From Candidatus Zhuqueibacterota bacterium (GTDB taxonomy: Bacteria > Zhuqueibacterota > Zhuqueibacteria > Oceanimicrobiales > Oceanimicrobiaceae): a stretch of DNA of 64,000 bases. The position numbers and the translations under genes were made by a program. Shown one piece after another: positions 1 through 64,000 of the stretch. The notes under the pieces were generated by a model, which was not told the DNA's origin, searched no databases, and worked only from the letters and a program-made list of their open reading frames with translations. The DNA lies in NCBI GenBank assembly GCA_029262055.1, contig JAJDAD010000012.1, positions 1-64,000 of the forward strand, written 5' to 3'. Numbering within the stretch: position 1 is the stretch's first letter; each line of letters begins with the position of its first letter.

Positions 1-2430
1 CTACTTGATCAAAGTCATTCTCTTTGATTGAGCAAAATCACCGGCACGAATGACATAAACATAGACGCCGGTTGCCACACGCACGCCGGATTGATCCCGG
101 CCGTCCCAGCGTATTTCATGACTTCCTGCAGGCATTGACTCGTTCAACAAAGTCCTGACCTCTTGCCCCATCATGTTAAAAACACGCAACTGGACTTGCG
201 AGTCTTTCGGCAAGTCGTAGCGGATTTGCGTGTCCGGGTTGAATGGGTTCGGGTAGTTTTGGCCAAGAGCGAATGCGGTCGGGAGCGCGCCGCCATTATC
301 CGTGATGCTGGTAACCAACAGCCCGGCCTCGTCTGAAAACTCGCCCTGGTTGCCGTTGAAGTCAAAAGCAACGACCCGATAGAAGAAGCTCTGGCCGGCC
401 GAAACATCTTCATCGACAAAGGACGTCCCGGTGGTTGTGCCGATGGTTGCTGCCGACGCAGCATCAAAGCCGGCCTGGTCGCCACGTACGATGGCGAAGT
501 AATCGAAATCTTCATCCGATGACTCGTCCCACGACAAGGCGATAAAGGAGGACTCTGCGGAATTCTCATCCTCAGAAGCAGCCAGGTTTGTGGGCGCTGT
601 TGGGACCAGGTTGTCAACAGACACACCTCTTGCCGGGCCCGAATCCCATCTGGTGCCATCGGAACCAACCGCACTGACATAGAACCAGGAGTAAGGAGTT
701 CCGTCCTCTGGCGTTTCGTTAAACAGCGTCGGGACGGTTACTGCGTAGTTCGAATTGTTCTGTGCCGGGGCTTCGCCGACAAATTCCCAGCGTCCCGGAG
801 GACCAGCGGTGTCATTTGGCTCTGCGCCGTCGCCAGCCGGGGGCGGATCAATACGACGGAACACCTGGTAAAAGTCGATCCCTTGTGTTCCTGGACGGTC
901 GAGAAAAGAGCCTGACCACGAAACCAGCACCTGATTCCCCTGGTCGTTCGGCACATCGCCGACATTTCCAATGGTCGGGAACGCATTCGCTGTTGTGGCG
1001 ACATCAATGGTGATGGCGTCGTTTGCGGGCGTCGTAAATGAGTTCGGACCATCTGGTGGGGATACTGCGATAAGCCACTCAGAAGAATTCTCAAACCAGA
1101 TGAGATTACCAGCCGCATCGACAGACATATCTGCATTGCTGCTGGTTGTTCCGGAACCGGAAATATCTTCGAAGACGACGGTGCTGCCGCCAGTCGCCAG
1201 ATCATCGATCTTACGCATCGTGTTCCAGTTATTGTCCTTGATCCCGCTCGCGCCCGAAAAATAGACACGGTCATCGGAATTGTTGTCCAGGTTTTCGCCT
1301 CTGTCAAGACCAAACCCGACAGGACGGCCGCTACCGTTGTCAAATCCAACAGGAATCGTCCAGTTACGGTCCGTGCGTGCAACCGGAAGGGCGCCGGAAA
1401 TGTCGTAGCGCTCAACCGCTAGACCCGGCTGGTTACCTGTCGGCTCTCCACCCGTGCGGAGTGAGACATAAAGATATCCGCTATCGTCGATGACGAGGTC
1501 GCGAATAAAGATGTTGGCGGTGTCACCGTCGGGAGCGAACACTGCGATTGTTTCAAAGTTAGCCGGGTCAAAAGTATCTGCCTCGCCAATGGCAGCACGG
1601 ACAACAGTATTGTCCACACCCCAGTAGATGGTCTTGCCGGCACCGGTACCGACAACATCGATACCTAGGCCTTTTTGCGCGGAGTCAGCCACTGTTGTTA
1701 CGACGGAAAATGTGCTGGTGTCTAAACTCGCCGCAAAGCGATAGACCTTGTTTAGGGGATCCAGGCGATCGGAGTAATAAATCCAGCCATCATCGTCGCT
1801 GGTAATCATATAAGGTCGTCCCGATCCGCCATGATCTCGTACATCCCAGGGTGAGAAGCGATCGAGGTTATCCGGAGTTTGTTGGAAACCGGTGCCGTCA
1901 GCCCAGAAGTTAAGCGGGCCACGCTTCAGGCCGCCACCGCCGCCGTTGCCGCCGATCGGATGGCCAAAATTCGGTGCTGCGGGATTACGAATCGTGGTCC
2001 CGCCACGCGTAAAAATGACGGTTCCGGATTTTGCATAGACGATGTCGTATGCGGAATGCCCGTTGTCATCATTGGCAGTGACCTCAAACGTGTAGTCGGC
2101 GGCAGGCACCGGGCTGCCACCATCGTCGTCGCCATGCCAGACAACGACACTAGGCCCCTGGGGATGTGGGCCTGCGTCCAGCCTGCGGACTTCATTCCCA
2201 CTGCCGTCCCTTATAGAGATGACCACAGAAGTAGCATTCTCGTTCAAGCGAAAAAAGATCCCAACTGCATTGGTACCGTCATTCAGATCGCCATCGAAAG
2301 GTGAACCGTCCGGGTTGACAACCTTAACATCCGATGCAAACACATTGGCAAAAACATCCGTGGAACTGATCAAAAATAACAGACTAACCGTGCAGACTAC
2401 TGCTGCAATAAGTCCTATCTTTTTGAGCAT
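1..2430 (-). CDS. Secreted multidomain protein with FnIII-like domains and YPNPFNP C-terminal sorting domain
   Basis: An 809-residue exported protein of unknown specific role. It begins with a signal peptide (MLKKIGLIAAVV followed by a hydrophobic stretch). An N-terminal FlgD-like Ig region has the VVWHGDDDGG and PAADYTFEV pattern. The middle is Gly/Asp-rich and may be a beta-propeller. Two FnIII-like domains follow (near 505-620 and 625-720). The C-terminal 80 residues form a type IX-like sorting or FlgD-Ig domain with YPNPFNP, RVFNMMGQEVRTL and ATGVYVYVIRAG. The start at 2430 is chosen because GGAGG lies about 8 nt upstream and the signal peptide begins there; an extension to 2475 would put 15 polar residues before it. 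The gene is separated by 359 nt from the PorV-like gene upstream, so it probably has its own promoter. Surface localisation is inferred from the C-terminal domain. Confidence 0.85.
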   Translation of the reverse strand: MLKKIGLIAAVVCTVSLLFLISSTDVFANVFASDVKVVNPDGSPFDGDLNDGTNAVGIFFRLNENATSVVISIRDGSGNEVRRLDAGPHPQGPSVVVWHGDDDGGSPVPAADYTFEVTANDDNGHSAYDIVYAKSGTVIFTRGGTTIRNPAAPNFGHPIGGNGGGGGLKRGPLNFWADGTGFQQTPDNLDRFSPWDVRDHGGSGRPYMITSDDDGWIYYSDRLDPLNKVYRFAASLDTSTFSVVTTVADSAQKGLGIDVVGTGAGKTIYWGVDNTVVRAAIGEADTFDPANFETIAVFAPDGDTANIFIRDLVIDDSGYLYVSLRTGGEPTGNQPGLAVERYDISGALPVARTDRNWTIPVGFDNGSGRPVGFGLDRGENLDNNSDDRVYFSGASGIKDNNWNTMRKIDDLATGGSTVVFEDISGSGTTSSNADMSVDAAGNLIWFENSSEWLIAVSPPDGPNSFTTPANDAITIDVATTANAFPTIGNVGDVPNDQGNQVLVSWSGSFLDRPGTQGIDFYQVFRRIDPPPAGDGAEPNDTAGPPGRWEFVGEAPAQNNSNYAVTVPTLFNETPEDGTPYSWFYVSAVGSDGTRWDSGPARGVSVDNLVPTAPTNLAASEDENSAESSFIALSWDESSDEDFDYFAIVRGDQAGFDAASAATIGTTTGTSFVDEDVSAGQSFFYRVVAFDFNGNQGEFSDEAGLLVTSITDNGGALPTAFALGQNYPNPFNPDTQIRYDLPKDSQVQLRVFNMMGQEVRTLLNESMPAGSHEIRWDGRDQSGVRVATGVYVYVIRAGDFAQSKRMTLIK

Positions 2431-2789
2431 GTTCAGCCTCCATTTTGGTGTGAATAATGAGAAGTGAGAAACCAACGCAATAGCGCTGAGATGGACAAGT
2501 TATTAATTTCTGTGCGCCTCCTTTCGATTACGATTTGATTTTTTGTGTTTTTATCAAGTCAGAGTTATGATTGTCTTATGGTAAAGCCGGAAACCCTCAA
2601 GCTGTGCCTTGGAATCGTAGCCGGAAGCGTCCGGTTTCCTGGAGTGCGGTTACTGTGTCACCGCACGTACCGACACGTTCTGTAGCCACACGATTGCAGC
2701 CTTGTGGCGAACCCATGCGGGCAGTCTCTAATACGTCAAACTCGGCTTCAGGCCGCCTTGGCACAGCCAAGGCACTCCACGACAAAGAC
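2431..2789. other. Non-coding gap with a GC-rich segment and a perfect hairpin
   Basis: No convincing gene is seen here. Positions 2571-2789 look richer in GC than the AT-rich 2476-2570 part that should hold the promoter of the leftward gene ending at 1. A perfect inverted repeat, GCCTTGGC-aca-GCCAAGGC, lies at 2755-2773, just past the stop codon of the PorV-like gene. It could be the RNA 3' end of that leftward operon, although no T-run follows on either strand. Short open frames cross the segment on both strands, but none has a ribosome binding site or a recognisable product. Confidence 0.4.
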
Positions 2790-3839
2790 CTAGTACTTTA
2801 TAGCAAACGACACAAACTTGATATCATCGAGGCGGCCAAAATCAGCCCAGCCGAAATCGATTCTCAGGTTCGTGCCGACCGCATCGTAGCGCAAACCGGC
2901 GCCAAACGTGGCGCCCTGTTCGTTGTTTTCCAGAAAAAGGCCTTTGTAGCCGCCGCGTAGAAAGATTACGTTTTTAAGACCTACCTCGACGCCGCTGTTG
3001 ACAAATTCCGTGTTGTCATTGGGTTGTCCGCCATCGGCGACGGCAACGATTTTCAGATCTTCAGTCTGCACCACGCGCCAAGCCAGGCCGAACTTCAGGT
3101 TTAGAGGCATATCAAAATTGTCGGTGCGGAATTTAGCCGGGACTTCGGCGACCGCGCCTGTTCCCGCTGTGGCCGGATCTTCGTTGAAGAAAAGGTCACG
3201 GCCATCAAGTTGCATCTTGGTTCCAAAGTTGGAAATGGCCGCGCCAAGCGTGACATTCTCAAACGGTGTGTCGTACATTACGCCCAGGTCGAAAGCCGCA
3301 CCACGCGCAGTAACGTTGAACAGCGATTCCTGCACATATTTGGCGGTGATGCCGATGGAGAAGCGATCAGTGAGATTACGGGAGAAGGTAGCGCCCAGCG
3401 AAATTGAATTCGCATCCCAGAGTTGTCCGGTTCCCTCAGGATTGCGGACGGTGCGCACGGGTTCTTCCGGTGTGCGAAAGGAGACAACGTGAAAGCCGAA
3501 CGAGCCGAGATTGCCGGCATTCAGCGAAAAAGCCGCGAAGTCGTAATCGGTATCCGCCAGCCATTCCGCGTGATTGAAGATCGCTTCACCAGCGCCATTA
3601 ATTCTGGCCAATCCGGCAGGATTCCAGTAGATCGACAAAATATCCGTGGCTAGGGCGGTATAGGCTCCTCCCATTCCGATGGCTCTGGCCCCGGCGCCAA
3701 TCTTCAGAAATTGCGCCGCGGTTGTACCTACCCGGTTTATCGAAGTCACGTCCTGGGCATTGTCCTGGGCCAAAGTCGATGCGACAAACACACATGTCAG
3801 GAGCGCGGCTAGTAAGAAGTATTTTGTCAAGGACTTCAT
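2790..3839 (-). CDS. PorV/PorQ-family outer membrane beta-barrel protein
   Basis: A 349-residue outer membrane protein with a signal peptide ending near ASTLAQ. The mature N-terminus contains FLKIGAGARAIGMGGAYTALATD and YWNPAGLARI, which are hallmarks of the PorV/PorQ (UPF0164, FadL-like) family. The rest alternates short amphipathic strands and turns and ends in an aromatic-terminated strand (VSFAIKY), as expected for a barrel. In type IX secretion PorV shuttles substrates with sorting domains to the attachment machinery, and PorQ is a related component. The gene follows the 1205-aa secreted protein by 63 nt with a GAGAGAAAGA ribosome site, so it is likely the last gene of that operon. A role as a dedicated partner of its neighbours is inference; the family is expanded in these phyla and not every member is PorV itself. 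Confidence 0.88.
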   Translation of the reverse strand: MKSLTKYFLLAALLTCVFVASTLAQDNAQDVTSINRVGTTAAQFLKIGAGARAIGMGGAYTALATDILSIYWNPAGLARINGAGEAIFNHAEWLADTDYDFAAFSLNAGNLGSFGFHVVSFRTPEEPVRTVRNPEGTGQLWDANSISLGATFSRNLTDRFSIGITAKYVQESLFNVTARGAAFDLGVMYDTPFENVTLGAAISNFGTKMQLDGRDLFFNEDPATAGTGAVAEVPAKFRTDNFDMPLNLKFGLAWRVVQTEDLKIVAVADGGQPNDNTEFVNSGVEVGLKNVIFLRGGYKGLFLENNEQGATFGAGLRYDAVGTNLRIDFGWADFGRLDDIKFVSFAIKY

Positions 3840-3902
3840 CTCTTTCTCTCGTTTTGGTGCTTCTCTAATTCCGGCGTTGGCAATGGCCCGCTATGGCTGA
3901 CG

Positions 3903-6900
3903 CTACTTTATTATGCCGAACCGGCCAATCTTTGTCCCTATCCCGGGTGCGTCTATATGGTAAATGTAGACGCCGTAGGCTATCTGTTGCGACTCAAAGG
4001 TCAACAAACGCCAGGTGGTAAAATCACGATTGTCATCTTTGACAATTGTATCCACCAATTCGCCCACGACAGTATAGATTCGTATGGTACATTTCTGCGG
4101 CAGATTTCTGAACTCGATGCGCTGGTCATCGCGGTCGCCGGTGCGAACGCCGGCGATCTCCGCAGCGCTGAAGGCGATATACGGATTGGGCACAACAATG
4201 ACGTCGTCGAGTGCGTTGCGCGCGTCCTGATTGTTAAAACTGACCGATTGCGTGGTGAATGAATAGCTGTCTCCGGCCTCAAAGGGTTTTTCCGAGAATA
4301 AGAGGAAAACGTCACCATCTCCTGGGTAGACGGCCTCGCGAACGATGATCAGCGAGTCGGCCGACCCATCCGCGGTTTTGATGGTATCGCTGGGCGGGCT
4401 GAACTTGACGTCGTATGAGGTATCGGTGATTCTGCCCCCGGGCCGCAGCAGGACAACGGTTTCCTGATAATCCCACCTCTGGTTGCGCAGCCCGGCGACT
4501 TCGCTGATGAAGAAGTCGACCCGTTCGCCTGTCTGCGTATTGATGACCTTGAACGGCGTCTTGGTTGCGGGCGCACGCGGATTCACTTTGATGCTGGAGT
4601 CCGCCGGAGACACCAACTGCCCATCGGCGGTGGTGTCGTAATTCGTAAACTGGAATTCAAAGTCCAGCGCAATTGGCGCGGAATTGCCGACCCGCGACAG
4701 GGCGATTGTAGTCGTAGCATCGCTGAAATTCGTGTTCGACTCGATGGTCTTGAAACCGCTGCGGCCGCCGGCGCTACTGACCGGACTGAGCCCGGTTTCC
4801 TGATTCTGGACGAAAATCCGCATGCCATCGAAAACCGGATTGTCATCTTCACCGTTGAGGGAGAGGCTGGAAGCAACCGGCTTGACTTTAAAGCTAATAT
4901 TGAACGTCTCACCGCTCGGCAGGTCGCCTGCGGATATTCCTCGAATCCTGCCGGCCACGAAGTCAAGTTGGTACAGGCCTGGGTCCACAATTGTGCCGGA
5001 CTGGTCGCTGACCTCAACCGTAGATTCGACCAGGTTGCGGAACAGGAGATTGGCGAAAACCGTATCCCGGGCCACAAATGTGGTGGAGACGATCCGTTGA
5101 TCCACCACCGAAAAACCGATGGCAGTGGTTTGGGAGTCGATTTCTACCTCTTCAAAATCTACTTCGTAGGATTTGCCATTTTGTACTTCGAACGGGTCAA
5201 GGAATTCTAATTCGACCGAGCCGGTTGCATTCCCCGCTTCCAGCGTTGCGGCATTGCCGTTGTTGCCCTGCAGGCGCGCCTCTTGAAAACCGGTGGCCGG
5301 CGGTCCGGGCACCACCATGGACGTATTGACGTCAAATGAGAAAAGACGGGTAACTGCGTCTCTTTGAATTGTTCTCTGACTTTCGGTTGGAGAAAGCCCC
5401 GCTGCGATGTCCCCATGGTCGTAAGAGGTCACTGCGTAAAAATAGGTCACGCCGTTTTGCACGCTGCTGGAGTCGACAAATGAATGCACCAGACCGCTAT
5501 TTCTGCCATTGTCAAAGCGCACGCCGCGTCCGACAAACTCTATGTCCGACAAACCTTGGAATTGATTGATCAGGTCAAATTGCGCCGGCACACCGTTGGC
5601 CTGTTGCAGCGGCACAGACAAAAAGGGCACGCCGCGCGAGTCGGTAATCGTTTTGGTGTCGTTAAAACTAAAGTCCTGGCTGCGGTAGATCTTGTACCCT
5701 TCGAAGTCGAAACCCTTGAAGGCGCTATCCGGGTTGGCCCGTGCGACAAACGGGTCGAAGGATTCTTCTGCCCCGGTGTCCCAGTACAGAGTCACCTGTT
5801 CGTCGCCTGGTACCGCCACCAACTTCGGCTTCTTCGGCGCCTGGGCAAAACGGTAATCGGCCTCAAATACTTGCTGCGAGATCTGTGCATTAGACAGCAG
5901 GTCGGTCAAATCGTTGCCCAGCAGGAGTGCGATTGAAAAACGGGTACTCTCACCCGGTAGAAGACCGAACGGTCCGGACCCGTAGATGAAGACATTGTCC
6001 GATTCCTGCTCGATTTCCGGCTCAGGATCACCCGGCCTCTGGTTAGGCGTCGAGAGTTTGTCCCACATCAACTCGTCATTGCGCGGCCGGTTGTTGCCGC
6101 CAAACGTGATGGCGTTGAAGCTTGTGAGCCCCAACTGGTCAGACTCTGCGGTGTCCAGAAAACCGAAATTGGGCTCGCCGCCCAGGAATCGCATCCCCTC
6201 CAGGCGGCTTTCTGAAGTAGGTTCACCTGCGTCCAATATGCTGTTGTTGTTAAGGTCAAGAAAATAGCGTTGGTTCGGTTTGCCGTCGCCCTCGCCAAAA
6301 TCACCCGTGCCGTCGATGCCGTCCACGCCGACATCGTCGAACTCTGCGTCCCAGTCACCGTCCTCATCTCCAGACCAGTGCAATTTCGGCGGTCCGAAAT
6401 CGCCGATGTCACTCAACCCAAACACGCCTGCATCGTTGAAAGGACTTTCGTCGGTGAGACCATCATTATCGTTGTCAAAGTTGTCGTCTTCCAAGCCCGG
6501 GCTTTCCAGAAAACGATACCCGAAATAGCCAGGTATCTTGCCCTGGTCACCACGGCCATCGTTGTCGAAAGCAAACAGCATGTTTTGTTGATCAGGCAGG
6601 AAAGCATCGTTGAATACCGAAATAAAACCGGCATTGTCATCGGCAAAATCGTTCGGCCCTCCGACGTGCGGGTCACCGAACATACCCAGGAAGATCTTGT
6701 CGAGTGGCTTACTACTGATGTTCGTAATCGTATACACCAGAAAAATCAGGTCCTCCGCCAGGGGATTGTTGAATTGAAAAATCCGCACCTGCAACTCCAA
6801 CCCCAGCCCACGCTTGGTCGTGTCATCAGGGAAGGGGAAGTAGTCAAATTCCGCATTATCGAAATCGTCCATGATGTGGAAGACCTCTTCGTCAGGAGTG

Positions 6901-7520
6901 GTAGCATCATCCCCCAGAAATGCCGGCCAGACATAGCGGCCCAGCGTTTCGTTGAACCAGGACTCAGGCCAGCTATCGGGCTTGCCGTCTTCATCGCGGT
7001 CCAGATCCGAAAAGGTGGCAAGCTCATTCGATCTCGGATCCGAGAAACCGATGCGTGGCTCCCAGCCCCATTTGTTGGACGTGCCGGGTTCAAAGTCGCC
7101 GTCAGCACGTCGGATGAAGCCGTCATTCACGATGTGCAGTGTATCGCCGGCATCATTGAGTACTTCCGCGCCGACCAGCGGGCCAAACTCGAAAGCATAG
7201 CCCAGACCAGAAGGCCCGGCCGGCCAAACCAGATCGGCGTTGGCATTGTCTGCATTCGGCGTGGAGATCGAGCCCTGGTTGGTGATCAGAACGCGTATCT
7301 GATTGCCGGAGATGATTGCCTGCTTCAGGACCTCGTGATTTGGGTCGTCCTGCAGAGACTTTTTCAGCCCGTCAATTTCGGTGGCCACCGCCTCCGCGCG
7401 TTCGGCGCTGGAGAGATGCTTGATGTTTTTAGCGGACTTGTCCTTGGAGTAGCCTGTCTGCTGTACGCCAATGGTTATGAACAAAACACACAGGAGGGAC
7501 TGAACGGTTCTTTGTATCAT
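3903..7520 (-). CDS. Very large secreted protein with C-terminal sorting-like domain
   Basis: About 1205 residues with an N-terminal signal peptide (MIQRTVQSLLCVLFITIG). The N-terminal half is rich in Asp/Asn-Gly loops such as DDNFDNDNDGLTDESPF, suggesting calcium-binding EF-hand or thrombospondin-3-like repeats. A FnIII-like region near 560-720 includes VTLYWDTGAEESFDP and YKIYRSQDF. The last 90 residues carry VVPNPYIAFSA, IRIYTVVGELVDTI and AYGVYIYHID, a divergent type IX-like sorting domain. The start could be ATG 7520 (weak GGAA ribosome site) or GTG 7532; the ATG fits the signal peptide better. The TonB receptor gene ends 27 nt upstream, and the PorV-like gene follows by 63 nt, so the three are probably cotranscribed. 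The substrate or function is unknown. Confidence 0.82.
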   Translation of the reverse strand: MIQRTVQSLLCVLFITIGVQQTGYSKDKSAKNIKHLSSAERAEAVATEIDGLKKSLQDDPNHEVLKQAIISGNQIRVLITNQGSISTPNADNANADLVWPAGPSGLGYAFEFGPLVGAEVLNDAGDTLHIVNDGFIRRADGDFEPGTSNKWGWEPRIGFSDPRSNELATFSDLDRDEDGKPDSWPESWFNETLGRYVWPAFLGDDATTPDEEVFHIMDDFDNAEFDYFPFPDDTTKRGLGLELQVRIFQFNNPLAEDLIFLVYTITNISSKPLDKIFLGMFGDPHVGGPNDFADDNAGFISVFNDAFLPDQQNMLFAFDNDGRGDQGKIPGYFGYRFLESPGLEDDNFDNDNDGLTDESPFNDAGVFGLSDIGDFGPPKLHWSGDEDGDWDAEFDDVGVDGIDGTGDFGEGDGKPNQRYFLDLNNNSILDAGEPTSESRLEGMRFLGGEPNFGFLDTAESDQLGLTSFNAITFGGNNRPRNDELMWDKLSTPNQRPGDPEPEIEQESDNVFIYGSGPFGLLPGESTRFSIALLLGNDLTDLLSNAQISQQVFEADYRFAQAPKKPKLVAVPGDEQVTLYWDTGAEESFDPFVARANPDSAFKGFDFEGYKIYRSQDFSFNDTKTITDSRGVPFLSVPLQQANGVPAQFDLINQFQGLSDIEFVGRGVRFDNGRNSGLVHSFVDSSSVQNGVTYFYAVTSYDHGDIAAGLSPTESQRTIQRDAVTRLFSFDVNTSMVVPGPPATGFQEARLQGNNGNAATLEAGNATGSVELEFLDPFEVQNGKSYEVDFEEVEIDSQTTAIGFSVVDQRIVSTTFVARDTVFANLLFRNLVESTVEVSDQSGTIVDPGLYQLDFVAGRIRGISAGDLPSGETFNISFKVKPVASSLSLNGEDDNPVFDGMRIFVQNQETGLSPVSSAGGRSGFKTIESNTNFSDATTTIALSRVGNSAPIALDFEFQFTNYDTTADGQLVSPADSSIKVNPRAPATKTPFKVINTQTGERVDFFISEVAGLRNQRWDYQETVVLLRPGGRITDTSYDVKFSPPSDTIKTADGSADSLIIVREAVYPGDGDVFLLFSEKPFEAGDSYSFTTQSVSFNNQDARNALDDVIVVPNPYIAFSAAEIAGVRTGDRDDQRIEFRNLPQKCTIRIYTVVGELVDTIVKDDNRDFTTWRLLTFESQQIAYGVYIYHIDAPGIGTKIGRFGIIK

Positions 7521-7547
7521 ATTAGTTTCCACAATTTGGCCAGGCCG

Positions 7548-10412
7548 TTAGAATTCAAATGTCAGGCCCCAACGGATTTCCCGTGGCGGCGAAAGAAAAT
7601 CTTCTCTCTGATAAAAATCATCCAGGAACTGCACCGGGAAAAAATTGCTGGGATCTGCTGCGATGGTTTCGCGCAGATTATTGAAGAGCGTCGGTTGCGT
7701 GCTTTCATTCAGTGAATTGAGTGAACGGCCCGTGTTCAGGTGGACCCTTCTCTCGATTTTGCTGTCCAGCACATTTTCGAGTTGCATGAAGACTGAAAGA
7801 CGTGTGGTCTGCACCTGAAAGAATTTTTCCAGCTTCACATCAAGGTTGGTAATGAACGGCCTGCGGCCGCTGTTTACATCGAACTGCACAGCTTGCACCG
7901 AGGACGGTACGCTTGGCGTGTATGGCGTACCGGATTGCAGATTCCCAATCGCGCTAATGGCCCAGTTGCGGCGCTTGCTCAGAGTTGCCGTGGCATTCAA
8001 GGTGTGCGTGCGGTCAAAGTCTAGCGGCACGAACTCCTGCTCCGACTGCCGGCCGGTGCGCGTGTCGACCGCCAGCTTCAAGGGATCGTCAAATGCGCCT
8101 TCGCCGACCTGGAACGTATAGTCGAGCGTACCGGAGAAAATGCCGCCGGGTGAGGGCCGTTTCAGCAGGGCCAGCGTAAAGCCACGCACATTTGCGTAGC
8201 TGATATTGGTCACCACATTGAATTCCTTGTCAAGCGCGACGTCGCCGGCAATCACTCTTCGGTTCTGCAAAAGGTTGTTCACGTCTTTGTAAAAGACCGT
8301 CAAGTCAACCTTGAAATCGTCGGTGAATTGTTGCTGCAACCCCATTTCATATTGGATGCTGCGTTCCGGCTCAAGGTCGGCATTGCCGAAGGTAGGTGTA
8401 CTGCGGAAGTCAAAATCCTCGAAACGCGGGTTTCTGTAGATGTTCAAAAACGTCGGATTCTGGTAAAAGAAGCCGTAGGAGAAACGAATGATTCCCTGGT
8501 CTGTGATCGGGAAACTAAGGCTTAGCCTGGGACTGATCCTGTGCTTCGCCGAAGCGCTCTCCAGGAACTCCGGGCTTTCTACGCCGGCATCAACCGTGCC
8601 CTGCAGGTCGGGATTGAAGACCGCCCGCGTATCGAGGTACTCGTAACGCAAGCCTGCATTCAAGATGAAGCGTTTGGCCAGCTCCATTTTATCAAGAATG
8701 TAGAAGGAGGCCTGGACGGGGTTACGGTCGTAAGCCTGGTAGCCGGTAAAGTCCGGATCGAGTGCTGGGAAAGGAATCTTGAACGTCCCGTCGTTGAAAT
8801 CGAATAAGAGTGTGAATTCTTCAAAGTCCAGGTCGTGCTTCTTGAACTCGCCGCCAAACTTGATCTCGTGACTGGGCAAAACCTGGCTCACGAAGTCGAG
8901 TTTAGCCGACAGGGTGCGTGATTTACGCTTTTGCCGGAACAGGTCCATGCCGCCGGCAACGAATATATTGGTTGGCGGAATCTCATGCTGGGAAATGTCG
9001 TTGTCCCTGATCGGGAAGTAATCGGAACCAACAACAGTCTCAGCCAGCCCGTCATTGTCCCTGTCCGCGGTGGTAATATTCTCAAACACGCCTTCGGTCC
9101 TTCTGGTGAGATTTACGCCAAACTTAAGCGTATAGAAGGTTTTGTTGTTCAGCGTGTGCGTTAGCCCGACGGAGTGGCTGGTGTTGTTTGAGAAAACTCT
9201 TGGCCTGCCGTCGGGTGTAAAGCGCCAGCGCCGGAACATGTTTACGCCGCGCGATGTCCGGGGTGAACGTTCACCGTCGTCCAGGATAAGATCATAAGTT
9301 AATTTGAAAGTGTTCGTTGGCTTAAAAGTGACTTTGCCCGTGACATTCAGATTGTCCCTGGTGACCATGGGAACAAGCGAACGGTCGCCGTCAGCGCCCG
9401 GAGTCCCGGGTATGCCCGCGATGGCGTCTTCGATGCTTGCAGGAATGCCGCCGGGATCGATCAAGACGTCTTCACTGTCAAAAAAGGGCCAATCGTTGGG
9501 TTTGTAAATATCTATGCCATAGAGATGGCCGTCATCCTGCTGGCGCACCCCTGATGTAAAAAAGGTCAGCTTGTCTCCGAATAGCGGTAATGGCCCGCTC
9601 AGGGTCCACTCCGCCCGCGAATTGTTAAAGACGTCGCGCTCATCGATATTGAAGAAGATGTCCTCGCGCGAGCTGAAATGGTCGCCGCTCCAGAGCTTGA
9701 AACTACCGTGATAATCTTGCCCGCCATCTTTGGTCACAAAGTTGATCACGCCGCTGAGTGCATCACCGTATTCAGCGCTGAAGGTGCCGGTCGAGACCGA
9801 GACCTCCTGAACCGCATTGGTCGCAAGCCCAACCGCCTGGCCGCTGCTGAACGGATTGTTGATGCCGATACCGTTTACCTGGTAGGCAACCTCGTTGGAG
9901 CGGCCGCCGCGGATATGCAGCGCGCCATCGTTACCCTCGATGATGCCCGCCTGCAACGAGATCACGTCCCGAATCTGGTCGACCGGCAAGGATTCGATTT
10001 TGTCGGAAGTCACAGCCACCAGTGTATTGGTCAAATCCTGGCGGACTAACGGATTGCGTTCCCCGAAGACTTCGACCGCGGCCATTTCCACGGCGCTGGC
10101 ATTAAGTTGCTGGTCGATGCGTGCAGTAAAATCAACATTGACCCGAACGTCCCGGACCCGCGTTGTCTGGTAGCCGATGAAGGAGATGGATACGGTATAA
10201 AGTCCGGGCGGTACGTTCAAAATCGTGTAGTTGCCATCCACATCCGTGGCAGCGCCCAGCGACGTACCTTCGATTTGAACATTCGCACCTGGCAGACCTT
10301 CGCCTGATTCTCCGTCGGTGATGCGACCGGCGATCTTGCCGGTGGTGCCGGCGAGCAGTAGCGAAGTGAAGAACGTGAGCGCCAGAAGGACCGGAAGTAT
10401 TGGCCTGAGCAT
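7548..10412 (-). CDS. TonB-dependent receptor with CarboxypepD-regulatory-like N-terminal domain
   Basis: A 954-residue outer membrane receptor, probably for energised uptake of an unknown ligand. A signal peptide (about 1-22) is followed by a CarboxypepD-regulatory-like domain with GKIAGRITDGESGEGLPGAN and YTVSISFIGY. A plug domain contains SLPVDQIRDVISLQAG, LHIRGGRSNEVAYQVNG and YGDALSGVINFVTKDGG. A long beta-barrel ends with the aromatic-terminated strand IRWGLTFEF. Two start codons are in frame. At 10421 the GAGG motif would touch the ATG, whereas at 10412 it sits 9 nt upstream, so 10412 is preferred. The gene heads an operon with the 1205-aa protein and the PorV-like barrel, with a strong promoter upstream at 10472-10500. 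No SusD homolog is adjacent, so this is not a classical Sus pair. Confidence 0.9.
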   Translation of the reverse strand: MLRPILPVLLALTFFTSLLLAGTTGKIAGRITDGESGEGLPGANVQIEGTSLGAATDVDGNYTILNVPPGLYTVSISFIGYQTTRVRDVRVNVDFTARIDQQLNASAVEMAAVEVFGERNPLVRQDLTNTLVAVTSDKIESLPVDQIRDVISLQAGIIEGNDGALHIRGGRSNEVAYQVNGIGINNPFSSGQAVGLATNAVQEVSVSTGTFSAEYGDALSGVINFVTKDGGQDYHGSFKLWSGDHFSSREDIFFNIDERDVFNNSRAEWTLSGPLPLFGDKLTFFTSGVRQQDDGHLYGIDIYKPNDWPFFDSEDVLIDPGGIPASIEDAIAGIPGTPGADGDRSLVPMVTRDNLNVTGKVTFKPTNTFKLTYDLILDDGERSPRTSRGVNMFRRWRFTPDGRPRVFSNNTSHSVGLTHTLNNKTFYTLKFGVNLTRRTEGVFENITTADRDNDGLAETVVGSDYFPIRDNDISQHEIPPTNIFVAGGMDLFRQKRKSRTLSAKLDFVSQVLPSHEIKFGGEFKKHDLDFEEFTLLFDFNDGTFKIPFPALDPDFTGYQAYDRNPVQASFYILDKMELAKRFILNAGLRYEYLDTRAVFNPDLQGTVDAGVESPEFLESASAKHRISPRLSLSFPITDQGIIRFSYGFFYQNPTFLNIYRNPRFEDFDFRSTPTFGNADLEPERSIQYEMGLQQQFTDDFKVDLTVFYKDVNNLLQNRRVIAGDVALDKEFNVVTNISYANVRGFTLALLKRPSPGGIFSGTLDYTFQVGEGAFDDPLKLAVDTRTGRQSEQEFVPLDFDRTHTLNATATLSKRRNWAISAIGNLQSGTPYTPSVPSSVQAVQFDVNSGRRPFITNLDVKLEKFFQVQTTRLSVFMQLENVLDSKIERRVHLNTGRSLNSLNESTQPTLFNNLRETIAADPSNFFPVQFLDDFYQREDFLSPPREIRWGLTFEF

Positions 10413-10471
10413 ATGAATCATCCTCGATTAAAGCCGTCAGTTTGTTGAGTTGATATGAAAGAAGAGAGCAA

Positions 10472-10500
10472 AATATAACAGAAACGTACAATTTTGTCAA
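10472..10500 (-). promoter_or_regulatory. Strong sigma-70-like promoter for the TonB receptor operon
   Basis: Read on the minus strand: TTGACA, a 17-nt spacer, then TATATT. The -35 box is perfect and the -10 box is 5 of 6. It lies about 60 nt upstream of the chosen start at 10412 and points into the leftward operon. Confidence 0.65.
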
Positions 10501-10623
10501 GGTAAAACAAGGCGCAACCACGCCGCAAACAGGAGGTTACTCAAAAAGTACATGAATTTGATAAGATAGTACAATCTCTGCGTATTTATGTTAAAAATCT
10601 GTGACTCTGACGCTCCAAAAAGC

Positions 10624-10652
10624 TTGACATTTTGTGGTGAATTTGGTAAGCT
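10624..10652 (+). promoter_or_regulatory. Candidate promoter for the FG-GAP protein gene pair
   Basis: A perfect TTGACA at 10624-10629, a 17-nt spacer and a weak TAAGCT -10 box. The start codon is 107 nt downstream of the -10 box. The perfect -35 box and correct spacing support it; the poor -10 box lowers confidence. Confidence 0.4.
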
Positions 10653-10758
10653 ACGGTCGTCTTGAGAGGGTTACTGTCGTCCACAATCCCTTTGCTAACC
10701 AACGCATTTCGCTTTTTTTTACCACAGTTATTTATATCATTTATCATGGAGCAGTCAC

Positions 10759-12579
10759 ATGAAAAGGCTTTTTGTTATCACTTTTTGCGCGGCTCTTTTT
10801 TGTCAATTGCCTGCCACAATCATGGCGCAACCCAGCGACGGAGAGAACAGTTATCGGTTGGTAGGCGTCAACCCGCGCGTTTTGCCAGAACCTGACACAA
10901 TTAGCTGTAATTCGGGCCGCGGCATTTTCGTGGCTGCTGATCCTGATCTGGATGGTGACGGCAAACCTGAGATTTTGATCACTGAGTACCTGGACGGTGG
11001 GCGAGTGCTGGTTTTTGAGGTGGTGGGGAATGACAAGATGGAGTACGTTTGGGGCTCGAAGCGGCTGACCCCCGGAAGCTTTGGGCCCGGTTCAACCCCG
11101 CGCTCTGTCTCGGCGGGAGATTTTGACAACAATGGTATGATGGAAATCATATTTCAGGTTGGTGACGCCGCCACCGATTCGCTCAGGGGTGTTTACATTT
11201 ACGAATTTACGGGTACTGACAACGATTATGGCACGGAGCCGGCAAGACATATCCCATTTGAAGAAATCGACCCGGAGTTCGCCAATTGGAATATAGGGCG
11301 CAGTGAGAATCCGTTGACGGTCGAAGATGTCGACGGTGACGGAAAGAGCGAAATGCTGTTTACGCCACGTTCTTTCGGCAATCTCGACACCGGTAATCTC
11401 TACATTCTTGAAGTTGATGCGGGAACCTTCGCAAACGGTGACGCCAATGTCCGTCTCGAATACAAATACGAAGCTATGGGAAAAGCTATCGATTTTGGTG
11501 ACGATGGCTACACCCCGGTAAGTACGGCTGTCGGGGATATCGACAATGATACCGTCAATGAAATAGTCGTGTTGGGTTGGACCAACAGTAATTCCGGCGC
11601 CGGCATCGGTTTCCTGGAAGCGACTGCTGCGGATACCTACACTGACGGCAGTGTCGTGCCCATCAGTGAAACCAGTATTTTCAATGTGAAAGCGGACATT
11701 GATATCGTCGACGTGGATGGCAACAAGGCCGTGATTTTCGCAGGCGGCTGGTCCAACCAGAACATCCAGCGCGTGTATGCCATCGACAACATCTTTAGCG
11801 AGGCCTTCGTCAGTGAATCCGATATCCAGATTATCTCCGAGGGTATCGAGCAATTCGGGATTATGGGCATCGGCGACCAGGATCACGGTGATTCGGAGTC
11901 CTCTGACGGCTTTGACATCTACGTGTCAACGGTTCCGGAGATCATCAATCTTGAGTACAACGGCACAGGCGACCTTGCGGATGCCAACAGCTATACCAAC
12001 AAAGGGAGAATCGGACAGTTCAACTTAGACGATGCTTATGACGTGAGCGACGGATTGTTCAATTCCATTTTTACTTATCCGGGCATGGATATCGATAGCG
12101 ATGGCAACCGGGACATTGTCGTCGGTTACAAGGGAAGCTGTGATGAACAGGCTGGCGATAGGCTGGCGGGAGAGGACTTCCGCTTTGAGACGTACGGAAT
12201 TTTCGTATTCGAGTGGGGTGACTCAACCCAATCCGTGCCGGTTACGTTGACCACCGACGTACAAGATCGCCGGTCCGGGTTTACTGTCATCGTGCCCGAT
12301 GACTACCAGCTAGACCAAAACTACCCGAATCCGTTCAATCCGACGACGGAGATCCGGTTTTCGCTGCCGTTAGATAAGACCATCAGCCTGGTCGTCTACA
12401 ACTCACTGGGCCAGGAGGTCCGTACTCTGGTGGATGGCGAAAGGCTGAGCGAAGGTCCGCACACCATCCAGTGGAATGGCCGGGACGATTCCGGTAACGA
12501 GGTGGCCAGCGGCGTTTATGTCTACAAGCTGGTTTTCGGCAATTTTTCGAAATCACGCACAATGACTCTAGTTCGGTAG
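10759..12579 (+). CDS. Secreted FG-GAP/VCBS-repeat protein with YPNPFNP sorting domain
   Basis: A 606-residue exported protein. A signal peptide ends near PATIMAQ. The body contains repeated Asp-rich loops of the FG-GAP/VCBS type: DPDLDGDGKPEILI, GDFDNNGMMEI, EDVDGDGKSEMLF, GDIDNDTVNEIVVLG and DIDSDGNRDIVVG. These usually build a calcium-binding, integrin-alpha-like beta-propeller. The last 85 residues are a type IX-like sorting domain with YPNPFNPTTEIRF, VVYNSLGQEVRTL and ASGVYVYKLVFG. The start has GGAG 7 nt upstream. It stands 40 nt before a paralog with the same architecture, so the two are probably cotranscribed. A role in surface adhesion or recognition is plausible, but no enzymatic domain is visible. 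Confidence 0.87.
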   Translation: MKRLFVITFCAALFCQLPATIMAQPSDGENSYRLVGVNPRVLPEPDTISCNSGRGIFVAADPDLDGDGKPEILITEYLDGGRVLVFEVVGNDKMEYVWGSKRLTPGSFGPGSTPRSVSAGDFDNNGMMEIIFQVGDAATDSLRGVYIYEFTGTDNDYGTEPARHIPFEEIDPEFANWNIGRSENPLTVEDVDGDGKSEMLFTPRSFGNLDTGNLYILEVDAGTFANGDANVRLEYKYEAMGKAIDFGDDGYTPVSTAVGDIDNDTVNEIVVLGWTNSNSGAGIGFLEATAADTYTDGSVVPISETSIFNVKADIDIVDVDGNKAVIFAGGWSNQNIQRVYAIDNIFSEAFVSESDIQIISEGIEQFGIMGIGDQDHGDSESSDGFDIYVSTVPEIINLEYNGTGDLADANSYTNKGRIGQFNLDDAYDVSDGLFNSIFTYPGMDIDSDGNRDIVVGYKGSCDEQAGDRLAGEDFRFETYGIFVFEWGDSTQSVPVTLTTDVQDRRSGFTVIVPDDYQLDQNYPNPFNPTTEIRFSLPLDKTISLVVYNSLGQEVRTLVDGERLSEGPHTIQWNGRDDSGNEVASGVYVYKLVFGNFSKSRTMTLVR

Positions 12580-12619
12580 ATCGGCATGTGATGAAATCAC
12601 TAACGGCAGGGAGACAAAC

Positions 12620-14299
12620 ATGACATCAAGATTGATGCTTTCTTGCGGCGTGTTCATGCTTGCGACTTTTTCAAGTGTGAATGCCCAGACGACGGCGGAT
12701 GGCTGGAGTGTTGTTGGAGAAATCGGATCAGCCTCAGACCTCATCGGTGTGTGGGAGGTTATGGCTGGATTTGATTTGGATAACGATGGCAACCGTGAAT
12801 TCTTCTTCACGACTGACCCATCCTCTTCCGGCGGTGCCGGAGACGTGGGGACAGATACTGTTCCGTGGAAAGCCTACTATTATGAAGCAGATGGCGACAA
12901 CACCTATGTAGAACGTTGGGGTTGGGCGCCACCGATAGCACGAAATGACGGCCTGCGTGGTTTTCCTGCCATGCAAGTCGGAGATGTCGATCAGGATGGC
13001 TTGCCTGAGTTCTGGTTTGGTGTGCCAAATGAGGTGGAAAACGATCCACCCAACCCTAAGCGGCTTTATGTATTCGAGCACGACGGCGTCAGCTTACCGA
13101 CTTCACCGTCTGAGAGTTGGGACCTGGGAATGGCGGATAATTTTAGGTTTATCATTTCCGGAATCGCATTTGAGGATTTGGACGCAGATGGCGACATCGA
13201 GATGGTCCTGCAATCCCGCAACGATGATTTTACGGGAGCAGGAGCCGGCAGAACGATGTTGATTGCAAATTCGGGTGGCGTCGACATCGGTATCGGGTTT
13301 GGGGCTTTCGCTACCGAGTTTATGGAAACGGAAAGGCTAAAGGGTGGCGGTGTTTACGATCCGCGAATCGTGGACTTCGACCGCGATGGTGTGCCTGAAG
13401 TTTGGATTTTTACCTGGGATTTCTTTACTCTCGCCATTTACGAAGCAACGGCTCCAAACACCTACACGCTCCAAACCGAGATCGATGAGGTTTTTCCGGG
13501 TATAGATTATGGCACTCGAATGGCGGCACGGTTTTATGATGCCGATGGCAACGGCGAGTTGGAAATGTACACTGCGACCTTGAGCGGTGATGGCGATCCG
13601 GGTTCGGTTATTATCTATATGGGCAGTACCGATGATGTTTCGACCCTGACGGCGGCAGATGTCCAGATCCTGGGAGGTCGCAATGCCGATCCCGGCCACC
13701 ACGGTGGCGCAGTCGGCGACATCGATGGCGATGGTTTGATGGACTACCTCTACATTTCATCCAACGACGCCACCGGAAAGCGCAGTCAGGTAACTCGGAT
13801 GGAGTACTCCGGCTCTGGAGATCTGGCCGATTCTACCAGCTATGACTGGTCCATCTTCTTTGAAAATACCAACGCGGAGTCAGACTTGCGCGGCATCGCC
13901 ATAGATGACATCGACGGCGATGAAAAAACCGAGGTGCTGTTGACTAATTTGGATGTGGCAAGCTCCGCTGAGACGATTCTCTACATTCTTGAGAGAGACA
14001 ATCCGGTCTCCGTGGAAGAAACCCCACAGGTTGTTCGCGGTTTTGCTTTGGCGCAAAACTATCCAAATCCGTTCAACCCGAGTACGACCATTGAGTTCAA
14101 CTTGGAGACAACCGAGCAGGTCCGGATCACAGTGTACAATATGTTAGGCCAGAAGTTGTCCACTATTGTAAACGAGCGGCTCAGTGCGGGTAGTTACAAA
14201 GCCAGTTTTGAAGCAGGCGATTTGCAGAGCGGAATTTTCTTCTACACGATAGAAGCCGGGACTTTCAGGGAAACCAGGAAGATGGTTTTGCTCAAATAA
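12620..14299 (+). CDS. Secreted FG-GAP/VCBS-repeat protein, paralog of the preceding gene
   Basis: A 559-residue protein with an N-terminal signal peptide (MTSRLMLSCGVFMLATFSSVNAQ). At least six Asp-loop repeats are seen, including FDLDNDGNREFFF, GDVDQDGLPEFWF, EDLDADGDIEMVL, VDFDRDGVPEVWIF and GDIDGDGLMDYLYI. The C-terminal sorting domain has YPNPFNPSTTIEF, VYNMLGQKLSTIV and QSGIFFYTIEAG. GGGAG lies 8 nt before the ATG. The architecture matches the upstream gene, and the sequences differ enough that the duplication is not recent. A good terminator follows at 14327-14380. Surface display is inferred from the C-terminal domain; the ligand is unknown. Confidence 0.87.
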   Translation: MTSRLMLSCGVFMLATFSSVNAQTTADGWSVVGEIGSASDLIGVWEVMAGFDLDNDGNREFFFTTDPSSSGGAGDVGTDTVPWKAYYYEADGDNTYVERWGWAPPIARNDGLRGFPAMQVGDVDQDGLPEFWFGVPNEVENDPPNPKRLYVFEHDGVSLPTSPSESWDLGMADNFRFIISGIAFEDLDADGDIEMVLQSRNDDFTGAGAGRTMLIANSGGVDIGIGFGAFATEFMETERLKGGGVYDPRIVDFDRDGVPEVWIFTWDFFTLAIYEATAPNTYTLQTEIDEVFPGIDYGTRMAARFYDADGNGELEMYTATLSGDGDPGSVIIYMGSTDDVSTLTAADVQILGGRNADPGHHGGAVGDIDGDGLMDYLYISSNDATGKRSQVTRMEYSGSGDLADSTSYDWSIFFENTNAESDLRGIAIDDIDGDEKTEVLLTNLDVASSAETILYILERDNPVSVEETPQVVRGFALAQNYPNPFNPSTTIEFNLETTEQVRITVYNMLGQKLSTIVNERLSAGSYKASFEAGDLQSGIFFYTIEAGTFRETRKMVLLK

Positions 14300-14326
14300 G
14301 AAGACATCGGCAGCTCAACACCTATG

Positions 14327-14380
14327 CGGCTACCGTGGGTTCTCACGATTGCGAGAAATCCAGGGTGGCCGTTTTCTTTT
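14327..14380 (+). terminator. Rho-independent terminator after the FG-GAP pair
   Basis: The outer stem is CGGCTACC (14327-14334) with GGTGGCCG (14364-14371), 8 pairs including one G-T. A second stem inside it, TTCTC with GAGAA, extends the hairpin. The T-rich tail TTTTCTTTT follows at 14372-14380. It lies between convergent genes and directly before the stop codon of the leftward serine hydrolase gene. Confidence 0.65.
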
Positions 14381-14384
14381 CCCC

Positions 14385-15644
14385 TTAATGTACTGTAAAT
14401 CGACCCAGCTCCGGCGCGTATTTTCGTTCTCTCCTGATTTCATGTTCGTAGATCGCCTGACCAAGCGCAGCCAGGAATGGCAGGCCAATCTCGTCATATT
14501 CGTAGGTATCATCATTGTAGATCCGGTTTTCATTGACCTGCAGGACTGCCGTCAACAGAAACTCAATTCTTTTGTCAAAATCCACGACATAGGCGTTATC
14601 TATCAAGTAGCCATAGGCGGCGCCAATCTTGTTAAAGACCCTGATGTGGTCCGGAATTCTCTTTTTTGACCCCGCAAACATGACGTACTTGCCGTGGCTG
14701 TCCGGGTATTGCGCGGTGTCGCCGTAGGCCGGCCATGTGCTTTCCCTGGGCAGCATGGACATATAGGTATAAAGAAAACGGTAGTCGTCCTGCGTCAGAT
14801 TGAAGCGCATTGCCTCCGCAACCGACTCCGGGAAGAGAATGGCCTTGAGGACAGCCTGTTGCTCGTGCACCGGAAAGTAATTTGAGTAAGTGAAGTCGAT
14901 GGGACGCTTGACCAGTTGGCCGTTCTGCATGTAAGCTACACCCTGTTTTACGCCTGGAATTTCCACTTTGTAGATATCTGTATTTTGCACCGATGGTTGT
15001 GTGTAAAACGTTGTCGCACGATCGTAAAAAGTGAACGGGTTGGTCGCCCGATTTTGTTCGGGCGTGGCAGCTACCGACAGTCGTCGAATGATCTTTGTGC
15101 GGGAATAGCCCTTTTGCCAGAGCGACTTGTTGAGGTACTTTTGTCCGAGAAATTCAAAGAGCCGGTTGTAGGCGTCGTTGTCGCTGGCGAGCAGAATTTT
15201 CCTGATGTAGTGGGCGATGGACGGCAGGTTGCTTGCCGACGAAGAGTCGGTCAGGACAATCGTCTGATTGCTAAAAGCGCTGTCCACTCGCAGCGCTGTG
15301 TACTTGTCCAGTCCCGGAATATTCAAATTATTGAGCTTTTCCAGCGCCAGCGCTGCCGCCGGTAGCTTTACGCTGCTAGCCGGGTAGAAGTAGCTGTCGG
15401 TATTTACATATAGCCCGTACGAGGTGAATTGCGGCTTGTTGTTTCGGTCGCGGTCAATCTGGGTGTAAAGCACTTGCAGGCGGTATTTCCCGGCGTCGGC
15501 GAGTACGGCGGTCAACACGCCCGGGCGTGCACGCAACAAGCGAATGAGCAGATTTTCGGAGGCGTGCGCCTGGGCCGGCGGCGAAATGCAAGGGCAGGTC
15601 ATCAGCACGATTCCCAAAGTGAGTAAGTATAGTGGCAAGCGCAT
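14385..15644 (-). CDS. Exported class A beta-lactamase-like serine hydrolase
   Basis: A 419-residue protein with an N-terminal signal sequence (MRLPLYLLTLGIVLM; Cys17 and Cys19 leave lipoprotein processing possible). It has the active-site elements of the penicillin-recognising fold of class A beta-lactamases: SxxK at Ser90-Lys93 (YPASSVKLP), SDN at 154-156 (ASDNDAYNRLFEF), and a KTG-like KIG in FNKIGAAYG. At about 420 residues it is longer than a true class A enzyme (about 290), and the omega-loop Glu is not obvious. It is better described as a serine hydrolase of that superfamily than as a resistance enzyme. ATG 15644 is preferred over an upstream TTG at 15662, since it starts the signal peptide directly. 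The gene is divergent from mutL. Confidence 0.8.
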   Translation of the reverse strand: MRLPLYLLTLGIVLMTCPCISPPAQAHASENLLIRLLRARPGVLTAVLADAGKYRLQVLYTQIDRDRNNKPQFTSYGLYVNTDSYFYPASSVKLPAAALALEKLNNLNIPGLDKYTALRVDSAFSNQTIVLTDSSSASNLPSIAHYIRKILLASDNDAYNRLFEFLGQKYLNKSLWQKGYSRTKIIRRLSVAATPEQNRATNPFTFYDRATTFYTQPSVQNTDIYKVEIPGVKQGVAYMQNGQLVKRPIDFTYSNYFPVHEQQAVLKAILFPESVAEAMRFNLTQDDYRFLYTYMSMLPRESTWPAYGDTAQYPDSHGKYVMFAGSKKRIPDHIRVFNKIGAAYGYLIDNAYVVDFDKRIEFLLTAVLQVNENRIYNDDTYEYDEIGLPFLAALGQAIYEHEIRRERKYAPELGRFTVH

Positions 15645-15856
15645 CGTACCACAATCTACCAAATGGGCGGGCGGTTGTCAAGGCATACCGGGCACGGCCG
15701 TGAGGCAGCACATACGATTTTTCGATAGTGTAGCGCCTCGCCCGCGAGTCTGGGGATTTTGAGCGCCAATGTTTTTGAGCCAGCCGCGCAAAGCACGACG
15801 CCATCAGCTGTCCTGCAGTCGCGCTGAAATATCGGGTGAATCTGTTGGCTTTTCTC

Positions 15857-15886
15857 TTGATGATCGAAAGTTAAATTTTGTATCTT
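15857..15886 (+). promoter_or_regulatory. Candidate mutL promoter
   Basis: TTGATG at 15857-15862 and TATCTT at 15881-15886 are separated by 18 nt, 47 nt before the mutL start. Each box departs from consensus, so this is tentative. Confidence 0.3.
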
Positions 15887-15933
15887 CAACCCTGATTCGG
15901 TATGGTTGATAAATACTTTTTGAGGTAAGAGAT

Positions 15934-17730
15934 TTGCCAAATAACAACGTCATCCGTGTCCTTCCTGAGGATTTGGCTAACAAGATAGCGGCCGGTGAAG
16001 TCGTGGACCGCCCGGCTTCCGTTATAAAAGAGCTGGTTGAAAACAGCATCGATTCCGGTTCTGACGAAATCACCATCATTCTGAAGGATGGCGGCAAAGG
16101 ACTCATGCAGGTGGTGGACAACGGTGCGGGCATGAGCGAATCCGACATCATGCTGGCCTTCCAAAGGCACGCGACCAGCAAATTGCTGAACGTGGACGAT
16201 CTGTCCAAAATTGCTACGCTTGGCTTCCGCGGCGAAGCGCTCGCCAGCATTGCTTCGGTTTCGCAAGTGGAGGCGAGGTCTGTGCAGCAAGGAGAAAAAC
16301 TAGGCCACCGGCTGCACATCGATGGCGGCGTCATGAGTGATGCCGAGGGCACGGGCGGTGTGCCGGGCACTTCGGTTAGCGTGCGCAACCTGTTCTTCAA
16401 CACGCCGGCCCGCCGGAAGTTTCTCAAAACCGCTACGACTGAATACCGCCAGATACTGACGGTGTTGAATCGATTCTACCTGGCCTATCCCGAAATTGAG
16501 TTCACATTCATAAATGAAGATGAAGTCATCCACGAACTGCGCAAACAGCCGCATGAAGACAGAATCATCCAGGTGCTCGGCAATCGCGTGCGTAACAATT
16601 TGCTCAAGATACGAAATGACGGGCCGGTTAAAATAACGGGCTTTGTGGGTAACCAAGACGTGATCCGGCGGTCACGCGGCGACCAGTACATGTATTACAA
16701 CCGCCGGTTTTTTACCAGCAAAAACCTGGGGTACGCAGTGGTGGCGGCCTACAGCGAGATTCTGCCGCGCGGCTCTTATCCGATTTACATCGTGTTCATC
16801 GAGATGCCGACAGAGGAAGTGGACGTGAATGTCCATCCGACCAAGATGGAAATCAAATTTGCCAATGACTCGCTGGTCTTCAGCGCCATTCGCGGGAGTG
16901 TGAAGCGGGCACTGGTCTCTGAAAAAGTGATTCCGGAAGTGGCGCCCTGGGATGGTTTCTCATCCCTTCGTGGGCGGGGAACTGCGAGCCAGGGAGCAGG
17001 ATCCAGGCAGGACGGACAGATGAACTTTGCACAATTGCCGGAGGAGCTTCCGGGTTGGCCGGGCAGCGGCGCAGGCCGGGAAGAAACGGCTGCAACACCA
17101 GCCACCACATCCGGGATGCCTGGCCAGGAGGCTGCTGCGGGCAGCCCCAATGCGCTTGTGTATGAACGTACAAACATTTGGCAGGTGCACAACAAGTATA
17201 TTATTTCGCAGATCAAGAACGGCCTGATCATTATTGACCAGCATGTCGCGCACGAGCGTATTCTGTACGAGCAGGCGCTGGAGAGTTTCGAAAAACGCAA
17301 ACCCTCGTCGCAGCAACTGCTGTTTCCGCAAATCCTGGAATTGTCGCAGCAGGACTACTCGATCTTGCTTGAAATCCTGCCTTTTCTGGAGAACATTGGC
17401 TTTGTCGTCAAGGCCTTCGGCAAGAACACCGTGGTGATCGAAGGCGTGCCATCCGGGGTAAAAATAAGCGATGATGAAGAGATTTTGCTGCAAATCGTGG
17501 ACGAATACAAGCGCGGCAAAAGGGAGCGCACGGAGATCAGGGAAAACGTGGCAGCCTCGTACGCGTGCCACTCAGCCATCCGCGCCGGCGACCCACTAAC
17601 CCGGGAAGCCATGAACGGACTCATCGACCAGCTGTTTTCCACCAGGGAGCCGTACTTTTGTCCGCACGGCCGGCCGGTGCTCATCCACATGTCGCTGGAT
17701 GAGCTGGATAAGCGCTTCAAGAGGCACTAG
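15934..17730 (+). CDS. mutL: DNA mismatch repair endonuclease MutL
   Basis: A 598-residue GHKL ATPase that couples MutS mismatch recognition to strand incision. The N-terminal ATPase motifs are clear: KELVENSIDSGS, VDNGAGMSESD, TLGFRGEALASI and GTSVSVRNLFFNTPAR. A low-complexity linker (about 345-405) precedes the C-terminal domain, which retains the endonuclease elements DQHVAHERILYE (from Asp435), ACHSAIRAGD, FCPHGRP and a terminal FKR. The protein should therefore be a nicking MutL, unlike the E. coli form. The usual DQHA is DQHV here. Translation starts at TTG 15934 with GAGG 9 nt upstream, and no ATG fits. mutS is not in the window. The trp promoter begins 20 nt after the stop codon. Confidence 0.96.
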   Translation: MPNNNVIRVLPEDLANKIAAGEVVDRPASVIKELVENSIDSGSDEITIILKDGGKGLMQVVDNGAGMSESDIMLAFQRHATSKLLNVDDLSKIATLGFRGEALASIASVSQVEARSVQQGEKLGHRLHIDGGVMSDAEGTGGVPGTSVSVRNLFFNTPARRKFLKTATTEYRQILTVLNRFYLAYPEIEFTFINEDEVIHELRKQPHEDRIIQVLGNRVRNNLLKIRNDGPVKITGFVGNQDVIRRSRGDQYMYYNRRFFTSKNLGYAVVAAYSEILPRGSYPIYIVFIEMPTEEVDVNVHPTKMEIKFANDSLVFSAIRGSVKRALVSEKVIPEVAPWDGFSSLRGRGTASQGAGSRQDGQMNFAQLPEELPGWPGSGAGREETAATPATTSGMPGQEAAAGSPNALVYERTNIWQVHNKYIISQIKNGLIIIDQHVAHERILYEQALESFEKRKPSSQQLLFPQILELSQQDYSILLEILPFLENIGFVVKAFGKNTVVIEGVPSGVKISDDEEILLQIVDEYKRGKRERTEIRENVAASYACHSAIRAGDPLTREAMNGLIDQLFSTREPYFCPHGRPVLIHMSLDELDKRFKRH

Positions 17731-17749
17731 AAGCGTGCCCAAAAACCGC

Positions 17750-17777
17750 TTGACATTTGTTGAAATTACCTTATATT
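17750..17777 (+). promoter_or_regulatory. Promoter of the aromatic amino acid supraoperon
   Basis: A perfect TTGACA at 17750-17755, a 16-nt spacer and TATATT at 17772-17777. Transcription would begin near 17784, about 28 nt before the leader peptide start codon. It is immediately downstream of mutL and is the only good promoter seen before the operon. Confidence 0.7.
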
Positions 17778-17811
17778 CCGTTTTAATCATTTGAACGAGA
17801 CTGCAGGCGAT

Positions 17812-17904
17812 ATGAAGCATCTTCCCGCAAATTATTTTTGGCGCAACTGGTACTGGTATTATTATACCAGTAGTGGGAAGGACAGCCACAGCTCGTCGCG
17901 CTAA
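17812..17904 (+). CDS. trpL: Aromatic leader peptide (trpL-like), Trp/Tyr/Phe-rich
   Basis: A 30-residue open frame with ATG at 17812 and TAA at 17902-17904, starting 28 nt after the predicted transcription start. An AGG lies just upstream. Residues 8-18 read YFWRNWYWYYY: nine of eleven are aromatic, with Trp at 10, 13 and 15, Tyr at 8, 14, 16, 17 and 18, and Phe at 9. The codons for Tyr14-Trp15-Tyr16 are themselves strand 1 of the attenuator hairpin. As in the enterobacterial trp leader, ribosome pausing here should decide whether the downstream terminator forms. The Tyr and Phe codons are unusual for a trp leader and match the wider content of this operon. The start codon and hairpins are seen directly; regulation is inferred from the family mechanism. 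Confidence 0.88.
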   Translation: MKHLPANYFWRNWYWYYYTSSGKDSHSSSR

Positions 17905-17962
17905 CAGCGCCGGATTTCGGACTACCCAACCCACTACATAAAAACTATGTAGTGGGTTTTTT
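17851..17962 (+). promoter_or_regulatory. Transcription attenuator of the aromatic supraoperon (strands 1-4)
   Basis: Four pairing segments can be read. Strand 1 is TACTGGTAT (17851-17859). Strand 2 is ATACCAGTA (17864-17872), a perfect 9-bp complement of strand 1 that continues into GTGGG. Strand 3 is CCCACTACATA (17930-17940). Strand 4 is TATGTAGTGGG (17946-17956). Strand 2's GTAGTGGG (17870-17877) is identical to the core of strand 4, so it can pair with strand 3's CCCACTAC as an 8-bp antiterminator. A ribosome paused on the leader's aromatic codons would cover strand 1, free strand 2 to pair with strand 3, and allow read-through. Without pausing, 3:4 forms and terminates. The pairings are visible; the switch is inferred by analogy with known trp attenuators. 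Confidence 0.87.
17928..17962 (+). terminator. Attenuator terminator (strands 3:4)
   Basis: A perfect 13-bp stem, AACCCACTACATA with TATGTAGTGGGTT, a 5-nt loop AAAAC, and six T residues at 17957-17962. It ends 15 nt before the trpE start codon and so controls the whole operon. Confidence 0.9.
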
Positions 17963-17977
17963 ATTTTGAGGCAAACT

Positions 17978-19447
17978 ATGACGTTCGAGGAATTCGAAAA
18001 CTATGCCGGACAGGGCAACCTGATTCCGGTTTACAGCACGTACATGGCCGACTTGCTCACGCCGGTCTCGGCCTACCTGCGCCTGCAACAAGCTTCTTCC
18101 CGTGCCTTTCTGCTCGAAAGTGTAGAGGGCGGCGAGAAAAGCGCGCGCTTCTCTTTTCTCGGGTTTGAGCCGTTCAGCACGATTCGAGTTTCGGATGGCT
18201 GGCTGGAAATTGAAGACGGTCCCCACACCAGGAGGGTGCAAGACAACATTTTCGACTACCTTGCGAAGCGTCTTGAAGAATACCGGCCGGTACGTCCCGA
18301 CAGTCTGCCGCGCTTCACCGGTGGTGCGGTTGGTTACTTCGGTTACGAGACCATTCGGTACATCGAAGATATTCCGGTGCAATCCGAGTCCGTGCCCGGA
18401 ATACCGGAAGCCGTGGTGATGTTGTTCGATACAGTGCTTGCGTTTGATCATCTTCGCCACCAGATTTACATCATAAAGAACGTATTTCTGCCGGACGGGG
18501 AGACCAATCTGCGGGACGCCTACGCGCAAGCGCAGGTAGAAATCGGGCGGGTTGCAGAGATGCTGGACGTTCAGATTCCGCAGGGCAAAGCTAACGTCAG
18601 CCAGAACGGATATTTGGTCGAGTCGAATTTTCGGGAAGAGGATTTCAAGGCAGCGGTTGAGCGGGCCAAGGAATACATTGCCAGCGGGGACATATTTCAG
18701 GTGGTGCTGTCGCAGCGGTTTTCCCGCCCCATCGATGCGGCGCCCTTTGCAATATACCGTGCTTTGCGCGTTGTCAATCCTTCCCCGTATCTCTATTTTA
18801 TGCAAATGGACGATTGCAGCATCATCGGGTCCTCACCTGAGCTTCTGGTCAGGGTAGAGGAAGGTCAGGTGGAGGTTCGTCCGATTGCGGGCACACGGCC
18901 GAGGGGTGGCACGGAAGCAGAAGACGCCCGATTGCAGGCGGAGCTGGCTGCTGATGAGAAAGAAAAGGCCGAGCACGTCATGCTGGTGGATCTTGGTCGC
19001 AATGACGTCGGCAAGGTCAGCACGCCGGGCTCTGTTGCGGTCAACGAGTTTATGACCGTTGAAAAGTACTCACACGTGATGCACCTGGTTTCCAATGTGC
19101 GGGGCAAACTGAAGCCCAATCTGACCGCCCTCGATGCCCTGAAATCCTGCTTCCCGGCGGGTACGGTTTCCGGTGCTCCCAAAATCCGGGCTATGGAAAT
19201 CATCAGTGAATTGGAAAACGAACGGCGGGGGGTCTACGCTGGCGCCCTGGGCTACCTGGATTTTGCAGGAAACCTGGACACCTGCATCGCGATTCGGACC
19301 ATTCTAACCAGCGATGGGCATGCCTATTTTCAGGCGGGTGCCGGAATCGTGGCGGATTCGGTTCCACAACGGGAATTCGAAGAGACTGAGCACAAGGCGG
19401 CGGCCCTGCGGGCGGCCATCGAGTTCGCAGAAATGGGTATGAAATGA
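17978..19447 (+). CDS. trpE: Anthranilate synthase component I
   Basis: A 489-residue protein that converts chorismate to anthranilate using ammonia from TrpG. Signature blocks are ASGDIFQVVLSQRF, SIIGSSPELLVR, RPIAGTRPRG, LVDLGRNDVGKV, CFPAGTVSGAPKIRAMEI and YAGALGYLDFAGNLDTCIA. Near the N-terminus FLLESVEGG preserves the LLES-type tryptophan feedback site, so the enzyme is probably inhibited by Trp as well as controlled by the attenuator. ATG 17978 has GAGG 6 nt upstream; an earlier in-frame TTG at 17966 would overlap that site. It is the first structural gene after the attenuator, and its end overlaps trpG by 4 nt. Confidence 0.97.
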   Translation: MTFEEFENYAGQGNLIPVYSTYMADLLTPVSAYLRLQQASSRAFLLESVEGGEKSARFSFLGFEPFSTIRVSDGWLEIEDGPHTRRVQDNIFDYLAKRLEEYRPVRPDSLPRFTGGAVGYFGYETIRYIEDIPVQSESVPGIPEAVVMLFDTVLAFDHLRHQIYIIKNVFLPDGETNLRDAYAQAQVEIGRVAEMLDVQIPQGKANVSQNGYLVESNFREEDFKAAVERAKEYIASGDIFQVVLSQRFSRPIDAAPFAIYRALRVVNPSPYLYFMQMDDCSIIGSSPELLVRVEEGQVEVRPIAGTRPRGGTEAEDARLQAELAADEKEKAEHVMLVDLGRNDVGKVSTPGSVAVNEFMTVEKYSHVMHLVSNVRGKLKPNLTALDALKSCFPAGTVSGAPKIRAMEIISELENERRGVYAGALGYLDFAGNLDTCIAIRTILTSDGHAYFQAGAGIVADSVPQREFEETEHKAAALRAAIEFAEMGMK

Positions 19448-20034
19448 TTCTGATGATTGACAATTACGATTCATTTACCTTTAATCTCGTACAGTATTTG
19501 GCGGAATTGGGAGCAGACCTGGAGGTCCGGCGCAACGACGCAATCTCCACCAGCCAAATCGCAGAACTTGGGCCAATCGGAATCGTTATTTCTCCCGGGC
19601 CGGGACGACCTGAGAATGCAGGCGTCTGCATAGATCTAATTAAGGAGCTGGGCGACCGGCAGCCGATTTTGGGTGTGTGTTTGGGACACCAAGCGCTTGG
19701 CGTGGCATTCGGCGGGCAGGTGGTTCGCGCACCTGAACTTATGCATGGCAAGACCTCGAAGGTTTTTCATGAAGGCCAGGGGCTTTTTCACGACCTCGAC
19801 AGCGGCTTCGTGGCGACGCGCTACCATTCTCTCGTGGTCGAGCGGGCGTCTCTGCCGGAGACGTTAACCGTGACTGCTGAGACGAAGGATAAAACCATCA
19901 TGGGACTGCAGCATACCAGCCTGCCGCTGTTTGGCGTGCAATTTCATCCTGAGTCCATCCTTACTGACGGTGGTAAACAGTTGTTGAGGAATTTTCTGGA
20001 TATTTGTGCGAAGCCTAGCGGGGACACGACATGA
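19444..20034 (+). CDS. trpG: Anthranilate synthase component II (glutamine amidotransferase)
   Basis: A 196-residue class I glutamine amidotransferase that supplies ammonia to TrpE. The catalytic triad is visible: Cys79 in GVCLGHQALG, and His168 and Glu170 in GVQFHPES. The oxyanion loop SPGPGRPENAG and N-terminal DNYDSFTFNLVQYL are typical. The same protein may serve p-aminobenzoate synthesis, as TrpG/PabA often does; its place between trpE and trpD supports the Trp role. The start overlaps the end of trpE (ATGA) and its own end overlaps trpD, so translation is coupled. Confidence 0.96.
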   Translation: MILMIDNYDSFTFNLVQYLAELGADLEVRRNDAISTSQIAELGPIGIVISPGPGRPENAGVCIDLIKELGDRQPILGVCLGHQALGVAFGGQVVRAPELMHGKTSKVFHEGQGLFHDLDSGFVATRYHSLVVERASLPETLTVTAETKDKTIMGLQHTSLPLFGVQFHPESILTDGGKQLLRNFLDICAKPSGDTT

Positions 20035-21050
20035 TTCAAACTGCATTGAAAGAAGTCATTACCGGCCGGGATCTGAACCGCCAGCAAGCGTGCGACGTCA
20101 TGCGTTTCATCATGGACGGGCAGGCCACACCCGCCCAGATCGCCGGCTTTCTCGTGGCCGAAAAGCTGAAGGGAGAGACGTTCCAGGAAGTGGCGGGCTT
20201 TGCCACCGCTATGCGCGAAAAAGCTACCCCGGTGACAACCGTACACAAGAATGCTATCGACATGTGCGGCACAGGTGGTGATTGTGCCGGCATCTTCAAT
20301 GTTTCTACGGTCGCTTCTTTTGTGGTCGCGGCATGTGGTGTGCCGGTGGCCAAGCATGGGAATCGTTCGGTTTCGAGCCAATGTGGCAGTGCCGATTTGC
20401 TGGAGTCTCTCGGCGTAAATATCGATTTGACGCCGGCCCAGGTCGGGCGCTGTCTGGATGAGATTTTTTTCGGCTTCTTGCACGCGCCTGCCCTGCACAG
20501 AGCCATGAAGTACGCCGTTGGACCGCGACGAGAGCTTGGGATTCAGACGGTATTCAATATTCTGGGGCCGATCACCAACCCTGCGGCCGTGCGCCGGCAA
20601 TTGCTCGGTGTTTTCGATGCCAAAGTTGCCCGGCTTATGGCTGAAGTCCTGCGTGAACTTGGCGTAGACCACGTTTTGGTCGTGCACAGCGACGATGGTA
20701 TGGACGAGGTTTCTATCTATGCACCGACAAAAGCCTTTGAAGTACGTGGCAGCGAGATGCGCGAACTGCAGATTCTGCCGGCGCAGTTTGGCCTGGAATC
20801 GCCGTCAGGCGGAGCTGCGAAGGGGGGCACGCCGGCTGAAAATGCCCAAATCGCCCTCGATGTCTTGTCCGGCCGCGTTGGACCCGAGCGAGAATTCGTG
20901 CTGGCAAACGCCGCCTGCGGCCTGGTTGTCGGCGGATTGACTGACGATTTCGGGCAGGCCGCCGAGCTCGCTCTTGATGCGCTTGATTCGGGGAACGCCC
21001 TCAACAAGTTGGATGAGCTGCGACAAATGAGCCAGGTATTGGCAAAATGA
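20031..21050 (+). CDS. trpD: Anthranilate phosphoribosyltransferase
   Basis: A 339-residue enzyme that transfers phosphoribose from PRPP to anthranilate. The PRPP and anthranilate motifs are intact: DMCGTGGDCAGIFNVST (GTGGD at 80-84), KHGNRSVSSQCGSAD (108-122) and a VGPRRELGIQTVFNILGPITNPA block. It is a separate gene and not fused to trpG as in enterobacteria. It overlaps trpG and trpC by 4 nt each, consistent with translational coupling in a single transcript. Confidence 0.96.
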   Translation: MIQTALKEVITGRDLNRQQACDVMRFIMDGQATPAQIAGFLVAEKLKGETFQEVAGFATAMREKATPVTTVHKNAIDMCGTGGDCAGIFNVSTVASFVVAACGVPVAKHGNRSVSSQCGSADLLESLGVNIDLTPAQVGRCLDEIFFGFLHAPALHRAMKYAVGPRRELGIQTVFNILGPITNPAAVRRQLLGVFDAKVARLMAEVLRELGVDHVLVVHSDDGMDEVSIYAPTKAFEVRGSEMRELQILPAQFGLESPSGGAAKGGTPAENAQIALDVLSGRVGPEREFVLANAACGLVVGGLTDDFGQAAELALDALDSGNALNKLDELRQMSQVLAK

Positions 21051-21841
21051 GTATTCTAACCGAAATTCTGCGCGACAAGAAGGTCGAGGTCAGCAAACGG
21101 CAATCTCAGGTTTCCTTGTCCGCTCTTTTGGGACGCGTAAAAGACCAGCCGGGTGTGACGTCCTTGAGGGAGAAACTGCAACAATCAGAAACCGTTGCGG
21201 TCATTGCAGAGATCAAGAAGGCCTCACCATCGGTCGGCGTTATTCGGGAAGATTTTGAGCCGGTTGAGATAGCTGAAAGTTATGTTCGGAATGGCGCAGC
21301 TGCTATTTCCGTGCTGACCGACGAAAAGTACTTCTCCGGCAGTTTGGAATATCTGGAGTTGGTACGGGATAACGTTGACCAGCCGTTGTTGCGCAAGGAT
21401 TTCATCATTGAGCCGTATCAGATTGTTGAATCGCGTGCGGGCGGCGCCGATGCCATTTTACTGATCGTTAGCGCGTTGTCCAAAGATCAGTGCAAAGAGC
21501 TGGCCGCGACCGCCAGGGAATACGAGCTGGACTTTTTGGTCGAAGTGCACACTACCGCGGAGATTGAGTTTGCGCTAGGTGAGGAGTACCCGTTGGTCGG
21601 GGTCAACAATCGTGATTTAAGCTCGTTTACCACAGATCTGACCACAACTGAGAAGCTCGTAAGGATCGCCCCTGCGAGTACGGTCGTAGTCTCGGAAAGC
21701 GGCCTCGGCAGCGGGAAGGATGTTGAGCGCCTGAGCAGAGCCGGCGTCGACGCTGTCCTGATAGGGGAAAGCCTCATGCGCCGGCCAGACCCGGGAGAGG
21801 CGCTGCAAGAATTCGTTGGAGTCACAAAATGCCAAAGGTAA
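21047..21841 (+). CDS. trpC: Indole-3-glycerol phosphate synthase
   Basis: A 264-residue TIM-barrel enzyme that closes the indole ring from CdRP. Conserved strands are VIAEIKKASPSVGVI (catalytic Lys57), LLRKDFIIEPYQI, GADAILLIVSAL, DFLVEVHT, VGVNNRDLSSF and VVSESGLGSGKDV. The length is normal for a monofunctional TrpC. It overlaps trpD by 4 nt and trpF by 13 nt. Confidence 0.96.
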   Translation: MSILTEILRDKKVEVSKRQSQVSLSALLGRVKDQPGVTSLREKLQQSETVAVIAEIKKASPSVGVIREDFEPVEIAESYVRNGAAAISVLTDEKYFSGSLEYLELVRDNVDQPLLRKDFIIEPYQIVESRAGGADAILLIVSALSKDQCKELAATAREYELDFLVEVHTTAEIEFALGEEYPLVGVNNRDLSSFTTDLTTTEKLVRIAPASTVVVSESGLGSGKDVERLSRAGVDAVLIGESLMRRPDPGEALQEFVGVTKCQR

Positions 21842-22467
21842 AGGTCTGTGGTATCACCAATGCCGATGATGCGCTGCTCGCCTGCGACCTGGGTGCGGAT
21901 GCGCTGGGTTTTATTTTCTATGAAAAAAGTCCACGCCACATCGCTGCGCACAACGCAAAGGCCATCGTGCAGAGCTTGCCGCCGTTTGTGACCAGTGTCG
22001 GGGTTTTCGTGAACGCGACACCGGAGTTTGTGAACGAGGTTTGCGCTGATTTATCTTTGGATCTGGCGCAATTGCACGGCGACGAAACGCCGCAGTATTG
22101 CGCCGCGCTGCAGTCTGACTTCCTGAAAGTCTTCAGGGTCGGGCAGAATTTTGACCTGAGCACACTGGCCCAATATCCCACTGCTAAAGGGTATTTGCTT
22201 GACACGTACCAGAAAGACGTCTATGGCGGAACCGGCCATACATTTGATTGGTCTGCGGCTGCCGGGGCCAATCAATATGGTTCAGTTGTCCTCTCCGGTG
22301 GCCTTTCAGCGGAGAATGTGCGTGCCGGCATTACCGCTGTTGCGCCCTATGCCGTGGATGTTTGCAGCGGGGTAGAAGCTCATCCCGGCAAAAAAGATCC
22401 GAAGGAGTTGAAGAGATTTATGCAGGAAATAGAAGCGATGAAACCACCGGAGTTGCAAGTTGCCTAA
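21829..22467 (+). CDS. trpF: Phosphoribosylanthranilate isomerase
   Basis: A 212-residue TIM-barrel isomerase (PRA to CdRP). Typical motifs are [11 protein letters not shown] with the catalytic Cys, [41 protein letters not shown] and [15 protein letters not shown]. It overlaps trpC by 13 nt and trpB by 8 nt. It is monofunctional, unlike the TrpC-TrpF fusion of E. coli. Confidence 0.95.
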
Positions 22468-23665
22468 CCCAGAGACAGACATCGCCCTGCCGGACAAAAG
22501 CGGGTACTTTGGCGCTTTTGGCGGCAAGTTCGTACCCGAAGTACTGCTCCCCGCCCTCGCTGAGCTGGAAGCAGCTTATCTTGAAGCACGGCATGACGCC
22601 GACTTCAAGTCGAAGCTGGAGCAGGAGTTGAAGCAGTATTCCGGGCGAACAACGCCGTTGACCTACGCAGCGCGTTTGACGGAACACCTCGGCGGCGCCA
22701 GAATTTTTCTGAAGCGGGAGGATTTGAATCACACCGGGGCCCACAAAATAAACAACGCCCTCGGTCAGATTCTTCTTGCTCAGAGAATGGGTAAACAACG
22801 TATTATCGCTGAAACAGGAGCCGGTCAGCATGGCGTCGCGACTGCGACCGTGGCGGCGCGGTTTGGCCTGAACTGCGTGGTGTACATGGGGGAGGAGGAC
22901 ACGCGGCGGCAGGAGCTCAATGTCTTCCGAATGAAGCTGCTCGGGGCCGAGGTCGTACCGGTCACGGGTGGTAGCAGAACCTTGAAGGACGCCATCAACG
23001 AAGCGTTGCGTGACTGGGTCACCAACGTTCGGGACACCTTTTATCTTATCGGGTCCGTGGTTGGACCACACCCGTATCCTATGCTGGTGCGGGATTTCCA
23101 GGCGGTTATCGGCCGTGAAACGCGGCAGCAGTTCCTTGAGAGAGAAAGCAGATTGCCTGATTACGTAGTTGCCTGCGTGGGCGGCGGCAGCAACGCCATC
23201 GGGATGTTTCACCCGTTTCTCAACGATTCCGTGGTACAGATGATTGGAGTGGAGGCCGGCGGGCTTGGACTGCAGACGAACCGGCACGCCGCGACACTAT
23301 GTTCCGGGACTAAAGGCGTCTTGCACGGGGCCATGACCTATCTTTTGCAGGATGGGGACGGCCAGATCCAGGAGGCGCATTCGGTTTCAGCCGGATTGGA
23401 TTATCCGGGCGTCGGTCCCGAACACAGCTACCTGAAAGACTCAGGGCGCGTTGCCTACCAGTCGGTCACTGATGCTGAGGCGTTGCAGGCGGTTAAGCTC
23501 CTTTCAGAGACTGAGGGCATCATTCCGGCTCTGGAAACAGCCCACGCGCTCGCGTTCACGGCTAAGCTTGCGCAGAAAACCAGCCAGGATCAGGCGATCA
23601 TTGTGTGTCTTTCGGGCCGTGGCGACAAGGACGTGCGAGTAATTCAGCAGGAGTTGAACTTATGA
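22460..23665 (+). CDS. trpB: Tryptophan synthase beta chain
   Basis: A 401-residue PLP enzyme that condenses indole with serine. The PLP lysine lies in [18 protein letters not shown], followed by [17 protein letters not shown], the phosphate-binding [10 protein letters not shown], and the [12 protein letters not shown] block typical of TrpB1. Translation begins at TTG 22460 with GGAG 7 nt upstream, since no ATG or GTG is suitably placed. It overlaps the 3' end of trpF by 8 nt and is followed after 10 nt by trpA, with which it forms the alpha2-beta2 channelling complex. Confidence 0.96.
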
Positions 23666-23675
23666 GGACGTCGCT

Positions 23676-24491
23676 ATGAGCCGGCTTGCAAACTTAATCA
23701 GGGACCGGATGGCACAGCGGAAGAAGCTGCTATCTGTTTTTCTGACTGCCGGCTATCCTGAACTTGAAAGTCTGCCGCAATTGGTGGATATAGTCGCGGA
23801 CAGCGGCGCGGATTTTGTGGAGATCGGCATTCCATTCTCCGACCCGATAGCCGATGGCCCGGTGATCCAGAAATCGTCTCAGGTTGCGTTAGCCAATGGC
23901 ATCGATCTAAGAAGGATCATTGAACAGATAAGCGAAATCCGAAAAACCAACGATATACCGATTGTTTTGATGGGTTACTTAAACCCAATGTTGCGATACG
24001 GGTTACGCGATTTTGTTACGGATGCCCAAGGTTGCGGAGTGGATGGCTTTATCATCCCGGACCTGATTCCGGAAGAGTATGAGCGCTTGCAGCCGGCATT
24101 CCCGCCGTCCTCCCCAGGTGTCAATTTTCTGGTTTCGCCAAATACGCCTCTGGCCCGCGCCAAAGCGATCGCGGACCTCACTCACGATTTTGTTTATTGT
24201 GTGTCAGTAACAGGAGTGACAGGCGCTCGTGACGGGATCGCAACCGAGACAGTGGCGTTCTTGCAGAGTATTCGGCAGGTTGTCTCCCGTCCGTACTTTG
24301 TGGGATTTGGCATATCCTCAGCGCAAGATGCGGCCCGGTTGGCCGGGTTGAGCGACGGCGTCATTGTAGGCAGCGCGATCATCAGGATTCTCGACCGGAC
24401 TGAGCCGATGGCTGCCCGATTGGGGACGGTTGGTGACTATGTCTCAGGTCTTAAATCCGCATTGGAAGGGTTGTCAGATGGAAATTGCTGA
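23676..24491 (+). CDS. trpA: Tryptophan synthase alpha chain
   Basis: A 271-residue TIM-barrel enzyme that cleaves indole-3-glycerol phosphate. The catalytic Glu49 and Asp60 are in FVEIGIPFSDPIADGP. Other landmarks are VLMGYLNPMLRYG, DGFIIPDLIPEE, YCVSVTGVTGAR and VGFGISSAQDAARL. It is the last of seven canonical trp genes and overlaps the chorismate mutase gene by 14 nt, which ties the Trp block to the common aromatic block in one transcript. Confidence 0.96.
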   Translation: MSRLANLIRDRMAQRKKLLSVFLTAGYPELESLPQLVDIVADSGADFVEIGIPFSDPIADGPVIQKSSQVALANGIDLRRIIEQISEIRKTNDIPIVLMGYLNPMLRYGLRDFVTDAQGCGVDGFIIPDLIPEEYERLQPAFPPSSPGVNFLVSPNTPLARAKAIADLTHDFVYCVSVTGVTGARDGIATETVAFLQSIRQVVSRPYFVGFGISSAQDAARLAGLSDGVIVGSAIIRILDRTEPMAARLGTVGDYVSGLKSALEGLSDGNC

Positions 24492-24762
24492 TTGGCGCAA
24501 GCTCATCGATGAAATCGATTCAGAAATGCTACAGTTGTTGAGTAAGCGGGTTCAGTACACAATTCACATAGGCGATATCAAGGCGGTGAACGGGCAGGCG
24601 GTGTACTCTCCAGAACGGGAGGCCATCATCCTGGAAAGACTCATTCTGGAAAACAGCGGTCCGTTAACCGAAGAAGGCGTTCGCAGGATTTTCGAACGCA
24701 TCATTGATGAATCGCGATGTATCGAAAAACAACACTGCAAAGACATGCAGAGGGAGAAATGA
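24478..24762 (+). CDS. Chorismate mutase (AroQ class)
   Basis: A 94-residue all-helical chorismate mutase that makes prephenate. MEIADWRKLIDEIDSEMLQL, LLSKRVQYTIHIGDIK and the later YSPEREAIILERL match the AroQ-fold signature (Arg and Lys in helix 1 and the loop, then xPxRExxIL). ATG 24478 has AAGGG upstream and gives the usual length; an upstream in-frame start would add residues that read through trpA sequence. It overlaps trpA by 14 nt and ends one base before the DAHP synthase start. Stand-alone mutases encoded beside type I-beta DAHP synthases can associate with them; that is inference here. Confidence 0.9.
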   Translation: MEIADWRKLIDEIDSEMLQLLSKRVQYTIHIGDIKAVNGQAVYSPEREAIILERLILENSGPLTEEGVRRIFERIIDESRCIEKQHCKDMQREK

Positions 24763-24763
24763 A

Positions 24764-25777
24764 ATGGTGGTTGTAATGGCCGGGAATGCAAGTGAAGAGA
24801 GCACGGCCAACGTTATTGGAAAACTGACGGAAATGAACTTTGACGTGCATCGTTCCACTGGCGTCAATCAAACGGTACTCGGCGCCGTTGGCGATAAGCG
24901 CGGTCTTGATCCAAGACTGATCGAGGTCATGCCCGGCGTTCAAAAAGTAGTGCGGGTGAGCGAGCCATACAAGCTGGCTAGCCGAACGGTGCAGCCCGAA
25001 GACACAGTCATTAAGGTAAAGGATGTGAGCATCGGCGGCGACAAGCTGGTGATGATGGCCGGTCCATGTTCCGTGGAGGGCCGCGATGAGATTCGCGAGA
25101 TCGCTGCTACTATTGCCAGAGCCGGTGCGAGCGTCTTGCGCGGCGGAGCGTACAAGCCAAGAACGTCTCCGTACAGTTTTCAGGGTTTGGGAGAAGAAGG
25201 ATTGAAATATCTGTCTGAAGCCGCGACCGAAAACGGCATGGTCAGCGTGTCGGAAGTGATGGAGAGCGGCCAAATACCGGCTCTACTCGAGCATGTCGAT
25301 ATCCTGCAGGTTGGCGCGCGCAACATGCAAAATTTTTCGCTTCTGCGGGAGCTTGGAAAAGTCAGGAAACCTGTTCTGCTCAAGCGGGGTCTGTCCGCCA
25401 CCATCGAGGAGTTGCTGATGGCCGCCGAATATATCATGGCCGGTGGCAATTTTGAAGTCATTCTTTGCGAACGCGGTATCAGGACTTTCGAAAAGTACAC
25501 CCGCAACACGCTTGATCTCTCGGCCATTCCCGTGGTCAAGAAGCTCAGTCACTTGCCGATCATCGCCGACCCCAGCCATGCTACCGGCCGCAGGGACAAA
25601 GTTGCGCCCATGGCCCGCGCCTCGATTGCCGCCGGTACCGATGGCCTGATGATAGAAGTGCATCAGCAACCGGAAATGGCCATGTCCGACGGGCCGCAAT
25701 CTCTTTACCCTGAGCAGTTTCAAAAATTGATGGGTGAGTTGGAAATTATCGCACAGGCTGTAGGCAAAAAATGGTAA
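24764..25777 (+). CDS. aroF: 3-deoxy-7-phosphoheptulonate (DAHP) synthase, type I-beta with N-terminal regulatory domain
   Basis: A 337-residue enzyme catalysing the first step of the shikimate pathway from PEP and erythrose 4-phosphate. The first 70 residues form the ferredoxin/ACT-like domain of the Thermotoga-type enzyme (MVVVMAGNASEES, NFDVHRSTGVNQTVLGAVGD), which gives Tyr/Phe feedback in characterised relatives. The catalytic barrel has MMAGPCSVEGRDEI, GGAYKPRTSPYSFQGLG, GARNMQNFSLL, PVLLKRGLSATIEE, CERGIRTFE and IADPSHATGRRDKV. ATG 24764 follows GGGAG by 7 nt; extending upstream to 24704 would overlap the mutase gene by 59 nt. The aroF symbol is generic, because naming within this class varies. 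Confidence 0.93.
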   Translation: MVVVMAGNASEESTANVIGKLTEMNFDVHRSTGVNQTVLGAVGDKRGLDPRLIEVMPGVQKVVRVSEPYKLASRTVQPEDTVIKVKDVSIGGDKLVMMAGPCSVEGRDEIREIAATIARAGASVLRGGAYKPRTSPYSFQGLGEEGLKYLSEAATENGMVSVSEVMESGQIPALLEHVDILQVGARNMQNFSLLRELGKVRKPVLLKRGLSATIEELLMAAEYIMAGGNFEVILCERGIRTFEKYTRNTLDLSAIPVVKKLSHLPIIADPSHATGRRDKVAPMARASIAAGTDGLMIEVHQQPEMAMSDGPQSLYPEQFQKLMGELEIIAQAVGKKW

Positions 25778-25811
25778 CCAAAGAAAGACAAGAACTACAC
25801 GCATTGCTCTT

Positions 25812-26909
25812 ATGAGGTTTAAGCGAATCGCAATTGTCGGCGTGGGGTTGCTAGGTGGTTCATTTGCCGCAACTTTGCGCCGCAAAGCTCCGGCGGTTTC
25901 AATCGTAGGTGTCGATTCCGAATCAGTGATTCGCAAGGCCCTTGAGCTTGATCTTGTGCACGAGGGATATTCACGCGAGGACGTAGGCAAGGCCACGGCA
26001 ACGGCGGACCTGATTCTGCTTGCCGCTCCGATTCATCAGATTATCGCGTTGTTACCGGCGATAAGCGGACAACTAAAGCCCGGAGCGCTGGTTACCGACG
26101 TCGGCAGCACCAAGACCGAAATCCTCGCTGCAGCAAACAGAGCGATGCCGAAGACTGCGTATTTTTTGGGAGGCCATCCCATGGCAGGTGCGGAACGCAG
26201 CGGGGTCGAGCAGGTTGATCCCCTGTTGTTCGAAAACGCCGTCTATGTCTTGTGCAACGAGGAACGTGTCCCCGCGGCGCTGGTAGATGATTTCGTCGAG
26301 TTGGTGGAGACGCTTGGCGCAAAGGCTGTATTTTTGGCCGCGGACCGGCATGATTCGATCGCCGCAGTCGTAAGTCACCTACCATATCTAATGGCAGTGA
26401 CACTCATGAATTATGCCGCCGGTCTAAACGAACAGGATTCTTCCTATTTGCGCCTTGCTGCCGGTGGATTTCGCAGCATGACGCGAGTCGCGTCCAGCCC
26501 GTTTGACATTTGGGAAAACATACTGCTGAGCAACCAGGCTAATGTGGTCAAGGCTATGGATGAATTCATAAACGGACTTACGGCAGTCAGGAACAAACTG
26601 GGCACAAACGATCTACGCAATAATTGTGACTCGGCCGCGAAAAAACGACTATCGATCCCCAGAGATACACGAGGGTTTCTGCGGCCACACCATGATTTGT
26701 ATGTCATCGTCGAAGACAAGGCAGGAGAGATCGCGACCATCGCCAACACGCTCGCCCGCGAGAACATCAACATCAAGGACATCGAAGTGGTCAAGGTGCG
26801 GGAAAATGAAGCCGGCACCATCCGCCTCGCTTTTGTGAAAGCGGAAGAGCGCGAACGTTCGTTGGAGTTGCTCGCTGCAGTGGGGTTTGAATCACGAATT
26901 AAGGACTAA
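25812..26909 (+). CDS. tyrA: Prephenate dehydrogenase with C-terminal ACT domain
   Basis: A 365-residue NAD-dependent enzyme of the tyrosine branch. A Rossmann N-terminus (IAIVGVGLLGGSFAATL) is followed by VTDVGSTKTEILAA and FLGGHPMAGAERSGVE, the substrate-site signature with the catalytic His. The helical dimerisation part holds VSHLPYLMAVTL and AAGGFRSMTRVASS. The last 75 residues form an ACT domain (LYVIVEDKAGEIATIANTLA, NINIKDIEVVKV), which suggests feedback by Tyr. It lies 34 nt after the DAHP synthase gene, the largest gap in the operon. No strong ribosome site is visible before the ATG. Confidence 0.94.
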   Translation: MRFKRIAIVGVGLLGGSFAATLRRKAPAVSIVGVDSESVIRKALELDLVHEGYSREDVGKATATADLILLAAPIHQIIALLPAISGQLKPGALVTDVGSTKTEILAAANRAMPKTAYFLGGHPMAGAERSGVEQVDPLLFENAVYVLCNEERVPAALVDDFVELVETLGAKAVFLAADRHDSIAAVVSHLPYLMAVTLMNYAAGLNEQDSSYLRLAAGGFRSMTRVASSPFDIWENILLSNQANVVKAMDEFINGLTAVRNKLGTNDLRNNCDSAAKKRLSIPRDTRGFLRPHHDLYVIVEDKAGEIATIANTLARENINIKDIEVVKVRENEAGTIRLAFVKAEERERSLELLAAVGFESRIKD

Positions 26910-26917
26910 GGAAGTTC

Positions 26918-28201
26918 ATGCATAAACTTATCGAACCTGGGAGCAGAGTGAGGGGGAGCATAAAACTGCCTGGGGATAAGTCCATTTCACATCGTGCGCT
27001 CATGTTTTCGGCGATTGCCAGCGGGACCGGCAGGATCGAGAACCTCAGCAATGGCATGGACGTGCACAGCACCATGGCATGCCTGGAACAGCTTGGCGTT
27101 AAGTTTGAGAAGGATGAGACCCAGGTTGTAGTACACGGCGTGGGACTGCGCGGCTTGCAAAAGCCCTCCCAAAAGCTCGACGTCGGTAACTCCGGCACAA
27201 CCATCCGGTTGCTTGCGGGCATTCTCGCCGGCCAGTCGTTCCAGAGTGTAATCACGGGTGACGAGTCTATCCGGACCCGTCCCATGCGGCGTATCATTGC
27301 GCCTCTCAGCGCAATGGGCGCGCAGGTAGTCGCCAGTCAGGATGAGTACGCTCCTCTGCAAATCCAGGGAAACCAGTTGCAGGGGATTCACTACCGGCTG
27401 CCGGTGGTCAGTGCGCAGGTAAAGTCCTGTATTCTTTTGGCAGGACTTTATGCCGACCGCCAGACGACCGTGGAGGAAATCGCGCCAACCAGAGACCACA
27501 CAGAGCTGATGTTGAGCAAGTTTGGCGCTTCGGTGCATAAGGAAGCTCTCAAGATCACGGTTCAGCCGGCGGAGACTTTGACGGCTCAGGACATATTCGT
27601 GCCCGGCGATCTTTCCTCAGCAGCGTTCTTCATCGCGGCTGCGACCCTGCTGCAGAACTCGGATCTCGTCATCCGGAATGTTGGAATCAACCCGACCCGC
27701 AAGGCTTTTCTGTCGCTGCTCTGCGATTTTGGCGCGGACCTGGAAATCATCAATGTCAGGACCGTTGACAACGAGCTAATGGCGGACTTGCATGTATGCT
27801 CTGCCCCGCTGCAGGCGATGTCAATCGGCGCAGACATCGTTAGCCAGGTCATCGACGAGATCCCCATTCTGGCGGTGATGGCCACACAGGCGACCGGCCG
27901 GACGGAAATCAGCGGCGCCGGCGAACTCAGGTTGAAAGAGTCGGACCGACTGAGGAGCATTGCGTTCAACCTGCAAAGGATGGGAGCTGAGATTGAAGAA
28001 AAGAAAGATGGTCTGGTCATTCAGGGACCCGTCAGGCTGAAAGCGGCTGAACTAGAGCCTTTCGGTGATCATCGAATCGGTCTTTCCTTTTCGATAGCGG
28101 CTCTCATTGCGGAAGGCGTTTCAAAGATAAAAAACAGCCAGTCCATCGACATCAGTTACCCTGATTTCTTTGACACCATGGACGAAATCGTCGAAAGATA
28201 G
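26918..28201 (+). CDS. aroA: 3-phosphoshikimate 1-carboxyvinyltransferase (EPSP synthase)
   Basis: A 427-residue enzyme joining PEP to shikimate 3-phosphate. Motifs are LPGDKSISHRALMFSAIA (Lys and Ser of the S3P site), LDVGNSGTTIRLLAGILAG, RPMRRIIAPL, LPVVSAQVKSCILLAGLYA, PGDLSSAAFFIAAATLL, IDEIPILAVMAT, LRLKESDRLRSIA and FGDHRIGLSFSIAAL. The NSGTT loop reads GNSGTTIR. AAGGAAG precedes the ATG. Spacing is 8 nt after tyrA and 5 nt before aroE. Confidence 0.96.
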   Translation: MHKLIEPGSRVRGSIKLPGDKSISHRALMFSAIASGTGRIENLSNGMDVHSTMACLEQLGVKFEKDETQVVVHGVGLRGLQKPSQKLDVGNSGTTIRLLAGILAGQSFQSVITGDESIRTRPMRRIIAPLSAMGAQVVASQDEYAPLQIQGNQLQGIHYRLPVVSAQVKSCILLAGLYADRQTTVEEIAPTRDHTELMLSKFGASVHKEALKITVQPAETLTAQDIFVPGDLSSAAFFIAAATLLQNSDLVIRNVGINPTRKAFLSLLCDFGADLEIINVRTVDNELMADLHVCSAPLQAMSIGADIVSQVIDEIPILAVMATQATGRTEISGAGELRLKESDRLRSIAFNLQRMGAEIEEKKDGLVIQGPVRLKAAELEPFGDHRIGLSFSIAALIAEGVSKIKNSQSIDISYPDFFDTMDEIVER

Positions 28202-28206
28202 ATCTC

Positions 28207-29070
28207 ATGCCTTTACGCTTTGCTGTCATTGGGCAGCCCATCGAGCACTCGTTAAGCCCTTACCTGCACAATTACCTGCTCCGTGAAATCGGTGAGGACG
28301 GCCAGTACGAACGGCGTGAGGTAGCTGGCGACGCGCTCACAGCTGCGTTGGCTCAGCTCAAAGGTCAGGGCTTCCGCGGCTTTAACATCACCATTCCACA
28401 TAAACAGGCGGTGTTGCCGCTGTTGCAGGAGGTCAGCGAACAGGCCCGGGTCATCGGCGCGGTCAATACGGTTTTGATCAATGAGAGCGGGCTCGCCGGG
28501 TTCAATACGGATCATTCAGGCTTCAGTGCCGCGCTCGCCCATCACAGTTATGTCCCGCAACAAGGCCTGGCGGCCGTACTCGGCGCAGGAGGAGCAGCCC
28601 GGGCGGTGATTTTCAGTTTGGCCGAAAGCGGCGCCCGGCGCATCGTCACATTCGGGCGGACTCATGAACGTGCCGTCCGCATGGCCGCGGAGCTGTCCGC
28701 TGCATTCCCGGACTGTGAGATCACCGCGGAATCATGGGACAACGGAACGATCATGCAGACCGTGCGCGGCGCAGACTTACTGGTAAACGCTACGCCCGTG
28801 GGCATGTGGCCGGCAGTTGCGGAAACGCCGTTACAAATAGATTTTTCCTGTTCACATCTTGTTGCCGCGGACTTGATTTATAATCCTCTACGAACTAACT
28901 TCCTGCTTGCTGCCGAAGCGCACGGCGCAAAGATAGTCGATGGCCTGGATATGTTTATTTTCCAGGGAACCGGGGCATTGAAAATTTGGCTTGGGAGAGA
29001 TTTTGACTTTGGCTTTCGGCAGTTGCGCGCACACCTAATCAAACAACTGGAAGAACATGGCAAACATTAA
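28207..29070 (+). CDS. aroE: Shikimate dehydrogenase
   Basis: A 287-residue NADP-dependent reductase of 3-dehydroshikimate. The N-terminal substrate domain has FAVIGQPIEHSLSPYLHNYL and GFNITIPHKQAVLPLL (catalytic Lys), then GAVNTV and GFNTDHSGFSAAL with the catalytic Asp. The cofactor domain has AVLGAGGAARAVIFSLAESG. The closing GLDMFIFQGTGALKIW is also typical. The protein is slightly longer than average (about 270). It overlaps aroC by 14 nt. Confidence 0.95.
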   Translation: MPLRFAVIGQPIEHSLSPYLHNYLLREIGEDGQYERREVAGDALTAALAQLKGQGFRGFNITIPHKQAVLPLLQEVSEQARVIGAVNTVLINESGLAGFNTDHSGFSAALAHHSYVPQQGLAAVLGAGGAARAVIFSLAESGARRIVTFGRTHERAVRMAAELSAAFPDCEITAESWDNGTIMQTVRGADLLVNATPVGMWPAVAETPLQIDFSCSHLVAADLIYNPLRTNFLLAAEAHGAKIVDGLDMFIFQGTGALKIWLGRDFDFGFRQLRAHLIKQLEEHGKH

Positions 29071-30250
29071 TTTTCTAACTGCGGGCGAATCGCACGGACA
29101 AGGGCTGGTAGGCGTGTTGGAAGGCGTTCCCGCCGGGCTTCCTATTTCTGAGGAGGAGATTCTGCACGACCTGCGGCGACGGCAAATGGGGCATGGCCGG
29201 GGCGGTCGCATGAAAATAGAAACAGACACTGCGCGGATTTTTTCCGGCGTGCGTTTTGGCAAAACCCTGGGTTCGCCGATTTCCCTGCTGATTGAAAACC
29301 GCGATTGGCAAAACTGGCAGAGCAAAATGTCAGTGGCGGAGATAGACGAAGCCCAACATGAGGTGGTGGTCCCCCGTCCGGGGCACGCCGACTATGCCGG
29401 GGCCATCAAGTATGATCACTCTGACATCCGAAACGTGCTTGAGCGGGCGAGTGCGCGCGAGACTGCAGCCCGCGTGGCAATCGGTGCAATCTTGCGAAAA
29501 TTTCTGGACGAATTATCCATCAAGGTCGTGAGCCACGTGCTTCAGATTCACACTGCGCGCAGCCCTTTTAGCGTGGCCGCCCTTGGCACAAACAGCAAAA
29601 CAGAGTTTGAGCTGGACCAGATCAACGAACTGGCAGATAAATCATCTGTGCGTTGTCTGGATTCCGAAGTCGGCGATGCGATGATTGCCCAAATCGATCG
29701 GGCGAAAGCAGACAGAGACACTGTGGGTGGGATTTTTGAGGTAGTTGCCTTAAACGTACCCATTGGTCTGGGCAGTCACGTGCACTGGGAGCGCAAACTG
29801 GACGCGCGCATCAGCCATGCTATGATGAGCATCCCTGCCATGAAGGGTGTCGAAATCGGCCTGGGTTTTGCGGCTGGCGGCATGCTTGGTTCGGAAGTGC
29901 ATGATCCTATTTACTACGACAAGGCCGCAGGTGGTTACCACCGCTCGAGGAACCATGCCGGTGGGCTGGAAGGCGGTATTACCAACGGCATGCCCGTGGT
30001 GGTGCGCGTGGCGATGAAGCCCATTTCAACGCTCCTGAAACCGCTTGATTCCGTCAATATGCAGACACTGGAGAAAACCGCCGCCCACATTGAACGCAGC
30101 GACGTGTGTGCCGTGCCCGCAGCATCGGTGATCGGAGAAGCGGTTTTGTGTCAGGTTCTCGCGGATGCCGTGCTGGAGAAGTTTGGCGGCGACTCCATGA
30201 CCGAAATCTCACAACGCTATGCAGACTGGCAGAAAACCTCCACCCGATAA
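29057..30250 (+). CDS. aroC: Chorismate synthase
   Basis: A 397-residue FMN-dependent enzyme that converts EPSP to chorismate. Signatures are FLTAGESHGQGLVGVLEGVP, RRQMGHGRGGRMKIE, VVPRPGHADYAGAIKY, RNVLERASARETAARVAIGA and GGYHRSRNHAGGLEGGITNG. The catalytic His in GESHG is present, and RPGHAD holds the second. It starts inside the end of aroE and its own end overlaps aroK by 32 nt. Confidence 0.96.
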   Translation: MANINFLTAGESHGQGLVGVLEGVPAGLPISEEEILHDLRRRQMGHGRGGRMKIETDTARIFSGVRFGKTLGSPISLLIENRDWQNWQSKMSVAEIDEAQHEVVVPRPGHADYAGAIKYDHSDIRNVLERASARETAARVAIGAILRKFLDELSIKVVSHVLQIHTARSPFSVAALGTNSKTEFELDQINELADKSSVRCLDSEVGDAMIAQIDRAKADRDTVGGIFEVVALNVPIGLGSHVHWERKLDARISHAMMSIPAMKGVEIGLGFAAGGMLGSEVHDPIYYDKAAGGYHRSRNHAGGLEGGITNGMPVVVRVAMKPISTLLKPLDSVNMQTLEKTAAHIERSDVCAVPAASVIGEAVLCQVLADAVLEKFGGDSMTEISQRYADWQKTSTR

Positions 30251-30767
30251 CCGGAATATCTATCTGGCAGGCTTCATGGGCGCCGGTAAAACGACTGTCG
30301 GGAAAAAACTGGCCAGGCTCACGGAACGTACGTTTACAGATACGGACGCTGAGATTGAAGCGCGAATAGGGAAAAGCACTGCCGACATTTTCCGGGATGA
30401 GGGCGAGGCGTCCTTTCGCCGGGTTGAGTCGGAGGTCGTGGCGCGGGTTTCCATGCTGTCGAATCTGGTAGTTGCCTTGGGCGGTGGCGCCATTTTGGCT
30501 AAGACAAACTGGGAGCGAATTTCTCAGACCGGGCACACTGTTTTTCTGGACTGGCCAGCCGACTGTCTGCTTGCGCGCATTTTGCACGGGGAAGGGCGGC
30601 CATTGGTCGAACAAGCACCCCTAACAGACCGTGCAGACCGCCTGCGACGATTATTGCAGGAAAGGCTGCCGTTTTACCAAAGATGTACCATTACAGTTAA
30701 GTGCGATGAAGCCATGACGCCGGAACAGATTAACCAACATATTCTGCAACAAATCGAAGAGCTATGA
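30219..30767 (+). CDS. aroK: Shikimate kinase
   Basis: A 182-residue nucleoside-monophosphate-kinase-fold enzyme. The P-loop is GFMGAGKTTVGKKLA, followed by the shikimate-binding FTDTDAEIEARIGKS (Asp), FRRVESEVV and VALGGGAI. The lid region holds ILHGEGRPLVEQ. The only in-frame ATG that keeps the first strand is 30219, deep inside the end of aroC and without a good ribosome site, so initiation is probably coupled to aroC translation. It overlaps the next gene by 4 nt. Confidence 0.93.
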   Translation: MQTGRKPPPDNRNIYLAGFMGAGKTTVGKKLARLTERTFTDTDAEIEARIGKSTADIFRDEGEASFRRVESEVVARVSMLSNLVVALGGGAILAKTNWERISQTGHTVFLDWPADCLLARILHGEGRPLVEQAPLTDRADRLRRLLQERLPFYQRCTITVKCDEAMTPEQINQHILQQIEEL

Positions 30768-31636
30768 TAGAAAAGATAATCGTTGTAAATGGTCCGAATC
30801 TCAATCTGTTGGGGGAGAGAGAACCCGAAATCTACGGCGCCCTGACTCTCGCCGAAATGGAAGCAAAGATACAGCAGTTTGCCGCGGATATGAACATCGA
30901 AACAAAGCTGTTTCAGTCTAATTCGGAAGGCGAAATCATCGATTTCATTCATGAACAGCGGAACTGGGCGAACGCATTGGTGATTAACCCGGCTGCCCTG
31001 ACTCATTACAGTTATGCGCTGCGCGACGCGGTCGCGGCTGTCAGCATGCCGACGGTTGAGGTCCACCTGTCAGACGTCGACAAGCGAGAGTCGTTCCGGA
31101 AGCACTCGGTTTTGACACAAGTCGTGGCCGGGCGTTTCAAAGGACTGGGTTTGCAGGGCTATCTTCGCGCCATCGAGTTTTTAGTAGGGCAGAGTGTCCA
31201 AGATGAATTGCGCGGCTGTATTGAGCGGAACGCTGGCAAAGACCAACTGCTGGTCGAGACTGCGAAACTGCTGAAGGCGCGTTTTCCCAAGTATGACTGG
31301 GTGGGGATTTACATGGTGGCGGGCACCGAGCTGGTGTTGCACAACTTTCTGGGGAAACCCACACCGCACGAGCGCATTGCCATCGGTGAGGGCATCTGCG
31401 GAGCTGCCGTTTCGGAGCGACACACAATTCTTGTTTCTGACGTAAAATCCGACCCGCGATATATTGCCTGCAGCATTGAAACCCGCTCTGAAATCGTTGT
31501 CCCCATCTTCTCAGAAGGCCAGATAATTGGCGAAATCGACATCGACAGCGACCAGCCGGATGCATTCCACAGCGGCGACCAGGAGTTCCTGGAGTCGTGC
31601 GCAGAGTTGCTGGGGCCACATCTTTCCGGTGCGTGA
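30764..31636 (+). CDS. aroQ: Type II 3-dehydroquinate dehydratase fused to a GAF domain (fRMsr-like)
   Basis: A 290-residue two-domain protein; the normal enzyme has about 145 residues. Residues 1-143 are a complete type II dehydroquinase with NGPNLNLLGEREPEIYG (Tyr24), QSNSEGEIIDFIHE, INPAALTHYSYALRDA (Asn75, His81), VEVHLSD (His101) and FRKHS (Arg112). Residues 144-290 form a GAF domain of free-methionine-(R)-sulfoxide reductase type: YDWVGIYMV, IGEGICGAAVSE (Cys212), YIACSIETRSEIVVPI (Cys236) and IIGEIDIDSD. Compared from memory with E. coli MsrC, the two later cysteines are kept and the first (IAC before the GxGVCG loop) is missing. No stop or frameshift separates the domains. This is the last gene of the supraoperon. 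Whether the GAF part is catalytic or regulatory is unknown. Confidence 0.88.
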   Translation: MIEKIIVVNGPNLNLLGEREPEIYGALTLAEMEAKIQQFAADMNIETKLFQSNSEGEIIDFIHEQRNWANALVINPAALTHYSYALRDAVAAVSMPTVEVHLSDVDKRESFRKHSVLTQVVAGRFKGLGLQGYLRAIEFLVGQSVQDELRGCIERNAGKDQLLVETAKLLKARFPKYDWVGIYMVAGTELVLHNFLGKPTPHERIAIGEGICGAAVSERHTILVSDVKSDPRYIACSIETRSEIVVPIFSEGQIIGEIDIDSDQPDAFHSGDQEFLESCAELLGPHLSGA

Positions 31637-31794
31637 TACACTGCCAGCTTCATTTTTCGTCTGCATCACCTTGACTGATTGTTTCCTCGACCGTTAATAC
31701 TCACGAGCACCACCGTGCCGGTTTTTACAGGGCCGGAACAGGGACTTTTGCAAACAAAATAGTCGAGAAGGTTGTTAAATAACTGGAACGATAG

Positions 31795-31825
31795 TTGCGA
31801 ATTTATCACCCTTTTTTGTAAATTC
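31795..31825 (+). promoter_or_regulatory. Candidate lon promoter with overlapping inverted repeat
   Basis: TTGCGA (31795-31800), an 18-nt spacer and TAAATT (31819-31824) could be a promoter 28 nt before the chosen lon start. Overlapping it is a perfect inverted repeat, GAATTTA (31799-31805) - 13 nt - TAAATTC (31819-31825). It differs from the CIRCE heat-shock element. The repeat is seen directly; an operator role is inference. Confidence 0.35.
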
Positions 31826-31852
31826 ACGTATTCTAACCAATACGGTTCTGCA

Positions 31853-34270
31853 ATGATATCACCCCAGAATTATCTCGACGATAGCATGGGTAGTGAATCG
31901 CCTGAGGTCGAGTCCCCAGACGAAAACGACGATCGGACCAGCGTCAACCTGGATATTCCGCAAGTACTGCCGATTCTTCCGCTCAGAAACACCGTCGTCT
32001 TTCCGCATCAAGTAATTCCCATATCGGTCGGCAGGGACAAATCGCTGAAACTGGTCGATGAAGCCTTGTCAGATACGAAATTGGTCCAATTGGTGGCGCA
32101 AAAAGATGGCAAACTTGAGGAGCCAACGCCAAAAGATCTCTATCGATGGGGAACCATCGCGTCCGTCATGAAAGTGTTCAAGATGCCGGACGGAACGCAA
32201 AGTGTTATGGTTCAGGGCCTCAAACGCGCACGAGTAGCCGAATTTACCCAGACCGACCCGTTTCTTAAGGGCCTAGTGCAGGTGCGCGAGGAGTTGAAAG
32301 CGGAGGGGGTCGACATTGAGGCGCGCGTCTCTAACGTCAAAACTCTGTTTGAAAAAATCGTTAGCTTAGCCCCGTATCTGACTCCGGAACACGCAATGCT
32401 GGTTGTCAATACCGACTCCCCTGGCCGCCTGTGCGATATCGTCACCTGGAACCTGAATATCGCAAACCCTGACAAGCAGCAGGTTCTGGAATTAATCGAC
32501 GTCAAGGAGCGACTTGAAAAATTAAACTTCCTGCTCGCCAAAGAATTGCAGATCCTTGAACTTGGCAGCAAAATACAGTCCGAGGTGCAGGGTGAGATAA
32601 ACAAGACTCAGCGTGAGTACTATCTGCGGGAGCAGCTAAAAGCAATTCGAAAAGAGTTGGGCGAGGCCGAGGATGAACGCGCAGTCGAAGTCGAAGAACT
32701 GAGAGAAAAAATCAAATCCGCGAAGATGTCTGAGGAGGCCAATAAGGTCGCGCTAAAAGAACTGGACCGGCTGGCAAAAATGCCGCCGGCCGCTGCCGAG
32801 TACACGGTTTCGCGGACCTATCTCGACTGGTTGATCGACTTGCCGTGGAAGGTGGGCACTGAAGACAATCTTGACGTCAAAGCAGCGCATAAAGTCCTGA
32901 ACGAAGACCACTATGACCTGGAGAAAATAAAGAAGCGTATCCTGGAGTATCTGGCCGTTCGCAAGCTCAAGAAGGACATGAAGGGCCCCATTCTCTGTTT
33001 CGTCGGTCCTCCGGGCGTAGGCAAGACTTCGCTTGGCAAGTCGATCGCCCGGGCGCTGGGTAGAAAGTTCCTGCGGATTTCCGTCGGTGGTGTCCGTGAC
33101 GAAGCGGAGATCCGAGGACACCGCCGTACCTACATTGGCGCGTTGCCGGGCCGCATCATCCAGGGACTGAAGAAAGCCAACTCGAACAACCCGGTTTTTA
33201 TGCTTGATGAAATCGACAAAATCGGACAGGATTTCCGCGGCGATCCTTCTTCAGCGCTCTTGGAAGTTCTGGATCCGGAACAAAACTTTGATTTCTCGGA
33301 TCACTATCTGGAAGTGCCTTTCGACCTTTCAAAGGTGATGTTCATTGCGACCGCCAACCTTGCCGACCCTATTATCCCGGCGCTCAGAGACCGGATGGAG
33401 CTCATCGAGCTGCCAGGCTACACCGAGCAGGAAAAAACTCAGATTGCCGAAAGGTATCTGATCCCGAAGCAGCGCAATGAACACGGACTTAGCGAAGAAC
33501 AAATATCCTTCGAGAAGGATGCGATACAGGAAATAATCCGGCATTACACTAAAGAAGCCGGAGTCCGTAACCTCGAGCGGGAGATTGCTTCGGTTTGCCG
33601 GGGCGTGGCGAAAGAGATCGTCGAGGGGAAAGTCGAGGCGAGCCGGATTTCGCCGGAATCGCTGGCCGGGTATCTTGGCGCGATAAAGTTTTTCTCACAG
33701 GTTGCCGAGCGCACTTCGCGGCCCGGCGTTGCCACGGGATTGGCCTGGACTGCCTCCGGCGGAGACATTCTTTTCATCGAAGCCACAAAAATGCCCGGCA
33801 CCGGGCAACTGATCCTGACAGGGTCACTGGGAGATGTAATGAAAGAGTCGGCGCGAGCAGCGTTGAGTCATTTGCGCTCCGAAGCCACCGCACTCAAGAT
33901 TTCGAATGACCTGTTCAAGAAACACGACATCCACATACATGTCCCTGCCGGGGCAATCCCCAAAGACGGGCCCTCCGCAGGGATTACAATCTACACGGCT
34001 CTTTTTTCTCTGTTAAAGAATCAACTGGTCAAAAGCGATCTCGCGATGACCGGTGAGATCACTTTGCGCGGTCTGGTTCTACCGATCGGCGGGGTCAAGG
34101 AGAAGGTTCTGGCTGCGCATCGGGCCGGAATAGAAAAAGTCATCCTGCCGGAGAAGAACCGGACTGATTATGACGAGATTCCTGAGGCTGTCCGAGACGA
34201 TTTGGAAATCGTTTTTGTCAGAGATGTAAGTGACGTCATGAAAACGGCTTTGATGACTCATGTGGAATGA
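31853..34270 (+). CDS. lon: ATP-dependent Lon protease
   Basis: An 805-residue cytosolic AAA+ serine protease for misfolded and regulatory proteins. The N-terminal substrate domain starts at about residue 40 ([19 protein letters not shown]) and is followed by a coiled-coil stretch. The ATPase module has Walker [16 protein letters not shown] and Walker [12 protein letters not shown]. The C-terminal protease has the Ser-Lys dyad, Ser708 in [10 protein letters not shown] and Lys751 in [11 protein letters not shown], at the usual 43-residue spacing. ATG 31853 is preferred because the upstream extension to 31772 runs through promoter-like sequence and is not Lon-like. The ribosome site before it is weak. 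The gene stands alone after the aromatic operon. Confidence 0.95.
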
Positions 34271-34330
34271 TTTGTATCAATCAGGTGTGGTTGGCTCAGG
34301 TCAGTACATTTTCGGAGCCAGTTGCGAAAA

Positions 34331-34357
34331 TTGACAAAATTGGCACATCTGTATGAT
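34331..34357 (+). promoter_or_regulatory. Candidate promoter upstream of the orphan gene at 34471
   Basis: A perfect TTGACA (34331-34336) and TATGAT (34352-34357) are separated by 15 nt, shorter than ideal. They lie 113 nt before the chosen start codon. Confidence 0.35.
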
Positions 34358-34470
34358 TAACTGATATTTACCCTATATTACAGCAGTTTCATGCCTTGGC
34401 ACAGTGTTTGATTTCAACTGCGACTCAAACATCAGATTATCTCCATCTGCGTAAACATCTGGGGTCATGC

Positions 34471-34989
34471 ATGAAAGAATTGTTATATTTCTCTTCTTCC
34501 GATTTGATGATACAGGTTTTATACAAAGAAGATGTCAATTCAATCAATTATTTTTCACATCGAGAATTGTCTTTTGGAGAGAGAGTAGTAGTGGAACAAT
34601 ACTTGCTAACCAATATTGCAATCAAGACCGAGTATTACAAAAAACATCCTGCGCTCTTGCATTACAACGGTATCAACAGCAGATTGGTCAAGGACCTCAA
34701 CCAGTTCCATTTGAAGAATACCATGACCACGTTGAAGGAGAAGGAAAAGAAAGTCACAGATTCTGTTCAGAACCTGATCGACGAATCCTTGTCCTCCTAC
34801 TATTTTGAACAAATCGGTAGTACAATCCTGGAAATCAGGGATGCGGTTGCCGGAACCAATGGCAAGCACGACCTTTTTCAATTCGGCCACAAGCTGCGTG
34901 TCCTGGTCGATGCTTATAACTCCCATGCGGCCAGCAAGGTAGAGTTTCGGGATATTATTCCTCAGGAATTGAAGTCGTACTTTGTTTAG
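34471..34989 (+). CDS. Unrecognised 172-residue protein
   Basis: I do not recognise this gene. The predicted product starts MKELLYFSSSDLMIQVLYK, has no signal peptide or membrane segment, and is largely helical. A charged central region (LKEKEKKVTDSVQNLIDE) looks coiled-coil-prone. The C-terminal part has alternating hydrophobic positions (FQFGHKLRVLVDAYNSHA). ATG 34471 has GGGG 8 nt upstream; a TTG at 34396 would add 25 residues of less likely sequence. The gene stands 200 nt after lon and 58 nt before the outer-membrane fusion gene. Base use resembles its neighbours. It appears real because of the promoter-like element and ribosome site, but it is not assigned a role. Confidence 0.6.
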   Translation: MKELLYFSSSDLMIQVLYKEDVNSINYFSHRELSFGERVVVEQYLLTNIAIKTEYYKKHPALLHYNGINSRLVKDLNQFHLKNTMTTLKEKEKKVTDSVQNLIDESLSSYYFEQIGSTILEIRDAVAGTNGKHDLFQFGHKLRVLVDAYNSHAASKVEFRDIIPQELKSYFV

Positions 34990-35047
34990 CGGGGGAGGAA
35001 TACCAAATTAGTAAATATCTAATCATTTCTTTGTAAGGAGCTTTTCA

Positions 35048-36337
35048 ATGAGGAAGCAAATAGTGATCACGAGTGTAGCGGCCTTTATGCTTCTCACCCT
35101 GGGACTAGCCTCGGCACAAACATCAGGTAACAAAATCGGCATCGGAATGAACCTGGGAGTGAACCGACTCTACGGTGACCGAGGAAGTCAGGGTAGCGAG
35201 AACATTGGTTTTGGCACGGAAGCTGTTCTCTCCTATAGAATCCTGCCATTTCTGGAATTGGCCTATGCTCTTGGGTATGGCCAGGTGCGCTACGATGACC
35301 CGCTGAGGCTGCCACAAAAGACCACTGATTTCGTGAATAGTGACCTGAAGGGCAACTTTGAAGTTCTGCCCAATAGTCGTTTCAGCCCCTATGCTTCAGT
35401 AGGTTTGGGAGCGTTGTGGTATGCCGTGCGCAACCAGGGCTTCGGCCGGGTATGGGATGCAGAGTTCTTTGGTGGTGGCGGACTGCGCTACCGGGCAAGT
35501 TCGTCATTTGATATCTATCTCGGCGCAGACTACCGTTACATCACCAGCGACACGTTCGATAATCAGCGCAGCGAAGAAGGTTCAAGCGATGATGGCTACT
35601 TCAACGTGCGTTCGGGATTCACTTACCGCCTTGGCAGCGGACGTGACAACGAGGGCGTCATCGCCGGCCAAGAGGTTCCGTTTTACGAAATTGATGAAGA
35701 ACCGGGCATTGTAGATCCGGAATATGCCGGCATGCAAGCACAGACGTCTCGCCAAAACATCGCCGGCGGCCAGCAAAGCCCGAAAGATATGACTGAGTAT
35801 GTCAAGCTCAAATCCCGTATCGACGACCTGAGTCAAAAAGTCGACACGCGCGAAAAAGAGATTTCCGTCCTGCAGAGGGATTTAGGGCAACGCCGGCGGG
35901 TTCTGTCCTCCCTGGAAAACAAGGTCAGCGCTCAGGGTCCCGTTGCTGTTCGGACTTCTTCTTCCATGTCAGGGTTCTCAGAGATTTATGAAAAGGCATT
36001 GACCCACTTTTACAATCAGAACTACTCGCAGGCAATTTCCATGTTCGATCTGCTGTTGAGCCAGTATGCAAATCACAGCCTGGCGAGCAACTGTCAGTTC
36101 TGGATCGCGCAAAGCCATCTTGGGATGAGCCAGTACCCGCAGGCGATCGAGGAATTCACCAAAGTTCTGGCGTTTGAACGTTCTTTCAAGAAAGATGACG
36201 CTCTGTTCCATGTCGGGAAGACTTATCTGCAAATCGGGTCCGGCGACATGGCGCGCTCGGCCTTCACCCAACTTATTCAGCAATTCCCATACAGTGAGTT
36301 CCTGGACGAAGCAAAGGGCTACGTCGCCCGTTTGTAA
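35048..36337 (+). CDS. Outer membrane beta-barrel fused to coiled coil and YbgF-like TPR domain
   Basis: A 429-residue exported protein with signal peptide MRKQIVITSVAAFMLLTLGLA. Residues 25-200 resemble an OmpA-type eight-stranded barrel with alternating strands and aromatic girdles (IGIGMNLGVNRLYGD, LELAYALGYGQVRYDD, FDIYLGADYRYITSD). A linker (200-255) leads to a coiled coil (about 258-300; LKSRIDDLSQKVDTREKEIS). The C-terminal 115 residues are YbgF/CpoB-like TPRs: YEKALTHFYNQNYSQAISMF, CQFWIAQSHLGMSQYPQAIE and DALFHVGKTYLQIGSGDMA. YbgF normally is a soluble periplasmic partner of the Tol-Pal system, so the fusion would tether that function to the outer membrane. AAGGAG precedes the start and a strong terminator follows. 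Confidence 0.83.
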   Translation: MRKQIVITSVAAFMLLTLGLASAQTSGNKIGIGMNLGVNRLYGDRGSQGSENIGFGTEAVLSYRILPFLELAYALGYGQVRYDDPLRLPQKTTDFVNSDLKGNFEVLPNSRFSPYASVGLGALWYAVRNQGFGRVWDAEFFGGGGLRYRASSSFDIYLGADYRYITSDTFDNQRSEEGSSDDGYFNVRSGFTYRLGSGRDNEGVIAGQEVPFYEIDEEPGIVDPEYAGMQAQTSRQNIAGGQQSPKDMTEYVKLKSRIDDLSQKVDTREKEISVLQRDLGQRRRVLSSLENKVSAQGPVAVRTSSSMSGFSEIYEKALTHFYNQNYSQAISMFDLLLSQYANHSLASNCQFWIAQSHLGMSQYPQAIEEFTKVLAFERSFKKDDALFHVGKTYLQIGSGDMARSAFTQLIQQFPYSEFLDEAKGYVARL

Positions 36338-36432
36338 TGACGGGGTAGATTCCTCAGTGTTTTAGACCTTAGAAAAGCAAGGATGCTGCAGTGACAATTA
36401 ATCGCTTGATTTTATTCGGATTTTTTCACAAG

Positions 36433-36463
36433 ATTAGGTGGCGGCCATCGCCACCTAATTTTT
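36433..36463 (+). terminator. Rho-independent terminator
   Basis: A perfect 11-bp stem, ATTAGGTGGCG with CGCCACCTAAT, a 5-nt loop GCCAT and a T-run at 36459-36463. It ends the outer-membrane fusion transcript, 18 nt before the next gene. Confidence 0.88.
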
Positions 36464-36481
36464 CATTTTGGAGCCTGTGCC

Positions 36482-38467
36482 ATGACTGATCTGGCTGTCT
36501 TGATCGCCGGTGTAAGTAGCTCGTATCTTGAGATTTCGAAGAAAATGCTGAAGTTTCACTATCAGGATTGTGATGTGGACTTCGCACATTCAGGGGAAGA
36601 GTGCATTGCCAAGGCGCTTGCCCGACAATACGACGTGGTTTTGTTCGACAATGATCTCGGCGATCGTGAAGGCCTTGACATCATTGAGGCTCTCAAAAAG
36701 ACCAGGTGCGAATCTCTGATCATCCTGATAGAGGAGGGTGATGAGGCCAGGGCGGTCCAGGCGATAGAGCGCGGCGCTTCGGATTACATTCTGAAAGTAA
36801 GAGGTTATTTGACGGCGCTGCCGTTTACGGTTCGTTCTATCCTTGAAAAGAACGCTCTCGCAAGGTCGGCAAGCGTGCCGCGGACCAATGTACCTCAAGT
36901 GCGACGCAAAGACGAGAGTTTTATTCTTGATCGGCGGGGCCGTATTTTGGCGGCCAACCAGGAGATGCAGAAGGCTACCCATTTCTCCGAGGAGGAGCTG
37001 CTCGAACTCAGTTTTACCGACCTGCTGCCAGAGGACCGCGAGAAGTCCTTTTATGACTGGATGGCACTGGTGGGCGATAACGGTAAGTCGGGTAAGGGAT
37101 TCCACACCGAGGTTGTTGATAAGAAAGGAAACCGGCTCTACCTCGAAGTGACGCTTATTCCCGTAAAGGATGAACACAAGCGCGTGGTTAGCTATCGCGG
37201 CCGCATCACTGAAAACAGAGATGAGGAAGAGCAACGGCAGGTCACCATAGCCAGCAGTGAAATCGACCAACTCGATATGCTCAGACAGGTTTCAGAAATA
37301 ATCACGGGCTGTTACGAGGAGCCACTAAGCGTTTTTCTGGAACGTTTTGCTGAGCTGGTATGCAGGGTTTTTCGGTTTCAAAGATCTACCATCGCGCTGT
37401 TGGACAAGCGCAAGAAAGTTTTCGTCAAACAGGCAATGGTGGGCTACTCCGCCTTCCCCATAGGTGACAGCGAGAGAATCGAAGTTGCACATGAAGTGAT
37501 CGATAGAGTCTTCGACAACCGCTATAAAGTGAAAGTCATCTATCATAACCAGGAACACCGTGATGCCGCGGAGTCCCTCAGTTCCAAATACCCGGAAAGG
37601 CGCGGCCAAAAGAGGCGACCCGCATCGGAGTGGCATCAACGCGACCTGGTCCTTGTCAAGCTCGCCAACCGTGACGAGCGTACATTTGGCTACGTTTCAC
37701 TGGATCGTCCGGTTGAGGGCTGTCCGCCGCAAAGAGAAACGTTTCACAATCTGGAATTGTTTGGGCAACTTCTGTCTTTTGCGATTGAGAATTTTCACCA
37801 GATTTCCACCCTGGAAAAGCGATCCCGCCGCCTGAAACAAACTCTTGTGACCAGTAACATATTCAAACTACACCTGAGCCTCAATGACCTGCTCAAAGAA
37901 GTTGTCTGGTCCATAAAATTCTCCCTGAACTTCAACCTGATAGCGTTGGGGCTCATCAGCAAACGCAGCGGCAATCTCGAAATCAAAGCAGTGGCATGCG
38001 AAGACAAGGTTAAGCTGTCACAATTATACGAGCTCAGATTTCCTCTGAGCGGGCTGACAGACATTTTGCGGCCGGAGTACCATTTCGGCAAGTCCTATTT
38101 CGTGCCGGGACCAGAGGCGATCCTGTCCTCGTTCAAACACATTTATTATGGCGGCGAACTCAGTGAATCCCAGAATGGCCACTGGCCCTCCTGGGGGCTT
38201 CTGCTTGCTCCGATTAAATCCAAGGATGGTAAAATCATCGGCGCCCTGATGGCCGACGATCCTGCCGATCGGCAGCTGCCAAATAGTGAGACCGTACGTT
38301 TGCTGGAAATAATGGCCACCCAGATCGCTGTTGCTATTGATAACCGTGTCTTATACATAAAGGCCAGAAAAGAGAGCGGCACAAACAAAAATGGTGCCCG
38401 CGCGGCAAACGCATATCGTCAAAGTTCAAGCTTAAAGAGCAGATTTGTTGACAGATTTTTTAAGTAG
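36482..38467 (+). CDS. REC-PAS-GAF-GAF signalling protein without an output domain
   Basis: A 661-residue cytosolic sensor/receiver. Residues 1-120 form a receiver domain (VVLFDNDLGDREGLDIIE holds the likely phospho-acceptor Asp; the Lys comes in DYILKVRGY). A PAS domain follows at about 140-250 (FILDRRGRILAANQEMQKAT, LSFTDLLPEDREKSFYDW, YRGRITENRDEEEQ). Two GAF-like domains are found at about 265-440 (FLERFAELVCRVFRFQRSTI) and 465-640 (LLKEVVWSIKFSLNFNLIAL). No histidine kinase, GGDEF, EAL or PP2C domain is present, so it probably acts by protein contact. It starts just after a strong terminator. Its neighbours are partner-switching proteins. Its target is unknown. Confidence 0.8.
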   Translation: MTDLAVLIAGVSSSYLEISKKMLKFHYQDCDVDFAHSGEECIAKALARQYDVVLFDNDLGDREGLDIIEALKKTRCESLIILIEEGDEARAVQAIERGASDYILKVRGYLTALPFTVRSILEKNALARSASVPRTNVPQVRRKDESFILDRRGRILAANQEMQKATHFSEEELLELSFTDLLPEDREKSFYDWMALVGDNGKSGKGFHTEVVDKKGNRLYLEVTLIPVKDEHKRVVSYRGRITENRDEEEQRQVTIASSEIDQLDMLRQVSEIITGCYEEPLSVFLERFAELVCRVFRFQRSTIALLDKRKKVFVKQAMVGYSAFPIGDSERIEVAHEVIDRVFDNRYKVKVIYHNQEHRDAAESLSSKYPERRGQKRRPASEWHQRDLVLVKLANRDERTFGYVSLDRPVEGCPPQRETFHNLELFGQLLSFAIENFHQISTLEKRSRRLKQTLVTSNIFKLHLSLNDLLKEVVWSIKFSLNFNLIALGLISKRSGNLEIKAVACEDKVKLSQLYELRFPLSGLTDILRPEYHFGKSYFVPGPEAILSSFKHIYYGGELSESQNGHWPSWGLLLAPIKSKDGKIIGALMADDPADRQLPNSETVRLLEIMATQIAVAIDNRVLYIKARKESGTNKNGARAANAYRQSSSLKSRFVDRFFK

Positions 38468-38523
38468 TAGAGAAGCTGCATACCCCTCCGAATCACTCCG
38501 TGTTTACCTATCGTTGTTTTGTG

Positions 38524-38552
38524 TTGACTGGCACAGTATCAATGTTTAACTT
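38524..38552 (+). promoter_or_regulatory. Candidate promoter of the propeller lipoprotein gene
   Basis: TTGACT (38524-38529), a 17-nt spacer and TAACTT (38547-38552). It lies 44 nt before ATG 38596 and therefore argues against the in-frame starts at 38500 and 38542. Confidence 0.45.
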
Positions 38553-38595
38553 CTTTGCTTGTGGGCTGGTAAATTGGAGAACATCTGGCACGAAT

Positions 38596-39855
38596 ATGCG
38601 TGGTAAGAAAATCCTCTTCGGTTTTTTGTCACTTTTGGTGTTGACATGCGCGGACCGGGACAGAATCAACCCTTTGGACCCTGATAACCCGGTCACCCTT
38701 GGCCGTCCATCCGGTCTGCGGGCTGTGGCCATCAATGACACGGTTTTCTTACAGTGGGATCGTCTTGCGCTTGATGATTTGGTCGCTATCCAGATTTACA
38801 GGCGCACAGATGACCAGGCCGATTTTACGCCGCTGATACGGGTAGACCCCGCTGCCGGATCATTTGAGGACGTAGGAGTCACCTTCGGAGTTAACCACTT
38901 CTATCAAATCTCAGGTGTTGGCAGCGATTTTGAAAGCCTGAGATCAGATCAGATCGAAGTCGAGCCGGGGCCGACTTTCAATTGGATCGCGGACAATCTG
39001 GATAGGAGACTCCTGAAGCTATCCCATGACACAAAATCGATACTGGAGAGTACATTTGGCTTTCTGACGGTCATCGACGTTGAGCCCAACCCTGTGAACG
39101 GCGAAGTCTGGGCGTTGGATTTAGTCGGTTTTGCCAGAGGAGATGTCGTTAGGGTTTCGCCAAATGGCGAGGTCGTACTGCCGCTCATTCGCTTTACAAA
39201 TCCCACGGACGCTGCAATCCACAACTCGTCCGGATCACTGTGGGTAGCAGATACCGGTGACAGCAGTGTCGTAAAAATCGACGCTGAGGGTGTGGTTCAA
39301 CTCCGAGTAACTGGCTTTGTGCAGCCGATTTCGGTGTCCGTGGACCAAAGTACCGGTACCTGCTGGGTAGCTGACCGGGGCCTCGGACAAGTTGTCCAGA
39401 TAAATGAAGACGGCACGCGCGGGGCAGTATCGCAAACTAACTTCCGTGCGCTGAAATCCGTATCAACCACCTCGAATGGCGGAACGGCCTGGGTTTCAGA
39501 TAGTACCGCAGTGGTCAGGCTTAACGCACAGGGTTCGGTGGAGACGGTCCTTACTGAGCAATTCAGTCACGCATTCAAGCTCGCCACAAACCGCAAGACC
39601 GGCGAATTGTGGGTTCTGGACTGGGGTCTTTCGACCGTCAGTAAATTTCTGGTAACCGGGGAACGGGTGTTGAATGTTGCTGATGTCGCAAACCCGGAAG
39701 ACCTTTCAATCAATCTTTTTGATGGAAGTTGTCTCGTGGCCGATACGTTGAATGACAGAGTTCTGTGGATTGCAGCAGATGGCCAGAGTGTACGAGTTGT
39801 GCGCGAAATGCGGCGGCCCATTGCACTTGGAGTTCAAAACGAACCTGAGGGGTGA
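38596..39855 (+). CDS. Lipoprotein with FnIII-like domain and NHL-like beta-propeller
   Basis: A 419-residue envelope protein. The N-terminus MRGKKILFGFLSLLVLTCAD has a lipobox-like VLTC with Cys18 as the likely lipidated residue. A FnIII-like domain follows (about 35-110; LRAVAINDTVFLQWDRL, HFYQISGVG). The rest has at least six propeller repeats of NHL/SMP-30 type: GEVWALDLVG, GSLWVADTGDSSVVKID, GTCWVADRGLGQVVQIN, GTAWVSDSTAVVRLN, GELWVLDWGLSTVSKF and GSCLVADTLNDRVLWI. ATG 38596 is chosen because it gives a standard lipoprotein signal and lies just downstream of a promoter. A GGAG is present but 16 nt away, so the ribosome site is weak. Ligand unknown. Confidence 0.75.
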   Translation: MRGKKILFGFLSLLVLTCADRDRINPLDPDNPVTLGRPSGLRAVAINDTVFLQWDRLALDDLVAIQIYRRTDDQADFTPLIRVDPAAGSFEDVGVTFGVNHFYQISGVGSDFESLRSDQIEVEPGPTFNWIADNLDRRLLKLSHDTKSILESTFGFLTVIDVEPNPVNGEVWALDLVGFARGDVVRVSPNGEVVLPLIRFTNPTDAAIHNSSGSLWVADTGDSSVVKIDAEGVVQLRVTGFVQPISVSVDQSTGTCWVADRGLGQVVQINEDGTRGAVSQTNFRALKSVSTTSNGGTAWVSDSTAVVRLNAQGSVETVLTEQFSHAFKLATNRKTGELWVLDWGLSTVSKFLVTGERVLNVADVANPEDLSINLFDGSCLVADTLNDRVLWIAADGQSVRVVREMRRPIALGVQNEPEG

Positions 39856-39996
39856 ATCCTTTCCTGAATTGTACCGTAGGTAGTCCTGTACTCTTCAGTA
39901 ACTTGCTGTTAGTGGTCCAGGAGGATCAAGAAAGTGATTGGGAAACCCCTCATGAGAAACGCGGTTGTAACGCCGAACCTGTGGCAGGAAGCTCAA

Positions 39997-40008
39997 TGGT
40001 TGCAACCA
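39997..40008. promoter_or_regulatory. 12-nt palindrome upstream of the partner-switching genes
   Basis: TGGTTGCAACCA is a perfect palindrome 31 nt before the STAS gene start. A related imperfect copy, GGTTGTAAC, lies at 39963-39971, with centres about 35 nt apart. The arrangement suits a repressor or activator site in the 184-nt gap; no protein can be assigned. Confidence 0.3.
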
Positions 40009-40039
40009 GGCATAGTTCACATGTTACCAGGAGGAGTTC

Positions 40040-40402
40040 ATGGAAGGGTTTGAAGTAAACAAACGCGACAATGACAATGTCGCGATCCTCAATCTTAAGG
40101 GTTATCTGGATGCGCACACAGCGCCAGATCTCGAAAGCGCGTTTCAGCAGCTGATAGATACGAAGAGCTACAATATTGTAGTTAATTTTGCGGACCTGAG
40201 CTACATAAGCAGCGCCGGGCTTGGTGTTTTTATGGGATTTATTGAAGATATCCGAAAGAACGGGGGTGACATAAAGCTTTCCAGCATGAAGCCGAAGATA
40301 TATCGTGTTTTTGACCTGCTGGGCTTTCCCACGCTTTATGATATTCTTGACGAGGAAGAAAAAGCTGTGGCAAAATTCAAAGATGCCGGTGAGCAATCTT
40401 AA
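40040..40402 (+). CDS. STAS-domain anti-sigma factor antagonist
   Basis: A 120-residue single-domain STAS protein of the SpoIIAA/RsbV family. In partner switching the unphosphorylated form binds the anti-sigma kinase and frees its target. The signature LSYISSAGLGVFMGF holds the expected phospho-acceptor serine (Ser58 by alignment to the RsbV DSTGLG motif). VAILNLKGYLDAHTAPDLE is the conserved first strand and helix. GGAGG lies 7 nt before the ATG. The kinase gene follows by 33 nt and a PP2C phosphatase after that, so all three components are adjacent. Confidence 0.92.
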   Translation: MEGFEVNKRDNDNVAILNLKGYLDAHTAPDLESAFQQLIDTKSYNIVVNFADLSYISSAGLGVFMGFIEDIRKNGGDIKLSSMKPKIYRVFDLLGFPTLYDILDEEEKAVAKFKDAGEQS

Positions 40403-40435
40403 TGAAGCTTCATTGCCGGACAATTGCCGCAAAGG

Positions 40436-40876
40436 ATGGTGAGTCACTTGCCTGAAAAGCAGAAAACTTACCAGCTGAAGCTGCCCAGTCAATCAGACAA
40501 CCTGGCGCTGATTCGTGACATGGTGAGCAAAATTGCGACGCAGGTGGGATTCGACAACGACGAGTCGAGCAAGATCGAGCTGGCCGTTGATGAGGCCTGC
40601 ACCAATGTTATCAGGCATGCCTACCCGCAAAGCCCGGGCCAAGTCATTGACGTACTCATCAAGGTGGACGCAAACAAGCTGATGATTACTGTTTCTGATA
40701 AAGGCAAAGGCTTCAACCCCGACACCGTCAAAGTCAGCGACCTTGCTGAGTCCATCCGAGCCGGAAGGCGTGGCGGGCTCGGTTTGCGTTTGATCAAGAC
40801 GTTGATGGACAAAGTCGACTTCCAGATTCAACCAGGGACTAAGAATCAAGTCAAAATGGTCAAGTATTTTAGTTGA
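40436..40876 (+). CDS. Anti-sigma factor-type serine kinase (HATPase_c, RsbW/SpoIIAB-like)
   Basis: A protein of about 146 residues of the GHKL ATPase superfamily that would phosphorylate the STAS antagonist and sequester a target. The N box is IELAVDEACTNVIRHAY, the G1 box VSDKGKGFNPD, and the G2 box GGLGLRLIKTLMDKV. The exact start is uncertain. TTG 40424, ATG 40436, GTG 40439 and TTG 40448 are in frame, and AAAGG/GGTGAG lies among them; the first conserved residues (YQLKLPSQSDNLALIRDMV) come after all of these. No sigma factor gene is seen nearby, so the controlled partner is elsewhere or not a sigma factor. Confidence 0.9.
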   Translation: MVSHLPEKQKTYQLKLPSQSDNLALIRDMVSKIATQVGFDNDESSKIELAVDEACTNVIRHAYPQSPGQVIDVLIKVDANKLMITVSDKGKGFNPDTVKVSDLAESIRAGRRGGLGLRLIKTLMDKVDFQIQPGTKNQVKMVKYFS

Positions 40877-40886
40877 CCCTCGCTCT

Positions 40887-42620
40887 ATGAGCAATCCACA
40901 TGACGATCTGAAACAGCAATACGAACTGCAAGCTTTGTTCGATCTGAGCAAAGTCCTCAACTCTTCCCTTAATCTTAATACCATCCTGGACACTCTCTTG
41001 CTGACCCCAATGGGGAAACTCCTCATCGGGAAAGGTATTGTCCTGATCGCCAAGACAAATAGTACCTACATGATAGAAACGGCCAAGGGTCTGAGCCGCT
41101 CTCTCGTAGGCAACATAATAGAAGTCGAATGCATGCCGTCTGCGCCGTCTGCTGTGGCCGACCTGCCGCCTTCCACCTCCAAAGCTTTTTTTGACAAAAT
41201 CGGGATCGCTCTTCTGATTCCGATTCGCCATGATGACAAGGGCCTCGGGCTGGTGGGTTTTGGCAAGAAAGGCATCGCGGGCGAGTTCACGGACTCGGAC
41301 TACGATTATTTGCACTCGCTCAGCAACATAGCGGCAACCGCAATACAAAACGCGATTATCTTCGCAGAGCTAAATACGGCAAACCGAAAGCTGGAAAAAA
41401 AGGTCCAGGAACTAAACACGCTTTCCGAAATAGAACGTGAGCTCAACTCGACCTTATCGACCCTTAATTCTGAACGCGTGGTGCATTTGCTGGCCTACTC
41501 GCTCATGGGCGAACTCATGGTCAACAGGTGCCTCATCTTCCTGATCGAGGATAGCCGGCTCATCCTGTCATTGAACCGGGGTATGCCGGCAGAAGCGGTG
41601 GAGCACATGGCAGAGAGCGAATCAGTTGTGCGTTTCTTGATGACGCTTAGGGAGCCCCTGCTAAAGGAGCAATTGGAAGAAAATGATTTGACGGCTGAGC
41701 TGGTGCGAACGGGGGTGTCCGTGCTTGTGCCCATGATGCTCGAATCAGAGCCCAAAGGCATTATTGCGCTTGGAGAAAAAATAACCAAAATGGCCTTTGT
41801 GCCTGACGAGGTTGACTTCCTGTCCATGCTCGGCAATTGGTCCATGATTTCGATCGAAACCGCCCGGCTGATTGAACAAGAAGTTGAAAAGAAAAAGCTG
41901 GAAGAAGAGCTTAGGATCGCCAGTGAGATTCAAAAGCAGCTTTTGCCGGAGCGATGCCCACAAATCCCCGGTTTTGACGTCGCAGCAGTAAACTATCCCT
42001 CTTTGCAGGTCGGAGGGGATTACTACGATTGCATCAGACTAAGCGACGAGGAATACCTTTTCTGCATCGCGGATGTGTCCGGCAAAGGCGCTCCTGCCGC
42101 GCTACTCATGTCCAACTTGCAGGCCAGTCTGCATGCCCTGGCCAGCACTGACATGAGCCTGCCCGAAATCACCACCAAGATAAACAACATCATCCATCGC
42201 AACACCTCTTTCGACAAATTTATTACCTTCTTTGTGGGTATTCTGAATGTACCTCAACAAACGTTCACGTCTGTAAACGCCGGCCATAATCCGCCCTATC
42301 TTTTCCGTTCGGATAGCTCGTTTGAGGTATTTGAAACAGGTGGCCTCATCCTCGGTATGATGCCTAATGTTCCATTTGAGGTTCAGACAACCGCACTTGC
42401 GAAAGGCGATTGCATCGTCATGTTTACCGATGGTATTTCCGAAGCGATGAACGTAGACGATGAGGAATTTGAAGAACATCGCATTGAAGCGTGTCTCCGC
42501 AAACATGAGCGGAGTTCTGCGGCCGGGGTGCTGACTTCCGTGATCGAGGCGGTGAAGGAGTTTTCGGCGGGCAGCCCGCAGGCTGATGACATAACGCTCC
42601 TGACGATAACCGTTGCATAA
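40887..42620 (+). CDS. GAF-GAF-PP2C (SpoIIE/RsbU-type) serine phosphatase
   Basis: A 577-residue phosphatase that would dephosphorylate the STAS antagonist in response to a signal bound by its GAF domains. Two GAF-like domains occur at about 12-160 and 175-335, joined by a coiled coil (LNTANRKLEKKVQELNTLSE). A second coiled coil (VEKKKLEEELRIASEIQKQL) leads into the PP2C domain, with VGGDYYDCIRL, FCIADVSGKGAPAALLMS, SVNAGHNPPYLF, VMFTDGISEAMN and QADDITLLTITV; all metal-binding Asp positions appear present. It follows the kinase gene by 10 nt. The three genes form a complete partner-switching set. Confidence 0.92.
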   Translation: MSNPHDDLKQQYELQALFDLSKVLNSSLNLNTILDTLLLTPMGKLLIGKGIVLIAKTNSTYMIETAKGLSRSLVGNIIEVECMPSAPSAVADLPPSTSKAFFDKIGIALLIPIRHDDKGLGLVGFGKKGIAGEFTDSDYDYLHSLSNIAATAIQNAIIFAELNTANRKLEKKVQELNTLSEIERELNSTLSTLNSERVVHLLAYSLMGELMVNRCLIFLIEDSRLILSLNRGMPAEAVEHMAESESVVRFLMTLREPLLKEQLEENDLTAELVRTGVSVLVPMMLESEPKGIIALGEKITKMAFVPDEVDFLSMLGNWSMISIETARLIEQEVEKKKLEEELRIASEIQKQLLPERCPQIPGFDVAAVNYPSLQVGGDYYDCIRLSDEEYLFCIADVSGKGAPAALLMSNLQASLHALASTDMSLPEITTKINNIIHRNTSFDKFITFFVGILNVPQQTFTSVNAGHNPPYLFRSDSSFEVFETGGLILGMMPNVPFEVQTTALAKGDCIVMFTDGISEAMNVDDEEFEEHRIEACLRKHERSSAAGVLTSVIEAVKEFSAGSPQADDITLLTITVA

Positions 42621-42666
42621 TGCCCAGTCCCCTGTAACCAGTTTCTACCCATAAAAAGCGGAACGC

Positions 42667-43974
42667 ATGGTGGCCACCATACCTGCTGAAAAAGAATCCT
42701 TGAGTCGTGAAATTGGCCGTGCAGGACTGACCGCATTGGTCTTGAACGGTCTCATCGGTGCCGGCATTTTTGCGTTGCCGGCGTCGGTTGCGGCAGGGAC
42801 AGGGATGTTCAGTCCGTGGATGTTTCTGATTTGCGGCTTGCTATTCTTGCCCGTAGTGCTTTCTTTTGCCAAAGTAGCCTCCTATTTCAGTGCCACCGGT
42901 GGTCCGGTCCTGTACGCCCGGGCTGCATTTGGCCCGTTTATCGGATTTCAGACGGGGTGGCTGCTTTACCTGGGGCGCGTAACGGCGCTTGCCGCCAACA
43001 GCAACGCTTTGCTGAACTACGCGGGTTTGCTGTGGCCCTGGCTTGGCGCCGGCCTGGGCAGGGCATTCGGAATGGCAGTTTTTTTCGTTCTCCTTACGAG
43101 TGTGAATGTCGCCGGCGTCAGACGCGGAATGGCAGCCACAAATGCCCTGGCGGTTTTGAAATTACTGCCTTTGTTGTTGTTTATTGCTGTCGGGATTGGC
43201 TATATTGTGCCGGAGCCGTTTTTTACCGCCGCCATCCCGGCAGGTGGGGAGTTCACCGCAGCATTGCTCCTCGTGGTGTATGCGTTCGTCGGTTTTGAAG
43301 GCGCTCTGGTGCCGGCCGGCGAGTCTCGCGACCCGCAAAGAGATATTCCCAGAGCGCTCGTGCTGACGGTGTGCACCACTGCCATCTTTTATGCCTTAAT
43401 TCAAACTGTGTGTGTGGCTGTTTTGCCGGACCTCGCCGTTAGTAAGACCCCGATCTCCGATGTCGCGAACGCAACAGTTGGTTCGGTTGGCGCTTTGGTC
43501 ATGACATTTGCCGCATTCTTTTCTATCGCTGGAAATCTCTCTGCTATCATGATTGCCGCTCCAAGGATGACATACGCAATGGCCAGGGACAAAACGCTAC
43601 CACCGTCTTTTTGCACCGTCCACGAGCAGTATAAGACCCCTGCCTACTCGATCATCTTCTTAGGCATTCTCGGGTTTGGAATGGCCGTAAGCGGAACCTT
43701 CGTTTGGCTTGCTGTTATGAGTGCCTTGACCAGGATGCTTGGCTACGGTGTCAGCATAGCATCGTTGCCGCTCCTGCACAAGCGTTTCAAGAGCAAAAGA
43801 GACTTATTTAACCTGCGAGGTGGATTCGCAATTCCCGCAGCCGCCCTGGCAATATGTTTCTGGTTAGCGCTGCAAGCTGACTGGAAATCCTGGGGGATGG
43901 CTGCTGTCTTCGCTGTCGTTGGCGCCGCTCTTTATCACTTAAGCCGATCAAAATTTCAAAATGGTCACGGTTGA
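42667..43974 (+). CDS. APC-family amino acid permease
   Basis: A 435-residue integral membrane transporter with about 12 helices. The first helix has the APC signature ALVLNGLIGAGIFALPASVAA. Later features are SFAKVASYFSATGGPVLYA, LLLVVYAFVGFEGALVPAGE and RDPQRDIPRALVLT, which are hallmarks of the amino acid/polyamine/organocation superfamily. The substrate cannot be predicted. The gene lies 46 nt after the PP2C gene and 18 nt before the REC-PP2C gene, all in the same direction, so it may be cotranscribed with signalling genes. Initiation is at ATG 42667. Confidence 0.88.
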   Translation: MVATIPAEKESLSREIGRAGLTALVLNGLIGAGIFALPASVAAGTGMFSPWMFLICGLLFLPVVLSFAKVASYFSATGGPVLYARAAFGPFIGFQTGWLLYLGRVTALAANSNALLNYAGLLWPWLGAGLGRAFGMAVFFVLLTSVNVAGVRRGMAATNALAVLKLLPLLLFIAVGIGYIVPEPFFTAAIPAGGEFTAALLLVVYAFVGFEGALVPAGESRDPQRDIPRALVLTVCTTAIFYALIQTVCVAVLPDLAVSKTPISDVANATVGSVGALVMTFAAFFSIAGNLSAIMIAAPRMTYAMARDKTLPPSFCTVHEQYKTPAYSIIFLGILGFGMAVSGTFVWLAVMSALTRMLGYGVSIASLPLLHKRFKSKRDLFNLRGGFAIPAAALAICFWLALQADWKSWGMAAVFAVVGAALYHLSRSKFQNGHG

Positions 43975-43992
43975 TCTTGTCTGGATTTTCTT

Positions 43993-45138
43993 ATGGCAAA
44001 AATACTAGTTGTAGACGACGAAAAATCGATTACTTACTTGCTGTCCGAGGTGCTTCGTAAGGATCAGCATCAGGTCACAGCCCTGTCCGATGGCAAGCTG
44101 GTAAAGGAAGAGCTGTTGAAGAATGATTACGATCTGGTGGTATCCGATCTGCACATGCGCGAAGTCGGTGGCATCGAAGTGCTGAAAACCGTAAAAGACC
44201 GGGATGAAAACACGGAGGTTCTGATCCTGACCGGGCACGGAACCATCTCAACGGCAGTCGAAGCCATGAAACTCAGCGCGTTTGAGTTCCTGACAAAGCC
44301 CATCGATATGGACGAGTTCCGGGTCAAGGTGCAAAAGGCGCTTGAACGCCGCAATTTCAAGATTCAGATTGCCAAGCAAGAACGAAAGATCCAAAGTCAG
44401 CAGGAGATGATCAGAAAGGACCTGGAACTGGCTGAGCAGGTGCAGCGCAGTCTGGTGCCGGAACAGTTGAGTTTGCCAGAATTGGACGTTTGTGTTAAGC
44501 ACATGCCGATGATCGGCGTCGGCGGTGATTTCGCGGATATCTACTTTGACGGAGAAGAAAGCGTCTATCTAACACTGGTCGATGTCACCGGCCACGGCAT
44601 AACCGCAGCTTTGCTGGTGAACCGGGTATGCAGCGAGATCAAGAATCTCGTACGCGAAAAGAACGATCCCGCAAAAGTACTGTATACGGTGAACAACTTC
44701 ATTTTCGATTCGTTTGAAGGCATGGCGATGTTTCTCACCATGTTTTGTGGTGTGCTGAATCTCAGAAAGAAGACATTCGTTTACGCGGGAAGTGCGCATC
44801 CGGCGGTGATTTTGTGGCGGAGTCGTGAAAATAAGTTTCTAAAACTTGAGTCGCAGAACATCATCATCGGTTACGAGAAGCGCGAACAAAGCCGGTTTAT
44901 ACAGGATGTTGCCATGCTTGGCGCTGAGGATAAGATTTTGATGTACACCGACGGAATCATCGAGGCGGAGGATGCGGCAGGGAAACAGCTCGGCATCAAC
45001 GGTTTCATCAATTTCTTTAAGTCGAGCATATACTTGTCCGCGTCTGAGATCCTGGAGACAATCTTGAATGGCATCTATGAATTTAGCCCAAATCCGATTA
45101 AAGATGATGTTTATTTGATTCTCGCAGGGCTGAAATAG
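43993..45138 (+). CDS. Response regulator with PP2C (SpoIIE-type) phosphatase output
   Basis: A 381-residue protein. Residues 1-120 are a receiver domain (VVDDEKS acidic pair, phospho-acceptor Asp52 in VVSDLHMREVGG, LILTGHGT, and Lys in FLTKPIDMDEF). A coiled-coil linker (about 125-155) leads to a PP2C domain with GVGGDFADIYFDG, LTLVDVTGHGITAALL, YAGSAHPAVIL, ILMYTDGIIEAEDA and KDDVYLILAG. The architecture is that of RssB/HsbR-like regulators, in which phosphorylation switches phosphatase activity toward a STAS protein. It is the second PP2C protein within 5 kb of the STAS gene, which suggests two inputs to one switch. No histidine kinase is adjacent. Confidence 0.91.
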   Translation: MAKILVVDDEKSITYLLSEVLRKDQHQVTALSDGKLVKEELLKNDYDLVVSDLHMREVGGIEVLKTVKDRDENTEVLILTGHGTISTAVEAMKLSAFEFLTKPIDMDEFRVKVQKALERRNFKIQIAKQERKIQSQQEMIRKDLELAEQVQRSLVPEQLSLPELDVCVKHMPMIGVGGDFADIYFDGEESVYLTLVDVTGHGITAALLVNRVCSEIKNLVREKNDPAKVLYTVNNFIFDSFEGMAMFLTMFCGVLNLRKKTFVYAGSAHPAVILWRSRENKFLKLESQNIIIGYEKREQSRFIQDVAMLGAEDKILMYTDGIIEAEDAAGKQLGINGFINFFKSSIYLSASEILETILNGIYEFSPNPIKDDVYLILAGLK

Positions 45139-45205
45139 CCCGGAATTATCGCAAGGCAATCGAGGTTCATATAGTTATCCACTTACGCAGGACAGGTTGC
45201 ATCAG

Positions 45206-46129
45206 ATGAGATTTACGAAAGACATAGCATCACAGAACGGGCGCGTGTCCCCTGCCGGCGAATTTGAAGAAGTTAGTACGCCTGCCCGACGCCCCAGGAT
45301 CCTTGACCGCCTGCGCAGTGACAATCCCAGACTGAACCTGATTTTGTTCCTGGCGACCTGCCTGACGACGTTTGTGACCGGCTGGTTGCCGCGCTACGAC
45401 TGGCGGGCCGGACTTTGGTACAGTGTGGCCATCGTTTCGATCCTGCTGGCCCATGAAATGGGGCATTACCTGATGTGCCGAAAGTATGGGATCCGGGCAA
45501 CACTGCCGTTCTTCATTCCCTTTCCACCCCTTTTGAACCCATTTGGCACGCTGGGGGCGGTGATAAAGATGGAGTCAATGATCCCCAGCAGAAAGGCACT
45601 GTTCGATGTTGCCGTCGCGGGGCCGCTTGCCGGATTGGTCCTCACCATTCCGGCCATTTACTTTGGGGTGAGTTTTTCGGAGATCGTGGAGTCCAGCACA
45701 ATCGGGGGCGGGACCGTATCTTTGGGCGAATCCTATCTATTTGCCAAAATATCGAACTGGGCCGTGGGCGTCTTACCCGAGCATCAAGACGTTCTCTTGC
45801 ACCCGCTTGCTTATGCTGGTTGGGCCGGTCTCTTTGTAACCGCTTTGAACCTGTTGCCGATCGGTCAATTGGATGGCGGGCACGTGATCTATGCTATGTT
45901 AGGCAAACACCATCGTCCCGTGACACTTCTGGCTTTGGCAGGATTCGCGGCAATTGCAGTGTTCAAATATCCCGGTTGGCTCCTCTTGTTGGTCCTTCTG
46001 ATTTGGTTTGGACATCGCCACCCTCCGACGCTGGATGAACGCCCCATCGACCTCAAAAGAAGAGTAGTGGGGGTTTTGATGATCGTCATCTTCCTGTTGT
46101 CATTTACGCCGGAACCGATCAAACTGTAG
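45206..46129 (+). CDS. Site-2 protease family intramembrane metalloprotease (M50)
   Basis: A 307-residue polytopic membrane protease. The zinc motif is LAHEMGHYLM (HExxH). The third ligand region is NLLPIGQLDGGHVIY, matching the NxxPxxxLDGGH block of S2P enzymes. About six hydrophobic segments are seen, and no PDZ domain interrupts them, resembling the plant EGY / cyanobacterial type. The N-terminal 45 residues are polar and cytosolic. ATG 45206 is used because the alternative TTG 45197 has no better ribosome site. Such proteases often cleave anti-sigma factors, which would fit the signalling genes upstream, but this is inference. Confidence 0.9.
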   Translation: MRFTKDIASQNGRVSPAGEFEEVSTPARRPRILDRLRSDNPRLNLILFLATCLTTFVTGWLPRYDWRAGLWYSVAIVSILLAHEMGHYLMCRKYGIRATLPFFIPFPPLLNPFGTLGAVIKMESMIPSRKALFDVAVAGPLAGLVLTIPAIYFGVSFSEIVESSTIGGGTVSLGESYLFAKISNWAVGVLPEHQDVLLHPLAYAGWAGLFVTALNLLPIGQLDGGHVIYAMLGKHHRPVTLLALAGFAAIAVFKYPGWLLLLVLLIWFGHRHPPTLDERPIDLKRRVVGVLMIVIFLLSFTPEPIKL

Positions 46130-46159
46130 TGGCTGATTGCTAAATTCCTGACATGGAAT

Positions 46160-46188
46160 TTGTATCTAAATAACCTGTTCTCTATATT
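46160..46188 (+). promoter_or_regulatory. Candidate promoter of the desulfhydrase-like gene
   Basis: TTGTAT (46160-46165), a 17-nt spacer and TATATT (46183-46188), 42 nt before the start at 46230. Confidence 0.4.
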
Positions 46189-46229
46189 TTCACCCGGTTA
46201 ACCTATGTTTGCTCACATGTGGAACGATC

Positions 46230-47216
46230 ATGACATTTGAATTCCCCCACCGCATTCCTCTTGCTCAGCTCCCGACTCCGATAGAAAAATTAGAAGTTCT
46301 GACAAAAAGCCTGGAAGGGCCGCAGATCTATTTGAAGCGCGATGATTATACCGGGGTCGGACTGACCGGCAATAAGGTGCGGAAGCTGGAGTTCCTGCTC
46401 GCACAGGCGATAGCAGACGGATGTGATCATGTCATCACGTGCGGTGGCTACCAGTCCAATCATGCCAGAACCACCGCGGTGGCGGCAGCCAAGCTTGGCC
46501 TTAAATGCCACCTGGTCCTGCGCGACGGCCCCACTGTACCATTGGAGGGCAATTTGTTTCTCAGTCGCCTGTTCGGCGCTGAAATTGAATATGTAACACC
46601 TGAACAATACATGCAGGTCGATGAAATCATAAACGGTGTGGCTCTAGATATAGAATCAGACGGGGGCAAGGCATTCAGTATCCCGGAGGGGGGCTCGAAT
46701 GAAATAGGAGTAATGGGATACGTGAAGGCTGCAGAGGAAATAGTCCAGCAGTTAGGCAATATGGACTTGCCGATCCATCACATCGTGGTGCCTGTGGGTT
46801 CCGGAGGAACCTATGCGGGCCTGCTCCTGGGGAAATACATTTTTGATTTGCCCGGACAGGTGCACGGCATCAATGTCTGTGACGACAAAGCGTTTTTTGT
46901 CCACAAGACGCAGAGTATCCTGGAGAAGGCTAATAAGCGATACGGCTTGGGTCTGAAGGTATCCAAGATCGAATTGAGCATCATCGACGGCTATGTCGGG
47001 AAAGGATACGGCCTCAGCAGTCAAAGTGAAATCGATATCATCAAAGAGGTAGCGCGCAAAGAAGGTGTCATTCTGGACCCGGTCTACACGGGTAAGGCGA
47101 TGCTCGGCCTGGTGGATCAAGTAAGGAAAGGTGCTTTTAAGAAGGACGAAAATGTTCTTTTTATTCACACAGGCGGTGTCTTCGGTCTTTTCCCGAAAAG
47201 GTCGTTGTTCTTTTAG
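46230..47216 (+). CDS. PLP-dependent D-cysteine desulfhydrase / ACC deaminase family enzyme
   Basis: A 328-residue fold-type II PLP enzyme. The Schiff-base lysine is Lys49 in GLTGNKVRKLEFLL. It is followed by the substrate loop CGGYQSNHARTTAVAAAKLG, EGGSNEIGVMGYVKAAEE, the phosphate-binding PVGSGGTYAGLLLG, and LDPVYTGKAMLGL. Characterised relatives degrade D-cysteine to pyruvate, ammonia and sulfide, or open 1-aminocyclopropane-1-carboxylate. The GNKxRKLEF form is more like D-cysteine desulfhydrase. ATG 46230 is chosen; an upstream TTG at 46209 adds seven unconserved residues. Substrate choice needs assay. Confidence 0.86.
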   Translation: MTFEFPHRIPLAQLPTPIEKLEVLTKSLEGPQIYLKRDDYTGVGLTGNKVRKLEFLLAQAIADGCDHVITCGGYQSNHARTTAVAAAKLGLKCHLVLRDGPTVPLEGNLFLSRLFGAEIEYVTPEQYMQVDEIINGVALDIESDGGKAFSIPEGGSNEIGVMGYVKAAEEIVQQLGNMDLPIHHIVVPVGSGGTYAGLLLGKYIFDLPGQVHGINVCDDKAFFVHKTQSILEKANKRYGLGLKVSKIELSIIDGYVGKGYGLSSQSEIDIIKEVARKEGVILDPVYTGKAMLGLVDQVRKGAFKKDENVLFIHTGGVFGLFPKRSLFF

Positions 47217-47431
47217 AGCGATCGCGATTCCTGCTCCCCTCTGCCGTGCGTCTTTGGCCACGGTTTCTCCTTCCTCTCTGCCCACGCGTTACATAATCAT
47301 TCGGCATGCGACAACTGTCAGTAACAACGAACACTTCGGCGATAGGACTGCCCCGCCTTCGGTAGGATGTGCTACTTCAAAAAACTGCCTCTGCACATTG
47401 AGTTCGGGGCCATTTGACCGGGATTCCTCTG

Positions 47432-47460
47432 TTGACAATCTTATGTAGCTTTGATATAAT
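47432..47460 (+). promoter_or_regulatory. Perfect sigma-70 consensus promoter
   Basis: TTGACA (47432-47437), exactly 17 nt, then TATAAT (47455-47460): 12 of 12 consensus bases. It lies 43 nt before the GTG start of the hydroxyacid dehydrogenase gene and probably drives that gene and the two that overlap it. The preceding 215 nt (47217-47431) hold no recognisable gene. Confidence 0.8.
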
Positions 47461-47503
47461 TGGGCAGTCAGCAGAGCCGTACAGTTTGTCTTTAGGAGCT
47501 TAA

Positions 47504-48376
47504 GTGAAAATAGGATTCGTAGGACTCGGGATCATGGGAAACGCCATGTCCCTGAATCTGCTCAAGGCTGGATTTGATCTCATTGTCTGGAACCGTACGC
47601 AGAGCAAAGCGGACGCGGTTGTGAAAGAAGGCGCCATTCTGGCCGGGTCTTTACCTGAGTTGGCAGAAGCATGTGATATTGTCATCACCATGGTCAACGA
47701 CACTCCTGACGTTGGAGAAATTCTTTTTGGCCAAGATGCTTTGTGTTCCGGTCTGCGGCCCGGAAGTGTAGTCGTAGACATGAGCACTATAAGCCCCGAA
47801 GCCACTGAAGGCTTTGCGGCCCGCCTGCAAGAGCAGCAGTGTGAGATGCTGGACGCCCCGGTGTCTGGCGGCGACATCGGAGCCAGAAACGGTACACTGA
47901 CGATCATGGCAGGCGGCAGTCCGGAGGTCTTCGACCGGGTTTTGCCCCTGTTCAGAGTCATGGGGGGCAAGGTGGTCCATTGCGGCGGACACGGTGATGG
48001 GCAGAGAGTGAAAATGATCAACCAGGTTCTCTGCGGACTACACGCTGTGGCATTGGCCGAGGCATTCGCCCTTGCCGATGAAATGGGATTAAATCTCGAA
48101 GTCATGCACGAAGTTGTCGCAAGCGGAGCGGCCGGCTCGTGGGCGTTGGATAATTACGGCCCACGCTTGCTGCGGCACGATCTCAATCCCGGTTTCAAGC
48201 TCGGCATGCAGCAAAAGGACTTACGCATCGCAAACGAGACGGCGAACAAGGCGCAGGCGGAATTCAAGGGAACGGAGTTGGCTTTCGAGTTGTTTACGGC
48301 GGCGAAGGAGCGCGGATGGGGAGAGCTCGGTTCGCACGCGCTGATCAATCTCTACAACAGCAAGAAGGCTCTGTGA
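47504..48376 (+). CDS. NAD(P)-dependent beta-hydroxyacid dehydrogenase (3-hydroxyisobutyrate dehydrogenase family)
   Basis: A 290-residue oxidoreductase. The Rossmann start is KIGFVGLGIMGNAMSLNLLKAG with VWNRTQSKAD (Arg of the NADP-type loop). VVDMSTISPEA and LDAPVSGGDIGARNGTLTIMAGG are the family substrate-binding signatures. The catalytic lysine lies in GQRVKMINQVLCG. The family includes 3-hydroxyisobutyrate, tartronate semialdehyde and glyoxylate/succinic semialdehyde reductases, so the substrate is uncertain. Translation begins at GTG 47504 with AGGAG 7 nt upstream, preceded by a perfect consensus promoter. It overlaps the next gene by 4 nt. Confidence 0.92.
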   Translation: MKIGFVGLGIMGNAMSLNLLKAGFDLIVWNRTQSKADAVVKEGAILAGSLPELAEACDIVITMVNDTPDVGEILFGQDALCSGLRPGSVVVDMSTISPEATEGFAARLQEQQCEMLDAPVSGGDIGARNGTLTIMAGGSPEVFDRVLPLFRVMGGKVVHCGGHGDGQRVKMINQVLCGLHAVALAEAFALADEMGLNLEVMHEVVASGAAGSWALDNYGPRLLRHDLNPGFKLGMQQKDLRIANETANKAQAEFKGTELAFELFTAAKERGWGELGSHALINLYNSKKAL

Positions 48377-48786
48377 AGAGTTTCTTGCAGCGTGCACTGC
48401 TTTTCGCCGGTGCTCGCCCGAAGTACCACGTCGCTTTATTCTTTTCCCTTGCTTTGACAGGTGTTTTCCTACTGCCCTTTTGCGATGCCATGTACAATTG
48501 CGGTTGCACTTTCCCTTGGGTGGGTGCGGCTGATTTCTGCAATATTCGGATAGCGGATTCCGTGCATTGTCCCTGGTGCGAAGATCGCAGCCTCGTACTT
48601 CAGGCGCTGCCGTTTCTGGCCATTATCCTGGCTCAGGGTCTCGCCTTGCACCATCTGGAGAAACGGCGGAGTTCGAATCTCTTGATGCTGCTGTTCGTGT
48701 CTGCGTTGGTTTTTCTAATTGTTGGCGCGTTCAGCGGATACGTTTTCAAATTGATTGACAGTTATCCTTACTTCTTCAGCGAATGA
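48373..48786 (+). CDS. Cys-rich small membrane protein with CPWC motif, unrecognised
   Basis: A 137-residue membrane protein I do not recognise. Three hydrophobic segments lie at about 19-36, 76-93 and 100-122. Between the first two is a loop with seven cysteines: Cys37 at the end of helix 1, then YNCGC, ADFC and HCPWC. HCPWC is a CxxC redox-type motif. The segment TFPWVGAADFCNI is hydrophobic and aromatic. The GTG start at 48373 overlaps the dehydrogenase stop (GTGA), with AAGG 5 nt upstream; an earlier start at 48316 would run far into that gene. The 3' end overlaps the flavoprotein gene by 4 nt. A redox or metal-handling role is only suggested by the cysteines. Confidence 0.72.
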   Translation: MKSFLQRALLFAGARPKYHVALFFSLALTGVFLLPFCDAMYNCGCTFPWVGAADFCNIRIADSVHCPWCEDRSLVLQALPFLAIILAQGLALHHLEKRRSSNLLMLLFVSALVFLIVGAFSGYVFKLIDSYPYFFSE

Positions 48787-50162
48787 GCAGGTTGAGCGAA
48801 AAATCACGCAAGGACCGCCTGTTGGTGATTGGCGGAAATGCGGCAGGAATGAGCGCCGCCAGCAAGGCCAAACGGCTGAGACCGGACCTTGACGTTATTG
48901 CCCTGGAAAAGTCGCCGCACGTTTCGTACAGCGCGTGCGGCATTCCGTATTTTGTCTCGGACCTCGTTCGCGATCCCGGCCAGCTTGTCGCCCTGACCCC
49001 GCAGGAGTTTCAGACCAAACGTGGAATCCAGGTCTGCACGCTGCATGACGTTGTCGATATCTCGCCCGTCAAACGCCGGGTCACGGCAGTAGACTTGGCA
49101 ACTGGACGTGAGGTTGGTTTTGACTACGACCGGCTCATGATCGCCGTCGGGGGCCGGCCGCATCTGCCGGCGCCGTTCAACCCGGAAGCCGCGAACGTCT
49201 TTAGCATTCAGACGCTGCAGGACGGCATCAGGATAAAGCAGTATATCGATACGCACCGGCCCCGCAGCATCGTGCTTATCGGCGGTGGATACATCGCAAT
49301 GGAAATGGCCGAGGCCTGCAGGCTGCGCGGCAGAGACGTCACAATTCTTGAAAAAGCACCGCGCATCCTACCGGGCTTTGACGACGTGATCGCCGGGCAC
49401 GTTGCTGCCGAGCTATCCGCAAATTCCGTGCGCGTTGTCACGGACGTGCAAGCGCTGGACACGAACGGGGATGGAGCCGTCACGAGCATCAGCGCAGGCG
49501 CTGGTTCGTTTGACGCGGACCTGGTTCTGGTTTGTGCCGGCATGAGACCAAACACCGATTTGGCGAAAATAGCGGGCGCACGTTTGGGCAAGACCGGCGC
49601 GATCAAGACTGATTGGAAGATGCAAACCAGCGCCCCCAATATCTATGCCGGGGGTGACTGTGTCGAAGTCAGGAATCTGGTTTCCGGCGGCAGTGACTAC
49701 ATACCCCTTGGCACCACGGCGAACAAGCATGGCCGGGTTGCCGGTGAGAACATCGGCGGCGGAACCGCGACCTTCAAGGGCGTAGTGGGAACCAGCGTCT
49801 TCAAAGTGTTCGGGCTGGAAGTTGCTCGTACCGGGTTGGCACTGGCGCAGGCGCGCGAAAGCGGGTTTGACGCTGATGCGGTGACCATTTCAGAAAACTC
49901 ACGGGCGGCATACTACCCCAACGCGCAGAAGGTGGTGTGTCGAATCATTTTTGACAAGCGGACCGGCCTGTTGCTGGGCGGGCAAATGCTGGGCAGGGAA
50001 GGCGTGAGCAAGCGTATCGATATTCTGGCGGTGGCGCTTGCAAACAAGATGACATTGGAAGAAACTGCCAACATGGATCTGAGCTACGCGCCGCCTTTTG
50101 CGCCGGTTTGGGACCCTGTTCTGGTCGCCGTGAACGTCGCACGAGGCAAAATGCAACGATGA
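48783..50162 (+). CDS. FAD-dependent pyridine nucleotide-disulfide oxidoreductase, CoA-disulfide reductase-like
   Basis: A 459-residue flavoprotein. The FAD site is LLVIGGNAAGMSAASKAKRL. The single active-site Cys52 lies in VSYSACGIPYFVSD, the arrangement of CoA-disulfide reductases and NADH oxidases (SxxCGxPY). The NAD(P) site is IVLIGGGYIAMEMAEACRLRG. The FAD ribityl-binding Asp lies in IYAGGDCVEV, followed by the GTTANKHGRVAGENIGGG block, and the C-terminal dimer domain has PPFAPVWDPVLVAVNVA. Substrate could be CoA disulfide, persulfide or oxygen. The start overlaps the Cys-rich membrane protein gene by 4 nt, so the three genes from 47504 form a coupled operon with a redox theme. Confidence 0.87.
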   Translation: MSRLSEKSRKDRLLVIGGNAAGMSAASKAKRLRPDLDVIALEKSPHVSYSACGIPYFVSDLVRDPGQLVALTPQEFQTKRGIQVCTLHDVVDISPVKRRVTAVDLATGREVGFDYDRLMIAVGGRPHLPAPFNPEAANVFSIQTLQDGIRIKQYIDTHRPRSIVLIGGGYIAMEMAEACRLRGRDVTILEKAPRILPGFDDVIAGHVAAELSANSVRVVTDVQALDTNGDGAVTSISAGAGSFDADLVLVCAGMRPNTDLAKIAGARLGKTGAIKTDWKMQTSAPNIYAGGDCVEVRNLVSGGSDYIPLGTTANKHGRVAGENIGGGTATFKGVVGTSVFKVFGLEVARTGLALAQARESGFDADAVTISENSRAAYYPNAQKVVCRIIFDKRTGLLLGGQMLGREGVSKRIDILAVALANKMTLEETANMDLSYAPPFAPVWDPVLVAVNVARGKMQR

Positions 50163-50217
50163 GACGCAATGCACCGGGATCCTGATTTAGAGAGAATTAT
50201 ATCGAGGAGAACAACAG

Positions 50218-51396
50218 ATGGCTGACCTTAGTTTTCTGCATCGAGAAATAGACGATCTCAACACGCAGGGACTGTTCAATACCATTCGCACCATCAACAC
50301 GGCACAGGATGCCTGGATCAAAGTAGATGGGCAGAAGGTCTTGAACATGTGCGCCAACAACTACCTGGGTTTTGCCAATCACCCTGACTTAAAACAAGCC
50401 GCACAGGCGGCCATCGAAGAATTCGGAGTTGGCCCGGCGGCGGTTCGTTCCATTGCCGGCAATATGACCCTACACGACGAGCTTGAGCGCAAACTTGCTG
50501 AGTTCAAGGGTGTGGAAGCAGCGATCTCATTTCAATCCGGCTTCAACTCCAATGTGGCCACGGTTCCCACCTTGATGGGCGCCGAGGACGTCATCCTGTC
50601 TGACGAATTGAATCACGCAAGCATTATCGACGCCTGCCGCCTCTCGAAAGCAAAAACTATCAGGTTTGACCACTGCAGCGCATCTTCGCTGGAGGCAAGG
50701 CTGAATGAGTTCAAATCTGCACGCCGCAAGCTGGTGATTACAGACGGCGTTTTTAGCATGGATGGCGACATCGCACCCTTGCCCGACCTGGTGGCGGTCG
50801 CTGATCGTTTCGGCGCTATGGTCATGGTAGATGACGCGCACGGCGAGGGGGTCATGGGCAATGCCGGCCGCGGCATCGTCGACCACTTCGGGTTACACGG
50901 GCAGGTCGACATTGAGATCGGTACGCTTTCCAAAGCCTTCGGCGTTGTCGGTGGCTATGTCTCCGGCAAGAAGGCCATCGTTGACTACCTGCGCCAGCGT
51001 GCCAGGCCTTTTCTGTTTTCAAGTGCGGCCACTCCTGCCGATGTTGCGGCGTGTATCAAAGCCATCGAGATTCTCCTCAAGTCCGGGGAATTGGTCGAAA
51101 AACTGTGGGACAACACGCGCTATTTTCAATCGAAACTTACCGGCCTGGGATTTGACCTGGGTGTGACGGTCACACCGGTGACGCCGGTCATGATCGGTGA
51201 TGCAAAAAAGGCTAAAGAGTTTAGTGCAGAACTATTCGAGAAGGGTATTTTCGGGATGGCGATTAGCTTTCCGACCGTCCCGCGCGGGAAGGACAGGATC
51301 AGAGTCATGAACTCCGCAATCCATTCGAAAGAGGATCTTGACTTTGCGGTAGGCGTTTTTCAAGAGGTTGGCCGAAAGATGGGTTTGATCGAATAA
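50218..51396 (+). CDS. kbl: Glycine C-acetyltransferase (2-amino-3-ketobutyrate CoA ligase)
   Basis: A 392-residue PLP enzyme of the alpha-oxoamine synthase family. Motifs are [76 protein letters not shown], and the Schiff-base lysine in [17 protein letters not shown]. The length and the [10 protein letters not shown] segment match Kbl rather than BioF or HemA. GAGGAG precedes the ATG. Kbl normally pairs with threonine dehydrogenase, but no tdh gene is adjacent, so threonine degradation or glycine acetylation is assigned by sequence only. Confidence 0.9.
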
Positions 51397-51452
51397 ACTG
51401 AGCTGATTTGCAATGGTAGACGCCAGGCATTCATAGTCAACAAGAGAACGAA

Positions 51453-51863
51453 ATGAAGACGAGAATACAACAAATAGAGGGGTCTTCCTTTGCTGCCCTG
51501 TCCGACTCGAACCACTGGGCGGTGCTTGACACCAGCGCCAAAGACAACGGTAGTGACGGCAGCACCGGACCTATGGAGATGGTGCTCAATGCCCTGGGCT
51601 CATGCGCAGGAATCGATATTCTACTTATTTTAGAAAAAATGCGCGCGACAGTCACCGACTTTCAAATCAACATCGAGGCCGAGCGAGCAGATGAGCATCC
51701 GAGAGTTTTCACCAAGGTGCATCTGGAGTTTGTGTTTCGGGGAGAAGGCATCAAGGAGCGTGATGTTGAGAAAGCCATCGACTTGTCTCTCAGTAAATAT
51801 TGTTCAGTGGCCGGAATGGTCGGCCAAACGGCGGATATTCGTACTTCTTTTAAAATAGACTGA
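51453..51863 (+). CDS. OsmC/Ohr family protein
   Basis: A 136-residue protein of the OsmC superfamily, thiol-dependent peroxidase-like proteins that act on organic hydroperoxides. The two conserved cysteines are Cys51 in NALGSCAGIDILLILEKM and the second in LSKYCSVAGMVGQTA. The N-terminus resembles the YhfA-type subgroup. It is 57 nt after kbl and 55 nt before the YajQ gene in the same direction. Specific substrate is unknown. Confidence 0.9.
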   Translation: MKTRIQQIEGSSFAALSDSNHWAVLDTSAKDNGSDGSTGPMEMVLNALGSCAGIDILLILEKMRATVTDFQINIEAERADEHPRVFTKVHLEFVFRGEGIKERDVEKAIDLSLSKYCSVAGMVGQTADIRTSFKID

Positions 51864-51917
51864 GTCGTTTTTGTCTCAGTTCGTGAAATAATTGTCCAAC
51901 AATCAGGAAGATAGATT

Positions 51918-52400
51918 ATGCCATCATTTGATGTTGTTTCCCAAATTGACATGCACGAAGTAACAAACGCACTGGACCAGGCCAATCGCGAAGTTTCTAC
52001 CCGCTTCGACTTTAAAGGGTCCGGGGCACGCTTCGACAGGGCTGAAGAGGAAATCACAATGTACGGCAACAGTGAGTTCCAGTTGAAGCAGATGCTCGAT
52101 ATCCTGTACACGAAAATGACTCAGAGGAAAGTCGACCTGAAGGCCATGCACGCTGATGAGCCTGAGGAGTCCGGAAAAGGCGCGCGCCAGGTGGTCCATA
52201 TCAAGCAGGGTGTTGATTCCGAGACAGCGAAAAAGATCGTCAAGCTGATCAAAGACAAGAAGATGAAAATCCAGGCAGCCATCCAGGGTGAGCAGGTCCG
52301 CGTGACGGGAAAGAAGCGCGATCACTTACAGGAAGTCATCGCGATGCTGAAGGAATCGGATATCAATATTCCGCTGCAGTACGTCAACTATCGTGATTGA
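51918..52400 (+). CDS. yajQ: YajQ family nucleotide-binding protein
   Basis: A 160-residue protein of the YajQ/UPF0234 family. MPSFDVVSQIDMHEVTNALD, EVSTRFDFKGSGARFDR, QVVHIKQGVDSETAKKIVKLI and QVRVTGKKRDHLQEVIAML are diagnostic. Members bind tRNA or nucleotides, and Xanthomonas and Pseudomonas homologs bind cyclic di-GMP as a co-regulator. The length is normal. It stands alone before the molybdoenzyme leader. Confidence 0.94.
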   Translation: MPSFDVVSQIDMHEVTNALDQANREVSTRFDFKGSGARFDRAEEEITMYGNSEFQLKQMLDILYTKMTQRKVDLKAMHADEPEESGKGARQVVHIKQGVDSETAKKIVKLIKDKKMKIQAAIQGEQVRVTGKKRDHLQEVIAMLKESDINIPLQYVNYRD

Positions 52401-52464
52401 AGGATAGACTCAGGAAGCAACAATCGCTGTCTCCCATTGCAGTCGATTCGTTCAGGAGTGTGGT

Positions 52465-52528
52465 ACGGCTTTTCCAGGGAAAGAGCCGTTCCTCATATCA
52501 ACGCACGTTCTCGCGGGGGAGAACTGCG
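52465..52528 (+). other. Two consecutive bulged hairpins in the leader of the molybdoenzyme operon
   Basis: Hairpin A (52465-52489) pairs ACGGCT-TTTC with GAAA-g-AGCCGT, with one bulged G and a 4-nt loop. Hairpin B (52502-52528) pairs CGCA-c-GTTCTC with GAGAAC-TGCG, with one bulged C. Neither is followed by a T-run, so at most A could be a weak terminator of the yajQ transcript. They lie within 100 nt of the start codon at 52562. They could form a structured leader, but I could not match them to a known riboswitch. Confidence 0.35.
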
Positions 52529-52561
52529 AGTCCAACCAGCGACCAGGTTTAGGATAAATCT

Positions 52562-54163
52562 ATGAATTTCGGTTTCATTGTTGACAATCGTAAGTGCATC
52601 GGGTGTCATGCGTGCACCGTGGCCTGCAAGTCCGAGCACCGCGTACCCGTTGGCGTCAACCGGACGTGGGTGCAATACATCGAGAAAGGCAGGTTTCCCA
52701 GCACGCGCCGGCTGTTTTCCGTGATGCGCTGCAACCACTGCGAAAATGCGCCCTGCGTCGAAATCTGTCCGGTCACGGCGCTGTACACGCGCGCTGATGG
52801 CATCGTGGATTTTGACAACCGGCGGTGCATTGGTTGCAAGAGCTGCATGCAGGCTTGTCCGTACGATGCACTTTACATCGACCCCGACACTCACACCGCA
52901 GCAAAGTGCAACTACTGCGCGCACCGCGTCGACATTGGCCTTGAACCCGCTTGCGTCAATATTTGCCCGGAACATGCGATCATTTCCGGCGACATGGACA
53001 ATCCGCTCACCGAAATTGCCATGTTGCTGGCCCGGGAGCAAGTGACTGCAAGAAAAGTCGAAAAAGGCACACGTCCCAATCTTTTTTATATCAATGGGGA
53101 CGAATCTTACCTGAAGCCGGGTCAGGCCACGGATTTAGACACACATCTGTGGAGTGAGCAAACCAGCGGCGTCGGTCACTTTGCGAAATACGCCGAAGAG
53201 CGGATTGCGCAATCGGATCCGGTTGAGTTAGCAGCCAGGCTGACGCATCCTGAGAATCGGAGCCAAGAACAACCGGGCGCGAGTAGCAATCTCAACGAAT
53301 CGGCCAGCAAGATTTACGATTCTCCCGGCAAAGGAATCCTCTGGGGGTGGGAAGTCTCCGGATACGTCTGGACCAAGGGGATAGCTGCCGGGGCCTTTCT
53401 GGTGCCGTTCATCGCAAAGGTGCTCAACCTTGCGCCCGTCAGTGCGTCTGTTCAGTGGGATGGTGTCGCGTTCGGACTGATCTTCCTGATTCTGACCGGA
53501 GCGCTGCTGATCATGGACCTCGACCGGCCGGCGCGATTTTTATACGTCCTGCTCAGGCCGCAATGGCGATCGTGGTTGGTCCGGGGTGGATACGCGATCT
53601 CGATTTATGGGTTCTTCCTGGTGGCCTGGTCGGCAAGCGCCATTCTTGGGTGGGAACGATTGCGGATGATTGCGACATGGGGGGGAGCCATATTCGCAGT
53701 ATTTACTGCGGTCTACACGGCCTTCCTTTTCGCGCAGGCCCGGGGGCGCGATTTTTGGCAGAGTCCTGTCCTGTTTTTGCATATGCTGACGCACGCCTTT
53801 ATTGCCGGCAGTAGTGTGTTCGCGGTAAACGCGCTCTTTACTTCATTTGAAAATGATTGGGCCGGGTTCATACGGCTTGTGCTCGGCTTGGGGATTTTGT
53901 TTAATCTTCTGATTATTATGCTGGAACTAATGACCGGTCACGCCACCGTCGACGCGGAGAAAACCGTGCGGATGATCGTGAGCGGAAGATACAAGCGTGT
54001 GTTTTGGGGCGTCTGCATCTTGTTAGGGAACGTACTGCCGTTGGCCCTGGTTTTTTCTGGCGGCGACAGTACCATGGGAGGCGCCGGCCTGCTGGCGTTA
54101 ATTGGAGTCCTTTTTACAGAACATATTTGGCTGCAGGCGCCGCAACGAGTACCGCTTAGCTGA
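52562..54163 (+). CDS. Fused four-cluster ferredoxin and NrfD-type membrane subunit
   Basis: A 533-residue fusion of two CISM subunits usually encoded apart. Residues 1-180 form a DMSO reductase B-type ferredoxin with sixteen cysteines in four groups: 12/15/18/22, 57/60/65/69, 89/92/95/99 and 116/119/131/135, binding four [4Fe-4S] clusters. A polar linker (180-255) leads to an NrfD/PsrC-type membrane anchor of about eight helices from residue 265 (YVWTKGIAAGAFLVPFIAKV, LLIMDLDRPARFLYVLLRP). This would pass electrons between quinone and the catalytic subunit encoded next. There is no signal peptide. An AGGA lies upstream. The fusion makes the ferredoxin part of the membrane protein. Confidence 0.9.
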   Translation: MNFGFIVDNRKCIGCHACTVACKSEHRVPVGVNRTWVQYIEKGRFPSTRRLFSVMRCNHCENAPCVEICPVTALYTRADGIVDFDNRRCIGCKSCMQACPYDALYIDPDTHTAAKCNYCAHRVDIGLEPACVNICPEHAIISGDMDNPLTEIAMLLAREQVTARKVEKGTRPNLFYINGDESYLKPGQATDLDTHLWSEQTSGVGHFAKYAEERIAQSDPVELAARLTHPENRSQEQPGASSNLNESASKIYDSPGKGILWGWEVSGYVWTKGIAAGAFLVPFIAKVLNLAPVSASVQWDGVAFGLIFLILTGALLIMDLDRPARFLYVLLRPQWRSWLVRGGYAISIYGFFLVAWSASAILGWERLRMIATWGGAIFAVFTAVYTAFLFAQARGRDFWQSPVLFLHMLTHAFIAGSSVFAVNALFTSFENDWAGFIRLVLGLGILFNLLIIMLELMTGHATVDAEKTVRMIVSGRYKRVFWGVCILLGNVLPLALVFSGGDSTMGGAGLLALIGVLFTEHIWLQAPQRVPLS

Positions 54164-54200
54164 GTGTGCTGTTACGGCACTTTTAACCGACGAGGAGTCA

Positions 54201-57065
54201 ATGTCACACAAGCATCGTCCCGGTCTTATTGAAAAAATCGCGGAAACACTGCGCCTGATCCCGAACCTTCATGACGATCCCGGGGAGGCGACAGCGCGGC
54301 TGACCGAGCCCGGTGATTTGACCAGCTACCCGCCTCCTGATAAGTGGGATGATTGGGTTGAATACGAAGCCGGCTCCTGGCCCCGCCGAGACCCGAGGCA
54401 CTACATGGTGGTGCCGACCAATTGCTTTAATTGCGAGGCGGGCTGCGGGCTGCTCAGTTACATAGACAAAGAGACACTGGCAGTGCGCAAGTTTGAAGGC
54501 AATCCGTTTCATCCCGGCAGCCGGGGACGGAATTGCGCCAAAGGGCCAGCCACCATCAATCAAATCGAGGACACGGATCGCATCCTTTACCCCATGAAAC
54601 GTGCCGGCAAGCGCGGCAGTGGCAAGTGGCAACGAGTGAGCTGGGATGAGGTTTTGGATGATTTGGCGGCTAAGTTGCGCAAGGCGCTTGAGGAGAGCCG
54701 AAATACCGAGATAGCCTATCATGTCGGTCGCCCGGGCCATGAGGGGTATATGGATCGCGTTTTAAAGGCATGGGGCGTCGACGGGCACAATAGCCATACC
54801 AACATCTGTTCCGCCGGCGCACGCCTGGGATACGCCTTGTGGCATTTTTATGACCGCCCGTCACCGGACCACGCCAACGCCAGGTTCATTCTGCTGATCA
54901 GCGCTCATTTGGAGTCGGGCCATTATTTCAATCCGCACGCCCAGCGCATCATAGAAGGAATGATGAGCGGAGCGAAACTTGCCGTTATGGACCCCCGCCT
55001 CTCCAACACAGCAAGTATGGCGGACTACTGGATGCCAACCTACCCCGGTAGTGAGGCCGCGGTGCTCCTGGCCATGGCAAAGATCATCCTGGAAGAAGAT
55101 CTCTACAACGAAAGCTTCATGAAAGACTGGGTCAACTGGCAGGAATACCTCAAAAACGATCATCCCGGCGTGGCTGTGACCTTTGATAACTTCATCGCGG
55201 CGCTCAAGGACGCCTATCAGGAGTATACTCCCGAGTTTGCTGAACAGGAAAGTGGCACTCCTGCGCACGTCATTATCGAAGTTGCAAGAAAGGCCGGAGA
55301 GGCGGGTACCCGTTTATCGACCCACAATTGGCGTAGCGCCGGCAGCGGCAATCTTGGTGGCTGGGCCGTGGCGAGATGCCTGCATTTTCTGAACGTCCTG
55401 ACGGGTAGCGTCGGCACGGTGGGTGGCACATCCCCAAGTGGTTGGAACAAAGGCAAGCCCAACGTATTCGACAATCCGCCCGCGCACAAGTTCTGGAATG
55501 AATTGCACTTTCCCGACGAATACCCGCTTGCTCACTATGAGATGAGTGAGCTTCTGCCGCATTTTCTGAAGGATGGTCGCGGGAAATTGGCAGCTTATTT
55601 CACGCGGGTGTTTAATCCGGTCTGGACTTACCCGGACGGCTTCACCTGGATCGAGGCGTTGTGCGATGAAAGCAAAATCGAGTTGCACGCCGCCCTGACT
55701 CCAACCTGGAATGAAACGGCCTACTACGCCGATTATGTATTGCCCATGGGACATGCCAGCGAGCGTCACGACTACATCAGCTATGAAACGCATTCCGGCA
55801 AATGGATAGGGTTTCGCCAGCCCGTCTTGCGGGAAGCCATGCGACGGATGGGTAAAGAAGTGGAGTTTACCTATGAAGCCAATCCGGGAGAGGTGTGGGA
55901 AGAGGACGAGTTTTGGATCGAGTTGTCCTGGCGCATCGACCCTGACGGGAGTCTTGGCATCAGAGAGCATTTCATTTCGCCCTACCGTGCGGGCGAGAAG
56001 ATCACAATTGATGAATACTATCGTTTTATTTTCGAACACACGCCGGGCCTGCCCGAAAAGGCCAGGCAAGAGAACCTGTCAGCTCTTGACTACATGCGTA
56101 AGTACGGCGCTTTCGAGGTAGAGGCTACCTGCTATAACAAACATATGGAGTCCGTAAGCGCCGACCAATTGGCCGGGACGGTAGTGAACCCCGAGGGCCA
56201 GGTAATCTCAAAGGAAGGAAAAGCGGTCGGTGTGCAGGTGGATGACCAGGCGAGAGTTGGCTTTCCGACGCCCTCGCGGAAACAGGAGTTCTACTCCCAA
56301 ACCATGGTGGATTGGGGCTGGCCGGAATATAAAATTCCGACATATATCAAGAGTCATATTCACGAGGAGCAGATGGACCGGGACAAGGGCGACTTCCCGC
56401 TCATCCCGACTTTTAGGCTGCCGACATTGATTCACTCGCGTTCGGGCAATGCAAAGTGGCTGACCGAAATATCGAACCGCAATCCCATCTGGATGCACAC
56501 TTCGGATGCGGACAGGCTGGGTATTGCGACCGGCGACCTGCTGCGCATCAACACGGAGATCGGGTATTTCGTCAACAAGGTTTGGGTAACGGAAGGGATG
56601 AAACCTGGTGTCGTCGTCTGCTCCCACCACATCGGCAGGTGGCGTCGGGCCCAAGATAGTCCGGGGAACCGTTGGGCTACCAGTATGGTCGATATCGAAG
56701 AGTCGGATAAGGGAAAGTGGCGTATGCGGGTGCTGGATGGCATCAGGCCATATAAGAGCGACGACGCGGATTCGGCCCGTATTTTCTGGAGCGATGGCGG
56801 CGTGCATCAGAACATCACGCACGCAGTTCATCCTGACCCGATCAGCGGCATGCATTGTTGGCATCAAAAAGTCAGAATCGAAAAGGCTCATCTTGAAGAC
56901 CGGTGTGGTGATGTTTTTGTCGACACGGACAAGTCATTTGCCGTCTACAAGGAATGGTTGCAAATGACACGCCCCGCACCCGGTCCGGACGGCCTGCGGC
57001 GGCCCCTGTGGTTGAACCGCCCGCTTCGGCCGCAAGAAGCACAATTCTATTTGCAGCAACAATGA
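54201..57065 (+). CDS. Molybdopterin (bis-MGD) oxidoreductase catalytic subunit
   Basis: A 954-residue DMSO reductase-superfamily enzyme. The [4Fe-4S] site is Cys75, Cys78, Cys82 and Cys112 (NCFNCEAGCG, GRNCAKGPA). The likely Mo ligand is Cys203 in SHTNICSAGARLGY. MGD-binding stretches are LISAHLESGHYFNPH, LAVMDPRLSNTASMADYW and a C-terminal MopB domain with WMHTSDADRLGIATGDLLRI. No twin-arginine signal is visible, so the enzyme is predicted cytosolic, and the fused FeS-NrfD partner is just upstream. ATG 54201 with GAGGAG is clear; an earlier start would overlap the upstream gene. Candidate reactions include sulfur, arsenic, nitrogen or formate redox, and none can be chosen from sequence alone. 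Confidence 0.9.
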   Translation: MSHKHRPGLIEKIAETLRLIPNLHDDPGEATARLTEPGDLTSYPPPDKWDDWVEYEAGSWPRRDPRHYMVVPTNCFNCEAGCGLLSYIDKETLAVRKFEGNPFHPGSRGRNCAKGPATINQIEDTDRILYPMKRAGKRGSGKWQRVSWDEVLDDLAAKLRKALEESRNTEIAYHVGRPGHEGYMDRVLKAWGVDGHNSHTNICSAGARLGYALWHFYDRPSPDHANARFILLISAHLESGHYFNPHAQRIIEGMMSGAKLAVMDPRLSNTASMADYWMPTYPGSEAAVLLAMAKIILEEDLYNESFMKDWVNWQEYLKNDHPGVAVTFDNFIAALKDAYQEYTPEFAEQESGTPAHVIIEVARKAGEAGTRLSTHNWRSAGSGNLGGWAVARCLHFLNVLTGSVGTVGGTSPSGWNKGKPNVFDNPPAHKFWNELHFPDEYPLAHYEMSELLPHFLKDGRGKLAAYFTRVFNPVWTYPDGFTWIEALCDESKIELHAALTPTWNETAYYADYVLPMGHASERHDYISYETHSGKWIGFRQPVLREAMRRMGKEVEFTYEANPGEVWEEDEFWIELSWRIDPDGSLGIREHFISPYRAGEKITIDEYYRFIFEHTPGLPEKARQENLSALDYMRKYGAFEVEATCYNKHMESVSADQLAGTVVNPEGQVISKEGKAVGVQVDDQARVGFPTPSRKQEFYSQTMVDWGWPEYKIPTYIKSHIHEEQMDRDKGDFPLIPTFRLPTLIHSRSGNAKWLTEISNRNPIWMHTSDADRLGIATGDLLRINTEIGYFVNKVWVTEGMKPGVVVCSHHIGRWRRAQDSPGNRWATSMVDIEESDKGKWRMRVLDGIRPYKSDDADSARIFWSDGGVHQNITHAVHPDPISGMHCWHQKVRIEKAHLEDRCGDVFVDTDKSFAVYKEWLQMTRPAPGPDGLRRPLWLNRPLRPQEAQFYLQQQ

Positions 57066-57163
57066 GCTAAAGTTCTCGCCGGAACGGCCCGTTGCCTCAG
57101 AATAGAGGGTTTCCAATGGCTTACTCGCATGCGGAGCGCGGATCCCGGATGACCATATTTCTG

Positions 57164-57192
57164 TTGAATTTGGTCAGTGCTTATACTATATT
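57164..57192 (+). promoter_or_regulatory. Candidate promoter of the TPR protein operon
   Basis: TTGAAT (57164-57169), a 17-nt spacer and TATATT (57187-57192), 34 nt before the start at 57226. Confidence 0.5.
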
Positions 57193-57225
57193 ATGAGTCT
57201 GTTATTTGAACATATATACTGAGCT

Positions 57226-58914
57226 ATGTTTTTTAAAAACAATAATTTGTCGACGTTTTCTGTAGTGCTCCTCTGCCTGGCTGTCTGGGCACCCAGCGCA
57301 CGCGGCCAGTCATCCGGCAAACAGGAGAAAAGAGCATATAATCCCAAAGCGGCGGATCTGGTCATCCAGGGTTCCATCCACGAACTTAGGGGGGATTACG
57401 AAAAGGCGCTCAATTCTTTCAATGAAGCCCTGATTTACGAACCCAATTCCGCGTCGATTTGTTATTCCGTGGCGAAGAACTACGTTTTGCGCGGAAAGGT
57501 CGATACTGCCGTTCAAATGCTCAAGCGCAGCATCGGAAATGACTCTGACTACGTTGATAGCCGCAAGTTGCTGGCAACCATCTACCACCGGCAGGGGAAG
57601 CTCCTTCTGGCCAAAAGTCAGTTCCTGGCTGTCATCGAACTGGATTCCACTGATACCGAGGCTCGCCTCAACCTGGCTGCAATCTACCTTGCTCAGGATG
57701 AGAAAGAGATGGGTGCCCGCCAATACCAGTCTTTGTTGAATGCCGGCCAGCTAAGCGGTGAGGCACATTTTCAACTGGGCAACATTTATTATCAGCAAGA
57801 AAAATACGAGGAAGCCCACAAGGTCTTTCTGAGTTACATCAAAGATTACCCGGAGCTCGAGAAAGGATTTCTGGCGCTCGGAGCATTGTTCGTTGCTAAA
57901 AAGGATACTCTCTGCGCGCTTGCCTGGTACACAGAAACCATTGACGAGAACCCAGACTTTGATGCGGTCCGGGAGGAGTTGGCCGGTATACATGTCGCGA
58001 TGGATGATTGGGATGCCGCGATTTCATTGTACCAGGATGTTCTGCAGCGGGATAGCACCAGCACCATGGCCAGAATCAGACTTGGGGACCTGTATTTCAC
58101 CAAAGGAGACACCTCCGACGCGATCACAGTGTTTCACCAGTTAACCGAGTCGAATCCCGATGAGTGGCGGGGTTATTATAAACTTGGCCAGATATACTTC
58201 AGCGGCGGCAAAATGGGGGAGAGCATTCCCTATTTTGAGAAAACGATTCAGTTGAACAAAGCTTTGCCCGATCCCTGGTTCCGGCTTGGCCTTGCGCATC
58301 AACAGAACGGCGATCTGAATGAAGCGGAGTCCTACTATCGCCGGGCACAGGAACTGGCGCCGCAACACCCAATTACAAATTTCTATCTGGGCAGCTTGCT
58401 TTTACAATTGCAGCGCCATGAGGACGGCATCGCCTTCCTGATTAAGTCCGATGAGGAGGCCCCGGACAATGCAGTTACTTTAAGTGCGTTGGCTGCCGGA
58501 TATGCCGAGATTAAGGACTACACCAGAAGCGATGAGTACTACCAGCAGGCGCTGGAAATTGAGCCCGAGAACCCCACGATTCTCAATAATTACAGCTACA
58601 GTCTGGCAGAACGGGGCGAGCGACTGCAAGCCGCCCTGGAGATGACCCAGCAGGCGCTTGCGGCGGAGCCGGAAAACGGTTCCTTCCTCGACACCATGGG
58701 ATGGGTCTATTTTAAATTAGAAGATTTTCACAAGGCTTTAGAGTTTATTAGAAAATCTGCGGAAGTGCGTGATACGTCTGCCGAAGTGCTGGAGCATTTG
58801 GGCGATGTATACGAAAAGCTTGGCCAAATGGATCTGGCGATAGAAAACTGGCAGAAGGCGCATGACTTGGATCCCGAGCGCAAAAGCGTGATCATCAAGT
58901 TAGGGATAAACTAG
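57226..58914 (+). CDS. Exported tetratricopeptide repeat protein
   Basis: A 562-residue protein with a signal peptide ending near PSARGQ. From about residue 45 to the end it is made of roughly 14 TPR units, for example LVIQGSIHELRGDYEKALNS, AHFQLGNIYYQQEKYEEAHK, GYYKLGQIYFSGGKMGESI, AGYAEIKDYTRSDEYYQQAL and GDVYEKLGQMDLAIENWQKA. TPR arrays serve as protein interaction scaffolds. The next gene, a LolB-like lipoprotein, begins 8 nt after the stop, and this gene pair suggests a role in outer-membrane lipoprotein or envelope assembly. Promoter at 57164-57192. Confidence 0.88.
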   Translation: MFFKNNNLSTFSVVLLCLAVWAPSARGQSSGKQEKRAYNPKAADLVIQGSIHELRGDYEKALNSFNEALIYEPNSASICYSVAKNYVLRGKVDTAVQMLKRSIGNDSDYVDSRKLLATIYHRQGKLLLAKSQFLAVIELDSTDTEARLNLAAIYLAQDEKEMGARQYQSLLNAGQLSGEAHFQLGNIYYQQEKYEEAHKVFLSYIKDYPELEKGFLALGALFVAKKDTLCALAWYTETIDENPDFDAVREELAGIHVAMDDWDAAISLYQDVLQRDSTSTMARIRLGDLYFTKGDTSDAITVFHQLTESNPDEWRGYYKLGQIYFSGGKMGESIPYFEKTIQLNKALPDPWFRLGLAHQQNGDLNEAESYYRRAQELAPQHPITNFYLGSLLLQLQRHEDGIAFLIKSDEEAPDNAVTLSALAAGYAEIKDYTRSDEYYQQALEIEPENPTILNNYSYSLAERGERLQAALEMTQQALAAEPENGSFLDTMGWVYFKLEDFHKALEFIRKSAEVRDTSAEVLEHLGDVYEKLGQMDLAIENWQKAHDLDPERKSVIIKLGIN

Positions 58915-58922
58915 ATTCTCCC

Positions 58923-59777
58923 GTGCAGAGACCCGTCGATTTTTTCTTTTCCAAACATGCACGGCTAACGATTGGTCTCGGCTTGGCCTGGTTTCTTAGT
59001 AGTTGTGCCGCTACTAGTGAAGTTCCGCCGCCGAATCTCTCCATTTTCACCCCCGCAGACATCAGCACCAGAGTTTTGCGAAACTACAGAAAACTCGCGA
59101 GTTTTGAGGGACGGGCGCGCATAATCATCGAATTGCCCGGCCAGGGATACAGAGGCACCTCCAAGGTTTATATGAGTTTCCCAGACTCGGTCTTTGTAAA
59201 GACCGAGGCGATACTGGGCATTGATGTGGGTGCACTGTTTCTTGATGATCGGTACTTTGCCGCCTATGCCCCGAGAGAGAATACGCTTTACTATGGCGAG
59301 GCTTCGGGCTTCGACCTGCACGACTTCCTGCAGATAGAGATCGAAACCGAAGAACTGATGGAGGTCTTTGTGGGATTGGATCAGATTGTACCTGATTCCA
59401 CTTATGAACTTCTGCAGGATGGCAGGGAGACCATTCTCTCCGGTACCACGCCTGCGGGCACTGTCAGGTTCTGGATCGATCCCGGCAAGATGGTCGTGAC
59501 CAAGAGTGAAGTGATCGACCACGCGGGGCAGACCATTCTGAAGCGGGAGTTTCAACGGTTTGCGAAGAAAGGTGGTGTATATCTGCCACGGACCATCAAG
59601 ATTACCCGGCCGGTTGCAAAAGAAAGATTGACCGTGGTTTACACAAACCAGAAAGTGAACAAGAAAATCGCGGCATCGAAATTCAGCATGAAAACCAGCA
59701 AGAACGCCAAACGCGTGTACTGGGGTGACAATCGTCCTCGCGTGGAGCGGGGACAAAAACGCAAGGAAACAGATTAG
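58923..59777 (+). CDS. DUF4292 / LolB-like outer membrane lipoprotein
   Basis: A 284-residue lipoprotein. The N-terminal hydrophobic segment ends in AWFLSSCAATSEV, with a lipobox-like LSSC. The mature part matches the DUF4292 pattern: LRNYRKLASFEGRARIIIE, RGTSKVYMSFPDSVFVKTEAILGID, AAYAPRENTLYYGE and VRFWIDPGKMVVTKSEV. The fold is thought to resemble LolA/LolB lipoprotein carriers. The start appears to be GTG 58923 with no strong ribosome site, so translation may be coupled to the TPR gene 8 nt upstream. The basic tail (RGQKRKETD) is unusual. A function in lipoprotein sorting is inferred from fold similarity. Confidence 0.82.
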   Translation: MQRPVDFFFSKHARLTIGLGLAWFLSSCAATSEVPPPNLSIFTPADISTRVLRNYRKLASFEGRARIIIELPGQGYRGTSKVYMSFPDSVFVKTEAILGIDVGALFLDDRYFAAYAPRENTLYYGEASGFDLHDFLQIEIETEELMEVFVGLDQIVPDSTYELLQDGRETILSGTTPAGTVRFWIDPGKMVVTKSEVIDHAGQTILKREFQRFAKKGGVYLPRTIKITRPVAKERLTVVYTNQKVNKKIAASKFSMKTSKNAKRVYWGDNRPRVERGQKRKETD

Positions 59778-59779
59778 TC

Positions 59780-60721
59780 TTGAATGAACAAAAACCAGAA
59801 ATCTCAGTGCTCATACCTCTGTACAATGAGGTTGAATCATTACAGGAACTTCATGAGGAAATTACCGGCGTAATTGATTCATTAGGGCGTTCGGCCGAGC
59901 TGCTTTACATTGACGACGGCTCGACGGACGGTTCGTTCGACCTGCTGAAAGAGTTACACGCGCAGCGTCCCGGTGTGCGTGTTTTTCAGTTTCGCAAAAA
60001 CTATGGCAAATCCGCCGCCCTGGCTAAAGGCTTTCAAGAAGCACGGGGTGACTTCATCATTACGATGGATGCCGATTTGCAGGACGACCCGAAAGAAATC
60101 CCCGCGTTAATCGCAAAGCTCGAAGAGGGGTATGACCTGGTTTCGGGCTGGAAGAAGAATCGCTTTGATCCGTTCGTCAAGCGCACAACTTCCAAAATGT
60201 TCAATCGGGTGACCTGCCTGTTGACCGGCTTGAAAATAAATGACATCAATTGTGGCTTGAAGGCTTATCGCCGGGAGGTTACCGAAGCGATAAGTGTTTA
60301 CGGGCAACTCCATCGCTTTTTGCCCGTGCTCGCGCAATGGGAAGGGTTTCGCATAACTGAGATCGTTGTGCATCACCATGCCCGCAAGTACGGCGTTTCA
60401 AAGTTCGGATTTTCCCGTTTCACGGCCGGCTTTTTTGACCTAATCACTGTTCTGTTTATCACCAGGTACACGCGCCGCCCGCTGCATTTGTTCGGGTTTG
60501 CCGGCCTGCTGTCTTTTCTTTTCGGGTCAGCTATCAGCATTTATCTGGCCATCGAGCGTTTGTTTTTTAACAAGTTTCTTTCAAACCGTCCTTTGATCTG
60601 GTTGGGTATTTTGGCGATAATTGTCGGCGTCCAGTTTGTTTCTATCGGTCTTCTGGGTGAGATGATCACCGAGAGCCGGAAGGGACAAGTCGACTACGCA
60701 ACCAGGAATGTCCTCGAATAG
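59780..60721 (+). CDS. Family 2 glycosyltransferase (polyprenol-phosphate glycosyltransferase-like)
   Basis: A 313-residue inverting glycosyltransferase of the DPM1/GtrB type. The GT-A core has [54 protein letters not shown] and the metal-binding [15 protein letters not shown]. Two C-terminal membrane helices (about 230-255 and 268-293) anchor it, as in bactoprenol-phosphate sugar transferases. The start is TTG 59780, since no nearby ATG precedes the first strand; AAGGA is 12 nt upstream. It opens a cluster for heptose nucleotide synthesis and glycosylation. Confidence 0.9.
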
Positions 60722-60732
60722 GTGAATCAAGA

Positions 60733-61767
60733 ATGATTATCCGATGCAAAACTCCATTACGGCTAGGGCTTGCCGGTGGTGGCACAGATGTTTCCCCCTA
60801 CAGCGAGCAGTTCGGCGGGTACGTCTTGAATGCCACCATCAGTATGTATGCGCACTGCACCATTGAAGTGACCAACAACGGGCTGGTTGAGTTTTATGCC
60901 GCAGATCGCAAGGAGTCATTTGAGTCAAAGGCGGTTGAACATCTGAAGATCGATGGCAACCTGGATTTGCACAAAGGTGTCTACAACCGCGTGGTCAAGG
61001 ACTTCAACAACGGCAAACCGCTATCGTTTCGCATGACCACCTATTCCGATGCGCCTGCCGGTTCGGGATTGGGCTCATCTTCGACGCTGGTCGTTACGAT
61101 CCTGAATACTTTCGTCGAATGGTTGAAACTGCCACTGGGTGAATACGATTTGGCGCACTTGGCGTATGAGATCGAACGGCACGATATCGGACTTTCGGGA
61201 GGTAAGCAGGACCAGTATGCGGCCGCGTTTGGCGGATTCAATTTCATGGAGTTTTACGAGGACGACAGAGTCATCGTAAATCCATTACGGATCAAGAAGT
61301 GGATCATGGACGAGCTTGAAGCTTCCATGCTGTTGTTCTTTACTGGTGTTTCGCGGGAGTCTGCACACATCATTGACGAACAGACCAAGAATGTGACGGA
61401 AAAGAAAGAGAAATCCGTCCAGGCCATGCATGAACTAAAAGCCGACGCGCTTGTGATGAAGGAAGCCCTGCTAAAAGGCGATATCAGGCGGTTCGGCGAG
61501 TTTCTAAGCAAATCCTGGGAAGCGAAGAAGAAGATGGCGCAAACCATCACCAATGATAGGATCGACCATATCTACGAAGATGCGTTGGGAGCCGGTGCCA
61601 TTGCCGGAAAGATTTCCGGTGCCGGCGGCGGTGGTTTCATGATGCTGATGATGGACCCGGTCTGCAGAGTTGACGTTTTTGACCGCCTTTTGCAGTACGA
61701 AGGCAGGATCTACAAATTCCAGTTTACCAAACAGGGTACCGTAGGGTGGACCCTGCGTCAAGACTGA
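60733..61767 (+). CDS. hddA: GHMP kinase, probable D-glycero-alpha-D-manno-heptose 7-phosphate kinase
   Basis: A 344-residue GHMP-superfamily kinase. The N-terminal [20 protein letters not shown] and the phosphate loop [15 protein letters not shown] are characteristic of HddA and related heptose kinases. The third motif is [14 protein letters not shown]. The next two genes encode the matching nucleotidyltransferase and phosphatase, so the GDP-D-glycero-alpha-D-manno-heptose route is likely. The isomerase gmhA is not in the window. Fucokinase-like function is a weaker alternative. Confidence 0.87.
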
Positions 61768-61782
61768 CAAGCAAGGACTGAA

Positions 61783-62475
61783 GTGGAAACAATCATCCTG
61801 GCAGGAGGCCTGGGCAAGAGGCTGCGCTCCGCCGTCTCGGACGTTCCCAAACCGATGGCCCCGGTAAATGGCAAGCCGTTCCTGGCTTACGTCTTATCCT
61901 TTTTGTCGAACCAGGGAGTCAGCCGCGCTGTTCTCGCCACCGGATACCTGCATGACCGAATTGAAGATTACTTCGGGACGGAGTATCAGGGGGTGAAAAT
62001 ATCCTATTCCATTGAGCGAGAACCGCTGGGCACAGGCGGTGGCCTGCTGTTGGCCATGTCGAAGTTGAAGCAGGAAACTGCCTTTGTGGTAAACGGGGAC
62101 ACCTTCTTCGATGTCGGGCTGCAGGAGATGCAGCAGAGACACCTGGCAAACGGAGCTGATCTGACCATCGCGTTGAAACCAATGCGTGACATATCGCGCT
62201 ACGGTGTGGTCAAGTTTGAGCAAGACCGCATCGTCAGTTTCGAGGAAAAGAAGCAAGTCGCCTCTGGTCACATAAATGCCGGAGTTTATGTGGTAAGCAG
62301 TACGTTGTTCCGGGAGGTCGACCTCGGCGACAACTTTTCATTTGAAGAAGATTTTCTGAAGCCCCACCTTCCGGCCCTGCGCGTCTGTCCCTTCCTTTCT
62401 GACGGTTACTTTATCGACATCGGCGTTCCGGAAGACTATGAGCGGGCCCAACTCGAGATGAAGAGGTATGGGTAA
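61783..62475 (+). CDS. hddC: Nucleotidyltransferase, probable D-glycero-alpha-D-manno-heptose 1-phosphate guanylyltransferase
   Basis: A 230-residue sugar-1-phosphate nucleotidyltransferase. The signature LAGGLGKRLRSAVSDVPKPM binds the nucleotide and sugar phosphate. REPLGTGGGLLLAM and VVNGDTFFDVG contain the metal-binding Asp. The C-terminal YFIDIGVPEDYERAQ is typical of HddC-type enzymes. Translation starts at GTG 61783 with AAGGA 6 nt upstream. Nucleotide specificity (GTP rather than CTP or UTP) is inferred from hddA and gmhB on either side. It overlaps gmhB by 8 nt. Confidence 0.86.
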   Translation: METIILAGGLGKRLRSAVSDVPKPMAPVNGKPFLAYVLSFLSNQGVSRAVLATGYLHDRIEDYFGTEYQGVKISYSIEREPLGTGGGLLLAMSKLKQETAFVVNGDTFFDVGLQEMQQRHLANGADLTIALKPMRDISRYGVVKFEQDRIVSFEEKKQVASGHINAGVYVVSSTLFREVDLGDNFSFEEDFLKPHLPALRVCPFLSDGYFIDIGVPEDYERAQLEMKRYG

Positions 62476-63019
62476 GGCCCTTTTTCTCGATCGTGATGGT
62501 GTCATCAACAAGGACATCAACTATCTTTACCTCCCTGATGACTTTGAGTTCATCGACGGCGTCTTCGATCTGTGCCACGCGTTCCTGGCGGCGGGCTACC
62601 AGATTTTTGTGATAACCAACCAGGCCGGGATCGCGCGCGGCCTTTACACGGAGAAGGATTTTGCAGAGCTGACGGAGTGGATGCTCGATCAGTTTTTACA
62701 ACGAGGGATCAGCATCACAAAAGTGTATTTTTGTCCCTATCATGCTACTGCCGGAATCGGAAAATACAAGCAAGACTCGCAGGATAGAAAACCGAACCCT
62801 GGTATGCTTTTGCAAGCCAGGGACCAATTTGGAGTAGCTCTTGCGTCATCCGTTCTCGTGGGGGACAAAGAAAGTGATATCGAGGCAGGGATAAATGCTG
62901 GAGTCGGCACAACCATTATATTTGCACCTGAAAAGAAGCCTTGCGACACCAGGGCTGACTTTACAACCTCGGAGTTATCCCAGATCGCCAACCTCCTCAA
63001 GAATCAGAAAGTCAGGTAA
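62468..63019 (+). CDS. gmhB: D,D-heptose 1,7-bisphosphate phosphatase-like HAD hydrolase
   Basis: A 183-residue HAD-IIIA phosphatase. Motif I is LFLDRDGVINKD (nucleophile Asp8, acid/base Asp10), motif II VITNQAGIARGLY, motif III RKPNPGMLLQA, and motif IV VGDKESDIEAGINAG. The zinc loop of typical GmhB has CxH and CxC pairs. Here the first pair (CPYH, Cys89 and His92) is present, but the second pair is replaced by DSQDR, so the zinc site looks incomplete. It should remove the C7 phosphate in the heptose route. The gene overlaps hddC by 8 nt. Confidence 0.87.
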   Translation: MGKALFLDRDGVINKDINYLYLPDDFEFIDGVFDLCHAFLAAGYQIFVITNQAGIARGLYTEKDFAELTEWMLDQFLQRGISITKVYFCPYHATAGIGKYKQDSQDRKPNPGMLLQARDQFGVALASSVLVGDKESDIEAGINAGVGTTIIFAPEKKPCDTRADFTTSELSQIANLLKNQKVR

Positions 63020-63097
63020 GGGTTTCTTGGTACTTTTCAATCACTGCCGCTTGCGGCCTGAATTATCGCACCACTGGTCCGCACAGGTGCCTGTTCC

Positions 63098-64000
63098 ATG
63101 AAAATAGTAATCGTATCCACCGCATATCCGCTACGTGGTGGCATAGCACAGTATACCGGCATATTGTACCAGCGCCTCAAGCAACGTGGCCATGAGGTCA
63201 AGGTGATAACCTTCAAGCGTCAGTATCCGTCGTTCTTGTTTCCCGGAAAGACGCAGATGGAGACCAGCACCGAACCCGGAGTGGTCATTGCGAGCGAACC
63301 CATCTTAGACTCCATCGGGCCAACAACATGGCTAAAGGCCGCTCGTCTGATTCGCCAGTACGCCCCGGACCTGATCATCTTCAAATTCTGGATGCCGTTT
63401 TTTGCACCGTGCTTCGGCAGTGTGGCATGGCTTAGCAGACGCGGGATGAGGTCGAAGGTCCTCTACATTTGTGACAACGTTATTCCGCATGAAAAAAGAC
63501 CCGGGGACATTACTCTGACAAAATACGCCTTCCGCAGCGCGGATTTCTTTATTACTCAGTCTGAGGTGGTTAGGAAAGAACTTCTAGCCTTGTTGCCGGA
63601 GGCGAACCAGACCTTGGTTCCGCATCCGGTTTACGACATATTTGGTGAAATCCTGCCGAAAGACAACGCCAAGGAACGCCTTGGGCTGCAGGATGAGCAC
63701 ATTATACTCTTCTTCGGATATGTTCGTGATTACAAGGGGCTGGACCTGGTGCTGCGCGCATTGCCGTTGATTTTGCAGAAGGTGCCTGTACGGCTCCTGG
63801 TTGTTGGGGAGTTTTATTCGGACCGCAGGCAATTCGATGACCTGATTGCTCAATTGGGTTTAGAGGAACAAGTTTCGGTCTACGCTGAATTTGTTCCGCA
63901 GGAAGAGGTGAACAAGTATTTTTCGGCGGCCGACGTTGTGGTCCTACCGTACAAATCGGCAACGCAAAGCGGGATTGTACAACTGGCCTATCATTTTGAT
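63098..64000 (+). CDS. Family 4 glycosyltransferase (cut by window end)
   Basis: A partial gene: 301 codons are open to the last base, with no stop. The N-terminus KIVIVSTAYPLRGGIAQYTG is a GT-B sugar-transferase start with the Gly-rich loop. LIIFKFWMPFFAPCFGSV and ICDNVIPHEK occupy the first domain. The second domain begins with HIILFFGYVRDYKGLDLVLRAL, then VRLLVVGEFYSDRRQFDD and YFSAADVVVLPYKSATQSGI, the GT4 nucleotide-sugar site (the usual second Glu of the E-x7-E motif is replaced by a TQSG context). AGGTG is 8 nt upstream. It lies 78 nt after gmhB and probably adds a sugar to the same glycan. Confidence 0.88.
   Translation, partial: MKIVIVSTAYPLRGGIAQYTGILYQRLKQRGHEVKVITFKRQYPSFLFPGKTQMETSTEPGVVIASEPILDSIGPTTWLKAARLIRQYAPDLIIFKFWMPFFAPCFGSVAWLSRRGMRSKVLYICDNVIPHEKRPGDITLTKYAFRSADFFITQSEVVRKELLALLPEANQTLVPHPVYDIFGEILPKDNAKERLGLQDEHIILFFGYVRDYKGLDLVLRALPLILQKVPVRLLVVGEFYSDRRQFDDLIAQLGLEEQVSVYAEFVPQEEVNKYFSAADVVVLPYKSATQSGIVQLAYHFD

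Follow-up and report, generated by a model that had tools for sequence, protein, structure and literature searches.

The window, by which we mean the whole stretch of 64,000 nucleotides that was analysed, contains the 15-gene aromatic supraoperon that had been proposed in an earlier note on this DNA. The gene order is trpEGDCFBA, chorismate mutase, aroG, tyrA, aroA, aroE, aroC, aroK and aroQ-GAF (Table 1), and throughout the 15 genes the intergenic gaps are 34 nt or less, or the genes overlap. Its genes serve the synthesis of tryptophan, of tyrosine and of the common aromatic precursors. It has no pheA, which sits on a separate contig of the same genome and is preceded by a Phe leader (FYFSFFFF) and a terminator of its own. 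The last gene of the operon, aroQ (30764-31636), encodes a 3-dehydroquinase with a C-terminal GAF domain fused to it.

Table 1 Features of the aromatic operon and of its leader region in the window, together with the pheA leader from a separate contig of the same genome
Feature	Position	Strand	Remarks
Sigma-70-like promoter, TTGACA-16 nt-TATATT	17750..17777	+	consensus match at 11/12 positions
Leader peptide ORF, 30 codons + stop, W3 Y5 F1	17812..17904	+	ORF reading; genomes of the same family have homologous leaders
Strand 1, outer part, CTTCCCGC	17821..17828	+	pairs with 17873-17880, 8 bp, one G-U
Control codons F9 W10 (R11 N12) W13 Y14 W15 Y16	17836..17859	+	stall here predicted to free strand 2 (stall model)
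Strand 1, inner part, TACTGGTAT	17851..17859	+	pairs with 17864-17872, perfect 9 bp
Strand 2	17864..17880	+	antiterminator half 17870-17877 is GTAGTGGG
Strand 3	17928..17940	+	17930-17937 (CCCACTAC) pairs with strand 2; whole length pairs with strand 4
Strand 4 (17946-17958) and U6 run (17957-17962), intrinsic terminator	17946..17962	+	3:4 pairing
trpE, first gene	17978..19447	+	NCBIfam TIGR00564 above cut-off; RBS GAGG 17968-17971
trpG, trpD, trpC, trpF, trpB, trpA	19444..24491	+	
Chorismate mutase, AroQ class	24478..24762	+	Pfam CM_2
aroG-type DAHP synthase	24764-25777	+	
Prephenate dehydrogenase tyrA with ACT domain	25812-26909	+	
aroA, aroE, aroC, aroK, aroQ	26918..31636	+	
pheA leader, Phe-rich, MQIIKPQSSFYFSFFFFGPRSGARRL	L146 positions 1796-1876		terminator present

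Upstream of trpE there is a short ORF, which starts 34 nt after the promoter-like site and translates as MKHLPANYFWRNWYWYYYTSSGKDSHSSSR, followed by the stop codon. Similar TTGACA sites also precede the leaders of relatives. Re-reading the frame confirms that it has 30 codons and that residues 8-18 are nine-elevenths aromatic, with three Trp, five Tyr and one Phe. This is the single short ORF with nine aromatics in 11 residues in the real 64 kb, where none has six to eight. In 60 shuffles of the window, short ORFs with seven aromatics in 11 occurred on average 0.033 times per 64 kb, and there were none with eight or more, so the leader is not a chance ORF. Its translation is predicted, and the repertoire of its aromatic run matches the content of the operon, as in an attenuator.

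The RNA of this region can form four pairing strands. It had been claimed that strands 1 and 2 are perfectly complementary, which is true of the inner 9-bp stem; there is in addition an outer 8-bp stem, absent from the earlier note, and this has one G-U pair. The remaining pairings are as previously described: the antiterminator 2:3 has eight perfect pairs (17870-17877 with 17930-17937), and the terminator 3:4 has 13 (17928-17940 with 17946-17958) and a T6 tail at 17957-17962. The U run ends at 17962 and the ATG of trpE is at 17978, giving the expected 15 nt between them. The antiterminator and the terminator are mutually exclusive.

The folding energy of 17796-17965 has a z score of -5.4 against dinucleotide shuffles, none of 200 shuffles being as low. 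Before strand 4 has been made the two best states are almost equal in energy, at -35.1 kcal/mol for 1:2 and -35.2 kcal/mol for 2:3, which provides the bistability required by such a switch. With a ribosome placed at the stop codon, the equilibrium fold leaves P(2:3) at 0.66 and termination is not clearly favoured, and the 'off' state would therefore rely on folding kinetics. At the gathering score no Rfam family, Trp_leader included, matches the window, and the Rfam T-box model likewise finds no T-box leader in it; a relaxed Rfam search of 17740-18000, with E up to 5, gave hits at chance level only.

The placement of the codons was analysed with a stall model. For each codon in turn, the model asks whether a stall at that codon leaves strand 2 available to strand 3 in a transcript that does not yet extend to strand 4. 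Its results depend on the assumed footprint and on the absence of pairing across the ribosome. The proposal that the Trp codons and Tyr14 are placed to free strand 2 is borne out by the model: W10, W13, Y14 and W15 are predicted to be permissive at every footprint edge tried from 9 to 15 nt, with P(2:3) of at least 0.87. Y8 (17833-17835) acts much like the control codons F9 to Y16. Over the same range of footprint edges, the control codons are thus predicted to be sited such that a stall frees the antiterminator strand. In most of the leaders described below, the end of the aromatic run coincides with, or falls just short of, the first codon at which a stall no longer frees strand 2. Pairing across the stalled ribosome would be expected to weaken the switch in some of them, as in L039, where P(2:3) is 0.10-0.17 if the upstream strand 1 is allowed to pair in this way.

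Relatives were taken from a sample of 82 genomes of the phylum, in which families are coded f1, f2 and so on. Regions containing trpE, aroG/tyrA and pheA were gathered, with the genes mapped by tblastn using the window proteins, and short upstream ORFs were scanned for at least five W/Y/F in nine residues, in any mix, or three W in seven. Since any mix of the three is accepted, the scan does not dictate which aromatic turns up where. It yielded 61 leaders, and all 61 are followed by a hairpin and a U run. The leader frame and the complementary strands are present in relatives. For three draft genomes (G001, G007 and G058) the fusion of the operon was inferred from a second contig, their own or one from the same genus, on which the trp genes continue into chorismate mutase, aroG and tyrA. 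The scan found no leader in two genomes of genus g15 (L048, L050), in L207, or in eleven distant phylum members (L175-L185) in which trpE comes after trpBA. A contig scan beyond the sample reached mostly distant phyla without aromatic leaders, and two outsiders, L069 and L106, that have fused operons and mixed leaders.

Several loci have features of their own. In G005 (L037) the leader is present farther upstream of trpE, and between the attenuator and trpE there is a divergent tRNA-Trp (CCA)-like gene on the same strand (minus, raw 5580-5653), which might be co-regulated with the operon; this genome also has an ordinary tRNA-Trp within a tRNA cluster. G004 (L189), from the same family as the window, retains an attenuator-like leader, MNAYFPTARFFGSWWPVNNGKEVFSFE, while its trpE is without about 300 internal codons and its genome gives no match to trpA. 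Its trp locus is either undergoing decay or misassembled. Matches to prephenate dehydratase and to DAHP synthase share one open frame, an apparent fusion, in G025 (C61:25942-27666, 695 aa) and G054 (C121:46359-48080, 726 aa). Family f2 is represented by the loci L165, L202 and L209, and in L165 the TrpB-like gene comes after an SbnI-like serine kinase gene.

The aromatic repertoire of the leaders tracks the content of the operons. Within the control zone, taken as the nine codons ahead of the switch point in the stall model, the W/Y/F counts for 13 fused trp+tyr/aro operons are 32/29/17 of 117 codons, and their leaders are mixed (YFWRNWYWYYY, for example). For 20 trp-only operons they are 66/3/6 of 173 codons, with Trp leaders such as WWWW. 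For 25 aro/tyr-only operons (chorismate mutase/aroG/tyrA) they are 1/95/59 of 224 codons, and separate chorismate mutase-aroG-tyrA-aroA operons have Tyr/Phe leaders such as FYNYYYFYFYF. Three aro operons with a trpB-like gene have 9/7/3 of 27 codons. In a few leaders (L042, L046, L049 and L059) the zone was set in the wrong place by the automatic switch-point finder, and composition was therefore recounted on the best aromatic stretch, without the stall model. In the best 11 residues, Y+F amounts to 3-7 in fused operons against 0-3 in trp-only operons, and W to 1-4 in fused operons, or to 3 in aro operons with a trpB-like gene, against 0-1 in aro operons (Mann-Whitney 1.5e-6 and 6.8e-9, kinship not being corrected for).

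Exceptions are few. A single W occurs in each of three aro-operon leaders (L159, L160 and L163), and L172 is a partial exception, a trp-only operon with the leader WWWYY, perhaps left over from a time when the operon was fused. In f4, f9 and f11 the leader is Trp-only even though the trp operon includes a DAHP synthase. Overall, the way in which leader make-up follows operon content across the 61 leaders of relatives argues, at the level of sequence, for the joint sensing of Trp and Tyr, with Phe weaker, that had been suggested for the window.

Covariation, named in the earlier note as a check on the strands, was scored in 11 aligned leaders of the fused type. It supports the switch itself: 2:3 is paired in 90.9% of cells with 8 cells changed on both sides, 3:4 in 91.7% with 20 such cells, and the inner part of 1:2 in 79.8%, with five pairs (11 cells) changed on both sides. 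All three scores are higher than those of all 500 shuffles, and slid controls for 2:3 and 3:4 drop to 37-55% paired. The outer part of 1:2 is paired in 89.8% of cells and has two pairs changed on both sides, including one clear T-A to A-T swap, and its score among the 11 leaders is not above the shuffles, 76 of 500 being as high.

The history of the operons can be followed in two gene trees. Genus g15 (family f8), which has a trp-only operon, is nested within fused relatives in the TrpE tree. Its leader (CWWRQWWRTPGHDGNC, against FYWSYWYWRQRGHGGNC in genus g23 of the same family, where the operon is fused) is homologous to those of the fused relatives, with GHDGNC in place of GHGGNC and the same terminator type, and it has lost the Tyr/Phe codons from its aromatic run where the operon split. 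The AroG tree places the fused families f1, f6 and f8 together, near the aro-only families, with f2 as a second group and L069 as a third. Fused and aro-operon leaders have in common a terminator type (CCCACTAC...GTAGTGGG) and an SSGKD-like tail, which are not found in the trp-only leaders of f3-f7. The simplest reading of these sequences is that an aro-type leader acquired Trp codons when the trp genes joined. In family f2, where trpE, trpF and trpA were looked for and are absent, the aro operon, whose leader contains WFWYWYY, includes a TrpB-like gene, which together with the SbnI-like kinase suggests that Trp may be made from indole and phosphoserine. None of the independent fused/split contrasts goes in the wrong direction, and as there are only two to three per tree, a sign test on them cannot reach significance.

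On the basis of these observations, the element in front of trpE is very probably a ribosome-mediated transcription attenuator whose leader has control codons for Trp, Tyr and Phe alike. RNA polymerase would start from the promoter at 17750-17777 and would then pause past the 1:2 hairpin, until freed by the first ribosome, which travels through Tyr8-Phe9-Trp10...Trp13-Tyr14-Trp15-Tyr16. If Trp-tRNA or Tyr-tRNA is scarce (or Phe-tRNA, for which there is one codon), the ribosome would stall and block the pairing of strand 1. Strand 2 (17870-17877) would then be free, 2:3 would form, the 3:4 terminator would be prevented, and the 15 genes would be transcribed. When all three are plentiful, the ribosome would clear strand 2, allowing 1:2 to re-form and 3:4 to form, and transcription would end. 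The leader would in this way act as an OR gate for shortage of any end product that uses the operon. Taking sequence and modelling together, the attenuator probably opens the operon on a shortage of Trp or of Tyr, and more weakly on one of Phe.

It is unlikely, though it deserves some weight, that this is an ordinary Trp-only attenuator, with Tyr and Phe codons that result from the pairing strands or from neutral drift. The Trp codons do occupy the best position, and the inner part of strand 1, TACTGGTAT, encodes Tyr-Trp-Tyr; some of the Tyr codons are structure-bound, since this sequence has to pair with strand 2. However, the trp-only operons of the phylum have Y or F at 9 of 173 zone codons and their strands pair equally well, while the aro/tyr operons are the mirror image, with 1 W in 224. 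In the window Y and F also occur outside strand 1, at Y8 and F9. Furthermore, the same position uses both Tyr codons, and Y and F disappear when the operon splits.

The earlier note had raised a second alternative, in which a shortage of Trp opens the operon, whereas one of Tyr, acting through codons 16-18, masks strand 2 and so closes it. We regard this as very improbable. In the footprint model Tyr18 is indeed mostly masking and lies past the switch point, as in part does Tyr17, and in many mixed leaders one to three Tyr codons straddle that point. However, Tyr17 is ambiguous, with P(2:3) of 0.03-1.0 depending on the footprint, and Tyr16 is permissive (0.62-1.0), so that opposition to read-through would be valid at most for Tyr17-18, and Tyr8, Tyr14 and Tyr16 precede these and are permissive. 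The leaders with Tyr and Phe alone also pass the switch point, so the straddling run seems to reflect a common design, with no reversal of sign.

A kinetic model points the same way; it uses assumed E. coli rates, and so only the ranking of its read-through values is meaningful. At 1 codon per s the modelled read-through is 0.92 for Trp, 0.91 for Tyr and 0.54 for Phe limitation, at 3 codons per s it is 0.64, 0.72 and 0.26, and with full amino acid supply it is 0.09. Limitation for Tyr would therefore have the same effect as limitation for Trp, and not a different one as had been suggested, because Tyr8 and Tyr14 would halt ribosomes earlier. Phe sensing in the window depends on a single codon.

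Nascent peptides rich in aromatic residues are able to act within the exit tunnel, which raises the question of whether the nascent peptide is sensed, in the manner of a TnaC-like arrest peptide, in place of the supply of charged tRNA. We give this hardly any credence: the peptide is not conserved outside the aromatic run, and among relatives the order and number of W, Y and F vary freely while their type follows the operon, which fits codon-by-codon sensing. Finally, the idea that the leader, which as an ORF does have a promoter and a terminator, is simply a small coding gene with no role in the control of trpE can for practical purposes be set aside, given that the 3' part of the ORF also serves as strand 2, whose partners covary, that its repertoire tracks the downstream genes, and that the terminator lies 15 nt from trpE.

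The mechanism of the three-aromatic attenuator is classical, and the variation lies in its leader. The logic is that of the ilvGMEDA and thr leaders, in which a single leader has codons for several of the amino acids that its operon produces; these leaders sense branched-chain or Thr/Ile supply, whereas the window leader is concerned with aromatics. The pheA attenuator, with a Phe-rich leader and a terminator as at the separate pheA of the window genome, senses Phe only and serves a single-pathway gene, unlike the leader described here. In E. coli trpL, Trp is sensed via two Trp codons and the stop codon is ahead of strand 2, whereas the window has W, Y and F in its control zone and a stop codon 25 nt past the antiterminator half of strand 2. 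In other respects the two are alike, each having a control-codon leader, strands 1-4, and an antiterminator 2:3 competing with a terminator 3:4, all upstream of trpE (PMC1183508).

Attenuators have been computed in front of tyrA-containing supraoperons, for example in Desulfovibrio vulgaris (Merino database, cited in PMC1173090). There, as in the window, the predicted attenuator is upstream of a joined trp and aro operon, but the supraoperon begins with aro genes, and the relevant part of that source describes neither a leader peptide nor its codons, the word 'leader' being absent from it. In the aromatic supraoperon of Bacillus subtilis, according to the same part of the source, trp genes lie inside an aro operon (PMC1173090); the trp and aro genes are thus joined as in the window, but regulation there is by the RNA-binding protein TRAP and not by a translated aromatic leader. 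No Trp+Tyr+Phe leader came up in a full-text literature search, most subscription journals being outside its scope. Leader repertoires that track operon fusion and fission are likewise unreported in the literature searched, which did not extend to older comparative papers on attenuators.

We think it likely that the leader is part of a three-amino-acid OR-gate attenuator, with a codon repertoire that is rewritten whenever a pathway is added to the operon or lost from it. Trp codons would have been gained in f1/f6/f8, in f2 with its TrpB-like gene, and in the L069/L106 lineage, and Tyr and Phe codons lost in genus g15 of f8 on the splitting of its operon. With a single short coding leader, the window apparently has a natural three-input sensor, and its phylum, Zhuqueibacterota, is one for which attenuation seems undescribed in the literature searched. 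The phylum also offers a natural experiment, in which one kind of switch carries codon sets for Trp, for Tyr/Phe or for all three, each in front of the matching operon, and which makes testable predictions of how regulation tracks operon fusion and fission. The contents of an operon could be guessed from its leader, and if the rewriting proposed here is true, leader composition would be a readable record of operon history.

Follow-up and report, generated by a model that had tools for sequence, protein, structure and literature searches.

A predicted outer-membrane barrel carrying a CpoB-like coiled coil and TPR domain, distinct from CpoB and widespread in its phylum

Introduction

A question still to be answered is how the outer membrane and the wall are kept coordinated in diderm bacteria that lack Tol-Pal. 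It is raised by a gene in the stretch of DNA analyzed here (the window; 64,000 nucleotides), in which a single frame appears to encode an outer-membrane barrel followed by a coiled coil and by a TPR domain of the kind seen in CpoB (YbgF). Work on E. coli describes CpoB as a protein that joins PBP1B and Tol, binds TolA, and is a trimer when unbound (PMC4458516). According to a 2025 evolutionary study, CpoB began as an outer-membrane lipoprotein (PMC12204202). Is the gene in the window, then, a CpoB that has left the Tol-Pal system for a barrel, as its first-pass annotation proposed, or does it belong to a family of its own?

Results

A single frame encodes a barrel, a coiled coil and a TPR domain

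The fusion gene (35048..36337) encodes 429 amino acids in one open frame on the forward strand, which is also the strand of the parts and flanking elements described with it. Seven bases before its ATG, the sequence reads AAGGAG (35035..35040), which resembles a ribosome-binding site and hence supports a start at 35048. Residues 1-24 (35048..35119) resemble a signal peptide, with a cleavage site placed by eye, and a loose motif scan found no lipobox-like motif in the protein. There follow an OmpA-like eight-stranded barrel (residues 29-195; 35132..35632), a linker (residues 196-244; 35633..35779), a coiled coil (residues 245-296; 35780..35935) and a YbgF/BamD-like TPR domain (residues 308-428; 35969..36331). 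A terminator-like hairpin of 15 pairs, 6 of them G-C, lies 3' of the gene (36430..36462). It is a consensus match from a pattern scan, which returned four such hairpins in the region versus 2.1 (sd 1.7) in shuffled sequence.

Several kinds of evidence bear on these domains. The Pfam family OMP_b-brl matches residues 9-178 with 29.7 bits, a narrow pass of the gathering score of 28.7. Pfam and NCBIfam both recognize the TPR domain, although the NCBIfam model tol_pal_ybgF scores 65.6 bits on residues 312-422, under its cut-off of 90.1. AlphaFold2 places eight long strands at residues 29-195, a single helix at 245-295 and seven TPR helices at 308-428. This model, built on a two-sequence alignment, is of moderate quality only (mean pLDDT 59.9, pTM 0.33); per ten-residue block, pLDDT is 81-94 in the TPR domain and 35-70 in the barrel, giving high confidence for the former only. 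Over residues 196-249 pLDDT is <50, and the linker is probably disordered. Foldseek relates the barrel to OmpA and NspA (1p4t, TM by target 0.71) and the TPR domain to YbgF (2xev, TM by target up to 0.87) and also to BamD. When the TPR domain was aligned with VIA-align, Z was 18.6 to YbgF 2xev (118 residues) and 18.7 to BamD 5waq (123 residues).

To these data we can add the periodicity and conservation of the chain. Hydrophobic periodicity of the coiled-coil helix is strongest at 3.5; in 17 of 5000 shuffled sequences the signal at this period is as strong, and in 19 of 500 once any period from 3.0 to 4.4 is allowed. Strand alternation in the barrel is weak: four of the eight strands are beaten by <5% of shuffles, and two are beaten by 41% and 57%. 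The final barrel strand, of the kind GxTYYLG, is conserved across the 27 rows of a fusion alignment (A1), in which the length of the linker varies. A1 holds 26 of 30 fusion proteins plus the fused paralogue L022; four proteins with short starts or near-copies (L039, L041, L044, L045) were left out. Pfam gave no match in the fusion protein to PF00691, the wall-binding domain of OmpA, at E ≤ 0.1, and this family is likewise absent from the 25 families listed, of 48, for the 27 A1 members.

Collectively, the domain matches and the AlphaFold2 model agree on a single chain with an OmpA-type barrel, a coiled coil and a YbgF-like TPR domain, just as the first-pass annotation had described. Its N-terminal barrel is borne out by the eight predicted strands and the matches to OmpA and NspA, at moderate confidence. 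The fused architecture, in one 429-residue frame, is well supported. The signal peptide, the barrel prediction and the final strand suggest that the protein sits in the outer membrane and, as barrel and TPR domain share one chain, the latter should be fixed there.

The fusion is conserved across the phylum

We found a full-length fusion in at least 72 of the 82 phylum genomes examined. Full-length here means that the match covers model positions from ≤60 to ≥350, and one genome (G009) was added from a separate search; genome tallies were compiled by hand from profile-search listings. The fusion profile was matched at least partly in 82 of 82. Outside the full-length count are G028, G038, G044, G046, G049, G050, G065, G075, G077 and G081; in G044 the fusion gene is broken in two. 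Among 39 genomes that are ≥95% complete, at least 36 have the full-length form. One contig scan, with patterns from one sequence, returned one relative, from a Caldithrix MAG (47% identity), on which basis we take the phylum to be the Calditrichota; the Caldithrix copy in L019 is apparently the same gene as that in L025, with the same coordinates.

At E ≤ 0.01, the 27 A1 members match OMP_b-brl in 26 cases and a TPR family in all 27. Every one of them also matches tol_pal_ybgF. A tree was built from 86 barrels, 41 of them from fusions; 39 of these 41 fall into one group with support 100/96, and the remaining two are tandem extra copies (L072, L082). Two short pieces of a broken gene (L086) were dropped from this tree, and L024-L052 were omitted as repeats. 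Given the full-length copies in at least 72 of 82 genomes and the single group of 39 barrels, the fusion is not an artefact of assembly or of start-site choice. The source genome has a second fused copy, on contig C20, with 26% identity.

The fusion is separate from CpoB and independent of Tol-Pal

A free ybgF gene in an intact tol operon had been named beforehand as the finding that would refute the reading of the fusion as a CpoB freed from Pal, and such a gene is present on contig C52 (L020 7889-12561). There, tolQ, tolR, a TonB-C/TolA-like gene, tolB, pal and a lipobox-bearing CpoB follow one another in that order, on a different contig from the fusion. CpoB (110.4 bits with the YbgF model), Pal (130.2) and TolB (404.8) all score above cut-off; TolQ, TolR and TolA, which are below their own cut-offs, are named by place and best match.

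We also built a tree of 84 TPR domains, which points in the same direction. The 14 CpoBs of tol operons form a group of their own (100/100, branch 1.59) with no fusion inside; the tree uses the last 125 residues of each protein, has few columns and this long branch, and is unsure in its deeper order. By pairwise comparison, the fusion is 29% identical to its own genome's CpoB over 119 residues, and 33% identical, over 183 residues that include the coiled coil, to the lipoprotein of a split pair described below. With a CpoB of its own in the genome, a TPR domain below the cut-off and a separate group of tol-operon CpoBs, we reject the idea of a displaced CpoB. The fusion is a distinct family.

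We then compared the distribution of the two systems. TolB (E ≤ 1e-40) is found in 26 of the 82 phylum genomes and Pal_lipo (≥122 bits) in 25, every one of them within the 26. Of the 72 counted fusion genomes, 25 have TolB and 47 have no recognizable TolB, that is, no match at E ≤ 1e-40 among the best 18 first-look candidates scored per genome. When only fusion genomes ≥95% complete are considered, 23 of 36 are without both TolB and Pal. The fusion is thus independent of Tol-Pal, occurring beside it in some genomes and without it in most genomes of the phylum.

These results divide the functional part of the first-pass annotation. For a role in constriction we found no support. In the source cell, where Tol-Pal is present, the fusion is not a CpoB freed from Pal. 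A role in coordinating peptidoglycan is plausible for the family, because the fusion often occurs without Tol-Pal and because a related pair of genes stands beside elongation genes.

A related split pair lies beside elongation genes

On contig C19 of the source genome (L021 7245-9343), two adjacent genes resemble the two halves of the fusion. One product, a barrel protein, is 34% identical over fusion residues 15-248, and the other, a coiled-coil/TPR lipoprotein, is 34% identical over residues 254-428. The latter is the best same-genome relative of the fusion's coiled-coil/TPR half, and the former the best listed same-genome relative of its barrel half, the second fused copy on C20 aside. The pair comes after mreB, mreC, mreD, a PBP gene (mrdA) and a RodA/FtsW-type gene. 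As the mrdA and rodA products match Pfam families common to FtsI and FtsW, these two genes are named here by their place beside mreCD, and at other loci by BLAST.

A related barrel encoded by a separate gene occurs in 45 of 63 genomes of the class and, as we judge the matches listed, in none of the 19 from elsewhere in the phylum. The 45 were chosen by hand, as genomes with matches reaching the C-terminal part, and the matches listed outside the class cover the barrel only; among the 45, G018, G043 and G081 are represented by pieces and G003 by two frames. From these genomes we selected by hand 20 further loci (L089-L108) to set beside L021. Barrel and coiled-coil/TPR genes are neighbours in 20 of 20, with 667 bases between them at L108. 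At 17 of 20 loci (18 of 21 with L021), the barrel gene is preceded by a rodA relative, at a distance of 107-1006 bases in the 17; none was found at L102, L104 or L106. A loose lipobox motif is present in 20 of 21 split TPR proteins, 11 of 14 CpoBs and 4 of 40 fusions.

Two features of related genes are recorded here in their own right. All 21 split barrels (e.g. L021 8126-9343) have a hydrophobic, glycine-rich C-terminus, with a GRAVY of 1.08-1.74 for the best 19-mer, followed by a brief tail of mostly basic residues (RKQK, for example). The hydrophobic stretch looks as if it were a helix for a second membrane. Another coiled-coil/TPR lipoprotein-like gene, on contig C106 (L023 7377-8276), is 31% identical to the fusion and stands between RecN-like and DNA polymerase III-like genes, named by eye.

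One simple way to obtain the fusion would be to join the split pair. This is not supported by the barrel tree, in which the 21 split barrels fall with 19 OmpA-type barrels, away from the fusions (100/98). With the split barrels on the OmpA side of the tree, the fused form need not derive from the split pair. What we retain is the broader point that barrels are associated with coiled-coil/TPR parts.

Related barrels carry either of two tails

The nearest neighbours of the fusion clade in the barrel tree are five proteins with OmpA tails (L136-L139, L142). Moreover, L072 (4868-9383) and L082 (4646-9528) each have three fusion copies near each other, and in both the barrel of the middle copy groups on the OmpA-type side, which indicates that barrel and tail have recombined. 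Taken together with the OmpA-tailed neighbours, this means that the tail on related barrels of the phylum is of one of two kinds, OmpA or coiled-coil/TPR. As wall binding by the OmpA tail is established for OmpA and Pal, a comparable job may be supposed for the coiled-coil/TPR tail.

A gene of no known family precedes the fusion

Upstream of the fusion gene, 58 bases before it, lies a gene that we call c1 (34471..34989), recognized by profile search and by the comparison of neighbourhoods; its 172-residue product belongs to no known family. The c1 profile is matched in 52 of 63 class genomes and in 0 of 19 outside the class. In 52 of 52 c1-bearing genomes, one of which (G044) has the broken fusion gene, c1 immediately precedes the fusion in the same orientation, 4-521 bases away (model coordinates). 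Neighbourhoods were compared for 37 loci, of which L080 dropped out, and in 26 of the 36 the gene just upstream of the fusion is of the c1 family. Five fusion genomes, all members of family f10, are without c1. A second c1 is found elsewhere in some genomes (in the source genome at L109 7089-7634, on contig C26); the surroundings of six such loci share no neighbour other than response regulators, which are present at two.

Searches for relatives of c1 gave little. Its sole Pfam match at E ≤ 0.1 has 15.2 bits, against a cut-off of 26.4, and there was no NCBIfam match at E ≤ 0.01. Family matches across c1 members are scattered and weak, the commonest occurring in 7 of 25 members; these are the members of the c1 alignment (A4), which takes 25 of 26 c1 proteins and leaves out the partial L069. 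A search of the PDB with a two-sequence AlphaFold2 model (mean pLDDT 71.0) returned no match at E ≤ 0.001, the best being spectrin repeats at 0.4, and the c1 profile gave three tektin matches only among PDB sequences, at E 0.2 or worse. By eye, no signal peptide was seen in c1.

The other genes near the fusion are lon, a gene for a response-regulator/PAS/GAF protein and one for an NHL protein. The window neighbours annotated by Pfam (lon, dehydroquinase, regulators, a STAS protein and the NHL protein) include no wall genes. Neighbours other than c1 change between families, as judged by clustering of genes that are mostly unannotated. We also observed, at 30764-31636 of the window, a type II dehydroquinase and a GAF domain in one 290-residue frame, which is of similar length in four relatives and short (143 and 170 residues) in two.

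Discussion

What might the fusion do? The sequences support its architecture and conservation, its separateness from CpoB, its link with c1 and a split counterpart near elongation genes. From these data and the models we infer membrane insertion, oligomerization, a partner and a role. Our preferred reading, which we think has about an even chance of being right, is that the protein would be an outer-membrane docking post, widespread in the phylum, that links the outer membrane to wall synthesis. In such a post, the OmpA-like barrel would anchor the protein in the outer membrane, and the flexible linker would let the coiled coil of ∼50 residues reach into the periplasm. The coiled coil would act as a stalk, probably joining several copies, and the YbgF/BamD-like TPR domain at its tip would bind a periplasmic partner. 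The most likely partner would be machinery for building or remodelling the wall, because CpoB of E. coli joins PBP1B and Tol and because the split pair adjoins rodA. The growth of the outer membrane and that of peptidoglycan would thereby be held together, with the post working alongside Tol-Pal where it is present and otherwise without it. Several points weigh against the docking post: the window neighbours annotated by Pfam are not wall genes, the link to the wall comes via a relative, the split pair, rather than via the fused protein, the split barrels group away from the fusion barrels, and the barrel model is low in confidence, with weak strand alternation. Nor does the docking post explain c1, which apparently is cytoplasmic: with no visible signal peptide it should stay in the cytoplasm, and direct contact between the two would not be expected.

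Three other explanations deserve to be weighed against the docking post. CpoB might have moved onto a barrel and be doing its constriction job there without Pal, a reading that would account for tol_pal_ybgF being the best NCBIfam match of the TPR domain and matching 27 of 27 A1 members, for the fit of its fold to YbgF 2xev and for the missing TolB in 47 of 72 counted fusion genomes. However, a true CpoB lies within the tol-pal operon of the same genome, the match is 65.6 bits against a cut-off of 90.1, and the 14 tol-operon CpoBs keep to one group (100/100) on a branch of 1.59. In addition, identity is higher with the split lipoprotein (33% over 183 residues) than with the CpoB of the same genome (29% over 119), and the fusion is present in 25 TolB-bearing genomes as well, so that we regard this explanation as very improbable. 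A better, if still unlikely, candidate is an accessory part of type IX secretion, in which a PorG-like barrel and a PorW/PorE-like TPR domain share one chain. Matches to PorG (26.1 bits) and PorW (29.3 bits) do occur, and at E ≤ 0.001 they recur in 22 and 24 of the 27 A1 members, respectively; of the 82 phylum genomes, 80 have SprA and none has PorG above its cut-off (NF052316). Both scores, however, are far under their cut-offs (130 and 250), the phylum's OmpA-type and split barrels outrank the fusions on the PorG list, and the one listed of the two SprA matches of the source genome is on another contig (C73). Co-occurrence of the fusion and SprA says little here, because both are nearly universal in the phylum.

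The remaining explanation, to which we would give a similarly low probability, is a structural protein of OmpA type with a BamD-like part, its coiled coil and TPR domain acting as a spacer or helping assembly in the outer membrane, without any particular tie to wall synthesis. The TPR domain does fit BamD and YbgF equally well (Z 18.7 and 18.6) and gives 35.9 bits with the BamD model TIGR03302, and barrels of the family also bear plain OmpA tails. Yet these bits fall well below the BamD cut-off of 81.4, and the fusion has no lipobox. Furthermore, 6 of the 11 invariant A1 columns fall in the TPR domain, which is more than a mere spacer would need.

If the fusion is a docking post, a broader picture of the phylum can be sketched, though tentatively, as we doubt it more than we believe it. 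The phylum may couple outer membrane and wall independently of Tol-Pal, with a fused post accompanied by c1 and a split post within the mreBCD-mrdA-rodA cluster, the barrel protein of which may span both membranes by way of its conserved hydrophobic C-terminus. It is in such a phylum, where a barrel-anchored CpoB-like post would be nearly universal, Tol-Pal is patchy and a sister version goes with the elongation machinery, that the question posed at the outset can be approached, and named genes are now at hand for deletion and tagging. A practical consequence concerns annotation: to call the fusion genes 'tol-pal system protein YbgF', after their best match, would be incorrect.

With respect to earlier work, both an outer-membrane lipoprotein form of CpoB and the PorE fusion have already been described (PMC12204202). 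The main text of that study has 0 occurrences of 'Calditrich' and of 'Caldithrix'. Among the matches listed from the open-licence literature, we found neither a barrel-borne CpoB-like TPR domain nor a rodA-linked pair, and no paper on Tol-Pal in the Calditrichota.

The known systems that come closest each share part of the fusion's design. OmpA, too, has a small barrel at its N-terminus and a periplasmic domain after it, which in its case is a wall-binding domain, where the fusion has a coiled coil and TPR domain. BamD (TIGR03302) resembles the fusion in its TPR fold and outer-membrane location. BamD has five TPR repeats; the fusion, in contrast, has three, is without a lipobox and scores below the cut-off of the BamD model. 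Both halves of the fusion have relatives in the split pair (34% each), which differs in consisting of two genes, with a lipobox on the TPR part and a longer barrel protein whose hydrophobic C-terminus is conserved. In type IX secretion, PorE is a lipoprotein formed by a fusion of cpoB, tolB and pal (PMC12204202). Like the protein described here, it has a CpoB-like TPR domain built into a larger outer-membrane protein; unlike it, PorE has a lipid anchor and TolB- and Pal-like domains, and the sections of that study drawn on here describe no barrel for it. Finally, CpoB/YbgF (TIGR02795, NF008068) is periplasmic, as the fusion's tail is predicted to be, and has the same order of parts, a coiled coil and then a TPR domain of the same fold. 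CpoB, however, is free or a lipoprotein and typically encoded with tol-pal, whereas the TPR domain of the fusion sits on a barrel, in a genome that also has a true CpoB.
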